A stretch of 40,958 nucleotides of DNA, from IMG/VR virus record IMGVR_UViG_3300035698_002307, positions 1 through 40,958 of that record; one strand, written 5' to 3'. The notes under the pieces were generated by a model. It had not been told where the DNA came from. It saw nothing but the letters and a program-made list of their open reading frames with translations, and did not search any database. Source of the DNA: a virus. This document shows, in pieces, positions 1-40,958 of this stretch. Each line of letters opens with the position of its first letter. Positions within the stretch are counted from its first letter, which is position 1. The translations under genes were made by a program, and so were the position numbers.

Positions 1-123
1 GAATATGGATGGCATAAGAAGTCTATTGATATGCCGATGAGAGTGAACAACTTCCATAAAGAGTGTATGAGAAAAACTGAATTACTTATATCTAATTATA
101 AAACAGAAAATATATTATTTTAA
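1..123 (+). CDS. 3' end of an unidentified gene (partial)
   Basis: An open frame enters from the left edge and ends in TAA at 121-123, giving 40 visible residues that finish in ...KTENILF. The part present is basic and has no motif I recognise. Its stop lies 17 bases before the next ATG, in the same orientation, so it is probably the last visible part of an upstream gene in the same early operon. Too little is present to propose a function. It could in principle be a chance open stretch, but the spacing to the following gene fits a real gene end. Confidence 0.5.
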   Translation, partial: EYGWHKKSIDMPMRVNNFHKECMRKTELLISNYKTENILF

Positions 124-140
124 TCTAAAAAGAAAACAAG

Positions 141-464
141 ATGAATGATGCACAACCAAAAACAGAAACCTTATTAATTGAAGCTAAATTAGAGCGTCTT
201 AAAAGAGAGGTACAAGTATTAACAGAAAATGAAAAATCACTAGCTAACTATACAAGTCAGTTTAGTAAATTCCTTAACAAGCTAGGATCATTCTCTGAAG
301 AAGAACCTGCAGAACGTAAACCAGATGACGATCGAGGTGCACTTCTTATGTTACTAGATAAGCTTGATCAGATAGGTTTGGAATTTTCCAGACTTAACAA
401 TAAGTTAAATGACAGTTTTGAAAAACAGAATAGAATTTTAGGTAATTTCAGTGATTTACTTTAA
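141..464 (+). CDS. Small coiled-coil protein, unknown function
   Basis: 107 residues, acidic overall. Residues about 8-48 and 70-102 have heptad-like spacing of Leu/Ile with many Glu, Lys, Gln and Asn, which predicts two coiled-coil segments around a charged linker (EEEPAERKPDDDRG). There are no Cys pairs, no signal peptide and no membrane segment. The size and composition suit a small oligomeric accessory or scaffolding protein, but no family is recognised. ATG at 141 follows an A-rich leader (aaagaaaacaag) without a Shine-Dalgarno site, the usual arrangement in Bacteroidetes phages. The next gene starts 11 bases after its stop. Confidence 0.8.
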   Translation: MNDAQPKTETLLIEAKLERLKREVQVLTENEKSLANYTSQFSKFLNKLGSFSEEEPAERKPDDDRGALLMLLDKLDQIGLEFSRLNNKLNDSFEKQNRILGNFSDLL

Positions 465-475
465 AACTATACGAT

Positions 476-688
476 ATGAAAATTGAAATTTATCCCTACA
501 AACATGGTATCTGGAGAACTCCACAATGGGGTTGGTCTATGTATGCCGGTAATGGAGAGATCATGTGTGTAAACATAGGATTCAATACTTCAGAGATTGC
601 TAGAGCAAGTATCAAACATATTGATGCTACATTCCGTAAGAGAGAAGTTGCTGTTAATGTTGTTGATAAAAGGAGAGGTAAGAAATGA
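476..688 (+). CDS. Small YegP/DUF1508-like protein
   Basis: 70 residues. The segment from about residue 12 to 50 reads W-R-T-P-Q-W-G-W, then a strand followed by NGE, another strand, then a helix with spaced Ala and Ile. This is the general pattern of the YegP/DUF1508 fold (strand, 'NGE' turn, strand, helix, often ending in a hydrophobic I-x-x-I). The C-terminus is very basic (DKRRGKK), which may indicate nucleic-acid contact. The function of this family is not settled, and the match is by eye only. The TGA stop at 686-688 overlaps the ATG of the next small gene (ATGA), suggesting coupled translation. Confidence 0.7.
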   Translation: MKIEIYPYKHGIWRTPQWGWSMYAGNGEIMCVNIGFNTSEIARASIKHIDATFRKREVAVNVVDKRRGKK

Positions 689-846
689 TATGCAAGAGAT
701 ATAGATGTCTTCTTGATAGCACCTGTATGTATTGTGGCAGATCATATAAAGACCACCTTACTACATGGCAGATGAGGTTTCTCAATCATCCTGAGTGGAA
801 GAAAGATGATCTTATTTTTAATGTAAAAAATATATCTAAAAATTGA
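685..846 (+). CDS. 53-residue Cys-rich small protein
   Basis: ATG at 685 overlaps the preceding stop in an ATGA, and its TGA (844-846) overlaps the next ATG in a TGATG. The frame is therefore locked between two coupled genes, the main evidence that it is real. The N-terminal 17 residues hold four cysteines (C3, C8, C14, C17), the last two as CMYC, followed by a basic patch and then H24. This could form a small zinc-binding knuckle using C3/C8 and C14/C17. The rest is Trp- and Lys-containing without a recognisable fold. Function unknown; a nucleic-acid-binding or host-modifying mini-protein is a guess. Confidence 0.65.
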   Translation: MICKRYRCLLDSTCMYCGRSYKDHLTTWQMRFLNHPEWKKDDLIFNVKNISKN

Positions 847-1076
847 TGGAAAGGAAAAGGAAACCTTTAAACTATCCCAATAGGTATGAAGTCATGATTG
901 GCGACAACCTAGTTGGTAAGATGGACCCTAAGCTCATAAGATGGGCTATGGAGAATAAGGAGGCGGTTGAGTTCTTAAGAGACTCATTAAACGGACATGA
1001 TCCCAGAAAGCCTCTAGTAATTATGATGTCAGTAAATGGAACCAATTCAAGCTATTCGTGTAATGGAAGTATTTAA
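846..1076 (+). CDS. Small basic protein, unknown function
   Basis: 76 residues from ATG at 846. A TTG at 843 is in frame, but the ATG overlapping the previous stop (TGATG) is the better start. The N-terminus is strongly basic (MERKRKPLNYPNRYE), the middle is helix-like with Trp and Glu, and the C-terminus is Ser/Asn-rich. No membrane segment, Cys pair or known motif is visible. The 3' end overlaps the following SSB-like gene by 14 bases, so the two are likely translated together. Its position just upstream of an ssDNA-binding protein hints at DNA metabolism, but nothing in the sequence itself shows that. Confidence 0.65.
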   Translation: MERKRKPLNYPNRYEVMIGDNLVGKMDPKLIRWAMENKEAVEFLRDSLNGHDPRKPLVIMMSVNGTNSSYSCNGSI

Positions 1077-1584
1077 AGGAAGAGTTTATAAGGTAGAAGA
1101 GGAGAAACAGATCACTGACAAGTTTAGAGTGAAGATGTTTGTTCTCGAAGTAACACATGAATCACAATCATCCTCTTATACGCATTACTATCCCATACAG
1201 GCTAGTAACAAGTATATTGAGTTACTTGATGGTGTAACACCTGGAATGGATCTTACTGTCTCGGTAAGCCTTAATGGTCGTAAATGGAATAAGAAGGATG
1301 GATCAGGAGAAGGTTTTATGGTCACACTAAGTCTAATAAAACTTGATAAGCCATCAACAAAACCGATAGAGTTTTCTGCTTCAGGTTCACCTATGGATGA
1401 ACTTAATGATGGGGGTGTATTGAAATCCTCTGTCCTTGATGGAGTGACATTACCTGTTAAAGAAGATGATGACTTCTCAGCAGAAGAAGACGATTTACCC
1501 TTCATGTGGTTGTTACTAGTTGGTATAACGGGTCTTTCTGGTCTTAGCCATTTAGGATCATTTATCACTACCCTTTTAGTTTAA
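1063..1584 (+). CDS. DUF3127-like single-stranded DNA-binding protein with hydrophobic C-terminal extension
   Basis: 173 residues from ATG at 1063. A longer start at 1036 is possible, but [14 protein letters not shown] matches how DUF3127 proteins begin. Residues 1-95 look like an OB-fold: alternating beta strands, a basic/aromatic stretch ([16 protein letters not shown]) and a closing strand. Residues 96-142 form a low-complexity acidic linker, and residues 143-147 are DDLPF, the conserved acidic tip by which SSB-type proteins recruit partner enzymes. The oddity is that the tip is normally the very C-terminus. Here the frame continues for 26 residues (148-173) of mostly hydrophobic sequence with Gly, long enough for one membrane helix. 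Repeats suggest the tail was acquired when the HNH cassette downstream inserted (see findings). Confidence 0.75.
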
Positions 1585-2091
1585 AAGACGTATCTTTGAA
1601 TTAAAAATGGATAGAAAAGTTTGTTTTAAATGTAATGTAAAGAAGAACCTCAGTGAATTCTATAGGCACAAACAAATGGCTGATGGTCATTTAAACAAGT
1701 GTAAAGAGTGTACTAAAATTGATTGCGCTAAAAGAATTGATAAGAAGAAACTTGATCAAAACTGGATAGAATCAGAAAGGAAAAGATCAAGGGAGAAGTA
1801 TCATAGGCTTAACTATAAAGAGCAATGTAAAAAGTATAGAGAATCATATCCTGAGAAAAGAAAAGGTGCTTCCGCTGCACAACATATGACAAAGCCAGGA
1901 TTAGAGAATCATCATTGGAGTTATAATGATAAGCATTTTAAAGATATCTTTCATCTTACAATTAGTATTCATAGGAAATTACATAATAGATTAATTTATG
2001 ATAAAGAGATGAAAATGTTTAGAATAAAGAAAACCAATAAACTTCTTGACACAAGAAGAAAGCATTCCAATTTCATAAATACATTACCCTT
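1495..2091 (+). mobile_element. Putative inserted HNH cassette bounded by TTACCCTT direct repeats
   Basis: The 8-base sequence TTACCCTT occurs at 1495-1502, inside the DDLPF codons of the SSB-like gene, and again at 2084-2091, inside the last codons of the HNH gene. Deleting 1503-2091 joins GAT TTA CCC TT to T TGA, which gives D-L-P-F-stop in the SSB frame. The next gene would then start 2 bases after the stop. The interval holds about 104 bases with a promoter-like site and then the nuclease gene. A third, partial copy (TACCCTTTT, 1569-1577) also rebuilds LPF-stop if joined to the first, so the exact left boundary is uncertain. The insertion is an inference from this geometry. Confidence 0.5.
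1591..1598 (+). promoter_or_regulatory. Promoter-like -7 element before the HNH gene
   Basis: TATCTTTG matches the Bacteroidetes sigma-ABfr -7 form TAnnTTTG and lies 8 bases before the HNH start codon, so a transcript would be nearly leaderless. No clear TTTG/TTG -33 element is seen at 19-21 bases upstream, so this is a half-supported promoter. Own transcription would be typical for a homing-nuclease cassette. Confidence 0.35.
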
Positions 2092-2095
2092 TTGA
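1607..2095 (+). CDS. HNH homing-type endonuclease with N-terminal zinc ribbon
   Basis: 162 residues. N-terminal CFKC (C6, C9) and CKEC (C32, C35) form a four-cysteine zinc ribbon of the type found in many phage HNH nucleases (C-x2-C, then K-x-x-x-E-F, then G-x-x-x-x-C-x2-C). A long basic helical linker follows. The C-terminal part has the histidine-rich nuclease core: NHHWSY (H102, H103), then H110, H116, H122 and H126, matching the H-H-W-S-Y ... H ... H arrangement of this HNH subgroup. It is expected to cut DNA near its own insertion point. It is a compact gene between an SSB-like gene and a small gene that otherwise would be adjacent, has its own promoter-like site, and ends LPF-stop like the SSB tip. 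Confidence 0.85.
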
Positions 2096-2097
2096 TT

Positions 2098-2280
2098 ATG
2101 GAAGAGTTTATTGCACTAATAGAGAAGATGCGAGAGAACCAAACTGGTTTATTTAAAGCAGAGTATGGATCCGATATTAAGAGAGCATATCTTAACGCCT
2201 CACGTAAACTTGAAAAGCAAGTTGATAAGTTTATTAAAGAATATAACAGTCCACAAAAAAAACTATTTGATGAAGAGTAA
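2098..2280 (+). CDS. Small helical protein, unknown function
   Basis: 60 residues from ATG at 2098. A TTG at 2092 is in frame but overlaps the HNH stop and is less likely. Highly charged and helix-forming throughout (MEEFIALIEKMRENQ ... KLEKQVDKFIKEY), with an acidic end (KKLFDEE). No family recognised. If the HNH cassette is an insertion, this gene originally started 2 bases after the SSB-like stop and was probably coupled to it. Its 3' end overlaps the next gene by 11 bases. Confidence 0.65.
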   Translation: MEEFIALIEKMRENQTGLFKAEYGSDIKRAYLNASRKLEKQVDKFIKEYNSPQKKLFDEE

Positions 2281-2722
2281 AGCAGAATTAAAGAAACTCA
2301 CAGACGTTGAATTGTGTGAGTTTGCCCTTACAGAAGAAGGACATAAGTATGAAGGAAAGGATTTTATTATCCTTAAAGATGTTGCTGAGGAACTAAAGAG
2401 AAGAAAGATTAGAGAACCGATCCCTCTTATTCCAGCACCAAAAACAATTATTTTATATCCAATGACTGTTAAGAAAAAAGGAGAATCTAAGATCCTGACT
2501 CTTGAGGAAGTTCATGGTGTAAAACCAAAGGAGGCAGATTTGGATAAGTTTTATGATCATCCTTTACAGGCAAGGGTTGTAGCTGTTGCTGATGATATCG
2601 AATGGAAGCACCTGAGAGTTGGCTCAATATGCCTTATGAAGAACCCTGAACAGGGAGTTGTAAGGTATCATGATTTCGATTATATGCACACTCACTATTC
2701 GGGGATCATTGCGTTGTTGTAA
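2270..2722 (+). CDS. Possible GroES-like co-chaperonin
   Basis: 150 residues from ATG at 2270. A longer frame from 2165 exists, but most of its extra length lies over the preceding gene. After a charged helical N-terminus (1-45), residues about 55-150 follow the order of a GroES barrel: a strand pair with Pro (IILYPMTVKKKG), a mobile-loop-like segment, then ARVVAVADD, LRVGSICLMKN and a final strand ending in SGIIALL. GroES has GEVVAVG, VKVGDxVLF and DILAV at comparable places. Phages often carry GroES-like cofactors for folding their capsid protein with the host GroEL. The resemblance is by pattern only and the usual Gly residues are partly replaced, so the call is tentative. The stop is followed by a promoter-like site and a structured noncoding stretch. 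Confidence 0.45.
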   Translation: MKSKAELKKLTDVELCEFALTEEGHKYEGKDFIILKDVAEELKRRKIREPIPLIPAPKTIILYPMTVKKKGESKILTLEEVHGVKPKEADLDKFYDHPLQARVVAVADDIEWKHLRVGSICLMKNPEQGVVRYHDFDYMHTHYSGIIALL

Positions 2723-2739
2723 ATTATTCTATACCTTTG
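2709..2739 (+). promoter_or_regulatory. Bacteroidetes-type promoter candidate
   Basis: TTG at 2709-2711, a 20-base spacer and TACCTTTG at 2732-2739 fit the TTTG-N19-21-TAnnTTTG layout of primary-sigma promoters in Bacteroidetes. Transcription would begin around 2745, at the left end of the structured noncoding stretch. The -33 part overlaps the end of the preceding gene. Confidence 0.5.
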
Positions 2740-2744
2740 CGATA

Positions 2745-2880
2745 GACAAAATGAGTTCATTGCCATACTTATAGATTGTTATTTGGCAATGTTCTATAAA
2801 ATAACTTCTCCCGAAGAGAGGTGTCCTTTAGAGGCCTACTAGTTCACTGCCAACGATAATCTAGTAGGTTTCTTTTTTTT
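2745..2880 (+). ncRNA. Candidate structured small RNA or attenuator leader
   Basis: This is the only sizeable gap between genes (2723-2886). It starts just after a promoter-like site and ends at an intrinsic terminator. Hairpin 1 pairs CATTGCCA (2758-2765) with TGGCAATG (2784-2791). A short hairpin follows, CTTC-TCCC-GAAG (2805-2816), and then the terminator hairpin. TTGGCA (2783-2788) can also pair with TGCCAA (2848-2853) in the terminator loop, so two folds compete. A seven-codon frame (2751-2774, MSSLPYL) lies inside hairpin 1 and could be a leader peptide. It is either a roughly 136-nt phage small RNA or an attenuator controlling read-through into the downstream lysis and structural genes. 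No known RNA family is recognised. Confidence 0.4.
2835..2880 (+). terminator. Intrinsic terminator
   Basis: Perfect 8-bp stem CCTACTAG (2835-2842) / CTAGTAGG (2861-2868) with an 18-base loop, followed by TTTCTTTTTTTT (2869-2880). This is a textbook rho-independent terminator. It separates the early/accessory cluster from the gene starting at 2887, only 6 bases beyond the T-tract, so that gene depends on read-through or on a promoter I cannot see. Confidence 0.85.
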
Positions 2881-2886
2881 ATATAT

Positions 2887-3225
2887 ATGAAAGATAATTC
2901 AGAGTTAATAGGACATCTTGGTGTAGAATGGGGTAAGTTCTGGATATCATCCGGAATAGAAGTATATCACCGTAATAGTATCAACAGGGAGTTTAACCCC
3001 AAAGAAGATGCAGTCATAATGATTGTTGATCAGGTCCTAAAGAAACGAGCCCCTGTTAAAGGTTTAAAACCAGAAGAACCAAGACCCTTTTTTATTAATG
3101 GAGTAACGTGTCATTGGTTCGCCAATGGTTCGAATACGTTCCAGGAAGGTAGATTTCATACAAAGGAATTATATCCTGCCTCGGTTGTTGATAAAGGTTT
3201 ATTAGAAGATTGGCTTAAAAGATGA
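2887..3225 (+). CDS. Unknown 112-residue protein
   Basis: Mixed alpha/beta composition, with many aromatic residues (WGKFWISSG, CHWFANGSNTFQEGRFH). There is a conserved-looking turn VTCHWFANGS but no catalytic motif I can name, no signal peptide and no membrane segment. ATG lies just after the terminator T-tract, in TATATATG. The stop TGA overlaps the next ATG (ATGA at 3222), so it is translationally coupled to the following gene. Its position at the head of the packaging/lysis block might suggest a packaging accessory role, but that is only context. Confidence 0.75.
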   Translation: MKDNSELIGHLGVEWGKFWISSGIEVYHRNSINREFNPKEDAVIMIVDQVLKKRAPVKGLKPEEPRPFFINGVTCHWFANGSNTFQEGRFHTKELYPASVVDKGLLEDWLKR

Positions 3226-3875
3226 GAGACAAGTTTTTAAATTTCAATAGAGATACCGGTGATGTTAGCTTAACTAGACTTGCCGAACAGATTAACTCTT
3301 TCAAGGAGTTAAAGAAGTCAGATCCTACCAAGACCAAAGTAGCCTTTAAATCACAACTGAAGGTTCTGTTTTTTGTGTATAGTACAGACTCACCTTATGT
3401 TGAGAACTATACTCCAGCACAAAGAAAATCCTTTGTCTACACAGAGCACGTCACACAAACAGCAAAGAGATTAGAAACCTATGAGTTCAAGTTATGCGAG
3501 AAGCTATTGCTCCGTCATGGTATGTCAAGAGAAGAAGCACAATTCCAGCAGATACTTATGGACTTCGACCAGTTCCATGATAGATTAAACAGTATTCCTT
3601 GGGAGAGAGAAATTACTGAGACATCTAAACAGGGGAAGAAGATCACAACACGGAAGTGGATGGTATCGAATATGGATGAGAGGATGAAAGCAATCAAGGC
3701 TAGCAAAGATATATTTACCCTGCAAAAAGATTTAGCAGGTATAGTCGCTGGAAAGAAAGCCACAGCAGATACAAAAGCTCATGTACGAGACTTTGAGAAT
3801 GCGGAATATATTGAAATGTTAAACCGTTCATTACCTGAGCTTGTTGGTGGAAAGAAATCTGATGTAGATGATTAA
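3222..3875 (+). CDS. Unknown helical protein, possible packaging accessory
   Basis: 217 residues, almost entirely helical and charged. Residues about 20-60 and 95-150 are Lys/Glu/Gln-rich helices, and the C-terminus is acidic (GGKKSDVDD). An N-terminal helix-turn-helix-like segment (SLTRLAEQINSFKEL) is suggestive but not diagnostic. In many phages the small terminase subunit, a helical DNA-recognition protein, lies a few genes before the large terminase. This gene is the best such candidate by size and composition, although the lysis cassette lies between it and TerL. I cannot confirm this from sequence. Coupled to the upstream gene by ATGA. Confidence 0.7.
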   Translation: MRDKFLNFNRDTGDVSLTRLAEQINSFKELKKSDPTKTKVAFKSQLKVLFFVYSTDSPYVENYTPAQRKSFVYTEHVTQTAKRLETYEFKLCEKLLLRHGMSREEAQFQQILMDFDQFHDRLNSIPWEREITETSKQGKKITTRKWMVSNMDERMKAIKASKDIFTLQKDLAGIVAGKKATADTKAHVRDFENAEYIEMLNRSLPELVGGKKSDVDD

Positions 3876-3880
3876 ATATT

Positions 3881-4384
3881 ATGGATAGAAAAGCTATTAG
3901 AAAAGTTGCTTTGTCTTTTATAGATCAAGAAGAACTTACAGGGAATTCAGGATTTAAAGATCCTAAGTTTGAAGACATGATGGAGATTGTCGGATGGCGC
4001 AAGGGTCAAGCATGGTGTTCTTATTTTGTAGAACTTGTATGGCAACAGTCAGGGATGGACACAACTCTCTGTTCTGCTAGTGCTGTACAAACCTATATTA
4101 ATCATGACAGACAGTATTTATGCCATAGTATTGTTAAGGTAGGGGATATCGTTATATGGCAAACATATCGCAATGGTAAGCCAAGGTGGACTGGTCACGC
4201 AGGAATAGTCGTATCCCTGGTTGGACAACAAATAATAACAGTGGAAGGGAATACCAATGAAAATGGAGGAAGAGAAGGTATTGAAGTAGCCCTAAAGATT
4301 CGGAGACGGAATAACTTTGATACCAATAACGGTCTCAGGTTAAGGGGATTTATAACACCTATTAAAATTCCTATTAATGACTAA
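3881..4384 (+). CDS. Endolysin, CHAP/NlpC-P60-like cysteine peptidase or amidase
   Basis: 167 residues. AWCSYFVE puts the catalytic Cys at 46 at the start of a helix, GHAGIV gives the His at 106, and VEGNTNE (E122/N124) supplies the third polar residue. This Cys...His...Glu/Asn order in a small beta-sheet domain is the CHAP/NlpC-P60 superfamily arrangement. The enzyme would cut peptide or amide bonds in peptidoglycan at the end of infection. There is no signal peptide or membrane segment, so it should need a holin to reach the wall. The next two genes are membrane proteins that overlap its end, forming a lysis cassette. No separate wall-binding domain is seen, as is usual for phages of Gram-negative hosts. 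Confidence 0.85.
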   Translation: MDRKAIRKVALSFIDQEELTGNSGFKDPKFEDMMEIVGWRKGQAWCSYFVELVWQQSGMDTTLCSASAVQTYINHDRQYLCHSIVKVGDIVIWQTYRNGKPRWTGHAGIVVSLVGQQIITVEGNTNENGGREGIEVALKIRRRNNFDTNNGLRLRGFITPIKIPIND

Positions 4385-4682
4385 GAAAAAATTGAACTGG
4401 ATATCCATTACTCAAGCTATTATAGTAGCTACAGTGAGTGGACTGCTATTAATCTTTCTTCCTGCTGCTGCACGAATGAGAGATGAAGTAAGAGATAACA
4501 CAGCCCATCGCGTTTTAGAAGTACCTGAAGTAAAGAAACAAATGGATTGCTTTGATGTTAAGCTTGATGGATTTGACAACAAGATAGACTCTATTCGCCT
4601 TGAGCAAGCTATACAAAGAACTATGCTTAAAGGATATGATGACAAACTTGATATACTAATAGAAATGGAAAGAAACCGATGA
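4377..4682 (+). CDS. Single-TM coiled-coil membrane protein, lysis-associated
   Basis: 101 residues. A lysine-rich N-terminus (MTKKK) is followed by one hydrophobic helix at about residues 7-30, then a charged, helix-forming tail (35-101) with repeated F/L-D-x-K-I/L-D patterns typical of a short coiled coil. This layout is that of an inner-membrane spanin subunit or a class III holin/antiholin. It overlaps the endolysin by 8 bases and the next membrane gene by 4, which places it in the lysis cassette. A single Cys (C58) sits in the coiled-coil part. I cannot decide between spanin-like and holin-like from sequence alone. Confidence 0.75.
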   Translation: MTKKKLNWISITQAIIVATVSGLLLIFLPAAARMRDEVRDNTAHRVLEVPEVKKQMDCFDVKLDGFDNKIDSIRLEQAIQRTMLKGYDDKLDILIEMERNR

Positions 4683-5023
4683 ACACAATAGACTGGACTT
4701 TATTTTTTAATATGATGCCATTCATGCTGTTTGGACTAGCAGTATTTGTCTTAGCAATGTTTGTCCTGGCACAGAAGAAACCAAAGTTTAACAAGAGAGA
4801 ATTCCGGAAAAGGAATCAATGGGCGTGGATACTAGCTTTTTGCTATTGTCTTATAGGATGTTATTTCTATGTTAGAGGCTTTGGTGAGCAGTTTTTAGAT
4901 AGTTGGGGCTTAGGTCCTAAACTTGTAGGAAAGTGGGATATAATCGCTTTATTAATGGGTTTATCTGGTGGCTATCTTGGTAAAACTACGATTAACTTTT
5001 TTATAAAAAGAAAAGATGACTAG
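4679..5023 (+). CDS. Three-TM membrane protein, holin candidate
   Basis: 114 residues with three strong hydrophobic segments: about 9-31, 48-66 and 87-108. They are joined by basic loops (KKPKFNKREFRKRN) and followed by a charged end (KRKDD). Three transmembrane helices and about 110 residues are classic for class I holins. The location after the endolysin, with short overlaps on both sides, supports the role: releasing the endolysin through the inner membrane at a set time. Two Cys in TM2 (CYC) are unusual but not diagnostic. The stop is TAG at 5021-5023, overlapping the next start at 5016. Confidence 0.75.
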   Translation: MNTIDWTLFFNMMPFMLFGLAVFVLAMFVLAQKKPKFNKREFRKRNQWAWILAFCYCLIGCYFYVRGFGEQFLDSWGLGPKLVGKWDIIALLMGLSGGYLGKTTINFFIKRKDD

Positions 5024-5207
5024 AGAAGAAGCACAAGAGATATATTCCAAAGGCATTGAACCAGAGAAAATTGATCTTGATGATTTAATTAAGATTATTA
5101 AAGATAACTGGTGGTGGATCTCAATCGTTGGTAAAAGATTTTTCAAGCTTATTGTTAAGTGGTGGAAAAGAAGAAAAAAAAAGAAAACTAGTATTAATCA
5201 AAAATAG
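5016..5207 (+). CDS. Trp/Lys-rich cationic peptide, possible lysis effector
   Basis: 63 residues. The N-terminal half is acidic (residues 3-30), then NWWW, a short amphipathic stretch (ISIVGKRFFKLIVKWW), and a block of ten residues that are nearly all Lys or Arg (48-57). Such Trp-anchored, strongly cationic amphipathic segments bind and disturb lipid membranes. Its place as the last gene of the lysis cassette suggests a role in the final membrane step, for example like the phage 'disruptins' that replace spanins. It might instead be an antiholin or a membrane-tethered regulator. The coding frame is short, but overlap with the previous gene (ATG 8 bases before its stop end) supports it. Confidence 0.6.
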   Translation: MTREEAQEIYSKGIEPEKIDLDDLIKIIKDNWWWISIVGKRFFKLIVKWWKRRKKKKTSINQK

Positions 5208-5214
5208 TAAAGTT

Positions 5215-5559
5215 ATGAAGTACGGAACAGAAAAAATCCAAGGATTACTCGATTATGGTTTTAGTTGGGTAATGAGAATTAAAAAAGTAAAATCAGAGGA
5301 TTCTGCTGGTGGAACGAGAGTTACATTACCTGAGATGATAGGATCACTCGGTTTGGTAATGCAGGTTCCTGATATTATTGGTGATGCCAAAGAAGCCAAG
5401 TTAGAATTTCTGGATCTGGATGATGCTGAAGTTATGGCAATGAAAGAACATTTTGCCGAGAAGTTTGATATCCCTAATGATAAACTCGAAGCAACGCTTG
5501 AGGATGTCTGGGAAATCTTACTGAGGACGGGTAAAATTATTAAGAGACACTCTTCTTAA
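5215..5559 (+). CDS. Unknown 114-residue protein upstream of TerL
   Basis: ATG at 5215 (MKYGTEKIQGLLDYG) is preferred over a longer frame from 5128 that overlaps the cationic peptide. The middle is a loop with hydrophobic turns (TLPEMIGSLGLVMQVPDIIG). The last 60 residues are acidic and helical (LEFLDLDDAEVMAMKEHFAEKF), ending basic (KIIKRHSS). It looks like a compact helical adaptor. Small proteins of this kind, with the 'D-L-D-D-x-E' helix, are common next to packaging genes in phages of this type, but no function is known to me. Its stop (TAA) overlaps the TerL start (TAATG). Confidence 0.75.
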   Translation: MKYGTEKIQGLLDYGFSWVMRIKKVKSEDSAGGTRVTLPEMIGSLGLVMQVPDIIGDAKEAKLEFLDLDDAEVMAMKEHFAEKFDIPNDKLEATLEDVWEILLRTGKIIKRHSS

Positions 5560-7550
5560 TGAGTAGAGGCTTTGTAAATACGACTCAATTCTCACCGGTA
5601 GCCATTGATGGATTACCGCCACAGGATTCTATGTACTATAAATCTTTTTACGAAGAGAATTATAAGTACATCATGAATGGCTATACGGTGGGAGGGGAGC
5701 GTATTACAGGCGATCATTATTGGTTCCTAAACTTCTGGAAAGTAAGGGGAACAAATAGGAGAACTAGAAGAAAGGAGATCATCTATCCACGTTTCCTTGA
5801 AATGCAATACATATATGCTCACGAATTAGAAAGAGCAAGGTTATTAGAAAAGAATATGTGTCTTCTTAAAAGAAGGCAGATTGGAGCTACAGAATTTCAT
5901 GCAGCTCTAGGAGGTAAGGAGTTTACATTCTTTCCTGCTTCTCAGACCGTTTATGTTAGTGGACTGGATGAATATACCAAGAAGCTATGGAACGATACGA
6001 TGAGGGGCTTAAATCAATTAAGTGAAACTAACTATTTTAAGAACAGAAATCCCAAACAAGCTGATTACGTCAGGGCTTCCTATCCTGTAACCATAATAGA
6101 TCCTGAAAGCAATAAAACTATTATTGATAAAGGACTTCTATCTGAGATATATGCCTATACCTCTAGGGGTAACCCTCAGATTGTTTCCTCTAAGTCTCCT
6201 TCTCTTATTATTCTTGAAGAGTTTGGTATCATGGCTAATGGTATTGCTACCTACAGATTCGTAGAGCCTTCCCTTTATGCTGAGAGTGATGGTATAACAG
6301 ATGAAAGGATCAAGACCGGTATGGCTATCTTCGCTGGAACAGGTGGAGAGACTGATGGAGCCTTAACTGGTGTCGGAGATCTTGAGAAAGTATTTTTCAA
6401 TCCTGATGATTTTGATTGTCTTTCCTATGACCTAAGTGAGTTTGATAGCGAAGTAGCACCAAACACTAGCAGAAGTTGTTTCTTTATTCCTGACTGGAGA
6501 TTCTATCTGGTTGATAAAGATGGTAATGACAGAAAAGAGGATTCTATTGCCAAGCTAGATAAGATCAGAGAAGATAAAGAGGATAGTGATTCCCTGCAGG
6601 AGTTTTGTGTTACCATGCCACGTAGACCGGCAGATGCCTTTATGTTACCATCTGGAGGTTACTTCGGTAAGATGATTGCTAGTGGTATCAATAAGAGACG
6701 TGCTCATGTAATGACTCATGTTGATCATCAGACAAGAGAAGTTGGAAAACTAGAGTGGGTACGTAATGGCAAAGACATTATGGGTATAGAATGGATTCCT
6801 GATAGGGATGGCCTTATTGAGATCTATGAACACCCTATGATGATCGATGGTGACAATATCATTGTTAAAGATGCTCAAGGGAGCTATCCACCTAACCATC
6901 CTGGTTGTATTGTTCCTCAGCAACTATACTTTACTGGAACAGATAGTTATGATAAGGATGAAGCCAAAACGTCAACTTCAAAAGGAGCTTGCATAGTCCG
7001 TAAAGGATTTCACTCTATTGCTGAGAGTCATGGTTTCTTTTGTGCTAAAGCTTATATGAGATCCGAAAAGGCTTATGAGTTTTATGAAAATTCAGCTAAA
7101 CTAACTTATTATTACAATTCTCTTAACCTTATTGAATGGTCGAACATATTAATATTCGACTGGTATAGAAGAAATAATTTAGAGTTCCTATTGCATTTAA
7201 GACCGGACCTGGTACTTGCAAACTGGATCAAGAGCTCACAGGTTGATAACAGATACGGGATAGACCCATCTACTAAGAGAGAGTGGCTATCTATACTCAA
7301 GCAACAACTTAAAGAGCAAGGAGAGATTGAGCGTATGTTAGATCTTGATTTGATGAAAGCATTCATTAACTACAAAATCGATCCTAAATATAACTGCGAC
7401 TTAACAATAGCTGCTTCCCTCTGTATGGTACAGATAAATGAGATGAGGATTGCAGATGAAACAGAAGATGAAAAAGAAGAAATGAAATCAGAGCCTTTGT
7501 TTGGATATAAGAAAGGCGCTTATGGTTTAACACAATTTATCTCGAACTAA
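5559..7550 (+). CDS. terL: Terminase large subunit
   Basis: 663 residues. This is the ATP-driven motor that packages DNA into the prohead and cuts the concatemer. ATPase domain: deviant Walker A KRRQIGAT (K104-T111), Walker B LIILEE (216-221) and coupling motif AGTGG (259-263). Nuclease domain (RNase H fold): D461 in TGTDSYD, E525 in LNLIEW and D613 in YNCDLTIA are at the three acidic positions expected. The Walker A lacks the usual GK[ST] lysine (GAT instead). The Lys five residues before the Gly, as in lambda TerL (KSARVGYS), probably replaces it. Walker B has Glu-Glu in place of Asp-Glu. Length and neighbours (portal next, starting in the stop codon) fit crAss-like and related podoviruses. 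Confidence 0.93.
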   Translation: MSRGFVNTTQFSPVAIDGLPPQDSMYYKSFYEENYKYIMNGYTVGGERITGDHYWFLNFWKVRGTNRRTRRKEIIYPRFLEMQYIYAHELERARLLEKNMCLLKRRQIGATEFHAALGGKEFTFFPASQTVYVSGLDEYTKKLWNDTMRGLNQLSETNYFKNRNPKQADYVRASYPVTIIDPESNKTIIDKGLLSEIYAYTSRGNPQIVSSKSPSLIILEEFGIMANGIATYRFVEPSLYAESDGITDERIKTGMAIFAGTGGETDGALTGVGDLEKVFFNPDDFDCLSYDLSEFDSEVAPNTSRSCFFIPDWRFYLVDKDGNDRKEDSIAKLDKIREDKEDSDSLQEFCVTMPRRPADAFMLPSGGYFGKMIASGINKRRAHVMTHVDHQTREVGKLEWVRNGKDIMGIEWIPDRDGLIEIYEHPMMIDGDNIIVKDAQGSYPPNHPGCIVPQQLYFTGTDSYDKDEAKTSTSKGACIVRKGFHSIAESHGFFCAKAYMRSEKAYEFYENSAKLTYYYNSLNLIEWSNILIFDWYRRNNLEFLLHLRPDLVLANWIKSSQVDNRYGIDPSTKREWLSILKQQLKEQGEIERMLDLDLMKAFINYKIDPKYNCDLTIAASLCMVQINEMRIADETEDEKEEMKSEPLFGYKKGAYGLTQFISN

Positions 7551-10099
7551 TGGAATTTAACTTAGCACCAGAATTAGGTGACCGTAGTCATAAGTGGTCT
7601 GAAGAGACTACACGTGTGATAGCAGTAGCAGCGCTTACTGAACTCAGGTCAAGGAAGAAAGATAAGATCTGTTATATGTACTATAATGGATTGAAGAAAG
7701 ATGAGGAATTCAAATACTTGAATGAAGTTGGAGATTATGTCTACCCTGCAAAGGTTCGATTCTTTCAGGTAGTAAGACCTAAGATTGATCTTCAGTTATC
7801 AAAGTTGACCAGGAGGAAAATAAACTTCGCTACTATTGCTAGTGATCAGAGAAGTCAAAAGGAGAAACTTGACAGAAAGCTCCAGTACTACTTGAACTTT
7901 TTTGATAAGAAACTGGCATCCACTAAATCAGTAATGCTTAGTCAGATTGAAGAGATCAATCAGAAACTTCAGGAGATGGAAGAGTTCTTGGCTAATCCTC
8001 CACAGAATGAGGAAGAGGCTAAGATGCAAGATGAGCTCCGTATGATGAAGCCTGAACTTGAGGCAATGCTTATAGAGGTTCGTACAGAGAAAGAGAACGT
8101 GGTCCTACTGACTGAAGACGATGAAGAAAAAATTAATCATTATTGGAAGTATAAGGATAAAGATGTAAGAGAGCTTTCCGCTCAGAGGTATCTCAAAAAA
8201 GCAATGCAGGAAAGAGATATTCAGCGCAAGAGTATTAAGGCATTCAAGGATCAAGTCATTACAGGTAAACCTCTTTACTATGTTGATTGTGCCCCGGGAG
8301 AGAAATATCCTCACTTTGATCAGATATCTCCCTTATATACTTGTTGGTCTGCCAGTTCTCCTACAGGATACATACAAGATGGAGGATGGGTTTCTTATAC
8401 AGTACCAACAGGTATCTCGGATATCCTATCTAAGTTTGGTGATGATCTAACAGAAACCGATAAGGAGAGGTTAAAAGACTATCAGCACTTTTCAAGGGAA
8501 TCTAATATCAAGACTAACTTTGCTCATGCAGCATACTTCACGAATGAGGAAGATGTAACACACCATGCAGGATCCACAATAGACAAACAGGTAGATACTA
8601 CTTATGTCTTCTGGAGAAGTCCAAGAAAGGTATTTAAGAAATCTAGTCCTAACCCACACACACCAGGTACGTTTTTCACGCATATAGTGAGCGAAGAAGA
8701 AATTCTGAAGACTACCCTCAAGGAAGAGGAAACAGTCCAGATAAGGTACATAGATGATATCTATGGTGGTATTATGATTGGTAGTGGAAGAGACAGTATT
8801 GTTATCGGTGCCGGGCCCAGACCAAATCAGGTATATGATGTTGATACATTCAAGACTCAGCTCCCTATTGTTGGATATACTTTTGGAGATATTAATGATG
8901 AACCCTACTCCCTAGTATGGGCTACTAAGGACCTACAAGATCTATATAACATTCTGATGTATCAAGCGGAACTTCTAACAGTTCTTTCAGGTGTAAAAGG
9001 TTTTGTCATGGATAAAGCTCAGAAGCCAGATGAGATGAGTTATGCAGAATGGATGTATAACAGAAAACTTGGAGTTGCTTGGATCGATTCAATGAAGAAG
9101 AAGTTTGGCCGTATGCCATCCTTTAATCAGTTTCAACAGTATGATGATACACTAAGTCAAAGTATCATGTATCTCACTGAACTAGCCAAAAGCATAGATG
9201 ATATGGCTGGTCAGATTATTGGTGTACCACGTCAGGCAGTAGGAGAGACAGTAAGTACAGATCAGGTTGGTACAAACAAAATGAGTATCGACCAGAGTGC
9301 TTTGGTTAGTGAGATCCAATATTACAATCACTTTGATGTTCTTGGCAAAGCTCTTACCAGGTTTATGAATTGTGCTAGAGATCAGGGAGTCATAGAGGAT
9401 GCTGTCACAAGTGTAGCTAATGATCTATCGACTGATACCGGTCCGGTAAGGAAAGACTTATTCGAAGGTAGGAGTTACGATATTATAGCTACCAATACTT
9501 CTAATGAGTTAACCTTCATGGAAGACTTAAAGCAGATAGCTATAAATGAGAGGGCCGGCAACCACATAGGATTACATGATCTGATCAAAGTTTATCAAGG
9601 TAACACCCTAAAAGAGATTGAAGTCACCCTTGAGTTTGCCGGTAAGCAAGCTATAGAACAGGATCAACAAGCTCAAGCTAATGCAGAGAATGCAGAAGCC
9701 GATCGGGAAATGAGATTGAAACAAATGGATCTTCAATACAAAGAACTGAATGACAAGATGGTTAATCAGATCAAACAACTTGAACTCCAGATAAAAGAGA
9801 AAGAGCAGGAGATGAAGATGAGAGAAACAGAGACTAATCTTGCTATGAAAGGTAAGCAGCAACAGTTTGATCAAAGCGCTAAGATAGCTGAGATACAGAT
9901 GAAGGCTACAGATCAACAGTCTAAGTCTGTTAATGATCAGTTCGCTAATAAGCTCGCAGCAATAAATCAGAAGGTGGATCTGTTACTAGGTAATAGGAAG
10001 CTTGATATCGAAGAGAAGAAGATAGGAGTAGAGGATAAGAAGGTTACTGTAGAGAGTAAGAAAGTAGATAAAATGAGTACTAATTCAAATACAAATTAA
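7550..10099 (+). CDS. Portal protein
   Basis: 849 residues. Forms the dodecameric ring at one capsid vertex through which DNA enters and leaves. Residues about 120-190 form a coiled coil (QLQEMEEFL...). The wing/stem region follows, with RKSIKAFKDQVITGKPLYYVD, the pattern seen in portals of crAss-like phages. A conserved C-terminal core stretch lies around TDQVGTNKMSIDQSAL. The final 150 residues (about 695-849) are an exceptionally long Gln/Lys/Glu coiled coil (QLELQIKEKEQEMKMRE...), longer than usual, and could form the barrel inside the head. It overlaps TerL by one base, and the scaffold-like gene follows after one base. Assignment rests on position, length and these sequence patterns. 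Confidence 0.88.
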   Translation: MEFNLAPELGDRSHKWSEETTRVIAVAALTELRSRKKDKICYMYYNGLKKDEEFKYLNEVGDYVYPAKVRFFQVVRPKIDLQLSKLTRRKINFATIASDQRSQKEKLDRKLQYYLNFFDKKLASTKSVMLSQIEEINQKLQEMEEFLANPPQNEEEAKMQDELRMMKPELEAMLIEVRTEKENVVLLTEDDEEKINHYWKYKDKDVRELSAQRYLKKAMQERDIQRKSIKAFKDQVITGKPLYYVDCAPGEKYPHFDQISPLYTCWSASSPTGYIQDGGWVSYTVPTGISDILSKFGDDLTETDKERLKDYQHFSRESNIKTNFAHAAYFTNEEDVTHHAGSTIDKQVDTTYVFWRSPRKVFKKSSPNPHTPGTFFTHIVSEEEILKTTLKEEETVQIRYIDDIYGGIMIGSGRDSIVIGAGPRPNQVYDVDTFKTQLPIVGYTFGDINDEPYSLVWATKDLQDLYNILMYQAELLTVLSGVKGFVMDKAQKPDEMSYAEWMYNRKLGVAWIDSMKKKFGRMPSFNQFQQYDDTLSQSIMYLTELAKSIDDMAGQIIGVPRQAVGETVSTDQVGTNKMSIDQSALVSEIQYYNHFDVLGKALTRFMNCARDQGVIEDAVTSVANDLSTDTGPVRKDLFEGRSYDIIATNTSNELTFMEDLKQIAINERAGNHIGLHDLIKVYQGNTLKEIEVTLEFAGKQAIEQDQQAQANAENAEADREMRLKQMDLQYKELNDKMVNQIKQLELQIKEKEQEMKMRETETNLAMKGKQQQFDQSAKIAEIQMKATDQQSKSVNDQFANKLAAINQKVDLLLGNRKLDIEEKKIGVEDKKVTVESKKVDKMSTNSNTN

Positions 10100-10100
10100 A

Positions 10101-11126
10101 ATGCCTGAAAAGACTGAAGAAAAAAAAGAAGGTATTGTTGTTGACCTTAATGCTTTTAAAGCAAAAGAAGGCGGCTATGTACCACCAGAGAAGACACCTG
10201 AAGAAATTGCAGCGGAAGCTTTAGCAGCAGGAACAGCAGGTCAAAAGACACCAGAGGAATTAGCAGCTGAGGCAGCCGCTAGTGCCGGAGAATTTACTCC
10301 CAATACAACTTGGGCTGTATTAAAAGAAAAGCATGGTATTGAAGTACCAGAAGGACTAACTGCTGAAACAGAGATGCAGGTCCTAAATGAAACTATAGGC
10401 GGAATAAAAGGTGAAGAACCAGTAGCCCTACATCCTATGGCTTTAGAATTGAATAATAAACTTGCTGATCCTGAGTTCAAGATGGATGAATGGATTAACG
10501 AGCAAGCTGAACAATTGAATGTTCTTACTCTTACCGGTAGAGAATTTTTCGAGAAGACTTTACCTAATCAATATCCTGATGCTAGTGAAGAGGATCTCAA
10601 GGAAGTAATAGACCAGTTCGAAACTTCTGGATCTATGAAAATGAAGGAACTTGATATGAAAAAAGCTATCAGAGGAGAGCAAGAGTCAGCTAAAGCAACA
10701 CTCATTGAAGCAAATAAGGAGGCTGTAACTAAGTCTATAGTGGCTGAAAACACTAGAGTTCAAGCTGAAGTAGATAAATTATTTGTAGAAACCGAAAAAG
10801 TTACTGAAATTCGTGGTATCCCAATCAGCGAAGCAGAGAGGGTACAATTTAATAATGTTTTTAAAGAGTTAACTACCATAGATGAGGAAGGGAAAATGCC
10901 ACTAAATGAGCTGTTGCAAAGCAACGATGTCTTATACCAGGTTGCATTCTTTTTAGTAAATGGTGACGAAAAGATTAAAAAAGAATTGTTCGAAGCAAAA
11001 GAAGGGACAAAGAAAAAAATCTTTGAGAAATTAAAGCCCACCCCAACTTCTGGTCTTGGAAAAGCAGCAGGAGCACCAGTCCCAACAAAAGTAGATTTAG
11101 AGGTGTTAAAACAACCTCAACAATAA
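10101..11126 (+). CDS. Scaffolding-like head assembly protein
   Basis: 341 residues, acidic, rich in Ala, Glu and Lys. The N-terminal 80 residues are low-complexity (repeated PEELAAEA / PEEIAAEA). The rest is mostly helical, with a disordered C-terminus ending in PVPTKVDLEVLKQPQQ. Scaffolding proteins, which guide capsid assembly and then leave or are degraded, typically have this composition and sit between portal and major capsid genes, exactly as here. No protease motif is seen, so I do not call a protease-scaffold fusion. The gene is separated from the portal by one base and from the capsid gene by 13. Confidence 0.75.
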   Translation: MPEKTEEKKEGIVVDLNAFKAKEGGYVPPEKTPEEIAAEALAAGTAGQKTPEELAAEAAASAGEFTPNTTWAVLKEKHGIEVPEGLTAETEMQVLNETIGGIKGEEPVALHPMALELNNKLADPEFKMDEWINEQAEQLNVLTLTGREFFEKTLPNQYPDASEEDLKEVIDQFETSGSMKMKELDMKKAIRGEQESAKATLIEANKEAVTKSIVAENTRVQAEVDKLFVETEKVTEIRGIPISEAERVQFNNVFKELTTIDEEGKMPLNELLQSNDVLYQVAFFLVNGDEKIKKELFEAKEGTKKKIFEKLKPTPTSGLGKAAGAPVPTKVDLEVLKQPQQ

Positions 11127-11139
11127 AAACTTTCAGAAA

Positions 11140-12579
11140 ATGAGAATAGTTGAACCAGGGACAATTCGTGGATTTGCGAATGAAACCACAATGTCCAACC
11201 ATTTATTGCAAGCTGCTATCGCTGAACCTGAGATTATGCCACAAGTTGCAACTCTGTTCAGAAGTGATTATACAGCTTTTTCATCCCTGTTAGCAAACAA
11301 GGGATTGACCTCGAAAGGTCTGTACTCCGGGTTGACTAATGATAGCTACAAAGTTGTAGGTAACAGAAAAGTCATGTGGCCCGTTAAAGGTATACCTCGT
11401 AGAAAAGGTGTTATCATGGCATTTTCCGCTACTCACCTCACCACTCCAGGTATTGCAAGGGAAACCATTACTCTTGACCTTGATACCGATTGGTTCTCAC
11501 CTTATGATGTTCTGGAACTGGCAGACAACCGAACTGTTGTTACTGTGGTTGATGATCAACTTGCCAAGCAGAACGATGATGGATCATGGAGATATTATAC
11601 CCGTTTGAATACAAAATCACTTACTACTTATGTAGACCCTAATTTGCTTGCAGTAAACAAGGAAGTTGGTTTTGCTATGACAAACTTTTATGAAATGTCA
11701 GAAACCGGTTACGAGAAGTATACTTTCGACAACTGGGCGTATTCCTATATGACTCTTCAACGTATGAAGTGGTCAATCTCTGGTACTGCTGCCGCTATGA
11801 CAACTAGGAAAATGTGGATCGAACACAACGGTCAATTCCTATGGTCAACAATGGCTGAACAGCAAATGCTTGAGAGATGGGCTGAGGCTCGTGAGTTCCA
11901 GTTACTTTTTGGACAGGGTACAGTAGGGGAGAATGATGAGATTTACCTGAAGGACATTAAAGGTCGTGATATCATGGCTGGTGATGGTCTCTTAAATATG
12001 GGTGATGGATCACTGAAATTCCCTTATAATAAAATGACTAAGGCTGTTCTCAACAATGTCATGAACAACCTTCAGATTATGTCTTCAGCTGATGGCAAAC
12101 TTGAAGTAGCTGTTGTCTGCGGTCAGAAATTCCTACAGGACTTCCAAGATCTTATGGGAGCTATTGGGCTTTCCATAGTATCAGACAAAATTGTTGAAGG
12201 TGAAGGTTCCGGGAAAGGAATTAACCTCACATACTCTTTCTATGAGTATAACAATGTTCGCATTTATCCCGTATGGCATAAGTGGTTTGATGATCCTTCC
12301 CGTCCTTACACTATCGTAGCTGATGGCTCAAAGAGTGAATCAGGACGTGCTATATTCGTTTCCCTTGGTAGAGCTGATGTTGGTACAAACAACGTTGAAC
12401 TCCTGACTCTCGGAAATCGTTCATTCAAGATGGGAACTGTATCTGGTATCGATGTTGGAGGTTCAGAGATGAAGACTTCAGTTGACGGATCACATACACA
12501 CGTTCTTTCAGAGACCGGTATCAAATGTGCAAACATGTACGGTGTCGCTGAGATGTGGAAACATTCCCGGGCTTCTTAA
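11140..12579 (+). CDS. Major capsid protein (HK97 fold)
   Basis: 479 residues, well balanced beta-rich composition, no low-complexity parts, and the best-behaved codon use in the window, all usual for a highly expressed shell protein. N-terminal arm (1-60), then strands around KVVGNRKVMWPVKG, a long helix region RMKWSISGTAAAMTTRKMWIEH...WAEAREFQLLFGQG (spine-helix-like), and a C-terminal beta part (HVLSETGIKCANMYGVAEMWKH). The E-x-x-x-L-F-G pattern after the long helix recurs in capsid proteins of crAss-like phages. Position after portal and scaffold-like genes makes the call strong. No SD site: the leader is acaataaaaactttcagaaa, A-rich. Confidence 0.88.
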   Translation: MRIVEPGTIRGFANETTMSNHLLQAAIAEPEIMPQVATLFRSDYTAFSSLLANKGLTSKGLYSGLTNDSYKVVGNRKVMWPVKGIPRRKGVIMAFSATHLTTPGIARETITLDLDTDWFSPYDVLELADNRTVVTVVDDQLAKQNDDGSWRYYTRLNTKSLTTYVDPNLLAVNKEVGFAMTNFYEMSETGYEKYTFDNWAYSYMTLQRMKWSISGTAAAMTTRKMWIEHNGQFLWSTMAEQQMLERWAEAREFQLLFGQGTVGENDEIYLKDIKGRDIMAGDGLLNMGDGSLKFPYNKMTKAVLNNVMNNLQIMSSADGKLEVAVVCGQKFLQDFQDLMGAIGLSIVSDKIVEGEGSGKGINLTYSFYEYNNVRIYPVWHKWFDDPSRPYTIVADGSKSESGRAIFVSLGRADVGTNNVELLTLGNRSFKMGTVSGIDVGGSEMKTSVDGSHTHVLSETGIKCANMYGVAEMWKHSRAS

Positions 12580-12595
12580 ACAATAATTTCAAAAG

Positions 12596-13363
12596 ATGGC
12601 AAAAGAGAAAAAAGAATGGAATGTTCAGCTATTGGCTGTCAATCCAAAGTATAAGAATAGGACCTACTTTCTATGTCCTCGTTTCAATAGTAAAACGAAG
12701 AAGTATGATATAGGTTTTGAAGACAAAGGGCCAGCTTACGTTGGTAAAATGAAAGCTGCCCTTGGAGTTAGTAAGGATCCTGATAAGGGATTACAAATCG
12801 ATGAACTGATGGTTCCTATAAACCACAGACAATCATTAGACCTCAACACAGAAGCAGACATGGCTATTTTTGGTTTGTGCCTCGTAAGTGATGCAGTAGC
12901 TAGATCGTCAAAGCAAGTTGATAAGGACAGACACCTGTTCTTTATTAATGATGTTGAGACAGAAGCTCAAGTAGATCTATCCAGAGAACACCTCATTTTT
13001 TCCGCTAAGTCAAAAATCTTTGAAGAGGGTGATGAAGCTAAGGTTAAGTCCTTATGTATTTTTCTCGGTGGTATAGATGTACGCAGGGTATCATCTGCTG
13101 TTCTGAAAGCGAAAGCTCTCTCTCAGTGTGATATCAGACCCAAATCTGTAATCGAGTTTTATGAAGGAGGACACCAATCAGCTGAACGTACTATGGTACT
13201 TGAACTTTATCATTATGATATTATTCAGATGAAAGAAGGTAAGTACATGGACGGCAACATTTTTATAGGAACGATTGAGGAAGCGGTCCAATTCATTGCT
13301 AACCCACAGAATTCAGAAAATGTCAATTCTTTAGGAAAACGACTATTAGAGAAGAAAGGATAA
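12596..13363 (+). CDS. Head-associated structural protein, unknown role
   Basis: 255 residues. Mixed alpha/beta with strands such as YFLCPRFNSKTKKYDIGFED and ERTMVLELYHYDIIQM, no membrane segment, no Cys motif. Immediately follows the major capsid gene with a 16-base gap, a slot usually taken by capsid-vertex, decoration or head-completion proteins. No family is recognised from the sequence, and I see no enzyme motif. Present as a single domain without repeats. Confidence 0.75.
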   Translation: MAKEKKEWNVQLLAVNPKYKNRTYFLCPRFNSKTKKYDIGFEDKGPAYVGKMKAALGVSKDPDKGLQIDELMVPINHRQSLDLNTEADMAIFGLCLVSDAVARSSKQVDKDRHLFFINDVETEAQVDLSREHLIFSAKSKIFEEGDEAKVKSLCIFLGGIDVRRVSSAVLKAKALSQCDIRPKSVIEFYEGGHQSAERTMVLELYHYDIIQMKEGKYMDGNIFIGTIEEAVQFIANPQNSENVNSLGKRLLEKKG

Positions 13364-13367
13364 TAAT

Positions 13368-14522
13368 ATGATTACAACCGCAAGGGATATGTTTATAGCC
13401 TTCTTACATGGAATCCAGAAAGAAGACGAGGAAGGCATCCCTGCCGAAAAATTTAACTTCTGGATCAATAAAGCTCAGGAGGATTGGTTAACTGAAAGGT
13501 CGAAGGATTTTGATACAGTACAGAAAAGGATTGATGATCTATATCTACTTCGTACAGAGAGGATCGTTAATATCAATGGTGACAGGTACCTAACTGTACC
13601 GGCTGCCATGAGGGTGTTTGATGATGGTAAATCAGCTGACACAGGTTATGGGAGCTTCATTGTTGACAGTGAGCGTTACTTCAGTCTTAGTGGATTGGAG
13701 TTTTATTCTGCAACCGCTAACACTGGAACTATTGATTTTGTTACAGGAGAAGCTGTCAATGTTACAACCGGAGATATCTTCTATGCTATGGTATGGTATT
13801 CAGAAATGACTTACCCTCTTATTACCAAGCTAACGATAACAGCTTCAGGTGATCCTTCCATCATTTATCATACTTACACTTCAGTATTATCAGTAGATAG
13901 AGCAGCATATACAGCTGCTTTAGCTGATGCTGTAAGAGATAATCCTCAAGCTGCAAGTTCAGATACTATGACTGAGATTCATGGAGCTGATATATGGGGT
14001 ACTGCCAATGCTTTAATTATAGGAGTAGACGCTATTACGTTCCATAATGATGAAGACTATCGTTTCCTTATACCTAACGGTTATCCGAACCCTAAGTATT
14101 TCAGGTTAATGAACGTACTGTTCATGGTAACTTATGTTGGTAATGTGACATTCGAAGATGGTATTTCTAACTGGCTCAAGGCTCTTCTCATGAGAGCTGA
14201 TGAAAGAGCTGATATCATGCAGAATGCTTTCAGGTTCCCGACTGATGAGAAACCATACTATCGTCTTTTAGGAGAGTTTATTGAATTTATCACCGAGACT
14301 GATTCTACTCCATTGAAGATGAAATTGGAATATTTGAGGTATCCATTGGAGATCAAGTATGTTGAACCATTGAGTGATGATGTAGCAGTTGATTGTGAAT
14401 TCCAGCATGTACAACAGAAAGAGATTGTTGACATGGCTGTTAGAATGTTCATCGAAGCTACTCAGAGTCCACGCTATCAAACTCAGATCGCTGAAGAGCA
14501 GATCAAGAATGAGAATGAATAA
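13368..14522 (+). CDS. Head-tail adaptor-like structural protein with an inserted beta domain
   Basis: 384 residues. The N-terminal helical part (FNFWINKAQEDWLTERSKDFDTVQKRIDDL) follows the adaptor/ring pattern of phages with crAss-like heads: N-x-A-Q-x-x-W, then a basic helix ending in R-x-D-D-L. The middle, residues about 95-220, is a beta domain. Residues 111-158 align without gaps to residues 377-424 of the next protein (19 of 48 identical by my hand alignment, core NTGTI...TG...DIFYA). The C-terminal third returns to helical sequence and ends in a charged helix. It probably sits in the neck ring contacting the portal. Confidence 0.75.
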   Translation: MITTARDMFIAFLHGIQKEDEEGIPAEKFNFWINKAQEDWLTERSKDFDTVQKRIDDLYLLRTERIVNINGDRYLTVPAAMRVFDDGKSADTGYGSFIVDSERYFSLSGLEFYSATANTGTIDFVTGEAVNVTTGDIFYAMVWYSEMTYPLITKLTITASGDPSIIYHTYTSVLSVDRAAYTAALADAVRDNPQAASSDTMTEIHGADIWGTANALIIGVDAITFHNDEDYRFLIPNGYPNPKYFRLMNVLFMVTYVGNVTFEDGISNWLKALLMRADERADIMQNAFRFPTDEKPYYRLLGEFIEFITETDSTPLKMKLEYLRYPLEIKYVEPLSDDVAVDCEFQHVQQKEIVDMAVRMFIEATQSPRYQTQIAEEQIKNENE

Positions 14523-14553
14523 CATAGAATATTAATCAAAACAAATAATAATT

Positions 14554-16179
14554 ATGCCAGGAGGTAACTTAATTCGGAAAAGGAACCAGGTGCTTATTAA
14601 CGCTCTCACTTCAGGTGATGTAGCAGTTAACAGTGGAGTAATATCCATTAAGCAGTATGGTGAGATCAAGGTTAGTAACATCAGTAGTGTTGTTAAAGTT
14701 GATCATTTAGCAGCCACAAAGAAAGTTTCAAGAGTGAGATGTTATCCGGTTTATCCGGTAGCTGACACTGAAGGCTATGAGTGTGGTATTAAGATCCAAC
14801 GGGATTACAACTTTGGTGGTGATCCTCAATCATTTATGGGACATAGTAAAGCCTATACTCATAAAATTGACAATCTCAAAGCAGTAGCTTCAGGATATTT
14901 GAATGTTGCAGACAGGGCTGAGATTTGCGGATATGTTAGTGAGATGATTGCTGACGATCCAACCGCTATTGTAGACGCTACCGCAGTATACTATTTAGCA
15001 TATACCGCTTCTGGAACTGTGGCAGTGACGGATTTGAGGGGGAATGTGGTACTTGCAGAAACTACTTATTCTGACTGTGCTAATGCAGCCGCAGGGCTTC
15101 TTGCTTTAGACGGTATTACAGCAGTTGTTGATAGTACTGATGGCGTATACGTGACGGCTTCTGAAGGACTCATTTTTACATTACAGGGTACAAAATGGAC
15201 CTTGGGGGATTCTTATGTTGAGCTTACTCAGAGCGAAGACAGGTATCCTTACTCAACTTATCTCATTAATGGATTCGGTACTGAGAGTATTACTACCGCA
15301 TTTGTTAAAGAGATTCTTCCTCTTACTAGGATCCAACAATTATTTGCCATACTTCCGGTATCGGGTATTGGGTCCACTCCAAATATTCCAATTGCTGCCA
15401 CTGACTATTCTAAGGTTACATTCCATATAACACATGAGGATGCAGCTGGTTTGGTTGGTGGATCAAGAACAGAATCGTTTGAAGAGATCGTTGATTTCTT
15501 TATTCCTACTACTGTTGTTGAGGGTGCTTATTGGTCTGATGTCATTTATCCGACACTTGAAGCTGCTGGTCTGACGACTACTGTTCTCGGTGGAACTACA
15601 ATGGCATGTACTGGTGTTACAACTGCCGGTATAGGTACTATGAGTGTTGTTGATGCTCCTGGATTTGTTGTATCAAGCGTAAATTACTATGCTGGTGCAT
15701 CTAATACTGGTACTATCCATCTCACTACTGGTCTTATCGCATCTGGTACTGATGCTGATATCTTCTATGCTGAGATTAAGTATGCACATCTCGACTACCT
15801 TGTTGTAAGTAAAATGACTTGTACAACGTTCGTTAATGCTGGTGTTACATTCCTTGGCACTAGGTTAACTCTTGCTGAGATAGCACATGCTACTACTCCT
15901 TATGAGTTCTTGGGACGTTGGGATATCACAGCTAGTCATGTTGGTATCGGTACTCCGGTATTAAGGGACTTCAACATAGCTGTTGAACAAATGGTTTGGA
16001 CTTACTCAGGTACTCTTGTCTGTAGCGTTGTTACAGGTGAGATTACTACTGCTGCTGCTAATACTGATGTTCAGGCTGGACTGATTAAGTATGCTGGTGT
16101 TACTGGCACTGTCGATTGGGATGTTACTTGGACTACCGGTAACTTGATTGATTGTTCCCACGTGGCTATACCTGTATAG
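14554..16179 (+). CDS. Beta-rich structural protein, possible tail or head-surface component
   Basis: 541 residues, strongly beta, rich in Thr, Val, Ala and Gly. Residues 1-130 form a first domain (SGDVAVNSGVISIKQYGEIKVSN...GIKIQRDYNFGGDPQSFMG). Residues about 135-220 form a second, Ig-like domain (TASGTVAVTDLRG...VYVTASEGLIFTLQG). Residues 260-430 contain the module shared with the preceding adaptor-like protein (377-424), followed by a C-terminal beta part. Multi-domain beta proteins at this place are tube, sheath-like or surface proteins. The lack of a paired tube gene and the podovirus-like context argue against a contractile sheath. Exact role unknown. Confidence 0.7.
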   Translation: MPGGNLIRKRNQVLINALTSGDVAVNSGVISIKQYGEIKVSNISSVVKVDHLAATKKVSRVRCYPVYPVADTEGYECGIKIQRDYNFGGDPQSFMGHSKAYTHKIDNLKAVASGYLNVADRAEICGYVSEMIADDPTAIVDATAVYYLAYTASGTVAVTDLRGNVVLAETTYSDCANAAAGLLALDGITAVVDSTDGVYVTASEGLIFTLQGTKWTLGDSYVELTQSEDRYPYSTYLINGFGTESITTAFVKEILPLTRIQQLFAILPVSGIGSTPNIPIAATDYSKVTFHITHEDAAGLVGGSRTESFEEIVDFFIPTTVVEGAYWSDVIYPTLEAAGLTTTVLGGTTMACTGVTTAGIGTMSVVDAPGFVVSSVNYYAGASNTGTIHLTTGLIASGTDADIFYAEIKYAHLDYLVVSKMTCTTFVNAGVTFLGTRLTLAEIAHATTPYEFLGRWDITASHVGIGTPVLRDFNIAVEQMVWTYSGTLVCSVVTGEITTAAANTDVQAGLIKYAGVTGTVDWDVTWTTGNLIDCSHVAIPV

Positions 16180-16254
16180 TGTTTTACTCATAAGTTGATT
16201 ATAGGGGGAGGATTGACATACGGTTTTCCCTCTGTAATCACAAAACAATGAGCT

Positions 16255-16932
16255 ATGATTGACGATGAAAGAATGAAACTGGTAACTGACATTAGGGAGA
16301 AACTTAATGCTTTTAAGATTACCGATGATAGTCGTTTGGATGGAGATTATATCTGGCATCAATGTAAAGTTATCCGGAATATATTCATAGAGAAGATCTT
16401 TAAGGAGACCAAACGTAATGTAGAAGATTTTTATTCACGCTTAACATTAACCGTAAGGGATTATAATATAAGTGTTGCTACAGATCATGACGATTACGAA
16501 CCTGATTTACCTGAGTTAAAGAGAGCTTTACTTCCGAACCTTATCAACATGAAAGGTAATATTAGACGTATAGGCCCTGCTGACAGAACAGATGAATATG
16601 TCAGAGTCAATTTAGATAGTTTCTTTCATCTCCAGGGAAGAGACTTTACATCTGAGAAAACATACTACCTGCCATTCAAGGACAGAGCTTTCTTTAGTTC
16701 TACTCCAGCCGATGCGGATGACACTCCATATACAGTAGTTGATATTTGGTGCTTACTGGAAGATCCTGCTGATGATCCTAACTGGAATTCAACAGATCAT
16801 ACACTGGTTCCAAAGAAATATCAGATATTGATGGAAGACATGGTTGTAGATAATATCCTTAAGTATCATAACAAGGGTATCCTAAGCAGGGAGAATGATG
16901 CAACAGATGTAGATTCAAATACAGAGAGATAA
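16255..16932 (+). CDS. Neck/ring adaptor-like protein
   Basis: 225 residues. Begins with a long helical segment (ERMKLVTDIREKLNAFKITDDSRLDGDYIWHQCKVIRNIFIEKIFKE), continues into beta strands, and ends in a charged tail (ENDATDVDSNTER). The pattern 'helix, D-D-S-R-L, helix with R-x-x-x-I' is recurrent in ring/adaptor proteins of Bacteroidetes podoviruses. It probably forms one of the stacked rings beneath the portal. The 75 bases before it hold no gene. They contain a weak G-rich/C-rich hairpin around 16203-16233 without a T-tract. Confidence 0.7.
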   Translation: MIDDERMKLVTDIREKLNAFKITDDSRLDGDYIWHQCKVIRNIFIEKIFKETKRNVEDFYSRLTLTVRDYNISVATDHDDYEPDLPELKRALLPNLINMKGNIRRIGPADRTDEYVRVNLDSFFHLQGRDFTSEKTYYLPFKDRAFFSSTPADADDTPYTVVDIWCLLEDPADDPNWNSTDHTLVPKKYQILMEDMVVDNILKYHNKGILSRENDATDVDSNTER

Positions 16933-16977
16933 TCGATTCTATGGCTTTAAAACAACAATTAAAAACTTAGATATATT

Positions 16978-17391
16978 ATGGCAACTTTCACAAAATGTCA
17001 ACCGTTTGTTGAGAAGTTAGCAGAAGGAGCTCATGACTTAGGTTCAGATACACTACAGATAGCTCTTTGTAATGCTGCTAATCCTCCAGTTGTAGCCAAT
17101 GGACTTCTTTCAGATCTCACACAAATAGTTTATACTAACCTATCGACTCAGGTCGTTATTACTAGTTCGTCACTTCAGACTGCTGGGGTCTATAAGCTTA
17201 TATGTGCTGATCTTGTATTGACAGCTTCAGGTGCAGTAGCGCCCTTCCGATATGTTGTTCTCTTCAACCAGACAGCAGGTTCGGATGAACTTATAGGCTT
17301 CTATGATTATGGTAGTGAGGTTACTCTTAACAATGGAGATACTTTCACTATTGACTTTGATGCAGCTAATGGTGTTTTAACCATTACTTAG
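16978..17391 (+). CDS. Small beta-sandwich virion protein
   Basis: 137 residues. Pattern: FVEKLAEGAHDLGSDTLQIALCN, then A-N-P-P-V, then SDLTQIVYTNL, TASGAVAPFRYVVLFNQTAG, LIGFYDYGSEVTLNNGDTFTIDFD, and a final GVLTI. This is a family widespread in phage tail and head gene clusters, which I recognise by the 'L-x-x-G-x-H-D-L', 'FRYVVLFN' and 'dyG...l..GdtftidFd...Gvl' signatures. Members are usually annotated as head or tail decoration or structural proteins without a proven role. A strong terminator follows directly, so it may end a transcript. Confidence 0.75.
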   Translation: MATFTKCQPFVEKLAEGAHDLGSDTLQIALCNAANPPVVANGLLSDLTQIVYTNLSTQVVITSSSLQTAGVYKLICADLVLTASGAVAPFRYVVLFNQTAGSDELIGFYDYGSEVTLNNGDTFTIDFDAANGVLTIT

Positions 17392-17417
17392 GATAGTGCT
17401 TTTCAACTAGTAACCTT

Positions 17418-17451
17418 AAAGGGGGGTGGCAATCAGCCCCTCCCCTTTTTT
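17418..17451 (+). terminator. Intrinsic terminator
   Basis: AAAGGGG (17418-17424) pairs with CCCCTTT (17442-17448). The stem extends through a G-T and a G-C pair, one mismatch, and GGC/GCC to a five-base loop (AATCA). It is followed directly by a run of T ending at 17451. The strong GC-rich stem in an AT-rich genome and the placement between two structural genes mark a terminator, likely setting the dosage of the upstream head genes above the tail genes. Confidence 0.85.
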
Positions 17452-17462
17452 ACTATTTACTT

Positions 17463-19781
17463 ATGACCTATGATATTGTTGCTGCTTCAGGTAGTTTTTC
17501 GTTAACAGGATATGCTATAGTTAAGCATGTTTCATTTAGTATAAATGTGGGCGTGTTTACACTTGCTGGTATAGCGACTGGATTAACTTTTAATAGAACT
17601 ATTACTGCTGAAAGTGAATCCTTTTCTTTAACTGGTAATAGTGCTGTATTCGACATTTCTATTAATGCAGAGTTAGGTCCTTTCTTAGTAACAGGATATG
17701 AAGCTTATAAGCACATCTCTTTCTATACTGAAACAGGAGTATTTGCTCTTACTGGTTATGAAATACTAAAGCATATATCTTTCGATGTAGATGTAGGAGA
17801 GTTTGTTTTAACTGGTTATGCAGCATATAAGAACATCTCGTTTTATACAGAAGAAGGAGAATTCCTGTTAATAGGATATCATGCTATTGCTCACTATAAT
17901 TTTCCTGTTGATACAGTAGCGTTTACTCTTACTGGTTATGAAATTGCTATTGGTTATGTGTGCTATGTAAATAGTGGTAGCTTTACTATTTCTGGTATAG
18001 CTGTTGACTTCTATTCAGCATTTCAATTACCTACTATTGTAGGAACCTTTATTCTTTCCGGAGCAGATGCTCTATTCCTTAATGATTATTATCTAGCTAC
18101 TACAGCAGGGGCATTTACCATTACTAGCATAGCCGTTGTTTTAGATGATAACCCTTGGCTTCAAGTTCAACCAGGAGCCTTCCTATTTACTGGTAATGAT
18201 GTAACATTTACTGGACCACGATATCTGACAGCAATTACTGGAGCTTTCTCATTGGCAGGCCTGGATGTTACTCTTGATGAAAATTATGGTTTTGTAGCAC
18301 TCTCAGGAGCCTTTGTCCTTAGTGGATTAGATGTAGGTTTTACTACTGTACAGACCTTCACTATAGAAACAACTGTCTACTCCTTTGTGGGGAATGATAT
18401 TTATATGGATCCCTCAAGATGGATTCATGTAGTTGTAGGTGCATTCGTCCTAGCTGGTTTAGATATCTCTTTTGATAGGACATACATATCTCCATTATCT
18501 TCCGGAGCATTTGTTCTATCTGGTGGTGATGCCTTTATGGGAAAGGGATATACTATTGCTTGTGATTACGGTCAATTTTCACTCACAGGTATATCTAGTC
18601 TCTTCCCTGTTGCATTAACTCTACCTGTAGACGCATCTACCTTCACTATAGCTGGGAGTGTCTCAAACCTCTTAAAAACGCTTAATCTGAGTTTATCGGT
18701 TGGGGCATTTACTTTAACAGGTTATTCTACTGGTCTTGATCAGGGTTATGGAATATTAGCAGAAGCAGGAGAATTTGTCATAGCATCCTCTGTAATCTAC
18801 TTCCCGGAATACACAGATTATCCTGTAGATGTAACAGCTTACACCATTACTGGTAAAACAGCTAGTTTCCCTATAGGACATACAATAGAACTTGCTACCG
18901 GTTCTTTTGCTATTGCATTTCAATCATTCAGTGCAATAATAGCAATATCATGTCTTACTACTAGAGGTGAGTTCATTTTAGACTATAAAGGTATTTTCAT
19001 AAGCAAAGATGTAAGTATCTCTATGGCGATCGGAACATTCACTCTTGTGGGACTGGATGCCGGTTATGGAATAAAAACTTCTATCCTTACAGAAGTTGGC
19101 GCCTTTGATATAGTTGGGAAGGACACATCCCTTTATCTAGGAAATCATTTAGTTGCAGCTACCGGATCATTCGCTTTATCTATGGAGGATAGTATCCTTT
19201 CTCACGGAGAAGTATTTGAGGCTGCAACAGGCTCTTTCTCTATTGTTGGTAATGATGTAGAATACAATAGGGATATCAACATATCTACAGTAGTCGGAGA
19301 ATTTGCTATTGTTGGTGTAGATGTTTGGGCTAAACAGAACTTAGAGCTTACAGCAGATGCAGGAACATTTGTTATAGTAGGTACGGATCTGGTGTGGGTA
19401 GACTTCTATGCCGTGTTCGTTAAGACATATGTAGCGGAAGTTGATGGAGTGAAAATATTCTTCCAGAAAGATAACCGTTATGAAGTAATAGATTCTTTTG
19501 TTGATGTATTAGAAGATGGACTTATCAACACTAAACACAACGTATATTTTAATAGTGCAATTACAGTATATATACCAGAGGACTATTGTGTGATAGTTCC
19601 AAAGGAAAGAGTACAACAGGATAAGAATATGATTGATCGTTATTCCAGAGAGAACAAAGATGCAACTGAAAACTATACTACAGCCTATAAAGAGGGTATG
19701 GGCTTACGTAGAGGTACTGGTCCGGATATTGACCCAAGGTATTTCCACAACACAGAACCTTTAACAAGATCTATAGAATGA
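17463..19781 (+). CDS. Structural protein with about 30 tandem 20-22-residue beta repeats
   Basis: 772 residues. Residues about 8-655 are about 30 head-to-tail copies of the pattern G-x-F-x-[LI]-x-G followed by about 15 residues with alternating hydrophobics, for example VGAFVLAGLDISF or TGAFSLAGLDVTL. The first eight copies repeat every 20 residues, most later ones every 22. Such repeats fit a beta-solenoid or rod of stacked strands. The last 115 residues are a separate domain (VAEVDGVKIFFQKDN...), ending in a charged tail with many Arg/Lys. Repeats of this kind occur in phage tail proteins, but the role is unknown. It could be a long fibre shaft or a tape-like spacer. Starts just after the terminator. 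Confidence 0.75.
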   Translation: MTYDIVAASGSFSLTGYAIVKHVSFSINVGVFTLAGIATGLTFNRTITAESESFSLTGNSAVFDISINAELGPFLVTGYEAYKHISFYTETGVFALTGYEILKHISFDVDVGEFVLTGYAAYKNISFYTEEGEFLLIGYHAIAHYNFPVDTVAFTLTGYEIAIGYVCYVNSGSFTISGIAVDFYSAFQLPTIVGTFILSGADALFLNDYYLATTAGAFTITSIAVVLDDNPWLQVQPGAFLFTGNDVTFTGPRYLTAITGAFSLAGLDVTLDENYGFVALSGAFVLSGLDVGFTTVQTFTIETTVYSFVGNDIYMDPSRWIHVVVGAFVLAGLDISFDRTYISPLSSGAFVLSGGDAFMGKGYTIACDYGQFSLTGISSLFPVALTLPVDASTFTIAGSVSNLLKTLNLSLSVGAFTLTGYSTGLDQGYGILAEAGEFVIASSVIYFPEYTDYPVDVTAYTITGKTASFPIGHTIELATGSFAIAFQSFSAIIAISCLTTRGEFILDYKGIFISKDVSISMAIGTFTLVGLDAGYGIKTSILTEVGAFDIVGKDTSLYLGNHLVAATGSFALSMEDSILSHGEVFEAATGSFSIVGNDVEYNRDINISTVVGEFAIVGVDVWAKQNLELTADAGTFVIVGTDLVWVDFYAVFVKTYVAEVDGVKIFFQKDNRYEVIDSFVDVLEDGLINTKHNVYFNSAITVYIPEDYCVIVPKERVQQDKNMIDRYSRENKDATENYTTAYKEGMGLRRGTGPDIDPRYFHNTEPLTRSIE

Positions 19782-20254
19782 TAAGAACAAAAAAGATAAT
19801 ATTTGATAAGGAGTACGATGTGCTACAGCTCTCAAGAGAAGACATATTATCTCAAGATTTGCCATTCAAAGCTAACTTCAAATCATCTTTTACAGAACTA
19901 TTCGGAAAAATTTTGTTTTCTTCTACTAAATTTCATCTGTATATTTACAAAGTCTATAAGAAAGAAGATCGCGGCTATTACTTAGCCAAGTGGATCTTTG
20001 ATAAGTTCATTGATTTATTGGTAGAGGATTTAATTTTTGAGAATGACACGTTTCAATTCCCAAGAAAGGACATTAAGTTAAGCGTCAAAGATGCTAATGA
20101 GTTCAGAAAGGATTGGAAGCGTTACGTTCCAAGTAGTTATGGCAGAGATTACAGGCTATTTATACAGAAGCCTGGAAGACAATTTTTCTGTAGACTGGCA
20201 AAGCCTTATTTCAAACTGATTGTCGAACAAGGTAAAAAACAACCATATCTATAA
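19778..20254 (+). CDS. Unknown 158-residue basic protein in tail cluster
   Basis: Basic, aromatic-rich protein. Strand-rich start (KKIIFDKEYDVLQL), helical centre (FHLYIYKVYKKEDRGYYLAKWIFDKFIDLLVEDL) and a basic C-terminal half with Lys, Arg, Phe and Tyr. No membrane segment or known motif. Its start overlaps the stop of the repeat protein (ATGATAAG, ATG inside TGA), and its stop overlaps the next start, so all three are coupled. Probably a small neck or tail component by context only. Confidence 0.7.
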   Translation: MIRTKKIIFDKEYDVLQLSREDILSQDLPFKANFKSSFTELFGKILFSSTKFHLYIYKVYKKEDRGYYLAKWIFDKFIDLLVEDLIFENDTFQFPRKDIKLSVKDANEFRKDWKRYVPSSYGRDYRLFIQKPGRQFFCRLAKPYFKLIVEQGKKQPYL

Positions 20255-20856
20255 TGGATAATTTAAAATATGTTCGGGTTGACAATATCTACCAGCGTCT
20301 AACCCAAAGGCTCGGAGGGAGAGAGTTTCCTTTTGAGGACATCGTTGAATGGTGTGCTGAATGTGAGTTGATCGAGATAGGTCAGTTCACAGACTGGTTC
20401 CGCTTTCAGGATGTCAAGATTGAAAATATAATCGATCGTCAAGTAGCACTACCAGAAAACTGCTGGTATCTAAAGAACGTCAAGATAGACACATCCCTGT
20501 ACGCGAAGTATATCAAGTTCTACCTTAATGGAGAGTACATAAATCTTGAACAAGATTATGATACGATCTATATAGATTACTATGCTTTTCCCACAGATAC
20601 AGTCACAGGCTATCTCATTATCCCTAGAGGACATGAGAATGCTTGCTTCTGGTATTGTATGAAGAGCATACTTCTTGAGGATTGGCTTGAGGGCAAGATC
20701 GATCAGAACCGTTGGAATACTATCCAGAGAGAGTATGAGATGGCTGTTGAGAAAGCAGTTGCTCAGGCTCAGAGGATATCTGATAATGAAAGAGCTGAAG
20801 TTCTGGACGCAACTAGAATCATAGCACGTAACTATAATGATCCTACGAGACGATGA
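20254..20856 (+). CDS. Neck/tail ring protein
   Basis: 200 residues. N-terminal part VRVDNIYQRLTQRLGGREFPFEDIVEWCAECELIEIG, then a beta region (LPENCWYLKNVKI...YIKFYLNGEYINLE) and a C-terminal helix bundle (FWYCMKSILLEDWLEGKIDQNRWNTIQREYEMAVEKAVAQAQR). This order, a short helical start, central strands including a Y-x-x-x-x-x-YLNGEYI-like hairpin and a helical end, is that of tail-tube or ring proteins next to the stabilisation protein in crAss-like podoviruses. TAATG-type overlap with the previous gene and ATGA overlap with the next place it in one translation unit with the stabilisation protein. Confidence 0.75.
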   Translation: MDNLKYVRVDNIYQRLTQRLGGREFPFEDIVEWCAECELIEIGQFTDWFRFQDVKIENIIDRQVALPENCWYLKNVKIDTSLYAKYIKFYLNGEYINLEQDYDTIYIDYYAFPTDTVTGYLIIPRGHENACFWYCMKSILLEDWLEGKIDQNRWNTIQREYEMAVEKAVAQAQRISDNERAEVLDATRIIARNYNDPTRR

Positions 20857-23800
20857 GCGAAGAACAAAAAAAATATATCTTAAATAAGTTTTCAGGTGGT
20901 CAGATCAATGACCCTGATGTGTCGGTGAGACAGAACAACAACTTTGCCGGTGCTACCAACATAAGATTGTTTCAAGATGAGAAAGGACTTGTTATAACTA
21001 ACATTAAAGGTAACAAGTACTCAGAAGCAGACAAGGTTGGCTTTAAGATATCAGAGGGTTACATACCTCTTGGTGGGTGTGAATTAAACGGGATCCTGTA
21101 TGTAGTATCAGCTAAAGAAGAGTTCGTTAATTCAGATGAGGTTGCTCATGGTGGGGAGATAGGTTGTTTTCCTTCATGGACATCACATGATGGATTGGGA
21201 GAACTGGAGAACGTTTACAGGCCACTACAGAACTTTTATGATGAAACAGATACATTAGGAGACTTCAGAACAGATGAGTTTTTATTCAGCTTAGATCATC
21301 CAGTAGAAGCGTTTGCCTGGAACCTGGTAGATGGAAGTACCAATATCTATTTTACTGACTTTAATAAACCTATAAGGGTTGTTAATAATGGTTTTAGATA
21401 TGATGGAGAAAGTAATGATGTAACCTATAAGGACTCTTACTTCCCTAATGCTGTATCTCTTATTCTCTCGGGAAACAAAACATTGCTTATAGATGACTTC
21501 ACCGTAGAGACAGGTGGCAAACTAAAGGGAGGAAATTACTTCTTCTTCTTAAGATATGCTAACTATCAACTCAATCCAACTCATTTCCTTGCAGAGAGTA
21601 AACCTATCCAAATGATTTATGGACAGTCTACAGTACAGCACACAGAAGGAACATTTGATGAGTCAGGAAAGAAAGTAACCTTTACTCTATCTAACCTAGA
21701 CTTCGCTTATAAGTATGTTCAGATTGCTTATGTAAGGTATACCAGTGATGAGGTAGGAGATGAAGTTTTTGAGACAGGGTTAGTCAATATGGACTATCCT
21801 ATACCTGATGAAGACCCTCTGGTTGATCAGACGATGGATATTACTATTGTTGGTACCGAAGGCGATCGGGTTATCACTATTGAACAAATCTTGCAGAACA
21901 GACTTGAAGATGATGTATGTAGATCAATTGCTCCTATCGATAATAGAATGTTCGGTGCTTGCTGGAAGTCTGCGAATGTTCACCATAGTTCAATGGTTGA
22001 TTTTGCTAAGTTGATTACTATAACCTTCAATGATGATACTAAGTTTTACGGACACAATTATAGCTTATCAGATCCAATAGATGCTGGAGTTAGGGATAAT
22101 TGGGATTCAAACCTTTATGATAGTAATTGTGGGTATAAAGACCATTACAGAACGGCTAATGAAGTAGGTTACTTTCGTGGAGAAACATATCCTTTCGGCG
22201 TACAGTTTGAACTTAACACAGGCCATCTAAGCGCTGCCTATCCTATACAAGCACAAGATGATTGGCAGGGAACATTAAGTCCGGCTGTTAAGTCTAATTA
22301 TGATGGTATCTATCGTTTCCCATCTACTGTAGTATCGCCTCTAACTACTGAAGATGTTGCCAAAGCTCAGAAGATTCATATACTTAAGCCAGAATTTAAT
22401 CTAATAGAGGCTGTTGCAGCAGCTATGGTTGATGGATCAGTGGACGGTCTAGGATGGATAAGAAGGAATGTCAGAGCAATAAGAATAGTTCGTGGTGAGA
22501 GATATAGAACTTTAGAGTTTCAGGGGCTAGCTATGAATTGTAGTTCTCCAAGGACTATCACTACAGAAGATTGGGAGATGACAAGAGATTGTTCTCTATA
22601 TCCTACTGCTTCTTTTACTGATGGTTCTCATGTAACCCCAGAGATAGCATATTTACAGTTCGATACAAGTACAGGTACATGGGAACAGTTTTGGGGTTTC
22701 TTTACAGATAAGGATGAAGTACTCGGCTATAGCGGTTTCAATGAAAGTAGATTTTGGGGGTCTGAAGGTAAAACTCCTACACTCATCACCAGAACTAATA
22801 TTGATGAAAACGTACATAGAGATGCTTTCATTCCTTTGTATAGGGGGTATGCTCCAATGGTATACAAGGATAAAGATAAAGACAGGGATCCTGATTCTGA
22901 TGTTAAGAAAGTCAATGTAAAGAACTATTGTTCTCGTTGGTTTATGGATCAACACAAACTGTCTGTATTCAGTCCAGACTTCATGTTCAACTCACTATTA
23001 GATATCAGCAAAATATCAAGTATACACAGTATAGCTAAAACTATACCTCAATCATATGTTAAAGGAACTACTGAAGGGAAATGGTACCACGATAATCTGA
23101 TTCCTGAATCCGGGAATATCCCTTGGTCGGACATCTATCCAAGATGGACCTATGCTGAATGTCTTGGAGTAATGGATGAAGGAGATGAGGTTCTTAATTC
23201 CTCAGTAGACTTTACTAAGCATGCTGTTGGTGATGAAGTAGATCATCTTCCTCAGAACGCTAATAACTCTTTTGTTAATGTAACTAAAGACTTCTGGCAG
23301 TCTGATGTAGAGGCAATGTATTTTGCTACTGATAATAAAGAGAATTATATCTGGAGTAATAGATCAATCGCAACTCCCAAATATATAGGATTACATTTGA
23401 ATGAACTACCTGCTTCCGGAAACTTCAATCTTGATCTTGTTAATCTTTATAACATTCCGGATCCATCTGTCTTTGATATCTCAAATGCTTTCAATACAAG
23501 TTACACCAGGTATTCTTTGATCGGTGATGTTATTAACCTTGATTGGGATAATATAGACTTAGAAGGAGCTGATGCTGTCCTTGAGAATCATATCATAGGT
23601 GGTGGTGATTGTTTCCTCCAGAGAACATACTTTAAGATAAACGGCTGGTCCGGAACTTCTCTTTATGATGTTGGTTGGGAAAACCTTAATCCTGAGACTG
23701 AGATAGAAACAGACTTCCCAAAGAAGTTAGTAAGAGGTAATGAAGTTGAGAGGGTCAAATTTACTCATGGAGTGGTAGTTGGTGTCGTTACTGAGAATGT

Positions 23801-24617
23801 AATGAATACCGCTATGAGGTCTGATTATAAAGGACAGTCCTACTTCCCTAAAATTGGGTTCAGAGATCTTGCACAAAGAGCTTATTCAGAAGATAGAAAA
23901 GAGTCTTTCTCCCTGAATAAAGGATACAACAGAATGTTCTCTCCAAGACAAGTTCTTGGTTACGATCCTAAGTTTGTCATAGAAGATAAGATCAGAAGGA
24001 ACAGACATAGGTTCTCTGATGAGAACGATTCTACTTCGCTTATTGACGGCTTTAGAAGTTTTAAGGAATATTCAATGCGAGACTTTACAACTGCTGACGG
24101 ACAGATTATGAAGATAGCTGAAGTTAACGGTTTCCTTATCTCTGTTTGCGAGAAGGCTATTAACCTCCATTATGTTAATGAGAGGCAGGTCCATGTTGAT
24201 CCTAACAGTCCAGATCTGGTACTTGGTCGTGGTGATATATTATCTTCTAAGATAAAGAAACTGACCGACTATGGTACTCAGCATCAATTAAGCGTTGTTA
24301 AAGGAAAGAACCTTTATGGGATAGACTTCATAAGAAGAAAAGCTTGGGTTATTAAATCTGCTTCTGCTGGAGGTTATTCTACTACTGCCGGTGCCGATCT
24401 ATCAGGAGAACTCATGATGAGTAATTACTTTAAAGAGTTATTCACCGAATGGGAAGCTTTCAGTACCAGAGAGTATGTCTTCTCTGAAGGTCCTTTCCAA
24501 AAAGAGGGTATCCTTGGAGTATATGATCCTAAGAACGAAGAGGTATTATTCGTCTTTGTTCAAAGAAGAGAAGAAGATTTGTCTGATTTCACTGTATGGA
24601 ACCCTACTGAACCATGA
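20853..24617 (+). CDS. Large stabilisation/tail hub protein (P22 gp10-like)
   Basis: 1254 residues. Starts ILNKFSGGQINDPDVSVRQNNNFAGATNIRL followed by VITNIKGN. This 'F-x-G-G-x-x-x-D...A-x-N-I-R...N-x-x-G-N' opening is the hallmark of the P22 gp10-like 'packaged DNA stabilisation'/muzzle family of podovirus tail hubs. The rest is a long series of beta strands and loops with many Asp, Tyr and Trp, consistent with a beta-propeller-containing protein that closes the tail after packaging. Near the C-terminus (KEYSMRDFTTADGQIMKIAEVNGFLISVCEKAINLHYVNE) the strand pattern continues. Larger than gp10 (about 470 residues), as in the crAss-like relatives. Overlaps neighbours by 4 bases on both sides. 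Confidence 0.8.
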   Translation: MSEEQKKYILNKFSGGQINDPDVSVRQNNNFAGATNIRLFQDEKGLVITNIKGNKYSEADKVGFKISEGYIPLGGCELNGILYVVSAKEEFVNSDEVAHGGEIGCFPSWTSHDGLGELENVYRPLQNFYDETDTLGDFRTDEFLFSLDHPVEAFAWNLVDGSTNIYFTDFNKPIRVVNNGFRYDGESNDVTYKDSYFPNAVSLILSGNKTLLIDDFTVETGGKLKGGNYFFFLRYANYQLNPTHFLAESKPIQMIYGQSTVQHTEGTFDESGKKVTFTLSNLDFAYKYVQIAYVRYTSDEVGDEVFETGLVNMDYPIPDEDPLVDQTMDITIVGTEGDRVITIEQILQNRLEDDVCRSIAPIDNRMFGACWKSANVHHSSMVDFAKLITITFNDDTKFYGHNYSLSDPIDAGVRDNWDSNLYDSNCGYKDHYRTANEVGYFRGETYPFGVQFELNTGHLSAAYPIQAQDDWQGTLSPAVKSNYDGIYRFPSTVVSPLTTEDVAKAQKIHILKPEFNLIEAVAAAMVDGSVDGLGWIRRNVRAIRIVRGERYRTLEFQGLAMNCSSPRTITTEDWEMTRDCSLYPTASFTDGSHVTPEIAYLQFDTSTGTWEQFWGFFTDKDEVLGYSGFNESRFWGSEGKTPTLITRTNIDENVHRDAFIPLYRGYAPMVYKDKDKDRDPDSDVKKVNVKNYCSRWFMDQHKLSVFSPDFMFNSLLDISKISSIHSIAKTIPQSYVKGTTEGKWYHDNLIPESGNIPWSDIYPRWTYAECLGVMDEGDEVLNSSVDFTKHAVGDEVDHLPQNANNSFVNVTKDFWQSDVEAMYFATDNKENYIWSNRSIATPKYIGLHLNELPASGNFNLDLVNLYNIPDPSVFDISNAFNTSYTRYSLIGDVINLDWDNIDLEGADAVLENHIIGGGDCFLQRTYFKINGWSGTSLYDVGWENLNPETEIETDFPKKLVRGNEVERVKFTHGVVVGVVTENVMNTAMRSDYKGQSYFPKIGFRDLAQRAYSEDRKESFSLNKGYNRMFSPRQVLGYDPKFVIEDKIRRNRHRFSDENDSTSLIDGFRSFKEYSMRDFTTADGQIMKIAEVNGFLISVCEKAINLHYVNERQVHVDPNSPDLVLGRGDILSSKIKKLTDYGTQHQLSVVKGKNLYGIDFIRRKAWVIKSASAGGYSTTAGADLSGELMMSNYFKELFTEWEAFSTREYVFSEGPFQKEGILGVYDPKNEEVLFVFVQRREEDLSDFTVWNPTEP

Positions 24618-26362
24618 GTACTACTCCGCAAACAATAGATATAATACACACGATTGTACTACCGGTATTGACTGGTGTATCTTCTTATGCTGCTGGCACT
24701 TCTCTTGATGTAAGTGTCAGTATAGTTAACAAAACTGCTAGTGATAATTATGCAACCAGAGTCTTTTATTCCTTTTATTTCGGATATATGGAAAATGGTT
24801 ATTTTGTCTTGGTAGAAACGGGGGATGAGTACGAGGCAGTGCAGGATCCAGCAACCGGAGCGGATCTTCAGTTGAATCCTGGTATATTATTTAATTTTAC
24901 TTTTTCTCATACTCTTCCAGCTGATACTACTCCGGGTACAAATTATTGTTATAAGATTATTGTTGTTCCTGACAAGGCTATAATTGATCCAATGGTGTTA
25001 AGGCCATGTGTTGCATATACTGATATCTTTTCTGTAGCGCTCCTTAGTTCTGATTGTGCCTTATTGAAGCTTGTACTTGATACACCAACACCAGTAACCT
25101 GTCTTATTAATCATGGTAATGCTACTATATCCGCAACTGTACCTTATGGAACATCTATTGTAGCTCTGACTCCTACATTTATTATAAGTGCTGGTGCTAC
25201 TGCTTACATAGGTGCTGTATTGCAAACCTCTGGTGTGACAACAAATGATTATACTGGTCCAGTGGTATATAAGATACTTGCTGAAGATAGAGTGATGAAC
25301 AGAGAGTATACTCTTACCGTTACTATAGCTGGTAAGATATTTGGTGATAGAGCGGTACTTGGACTATACACACCCAATGGAGCTTATCCTGATGTCCTCA
25401 AGATAGGGCAAACGGCAAGGCTTAGTTGTTCGGTAGCTAACACTTCTTCTACTGTAGATTATGCAGGAACAGAAGGAGCTGTTATTTATATCTATTATCA
25501 GAATCCAGTAACCTTAATTTGGGTTATGCTTCCGGAAGCTACTATTCCAATAAATAAGTTGATACCCCATAGAGTCACTATTAAGGGCAGTTTAAAGACT
25601 TATTATGAAACCTGTGTTGGTAGTTGGAAAGTCAGAGATAACATCCCATATGGACAGTATGGTACTCTCACTATGCAAATGAAGTTATCTGGTGGATCAA
25701 TGTCAACTCTTCCGTTTACGATAACTCTTATAAAAGAGCAACCTCTTATAGATACTTTAGCTTATTCAGAAAAGTTGAATCTGTTTCAGGGAGATAGAAC
25801 ATATAAATCATACCACTTCTTTAGGCTTGATAATACACTATACTCAGCAAGAGAGTTGGATGGAGATACAGGAGATACAGGAAAGTCTATCTTGAAATTC
25901 TATAAGCAGGATGTTACTAATGAACTGTTTCTCTACTCACACATAAAGAACGATGTCGTGAAGTGGGATCTGATATTCTATGTTAATAATCCGGTAGCTC
26001 AGGTTATCTTCCAGAGCATAGTCCTTGAATGTGGGGAGTACTCAGGAGAGAGGTTGGGTATTGATAGCATTGAATATAATACATCTAAGTATCATGTTCA
26101 TCAAGATCCATTCTTTGATGATGCTATATATGAAGCCGCAGGAAAACTTAAAGGTATCAGTTATCAATGGGAGAATCCTTGGCAACCGGTATGGAAGAAC
26201 GACAAATGGTATTTGAGTATTAAGAATGCTACTGATGATACAAAACTTATCACAAAGCAAAAACTCAAAGGGATGTGGATTAAAATTACACTTAATGGAA
26301 CTGGTGGAGATATGATGTTTATCCGATCAGTTGTTACAAAAATTGCTCATCAATTTAATTAG
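24614..26362 (+). CDS. Beta-domain tail appendage protein with DUF5018-like domain
   Basis: 582 residues, almost all beta. Residues 1-140 form a CARDB/Ig-like domain (LDVSVSIVNKTASDNYATRVFYSF). Residues about 147-240 fit the DUF5018 pattern known from Bacteroidetes surface proteins: ATVPYGTSIVALTPTF, ISAGAT, QTSGVTTNDYTGPVVYKI, AEDRVMNREYTLTV. Residues 250-350 are another beta sandwich. The last 200 residues form a distinct C-terminal domain (IEYNTSKYHVHQDPFFDD...LKGMWIKITLNGTGG). It could be a tail spike base or receptor-binding appendage. The host-type domain hints at recruitment from the host phylum. ATG overlaps the preceding stop by 4 bases (ATGA). Confidence 0.65.
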   Translation: MSTTPQTIDIIHTIVLPVLTGVSSYAAGTSLDVSVSIVNKTASDNYATRVFYSFYFGYMENGYFVLVETGDEYEAVQDPATGADLQLNPGILFNFTFSHTLPADTTPGTNYCYKIIVVPDKAIIDPMVLRPCVAYTDIFSVALLSSDCALLKLVLDTPTPVTCLINHGNATISATVPYGTSIVALTPTFIISAGATAYIGAVLQTSGVTTNDYTGPVVYKILAEDRVMNREYTLTVTIAGKIFGDRAVLGLYTPNGAYPDVLKIGQTARLSCSVANTSSTVDYAGTEGAVIYIYYQNPVTLIWVMLPEATIPINKLIPHRVTIKGSLKTYYETCVGSWKVRDNIPYGQYGTLTMQMKLSGGSMSTLPFTITLIKEQPLIDTLAYSEKLNLFQGDRTYKSYHFFRLDNTLYSARELDGDTGDTGKSILKFYKQDVTNELFLYSHIKNDVVKWDLIFYVNNPVAQVIFQSIVLECGEYSGERLGIDSIEYNTSKYHVHQDPFFDDAIYEAAGKLKGISYQWENPWQPVWKNDKWYLSIKNATDDTKLITKQKLKGMWIKITLNGTGGDMMFIRSVVTKIAHQFN

Positions 26363-26368
26363 AATGTT

Positions 26369-27586
26369 ATGGCTATAATGCAACGAAGAGCGAGAGCTCA
26401 TACACAACCAAGTAATGATCCGGAATATGGTAGGATAGCTTTAGATATGGTTTCTGGAGGTCTATATGATTCTCTTACTAAAGAACCTGTTGGTTACGGT
26501 GATGGTATAGGAGGAAAGATAGCAAAGACGGTCACCAACAATTCAGCAAAAGCTTATTCTGCTATTCCAGTAGCCGGTCCTTTCATTACAGGAGGTATAG
26601 AAGCTGGTAAGATGATAGGTAATACTGTCAAGGGAATAAGAGCTTCAGATGGTTCAGCTGAAGATATAGCTGGTTCTATTCTAGGAAATGCTGGAGGGGC
26701 TTCATCTATTATTAGTGGACTGTCTTCAGGTGTCAAGACAGATAAGTTTGATCGTGGAATAATGGTAGACTCACCTATCGGAGCAGCAAGATCAAGAACT
26801 TATGTTGATGAGAAGCAACCAGTACTCCTTGCTGAAGCTGGTATGAAAATAGATAATAAACAACCAGACTATGCAGGTATTCTTAAGTCTCAGTTTACTC
26901 AGCCATCTACCTCTATGGATTTTCATAAAGATGATACGAGGGTAACTAAAGGATTAGGGGTATCAGATAATTCAAGCATTATAGGTGGAGATGAAATACC
27001 ACTGATACAAAGAAATCCATTCAAAGTTGGTGAAGGACCAATAAGTGATAGATTTGAAAGGAGTGCAATGGGAACAGCTAATACATCAGCAATCTTTAAT
27101 GCTGGTAGTATGTTAGCTGAAATTGGGTATCTGGCAGCAATTGCAGGAGACAAGCATACTACTTCTCAAAGACCAGAGACTATCGATCCAGTAGATCCTA
27201 GAGTTCCAATGAATGCTATTAGAAGCGTTACCGGACTTAGGACAGACAAATATTTCAACTCAGCTCTAAGAGAGTCCAGGGAGTCAGGAAAGCCACTAGC
27301 TTTAGGTGATGTACTTGAGAACGAAAATGCTCTTAATGCTCAGACAGCACAATATCTTTCTTCGATATTAAATGATGCACAGAAGACCAATGTTGATGTT
27401 CAGGCTAAGAACGCTAGCATTCTAGCAAGTTTCAGAGATTCTATTGACATGATGAGGATGAGAAATCAATCAAGAAAGGATCAAATTCTAGGGGCTCTTG
27501 TATCAGCTCCCAACAAGTATGCTCAGACTACTTTGAATAACTACGCAAACACTTATAGTAAAATTGAAGAATCTCAAACTAGATAG
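26369..27586 (+). CDS. Gly/Ala-rich probable internal virion protein
   Basis: 405 residues. Residues 40-130 are Gly/Ala/Ser-rich with hydrophobic stretches (AIPVAGPFITGGIEAGKMIGNTVKG, SILGNAGGASSIISGLSSG). Residues 235-260 hold another (SAIFNAGSMLAEIGYLAAIAG). The remainder is helical and charged. Such proteins in podoviruses are packed inside the head and ejected with DNA, where the flexible hydrophobic parts may help line a channel through the envelope. Its position between tail and giant-protein genes fits the 'cargo' slot of crAss-like phages. No known enzyme motif. Stop TAG at 27584-27586, 2 bases before the next start. Confidence 0.65.
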   Translation: MAIMQRRARAHTQPSNDPEYGRIALDMVSGGLYDSLTKEPVGYGDGIGGKIAKTVTNNSAKAYSAIPVAGPFITGGIEAGKMIGNTVKGIRASDGSAEDIAGSILGNAGGASSIISGLSSGVKTDKFDRGIMVDSPIGAARSRTYVDEKQPVLLAEAGMKIDNKQPDYAGILKSQFTQPSTSMDFHKDDTRVTKGLGVSDNSSIIGGDEIPLIQRNPFKVGEGPISDRFERSAMGTANTSAIFNAGSMLAEIGYLAAIAGDKHTTSQRPETIDPVDPRVPMNAIRSVTGLRTDKYFNSALRESRESGKPLALGDVLENENALNAQTAQYLSSILNDAQKTNVDVQAKNASILASFRDSIDMMRMRNQSRKDQILGALVSAPNKYAQTTLNNYANTYSKIEESQTR

Positions 27587-27588
27587 CA

Positions 27589-29877
27589 ATGGCAATAAGA
27601 GACGGACTATCAAACAGCGGTGTAGACCTAGTATTACCTAAACCAATAACCCTTAACTGGCCTTCAAGTGGTAGGCAAGGAACAAAAAGATCAGCCATGC
27701 AACAGCTGGAGGGTATAGGTTATGGAACTACACCTGAACAGGACTATGGTACAATAGAACAGAAGAGGTTCCTTTTAGATCAGGAGAATAAACTTATTGC
27801 TCAGGCAGGTAAGGGCCTTTATGAATACAATGACATGAGCTACTGGCTTGATACACCTACAGGGAAAAAATGGACAGAAGATTGGGAAGCCTTGAGATTA
27901 AACCAAAGTTGGATGATGAAAACATCTAAGGGTATCGGTACTCAAAGACAGATGGCAGAATCGCACCAAGTAACAGACCAGCTCGTTATTGATCCTAAAA
28001 CTTATAAACCAGTACTTCGTGATAATAAACCTATTACTTATCAGGAAGTATATGATGAAACAGAAGCAAAAGGTGGAATAACAGCAGGAGGACAATATTT
28101 CTTACCCAAACTACCATCTCTTTATGATAAGAGGGGAATAGAGACAGAGATTGATAGACTAATTGATAGACCAGCCCAGGTTAATGAGAGAATGCAGAAT
28201 ATATTCCTAAACAATCAGAAACTTAGTCCTGAAGGTAATATTCCTAACACTATGATAGGTATGATGAAGTTTGAGACTATCTCCGGCCAGACGAACTTGG
28301 AAGGAAGGAAAGAAGTTATATCTGACGTCCTTAATGTAGACATAGACAATCTAGGTGTAGATAAGAACAACCATGTCTATTTCAAGGGTGGTGATATTGA
28401 TCTTAACAAGACAAGGTTTACTCAGGACATGATTATGAATCTTGCTAATGAGTTCTTTCATGAGAAGATGGCAGGTGGAGAATCAGGAGAAGGAGGGTTT
28501 AAGACTTCAGATAAAGAGTTTCAGAAGTATGTAGCTGATTATGCTATTGATCAAATAAATTCAAAAGCTATAGAAGAAGATACTCAGGTTGATTATAATT
28601 TCAAAGCGTTTGATGATCCTAATGCTGGATTCGATACTGAACAGAAGGCTCTAAAAATGACATATGGTGAGTTTGCATCAAATCCCTATTTGGTAGAAGC
28701 TAATGCAAGACTTATGGATGGTGTACCAATCTATTCTATGAGGTATATGGAGGGTGATAAGCAAGGAGAACTAAGTAACGATCCAGAGGAATCCGGATAT
28801 GTAAATCCTATTGGTTGGAAAATCCCAATGAACGTTTTACATGATAATCCAATACTAGACAGAACAGCTTATGGTATGAGCATTAAGGGAAGATCGTGGA
28901 AAGCAGAAGATGTGAAACCAAGAAACTTTGGTTCATATATGATTGATCTTCTTACTGGTAATGCAATGCTCACTGATAAGAGTGATGGTATTGTATATTC
29001 AGCTGGTGATCTTTATTCATTACCTCAACTAGTACCAACTGAAACTGGTAGTTCTGCAATATCATTAGGTGAGAGAGATGGTAAACAACAGTTAGCTCTA
29101 CAATCATATCAGGAAGTTGAAGTCTATTTTAACGCTGATACTGATAGGGCTTTTCAGTCAATGAAATATCTAACAAGCAAGACTGCTAAAACGAGTAGTG
29201 AAGATGTTACTGCTGCAAACAAAATTGCACTAAAACTATTATATAAAAAGAATAGTAACAATATCAAAGACAACCAAAGAAAGATTCAACGGTTTACGAA
29301 AGACTTAAAGGGCTTTTCTTATCAAGAGACTGATGTGTTGTATGACTTTTTTAAGAAATTAGCAGATGACCCTGAATCAGAATATATTTTTACAGATAAG
29401 AAGAACAAGGCCGAGTTACTTCATAACCTGACTGTTCTTGAACGAGATTATTATGCAAAGAGACAGAAAGAACTTGAAGGTTCTAGTGAATCATTCTTAG
29501 ATGGTTTTAATGTTTACAAAGATATAAAGGACAAGTATTTTCCAAGTCCACAATTCTTTGGAGAACATAACATTGCTTATGTTAAACAAAAGCCTATTAG
29601 TTTAAAAAAGTTTCTCAAGTCAGATGAAGCCGAGTTACAGGGGTTCTATAAAGTTGAAAATCCTGATCCCGATATAGCATATAATTTGAAGGCTAATCCT
29701 AAAGATGGCAATATCTATCGTAAGAAAATGCTTATGCCAATTTCAAGAGGACTGTCTAGTTTGATAGGAGATCCTAATCAGAACCTTGGGAACGAGACAC
29801 AGGGTGTACAGGATGTTCTGAGAGAATATGATAGAGAAGGTGCTGTAAATACAATAAAAGAAGATCCATACAAATAG
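27589..29877 (+). CDS. Probable internal (capsid cargo) protein
   Basis: 762 residues, mostly helical and charged with no hydrophobic membrane segments. Many Asp/Asn/Lys and long Glu/Lys helices (residues about 560-640). No Cys pairs or catalytic motif that I recognise. The gene lies between the Gly/Ala-rich internal protein and the giant gene, with gaps of 2 and 27 bases, so the three probably form one late unit. By size and place it resembles the large capsid cargo proteins of crAss-like virions. It may be packed with the giant protein, but this is context only. Confidence 0.7.
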   Translation: MAIRDGLSNSGVDLVLPKPITLNWPSSGRQGTKRSAMQQLEGIGYGTTPEQDYGTIEQKRFLLDQENKLIAQAGKGLYEYNDMSYWLDTPTGKKWTEDWEALRLNQSWMMKTSKGIGTQRQMAESHQVTDQLVIDPKTYKPVLRDNKPITYQEVYDETEAKGGITAGGQYFLPKLPSLYDKRGIETEIDRLIDRPAQVNERMQNIFLNNQKLSPEGNIPNTMIGMMKFETISGQTNLEGRKEVISDVLNVDIDNLGVDKNNHVYFKGGDIDLNKTRFTQDMIMNLANEFFHEKMAGGESGEGGFKTSDKEFQKYVADYAIDQINSKAIEEDTQVDYNFKAFDDPNAGFDTEQKALKMTYGEFASNPYLVEANARLMDGVPIYSMRYMEGDKQGELSNDPEESGYVNPIGWKIPMNVLHDNPILDRTAYGMSIKGRSWKAEDVKPRNFGSYMIDLLTGNAMLTDKSDGIVYSAGDLYSLPQLVPTETGSSAISLGERDGKQQLALQSYQEVEVYFNADTDRAFQSMKYLTSKTAKTSSEDVTAANKIALKLLYKKNSNNIKDNQRKIQRFTKDLKGFSYQETDVLYDFFKKLADDPESEYIFTDKKNKAELLHNLTVLERDYYAKRQKELEGSSESFLDGFNVYKDIKDKYFPSPQFFGEHNIAYVKQKPISLKKFLKSDEAELQGFYKVENPDPDIAYNLKANPKDGNIYRKKMLMPISRGLSSLIGDPNQNLGNETQGVQDVLREYDREGAVNTIKEDPYK

Positions 29878-29904
29878 ATCTGTTAAACAATAAATAGAAT
29901 TGCA

Positions 29905-32900
29905 ATGGAAATTGTTGATCCCCAAAAAAACCAAGATAGACTTGGTACTGAACCTTTGGATGTAGATGTTTTTGAGAATGTGTTTATTAAGAACATGACA
30001 CCTGAGTATTTAGCATCAAATATCAAACGAGGTGATAATATAATTCTTAATTCTCCTGAATACTATGTTAATAAACTTGGTATAGGTGAAGACGAGGAAG
30101 CATTAAATAAATTCAATAGCAGTTATGGTCTAGCTAAGGAGTTGGCTACTGATTGGATATCAAGGAAAGAGATATTTCCGGATAAGATTCAAACTTCTAC
30201 TCCGATAAATCCTACAAGAGCAAGGATAGGTAACTTCGAAAGAACTGTCACAAGTGATGTCCTCAATAGTGTTCAGCATATGGAAAATGAGTATGGTAGG
30301 AAAATTTCACCATTCTCAGAGCAACAAAGAGCTACATTGAATAATTTCTATGTTGAGGAAGTGGATGGTGAACTGGTTCGTAAGGATGAAGCTGTCCTTG
30401 GGTCAACACGAAGAGATAACAACATGGTTCTTGATTATGATTGGGATGGGAAGTTTGGTGAACCAGGTAATCCTATTTGGAAGAAAGTTCCTTGGGGTCA
30501 GGAAACATATGGTCAGGCAAATGCTAATGTTTGGGGAGATCCTAAGAAGTCAGGTACAACACTTATGGATGGTATCTTTGGTTTTGCTTCTGCAGCAGTT
30601 CCAAAAACGATACTTGAAGGTGTTAATACTGCTAAGTTCCTTTATGATTTTGCAAGACAAGGAAAGTTTGATCCTGAGAATGCGACTGATAAGATGTTGA
30701 ACCATACTATCAATCAGCTTGAATCATACACGTATGATCAGTCTGAAGAGTCAGAGGGGCAAGGACCATTACAATCATGGAGTGGATTCTATACTGGTGC
30801 TATGGATATGGCAGGTCAGTTACTTCCTCAATTACTATTTACGGCAGGACTTAGTAAAGCTGTTATGGGTGGAGTCCGGAAGATGGCACAGAAGAAAGGT
30901 CTTCTTACTACTTCAAAAATAATGGCTGAAGAAGCATTAGAGAAAGCTGGTGGTAAGGTTATGCCTAAAGCATTCTCTGGTATTGCACAAGCACGTAAGA
31001 GAGCCCTATCTCAGATTAATAGAGGCGTTACAGGTTTTGGTACAATGCAAGCGGTTGGCGACTTCTATAGTGGGGCCCGGGAAGCTGGTCTTAATAGACA
31101 GGATGCGGCTAGTATGGCTATGCTGGCTTTACCTGCTGTTTACATGACTAATAGATTACTTACTACTCCTTATCTGACAAGAAGTTTTGTTGCTGATACA
31201 GGAGCAGACTTAATGGAAAGTGCTGCTGAAGTAATAACTAAGAGTGTGGTTAAGAGTGCTATTCCTAAGGGAGATGTTGGACAGACTAAATTAGTTAAAC
31301 AGATCTTTAAGAACTTCTTTGGTAAGAAAGCCGTCAAGGACAAGATTAAATATTTACAGAATACAGTTGCCCAGGGTAAGTTACCTATGGATGCAGTAAA
31401 AGGTCTTAGTGGTGCCATAAGAGAAGGTTCTCAGGAAACACTTGAAGAGATGTGGTATGTAACCCAGGAGATGATCCACGATAAGATAAGGAAAGATAAC
31501 GGGTCCTCAACAAATCCTAATGATCCAAATTTTAAAGGTTACTTCGACACCAAGTTAGACTGGCCTACAATAAGAGATAGGTTCCTTGGTAGTTTTGTCC
31601 TTGGTGCAATAGCAGGGGGAGCTGTAGATGCTATGGCTGGTGGACATACACAAAGTACATTAGTTGATAAGATTAATAAACTTGTAGTTAGTGATGGTGC
31701 CAAGGGAATAGATAGTGCTATTGCACAGGGAATGGCTGGTTATAAGACTGGTGGATTCGGTTCTAAAACCTTTACACCTGACGGTAGGATAATCCATAAC
31801 GATACACAGAAGCCAAGTGCTCAATTCACTCCTGATCAGCTAATGGATAAGCTTACTAAGGAAGAGAAGAAAGTTGTTAGTGAGATTAAAGATCCTCAAG
31901 CACAGGAACAGGCTGTTATCGATATCAATACTCAGAAAGGAGCTATCTCACAACCAGTAGTTATCCCTGAAGGGGAAACAATACCTGGTCTTGAAGGAAA
32001 GGCCGAACTCTATTCAGAGAACGATATCAACTATTACAATTACGTTAAGCAAGTACAGGCTCAAGCAGAACTGATAAAAGAGTCTGGCATAGATGATGCT
32101 CAGATGCTCAAAGAGATTGCTGACGACAATACAAAGGAATATGGGATCCAACAGTTTTCCAATGCAGTAGAGACCGCTGCCGCGATGAAAGCTACAAGAG
32201 CTAAGATCGAAGAGACTAAGCCAATAGAAACCGATAGTCCTGAAGTTACTGCTAAGAAGAATTCTGAAGTAGCAACCTTTGAGGAAACAATGGTAGGTCT
32301 ACAAAATAACTGGAACAATGCAGTTGTCCCGGAAGAAGGATCTAAGTTCAGTAAGAACATCAATGATTTTGTTAAGAGCACACAGGCTTCTATGGTTTAT
32401 GCAAAGGAACAAACTCTTAATCATTTCAGAGATAATCCTGAATCAGAAGAGAACTTCGATAAACTGTATGCAAAGAACAGGCTTAAGTATATCATAGAGC
32501 GTGCTGATGACCTTTACTTCCAAGATATAAGGAAGATATTCAATAAATATTTAACTGATGTCAATAAGGCTACAGCAGCTAAACAAGAGGTTAGTGAGAA
32601 AGCTATCCCCAATACTTTGAAATTTCTTGAGACTTATGATCCTACCAAGAACAAAGATCTATCTAAACTTCTCAAGACAGAGAAAGGGCAGTTGGGCTTG
32701 ATAAAGGATCTCAATGAGCTTGTAGCTAATCCTACTTTCGCTAACATCAAGACTGAAGGTGGAGAAGATATTGATGTTGTCCAGGAAGTAGATGAACGTA
32801 TAGCAGATGTTCAGAAGATCTTTGAAGATAATATGAACGAAGAGTTACCTGGTGCAGCAGAAGCTTTCCGTCAGTACAACAGGTACAATGAGAGTGAAAA

Positions 32901-35900
32901 GATGAATGTCTTTGAACCAATACCAGATTTTACTGATGAGATTGATAATGCTGGTGAGCCAACGGAAGAAAGAGTAGCAACTATTGAAAATCTTAATGAT
33001 GAACAACAACAGAAGATTGAAAAGGTTGTTGGTCCTCAGCAAGAAAATGAATCAGATGAGGATTATGCTGATAGAATAAATGTTCTAATTAGTGAAGATC
33101 CAAAAAAGCAGAAACAAGTAACAAAGATTCAGGAAACGTATGATAAGAAACTAACAAAAATACAAGAGAAGGCTCCTACTACTCAAGATCTATATGAGAA
33201 CCTTGGAGAAGAAGAGAAACTTAAGGCTGATTCCTATAAACAACCTAAAAGGAAGAACGACTATATCAAGCAGGTTAATAGGATGTACAAGATCCTTGAT
33301 GAGATAGTTCCTGATGAAGCAGCTTACCAGAATAATATACTTACAGGAGAGACTATTCCAGCTCTAGTACGACAGGCTAAAGAAAACTCAAATACTTTTA
33401 ATAAAAGCAATATACCTGAAGTTCCAAATATAGCAGGTAAACCTATTGAAAGTTTTGATGATCTTAACCAGGCAGGAGAAGAAGATCAGTTAGAGAAAGA
33501 GGCTTTCATGTGGAATGCCTTTACCTATTCTAACAGACAAGCTCTCCAGAGGGTACAGGATATTCTTGATCGTCCAGATGGTGCTGACAACTTAGCTGTA
33601 GCTCCTAACATAGAGGAGTATGTTAATAGACTTGCTGGTGAGACTAAATCATGGACAAAGGTTGCTGCTTATGCAAACAAAGTTCTTGAGAACTATCTCC
33701 GGAAGAATCCAGATGAGAATGTCAGGGGCCACCTAAACAATAATGATGTTCCTATTTCTGATGGTCTGTATAATGGTTATGCTGATAATAGAGAAGACGG
33801 TGGAAAAGGAAGAAGATCTTTATCAGATGAGTTACAATATTTATCTGATTGGGCTAATAGAGTTAAATCTCAGGTACAGGAAGCAAGGAGGGCGAAGAAC
33901 TCTCAGATAACAGAGAATTCTATTATTGTAGCTGCTGTTGCCAGAAAAGGTTATGAACTTATATTTGAAGCTGCCGGTTTAACGGAAACTGGAGGTAACC
34001 AGATCAAGCAGATGTTGCAGGATCTATCAGATCTTAAACCTGAAGATATTGGGAAAGATATCTATGAGAGTGCTGAGAATAACGAGAAGATACTCAAGTC
34101 TAAAAAGGCTTTGTTTGCTATCAATAAGTTTATGTTTGAGAATAGCGAGGCTTTCACTGATGAGGTAAAAGCTAAACTGTTTGTTCCTTATGTAGAGATC
34201 GAGGGTAGAACATATGTAAATGAGATAGATAACGAACTGTCTTCTTCTGATTCCGCTAACACTTTGAAAGAAGCACTTACAGGTAAGGGTAAGATAGCTA
34301 AGGCTTATCTTCATGTGATGATGGTTAATCTTCTTGAGATGTCAAGTGTAAACATTAAGGAAACTGAACTAGCACGAAGTCAGATTTATACTAATGAGAA
34401 TAATGGTTCTGTCCTTCCCGAGACTCTGGAACAGATGCTTTCGGTTAATCAGCTATCAACTTTCCTTGATAACGGGAAGACAATATTTGTTGACAGTATA
34501 GTTAAACTTGAGCTGGAGGCTCTTGAAAAGAAACTATATAATGATTTCATCAATGCTGGTCTTGGAGAAGAAAGTGCTTTAGCTCAGTCAAAAGAACAGA
34601 TTGCTCGTTATAAGAGAAATTATTCTAATGAGACTATATCTGTTAGAGGTGATTTAGATGCAGGTAAAACAACTGTAGTTCTCAAGATGGGGTTTTGGAC
34701 TCATCTTATTAAGAATGGTGAAGGTACTGAGAAGACTGTAGCTGTTGTTACGCATACTCCTGAACTAGCCACAACATTAATGGCTACTCTGGGCCCACTA
34801 AAATCTGTAGGGCTTAAAGTTGTTCCAATGACTACTGGTGATGTGCTTCAAGCTAAGGCTGAGAACCTGACCGGTAAATTTGATTTTATCGTATGGGATG
34901 AGGCAGGAGCTTTGGTAGAACAAGATATTGCTGACCTGTATGCAAATACAAAAGGCGTTCCTAAAGTATTGATTGGTGATATTAGTCAGCTGGTTCCATT
35001 AGAACGAGCAGATTCTACTTCAGCACTTCGCTCTGTAGGGTTTAAGACAACTCCAATTACTATTCAGCACTCCACTAACAATTATGCTATTAAGCAACTT
35101 ATTGATATGGCTAAAGATCATATCTATAATCTACTTCAGGATCCTAATCTAACTATTCAGACAGATGAATATCCTATGGCTTATCATCAGGAGATACCTG
35201 TTCAACCAGGATCAAATGATATCATGCTTGATGGATTAGAATATTATGCTACTCCGGAAGATGTTATAAATGCTTTCCTTACTAAGAAAGGTATTAGAGA
35301 TAAGGGTGAGAGAGCGATAGTCTTTCTTAATGAGATTCAGGTTAAGAAGTATGCTACTGCTTTTCCCGAACTACTGAATAAACAAGGTCAGATTTTTATG
35401 GCTGATCCTGATATCAGAGGTGGGGTAAGACCGCTTACAGGAAAGTCTAATGGACATGATTTAACTCTCACTTTTGGAAGTGTTCAGGGACTAAGAAGGA
35501 AAGAAGTCTTTGTCCCTTGGAAAGACAGCACCATAAGATCAGCAGAAGGTATCAATCAGAATAATCCTTCATTACCAGGCAGAGCTCTTTATACAGTCTA
35601 TGGAAGGACTGGAGGTTTTCTTGGAGTTATGGGTCCTGTGTCTCAGAATACAACAGATCAGATGCAAGGCAATTGGATTGAGCCTACAAAAAGATCCAGA
35701 GGTAAAGCAGGTCTATCTGAAATCTATGCTCTTCAACAAAAGTATTTAAGAGAAGTCCTTGGGGCTACAGATGCAACTATCACTTCAGAAAGTAAAGGAC
35801 CAGTAATTGATGAGCCAGCACCTAAGACTGATGGAACGATACGGTCTATTGATAAATCTAAAGTATTCGTCAAGACTGGAGGTAAAGGTAATATTGGTGT

Positions 35901-38900
35901 TCAGTTCTATATCAAGCCTGATGCTGATGGTAAAGCTGAAGTCTATAGAGGTAATATCGTAGCTTATAAGTTTGATCAAGATACAGGTGAGCCATTTGAT
36001 CCGGAACAGAAGTTCTACATGAGAGCTCACAATGCTAAGTTGCTAAGTGATACAGGGGCCACACCAACATCTCAGAGCAGTCAGAATGCGACAAAGCCTT
36101 CTATGATTGCCAGAGATAGTACTGGTGCTGATATAGCTCTTAATGAGAATATGGCTTACCAGATAGGAGATGAGGTTGTCTATCTCAAAGAATTGGGTTA
36201 TGAAAATGGTGAACCGGTAGCTACGTTCTATGGGATGTCAGGAGAAGAGTTTTCTCTTCCTCAAGATCAGATATTACTTAACGGACCAGTAGATAGCATT
36301 CACCAGAGAGATCCGGCTTATAACAATCAAACATCTATTATGTCTCGCCTCTATGGTGAAGGTAAGATGCCTTTGTTTGGATCAACCTTTGGTACTGTCA
36401 TACCTGCTGGACACAACTTTAAGAGTATTGCTGATGTAGAGAAAGAGATGGATTCTATTAAGAGGATCATTCTATCTACTGTACTAAGGTTTAATGTTCC
36501 GTTACAGTTAGAATATAACAATGGCGCCATGTACGTCAAAGTAATGGATACCGACATAGCAAAGAATAAATTAAAGACTAGCCTTGATGTAGGTTACAAT
36601 AGGGATAATTTACCTGTTGGTACTGCAAGGGCCCTGAATAAAGCTATCAAGGGAGAATATGGTGAAACCCTCTATTACTTAGCTACTCTGACTACTGATG
36701 AGACAAAAGAATTCGATCCTAATGCTTTAGATAATATCAAGCGTTTGATGGACTATGGTAAACTTATGTCCAGTCGTAGTAGTAACGGTATCCATGTCTT
36801 TAAAGCTATTGGAGATGTAGGTAATCCTGCAAGTATAGGTATCCATCGTGCAATGACTGGTGTTCTACAGAAATCTGATAATCAACAGCCACTATCAGCA
36901 TGGGAGAAAACCTTAACTGATATGGGTTATGTAGTCGAAGAGAATGTCAAGCAAGAGATAAAGGAAGGTCTTCAACCTAATGGTGATCCTCAAGTTGGAT
37001 TGGTTAAGTACTTCAATATAGGAGGACAGGAAGGACATTTCTATCTAAGTGCAAAGAAGATGGAAGAAGCTGATACTGCTCAACTGTTAAAAGCTCTTGG
37101 TCAGGACTCAGATAAAATACAGGCTGCAACTGCCGGTGAGATGAATACAGTTATATCTCAGACCTACCTGGTCCATATGTTAAAGAACAATAACTCTGTT
37201 ATAAAGAAAAGTCCAGAGCTAAAAACATTGCTTGATAGTTTTGGGGTTACATGGCCCGAGAGAAGACTTACTGGATTAACAATAGATTTTGGTTCTAATG
37301 TAGATGAAGAGAAAAAGAACTTCACTGCACTAACAAGACATATTACTAAGAATTGGATTAACAACCCGGGAGAGGTAAAAGCTATCAAGGATCTATATCA
37401 ACCAATAAAGAAAGATAAGGAGTTGATGTATTTCGATCCTAGAGTTCCTTCTGAGCTGGTAGTAAATTATGATGGTATTAGATTTCCGTCTGTCTTCTTT
37501 GATATCCAGAGTGTCCTTACTGAAGACACACCACAATCAAACGATAATACTGATCAATCAGATGTTGATGGTATGTGGGATGATGCTTTTATGGTGTCTA
37601 ATGCCAATGAGCCATTTGATCCATTAGCTGAAAGAGAAGCTGTCAGGTGGATGAATAAGATTATTGATACCAGTCAGCTTGATCTACACTTTCCTGGCAT
37701 GCAAGATCCCAATGCAGGTAAGAATGTTATTTATGGTATGGTTCGTCATCGTGATAATCAATCACACACTCAACTTCGTTCCTTCAATGGTAATGTAGAT
37801 AAAAGATCAATCAGACATGAGACTGTTCACAATGTTTGGAGATATGTTATAAGTCCTAAAGCAAGAGACCTTTTAGCTAAGGAGATAAGAATTCTGGCTA
37901 ACAATCCTACTATGACAGAACCACAAGCTGAAGAGTATCTGTCAAGGAAATATCATAACAGTTCTACAGCAGAACCGAAAGGTAGAGATCCTTGGTTCAC
38001 TAAATCAGGGCTAATACAACGGTTTAAGCAGTTCCTTGATCGTTTTAGGATCAATATGGATAAGTACCGGCCTACAATAGATAAGTTCTTAAATGATATA
38101 GAAACGGGCTTATTTACAAAAACATCAATGAACTTCAATCCTGATATCGATTGGGCTGTTTATAACAGAGATGCTTATATGTATTCTGATCCTTCAGAAG
38201 AGGGAGAGGGAGAACCTATTGATCTCGATAAGGAAGCAGATCTAGAGAACCAAGCTTTAAAGAAAAGCCAACAACTAATGCCTATCTATGACACTCTTAT
38301 TGATTCCTTTGGTGACTCAGCTAATATAGAGGTTGTAACTAAACTTGTATTCAATAGGATTAAATCAAAGACCAGGTACAACAATAACAGAGCAAGACAA
38401 TCAAATTTTATCCCACTAAGTATAAGTGATGCTGTTGATCAGTTAAGAAAAGAATATGATGTATCAGCAGAGAAAGCTTATCAGGGAAATCGTGCTTATG
38501 AGATTACCGGACTAGGTAACACACCAGTTAACAAGATATCTCTTATCCAAGCTCAGATAGAGAAGAGGCTTATTCAGGATAGAAAGGAAACAGTTCCAAA
38601 AGGACTAATCTCGGATGTTCTTAATAAAGAGCTCTCTAAGTTCGATACATACAATACTGTTATCAGTCACATCTTCCCTACTTATGATTTTGCTGGTGAT
38701 CGTTCCACAAAGATGACTGAGGATATGTACACCGACAGAGAGAAACTTAATCTTGAGTTCTATGTAAGTAACTTCTTTAAGCAACTGGTAACCTCAACTC
38801 CTTTAAGGACAGCTTTAGTTGGCACAAACAAGCTAAAAGCTGTCAGTTATGATAAGGACGGCAACCCAAGGCATACCCATTTCCTTAATGATGTTCCTAT

Positions 38901-40958
38901 CTATAACTACCTAGCCAATGCCGGAGAGATAGCTCTAAAGACTCTTAGTAATCAAAGAAAAGGAGCAGTAGTAAAAGTATCTCCAAGGGAAGCTATCAAG
39001 GATGCTTTATATGCAGAAGCCAATCTTATCACAGACAACAACGATAAACGTAACTCTATTCTCAGTTTTATTCACACATGGATAGAGGATCTGGAAGGTA
39101 AAGGAAATTCTTATTTCGAATTAGCAGAAGAATGGAAAGCTAAAGGATTCCCTAAAGAGGATTCAGAATACGCAGATGTTGGTTTCCTTACTAATGCTTT
39201 GACTAACCTGGTTCTTAACTACGATAAGGTAAGTCAGACAGATCTTAAAGTGATCAGGGTATATAAAGATAATGTGGAGCATATAATCCATATTCCTTTA
39301 GACCGGTCAACAAATGTTTATAGCCAGTTCAAGGATGATATCATTAAGAAAGTAAAGAAAGAATTTATCTCTCTTGAGGAAAGTCCTGTTAATGCTTACA
39401 AGATTAAGCAGGTGATGAACGACTCTCCTAAAAAGGCTAAGACTTGGGAGGTAGCAAAAGATGGGATCCGGTTTGTTAAGAACGGTCAGAACATAAAAGT
39501 TATTGATGCTAGAGTTCAAGGGAATAAAATGGTATATACTTTCTCTAGGGATTTCGCTAGTCAGGATAAGAAATGGTTAGATGGAATGACTCAGGAGTTC
39601 ATGAGGTATATGGGTCTTAACCATATCAACAACAATGTATTTGACTTTCTTGTTAATCCGCCTGTCTCAGAAACTTTCTTTAAGTATTTGAAGAATAGGG
39701 CACCGATGAAGTTTGATAAGAAGACTTTTGCAGATCAATACTTCCCAACGTTCCTATACAATTATCTTGCAGGGATAAAGATTCATGGTGAGATAAATGA
39801 GATTCATGATAGCCGTATAGCGGAACTGTCAGAGCTTGATTATACTGGTCTCACTGAGGAACAACTTACAGCAGAGTCTGTATCAGCAAGGAAAGCAGCA
39901 ATCCAAACTACTAAGGATAATTCCTACCTCTATGGTCGTGTGATGAACTATATGAAAGAAACGGGTCAGATAACAACCATGAAGGTTCCTTCTGAGGATA
40001 TCGATGTAGATGAAGAGATTGTCGATGGATCGATTAATGAAGGGTTACCGTTTCCTACTGACTTCTATCAGTTCTTTGAGACTGTTGGTTTAGTACAGGC
40101 ATATTACCAGAGAGAAGAGTCAACAAAATCTATTACTGATCTAGCTAACAATAACAGGTATGTTCATAAGGTTGGATCTGAAGGATCAAAACTATTCCAA
40201 CAAGGTAGTGCTTGGTTTGAACAGTCTTTTCAGGATCTCATTACTAATAATGAAGGTGACTATGATTCAGAGATACTTTCTAATTCTCATGTAGCGAGAC
40301 TTAACAACGGAGAGATAGAATATCTTAATCCTCTTATTGAGCCTAGTAATGGGTTCCGGATATTAGATATTAGAAATCTACAGTCTATGAAATTCCATAA
40401 GGCTGTTACTGATCTTTCTACTCCTGACCTAACCTCAGCAATGATAGCTTACTTCTTTAATGGAGCTAAGAAAGGAAGTGAAGAACTTGTAGTCCCAATG
40501 ACCAACAGAGGGGCCTCAAGACATATCAACATGGCTAAGTTCAAGTTAGCTGATGGAGAGAGATTATTTCCTAATAAGCCAAAGATTGTTGATGGAGTAC
40601 TAACTAACCCTGACTATGACAATAAGGTTGTCAATAAGTATATTGGTAAGAAGTTCGAGCAGACAGCACATAAATTCAAGATAGCCAGAAAGAAGCTTAT
40701 CAATGCTCTTAATGGTACTGAGTTTGAATCATACTTTACTGGTATAAGTAAGCTGACCGATCCAGCTAAGATATCTAAGAATCTAATGGAGGGTGCAGCA
40801 GCTATCAAAGCTGAAGGACCTGAGAAGCATCTTGCTTTTGTAGACCACATGAAACTTACACTTCCGGAGACAACAGTATTTGATTTCGATGGAGATAATA
40901 TAATTGCTGGTAACGACATTCGTTTTGATGATCCTATATACAATCAGAAGAACTATAA
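29905..40958 (+). CDS. Giant multidomain polyvalent protein, truncated by window edge (at least 3,684 codons)
   Basis: ATG at 29905 opens a frame with no stop up to the right edge. I translated every line, and the last complete codon is Tyr at 40954-40956. Order: Ala/Gly-rich hydrophobic segments at about residues 222-236, 300-315, 400-415 and 560-580, as in podovirus ejection proteins. A motif REGSQETLEEMW follows at about 508-519. Then charged coiled-coil/linker regions. SF1 helicase, about 1545-1915 (GDLDAGKTT 1582-1590). Zincin motif HETVH at 2638-2642. DFDGD at 3660-3664. Multi-enzyme giant proteins of this type ('polyvalent' proteins) are packed in virions and injected to act early in infection, and crAss-like phages carry virion RNA polymerases in giant proteins. 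The function of the whole is inferred. Possible self-processing by the zincin domain is speculation. Confidence 0.9.
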   Translation, partial: MEIVDPQKNQDRLGTEPLDVDVFENVFIKNMTPEYLASNIKRGDNIILNSPEYYVNKLGIGEDEEALNKFNSSYGLAKELATDWISRKEIFPDKIQTSTPINPTRARIGNFERTVTSDVLNSVQHMENEYGRKISPFSEQQRATLNNFYVEEVDGELVRKDEAVLGSTRRDNNMVLDYDWDGKFGEPGNPIWKKVPWGQETYGQANANVWGDPKKSGTTLMDGIFGFASAAVPKTILEGVNTAKFLYDFARQGKFDPENATDKMLNHTINQLESYTYDQSEESEGQGPLQSWSGFYTGAMDMAGQLLPQLLFTAGLSKAVMGGVRKMAQKKGLLTTSKIMAEEALEKAGGKVMPKAFSGIAQARKRALSQINRGVTGFGTMQAVGDFYSGAREAGLNRQDAASMAMLALPAVYMTNRLLTTPYLTRSFVADTGADLMESAAEVITKSVVKSAIPKGDVGQTKLVKQIFKNFFGKKAVKDKIKYLQNTVAQGKLPMDAVKGLSGAIREGSQETLEEMWYVTQEMIHDKIRKDNGSSTNPNDPNFKGYFDTKLDWPTIRDRFLGSFVLGAIAGGAVDAMAGGHTQSTLVDKINKLVVSDGAKGIDSAIAQGMAGYKTGGFGSKTFTPDGRIIHNDTQKPSAQFTPDQLMDKLTKEEKKVVSEIKDPQAQEQAVIDINTQKGAISQPVVIPEGETIPGLEGKAELYSENDINYYNYVKQVQAQAELIKESGIDDAQMLKEIADDNTKEYGIQQFSNAVETAAAMKATRAKIEETKPIETDSPEVTAKKNSEVATFEETMVGLQNNWNNAVVPEEGSKFSKNINDFVKSTQASMVYAKEQTLNHFRDNPESEENFDKLYAKNRLKYIIERADDLYFQDIRKIFNKYLTDVNKATAAKQEVSEKAIPNTLKFLETYDPTKNKDLSKLLKTEKGQLGLIKDLNELVANPTFANIKTEGGEDIDVVQEVDERIADVQKIFEDNMNEELPGAAEAFRQYNRYNESEKMNVFEPIPDFTDEIDNAGEPTEERVATIENLNDEQQQKIEKVVGPQQENESDEDYADRINVLISEDPKKQKQVTKIQETYDKKLTKIQEKAPTTQDLYENLGEEEKLKADSYKQPKRKNDYIKQVNRMYKILDEIVPDEAAYQNNILTGETIPALVRQAKENSNTFNKSNIPEVPNIAGKPIESFDDLNQAGEEDQLEKEAFMWNAFTYSNRQALQRVQDILDRPDGADNLAVAPNIEEYVNRLAGETKSWTKVAAYANKVLENYLRKNPDENVRGHLNNNDVPISDGLYNGYADNREDGGKGRRSLSDELQYLSDWANRVKSQVQEARRAKNSQITENSIIVAAVARKGYELIFEAAGLTETGGNQIKQMLQDLSDLKPEDIGKDIYESAENNEKILKSKKALFAINKFMFENSEAFTDEVKAKLFVPYVEIEGRTYVNEIDNELSSSDSANTLKEALTGKGKIAKAYLHVMMVNLLEMSSVNIKETELARSQIYTNENNGSVLPETLEQMLSVNQLSTFLDNGKTIFVDSIVKLELEALEKKLYNDFINAGLGEESALAQSKEQIARYKRNYSNETISVRGDLDAGKTTVVLKMGFWTHLIKNGEGTEKTVAVVTHTPELATTLMATLGPLKSVGLKVVPMTTGDVLQAKAENLTGKFDFIVWDEAGALVEQDIADLYANTKGVPKVLIGDISQLVPLERADSTSALRSVGFKTTPITIQHSTNNYAIKQLIDMAKDHIYNLLQDPNLTIQTDEYPMAYHQEIPVQPGSNDIMLDGLEYYATPEDVINAFLTKKGIRDKGERAIVFLNEIQVKKYATAFPELLNKQGQIFMADPDIRGGVRPLTGKSNGHDLTLTFGSVQGLRRKEVFVPWKDSTIRSAEGINQNNPSLPGRALYTVYGRTGGFLGVMGPVSQNTTDQMQGNWIEPTKRSRGKAGLSEIYALQQKYLREVLGATDATITSESKGPVIDEPAPKTDGTIRSIDKSKVFVKTGGKGNIGVQFYIKPDADGKAEVYRGNIVAYKFDQDTGEPFDPEQKFYMRAHNAKLLSDTGATPTSQSSQNATKPSMIARDSTGADIALNENMAYQIGDEVVYLKELGYENGEPVATFYGMSGEEFSLPQDQILLNGPVDSIHQRDPAYNNQTSIMSRLYGEGKMPLFGSTFGTVIPAGHNFKSIADVEKEMDSIKRIILSTVLRFNVPLQLEYNNGAMYVKVMDTDIAKNKLKTSLDVGYNRDNLPVGTARALNKAIKGEYGETLYYLATLTTDETKEFDPNALDNIKRLMDYGKLMSSRSSNGIHVFKAIGDVGNPASIGIHRAMTGVLQKSDNQQPLSAWEKTLTDMGYVVEENVKQEIKEGLQPNGDPQVGLVKYFNIGGQEGHFYLSAKKMEEADTAQLLKALGQDSDKIQAATAGEMNTVISQTYLVHMLKNNNSVIKKSPELKTLLDSFGVTWPERRLTGLTIDFGSNVDEEKKNFTALTRHITKNWINNPGEVKAIKDLYQPIKKDKELMYFDPRVPSELVVNYDGIRFPSVFFDIQSVLTEDTPQSNDNTDQSDVDGMWDDAFMVSNANEPFDPLAEREAVRWMNKIIDTSQLDLHFPGMQDPNAGKNVIYGMVRHRDNQSHTQLRSFNGNVDKRSIRHETVHNVWRYVISPKARDLLAKEIRILANNPTMTEPQAEEYLSRKYHNSSTAEPKGRDPWFTKSGLIQRFKQFLDRFRINMDKYRPTIDKFLNDIETGLFTKTSMNFNPDIDWAVYNRDAYMYSDPSEEGEGEPIDLDKEADLENQALKKSQQLMPIYDTLIDSFGDSANIEVVTKLVFNRIKSKTRYNNNRARQSNFIPLSISDAVDQLRKEYDVSAEKAYQGNRAYEITGLGNTPVNKISLIQAQIEKRLIQDRKETVPKGLISDVLNKELSKFDTYNTVISHIFPTYDFAGDRSTKMTEDMYTDREKLNLEFYVSNFFKQLVTSTPLRTALVGTNKLKAVSYDKDGNPRHTHFLNDVPIYNYLANAGEIALKTLSNQRKGAVVKVSPREAIKDALYAEANLITDNNDKRNSILSFIHTWIEDLEGKGNSYFELAEEWKAKGFPKEDSEYADVGFLTNALTNLVLNYDKVSQTDLKVIRVYKDNVEHIIHIPLDRSTNVYSQFKDDIIKKVKKEFISLEESPVNAYKIKQVMNDSPKKAKTWEVAKDGIRFVKNGQNIKVIDARVQGNKMVYTFSRDFASQDKKWLDGMTQEFMRYMGLNHINNNVFDFLVNPPVSETFFKYLKNRAPMKFDKKTFADQYFPTFLYNYLAGIKIHGEINEIHDSRIAELSELDYTGLTEEQLTAESVSARKAAIQTTKDNSYLYGRVMNYMKETGQITTMKVPSEDIDVDEEIVDGSINEGLPFPTDFYQFFETVGLVQAYYQREESTKSITDLANNNRYVHKVGSEGSKLFQQGSAWFEQSFQDLITNNEGDYDSEILSNSHVARLNNGEIEYLNPLIEPSNGFRILDIRNLQSMKFHKAVTDLSTPDLTSAMIAYFFNGAKKGSEELVVPMTNRGASRHINMAKFKLADGERLFPNKPKIVDGVLTNPDYDNKVVNKYIGKKFEQTAHKFKIARKKLINALNGTEFESYFTGISKLTDPAKISKNLMEGAAAIKAEGPEKHLAFVDHMKLTLPETTVFDFDGDNIIAGNDIRFDDPIYNQKNY
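34540..35650 (+). other. SF1 helicase domain inside the giant protein
   Basis: Residues about 1545-1915 carry the superfamily 1 motif series in order: I, GDLDAGKTT (K1588); II, IVWDEAG (D1665, E1666); III, LIGDISQLVP (1690-1698, the RecD/Dda-type GDxxQLxP); a motif IV-like VFLNE; V, FGSVQGLRRKEVFV (1857-1870); VI, LYTVYGRTGG with R1901 as the likely arginine finger. The DEAG and GDxxQL signatures point to the RecD-like SF1B branch, which moves 5' to 3' on ssDNA. All core residues are intact, so an active ATPase is expected. It could unwind or pull incoming DNA. Confidence 0.85.
37600..38130 (+). other. Zincin (HExxH) metallopeptidase-like domain inside the giant protein
   Basis: RHETVH (H2638, E2639, H2642; bases 37816-37830) gives two zinc ligands and the catalytic Glu. 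A Glu in AEEYLSRK (2676 or 2677) is well placed as the third ligand. Before it, a domain start (REAVRWMNKIID...LDLHFPG) and after it a helical region (FKQFLDRFRIN...IDKFLNDIETGLF) follow the shape of zincin domains in phage polyvalent proteins. It could cut host proteins or process the giant protein itself. Confidence 0.7.
40882..40896 (+). other. DFDGD motif, RNA polymerase-like catalytic loop or degenerate HAD motif
   Basis: Residues 3660-3664, in TTVFDFDGDNIIAGND. The universal metal-binding loop of multisubunit RNA polymerases is NADFDGD, QDE-1-type enzymes have DxDGD, and crAss-like virion polymerases have DxDxD. HAD hydrolases have hhhDxDG[TV], which would need Thr or Val where Asp is found. 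The window ends 20 residues later, so the fold cannot be judged. Confidence 0.35.

Follow-up and report, generated by a model that had tools for sequence, protein, structure and literature searches.

A giant open frame behind crAss-like structural genes

The window, as we call the whole 40,958-base stretch of DNA analysed here, carries on its plus strand a terminase, a portal, a capsid gene, tail genes, a muzzle gene, three further genes and a giant gene, in that order. The large terminase (5559-7550) was identified by tblastn to crAss terminases and by a terminase tree, and the portal protein (7550-10099) by tblastn to crAss portal proteins; both share 20-28% identity with their crAss phage counterparts (tblastn). 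The three families by which we recognized a Crassvirales-type phage were all matched: the crAss-type major capsid protein (11140-12579; PF23898, E = 1.3e-23), the muzzle protein of the tail tip (20853-24617; PF25731, E = 2.1e-29) and ring 1 (PF24228, 1e-16). In the terminase tree, for which few families were sampled and midpoint rooting was used, the window lies inside its own clade of 15 rows (support 96/97) and outside crAss001, cr1_1, cr124_1 and Fpv1. As judged by these sequence comparisons, it belongs to a crAss-like bacteriophage of a deep-branching clade. Upstream of the terminase lie a DUF3127/SSB-like protein (1036-1584) and a CHAP-domain protein, a probable lysin (3881-4384).

Between the muzzle gene and the giant are three plus-strand genes of 582, 405 and 762 aa (24614-29877). 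No curated family scored above its cut-off for any of them; from their position, they are probably cargo proteins. In crAss001, phi14:2 and Fpv1, this slot is occupied by the genes for cargo and transcription proteins; at the giant's place, Fpv1 encodes a 4,401-aa 'structural protein'.

The giant gene opens with an ATG at 29905 and runs on the plus strand through 3,684 stop-free codons (29905-40956) to the window edge, as the original prediction had described. With a stop probability per codon of 0.073 from base composition, the chance of such openness is about 1e-121. A frameshift or assembly error within the frame had been named as the finding that would undo this reading. Scored by the codon usage of the window's other late genes, frame 0 comes out ahead in all 13 consecutive 900-base blocks, and GC content is even (0.36-0.41, against 0.386 in the other late genes); we therefore ruled out a frameshift or a chimeric assembly. 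The standard code applies, since TAA, TAG and TGA all serve as stops of predicted genes in the window. The source record consists of the 40,958-base window only and ends before the giant's stop codon. The frame contains the motifs GDLDAGKTT (aa 1582), WDEAG (1664), GDISQL (1691), HETVH (2638) and, as the original prediction states, DFDGD (3660).

Modules of the giant and their conservation

To find homologs, we aligned the terminases of the closest relatives, drew further clade members out of IMG/VR with this alignment and took ten records. Eight of these (G035, G036, G037, G039, G040, G041, G042 and G043) contain the complete giant, in each case as a single standard-code open reading frame of 6,414-6,829 aa from the first Met (722-774 kDa). 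On the shorter contigs G034 and G045, no such giant was found. G034, itself a clade member, has upstream of its terminase a 4,436-aa minus-strand frame that runs off the contig end (L318-L319, 22511-35818); this is not the polymerase giant and is perhaps a fibre or adhesin.

A profile of 6632 positions, built from the eight complete giants with the window left out, matches the window protein collinearly at aa 89-1732 (profile 117-1580, E = 5e-38) and aa 2511-3684 (profile 2576-3691, E = 5e-29); aa 1733-2510 are not spanned. Nothing passes when the profile is run against five shuffles and the reversed window protein. The profile worked well where single-sequence searches with the giant did not: Pfam, PHROGs, NCBIfam, PDB, tblastn and related loci gave no matches or weak ones at chance level, and the window protein, used as a single sequence, found no match in 32 crAss-like records or in its own clade. 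These searches were unproductive because divergence is too high. Since residue 3684 aligns with position 3691 of the 6632-position profile, about 56% of the chain lies in the window. We expect the frame to encode the first 55-56% or so of a protein of roughly 6,600 aa, with some 2,700-3,150 codons beyond the edge. The predicted single product of more than 410 kDa thus has its counterpart in the complete homologs, while the window's own stop is beyond the edge.

The order of modules along the chain is an N-terminal ejection-type region, an SF1 helicase, a first zincin, an RNA polymerase (RNAP) active site (RxP..GSDYDID) and a second zincin. In the N-terminal ejection/cargo region, the sequence EGSQETLE (aa 507-514; 31423-31446) fits an EG-x-[EQ]-E motif that most clade homologs keep in the alignment; 12 crAss-type first giants fit a closely similar pattern. 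Together with the zincin, the window protein thus has both the EGxEE-type motif and the YHEAFH-type zincin of a crAss gp47-type cargo giant. The N-block profile on its own gives a match that is no more than suggestive (domain E 0.01, against 0.25 for the reversed control). Hydrophobic, ejection-like segments had been predicted in the plural; we found one strongly hydrophobic 19-residue stretch (aa 560-578, 31582-31638; Kyte-Doolittle peak 1.64), a possible membrane helix. It is followed at aa 700-1250 (32002-33654) by a long charged stretch (12% E, 10% K and 9% N), part of which resembles even its own reverse and which is likely a flexible or coiled linker.

The SF1 helicase domain spans aa 1490-1960 (34372-35784). 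AAA_30 matches it in all nine clade sequences, the window (E = 4.9e-4) included, at best with 1.7e-13, and a clade helicase profile run against the PDB has RecD, Dda and PIF1-type structures among its best matches. Four motifs can be read along the domain: motif I, GDLDAGKT (aa 1582-1589, 34648-34671), with G, G and K invariant in 9/9; motif II, DE (aa 1665-1666, 34897-34902), with E invariant in 9/9; motif III, GDISQL (aa 1691-1696, 34975-34992), with D and Q invariant in 9/9; and motif VI, ALYTVYGRTGG (with its arginine at R1901, 35581-35613), with T and R invariant in 9/9. The predicted helicase is therefore borne out by its motifs and by AAA_30 in all nine members, and it looks intact, with the catalytic K, E, Q and R in place. 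A single-sequence structure model of the domain (pLDDT 35) was useless.

Outside the clade, the helicase profile matches G027 (2.5e-11), L215/MT835470 (1.2e-10), G026 (6e-6) and G019 (8.9e-11), but not crAss001, phi14:2, Fpv1, ProJPt-Bp1 or the other sampled giants. In G027 (counted over two adjacent open reading frames), L215 and G026, the helicase lies some 1,420-1,690 aa into the first giant, similar to its place in the window; in G019, a Dda-like helicase comes after the RNAP in a chain of 6,083 aa. The helicases of G019, G026 and G027 were also picked up by a simple scan for Walker A. Scanning for the pattern FxxWDEAG returned four loci, three of them terminase-like and one a short frame. 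Crass-type giants with a helicase are also encoded in MT835470 (L215) and MT835492, two records of human-gut phages that carry no annotation.

Zincin 1, of the crAss gp47 type, lies at 37591-38130, with HETVH at 37816-37830 (aa 2638) and either E2660 or the EE at aa 2676-2677 as candidate third ligand. A profile of 11 other crAss zincins aligns with the window from the HExxH onward, with a domain E of 2e-4 where the best shuffle reaches 0.39, and a crAss zincin profile matches clade members at 7e-13 to 1e-8. The zinc-peptidase motif of the original prediction is hence, by sequence, an aligned relative of the crAss gp47 zincin. Its HExxH is kept in five of nine sequences (G035, G039, G040, G043 and the window) and lost in G036, G037, G041 and G042. 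The HExxH of zincin 2, at about 5,090-5,490, is present in all eight complete giants. In the giant of G002 (L095:13168 to L096:10306), a zincin domain at about aa 1990-2140 is retained with GTAYWEAMRR replacing YHEAFHR; the catalytic motif is lost and the domain kept, and the domain can therefore persist without its peptidase residues.

Beyond the window edge, the eight complete giants all carry RxP followed by GSDYDID, at aa 4169-4680. The crAss RNAP profile matches G041 (6e-15) and G040 (9e-9) and falls below E 0.01 in just these 2/8, so the assignment in the other six leans on the clade alignment and the motif context; a profile of the clade RNAP region found no match to the solved phi14:2 polymerase in the PDB. 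Within the window's 3,684 residues there is no DxDxD with an upstream RxP, and the crAss RNAP profile, which detected the polymerases of the distant relatives G025 and G026, found nothing there. A polymerase had been predicted on the chain: it is present in all complete homologs, at another site than the one proposed and outside the window. From these relatives, we infer that the window phage has its own RNAP encoded in the 3' part past the edge. In the giant of G025 (L113:1092-12992), the RNAP motif is an unusual run of acidic residues, GSDDDGD, and the RIP upstream of it is retained. In cr124_1 (NC_055899; L209/L210), a zincin-bearing giant frame from 93765 has no annotated CDS and is open only if TAG is read as sense; CDS 22-7902 of the same phage, named DNA helicase, contains the RNAP motif, whereas our Walker A pattern finds no match in it.

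The C-terminus of the clade giants is matched by a crAss001 gp49 profile (3e-8), and phi14:2 gp76 matches the clade profile (5e-14), indicating that the three are related.

A probable single chain for ejection and transcription

The chain is one frame in all complete members, and its domain order and catalytic residues are conserved over the nine sequences; zincin 1, the RNAP and the C-terminus are homologous to crAss proteins by profile and motif. We conclude, with a probability of about 0.78, that the window frame is the 5' part of a gene whose product, in a deep-branching clade of crAss-like phages, unites transcription and ejection on a single chain. By homology, the job of crAss001 gp47, gp50 and gp49, two to three cargo proteins, appears here as one chain of about 6,600 aa, with a helicase inside the gp47-like part. 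A self-contained virion machine had been proposed: the union of helicase, zinc peptidase and RNAP on one chain beside internal virion genes stands in eight complete homologs, and the reading of DFDGD as its polymerase does not.

By analogy with crAss001, phi14:2 and P23-45, the giant would be injected, its polymerase would be active and its helicase would act on DNA; a virion location, an order of entry and a role for the helicase would follow the same model. The chain would probably sit close to the portal inside the capsid and leave through the tail partly unfolded, N-terminus leading; the N-terminal region may help to form or cross an envelope channel. The two-barrel RNAP half would then refold in the cell and transcribe early genes off the incoming DNA, while the tethered helicase, moving on the entering phage DNA, could open promoters, clear the template or draw DNA in. 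Most simply, a helicase tethered to an injected polymerase would serve promoter opening or DNA traction during entry. The full version, in which the whole clade injects one 720-770 kDa chain that is channel part, DNA motor, RNA polymerase and peptidase, and the covalent helicase-polymerase drives DNA entry and early transcription, is tentative, and we give it somewhat less than even odds.

The strongest competing view concerns the helicase alone, which might be a passenger effector that counters host defence, or repairs or replicates incoming DNA, and takes no part in transcription. Polyvalent proteins combine helicase and peptidase domains. Multidomain polyvalent proteins are used by phages and plasmids in host conflicts (PMC5512222), and the Dda-like helicase of G019 sits elsewhere on its chain, after the RNAP. 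Against this, the place of the helicase is fixed and its motifs are conserved in 9/9 clade sequences, with a similar place in L215, G026 and G027, which suggests an integral part; we regard the passenger role as unlikely, if a serious contender.

A little less probable still is a polyprotein: the frame would be translated whole and the product then cut, either ahead of packaging or once injected, with its own zincins as possible proteases. The same modules are separate proteins in other crAss phages, and with zincin 2 kept in 8/8, every complete member has at least one HExxH. Yet the HExxH of zincin 1 is lost in four of the eight, as also in G002, and no cleavage site was identified in the giant.

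That the gene ends soon past the window edge, with the RNAP in a separate gene, is improbable. Such a split exists in crAss001 and phi14:2, and in G026, G027 and L215 the RNAP has a gene apart from that of the helicase-bearing giant, but within the window's clade each of the eight complete giants is one chain, and the window matches the clade profile right to its last residue.

The RNA-polymerase-like DFDGD (aa 3660-3664, 40882-40896) is almost certainly not a polymerase active site: it fits the letters of the two-barrel RNAP signature, and P23-45 gp96 also has DFDGD (PMC10770324), but no RxP lies about 30-35 residues upstream, it follows the HExxH by 1,022 aa where eight other crAss giants have 1,430-1,810 aa to their RNAP site, and the homologs carry an unrelated 'ikkdgsnvllGNs' there, without an acidic triad, with their true site about 500-1,000 aa downstream. 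A pattern scan for FDFDGDN returned 25 viral loci, and the window protein matches none of them. We also considered VFDFDGD as a HAD-phosphatase motif and dropped this idea, since the homologs have no such motif at this position.

Comparison with known systems

In crAss001, gp45, gp46, gp47, gp49 and gp50 were found in virions by mass spectrometry (PMC10172136); for the window's clade, we found no virion proteomics in the literature. The phi14:2 RNAP transcribes early genes (PMC7886860, PMC10136315), crAss RNAPs reach about 6,000 aa (reviewed in PMC10136315), and giant transcription proteins have been described as a hallmark of the crAss-like group (PMC7886860). The block of crAss001 gp47, gp50 and gp49, and of phi14:2 gp66 (PDB 6VR4) with its neighbours, occupies the same slot after the muzzle and cargo genes as the window's giant, and it shares homology with the clade giant in zincin 1, in the context of the RNAP motif and in the gp49-like C-terminus. 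The crAss001 block is three proteins, whereas the clade giant is one chain of 6,414-6,829 aa, and unlike the latter, the giants of crAss001, phi14:2 and Fpv1 have no detected SF1 helicase.

Eight other crAss giants of 5,259-6,227 aa (G017, G019, G011, G022, G028, G015, G009 and G002) join a zincin-like domain and then a GSDFDIDK-type RNAP on one chain. Unlike those of the clade, most are open only with TAG as sense, and only that of G019 has an SF1 helicase, placed after the RNAP. The first giants of G027, G026 and MT835470 (L215) resemble the window in having an SF1-type helicase (clade profile E 2.5e-11 to 6e-6), but their RNAP is in a separate gene and zincin 1 was not detected.

Giant virion polymerases are also known from N4-like phages, whose RNAP of about 3,400-3,500 aa is injected for early transcription; it is a T7-type single-subunit polymerase, unlike the two-barrel enzymes. 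Two-barrel polymerases made of a single chain work with neither sigma factors nor the subunits that cellular RNAP has. A lineage whose polymerase chain also carries an SF1 helicase with conserved catalytic residues offers a direct way to test how such enzymes open DNA during injection. With the clade giants, a protein that would have to thread a phage tail would reach about 6,800 residues, and the module order on the chain would fix the order of emergence from the tail.

A published parallel is gp96 of the Thermus phage P23-45 (5,002 aa), which, like the clade giant, joins a virion RNAP, a metallopeptidase and membrane segments on one chain, and whose transcription is thought to be coupled to DNA entry (PMC10770324). 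It differs in that its RNAP is N-terminal, the chain is the tape measure protein of a long tail, and no helicase is mentioned (PMC10770324). In the open-access literature, outside which many papers lie, we found no helicase-bearing single-chain version conserved across a clade. Giant crAss RNAPs and the fusion of RNAP with a metallopeptidase were thus already published, and the new element is the helicase on the giant chain.
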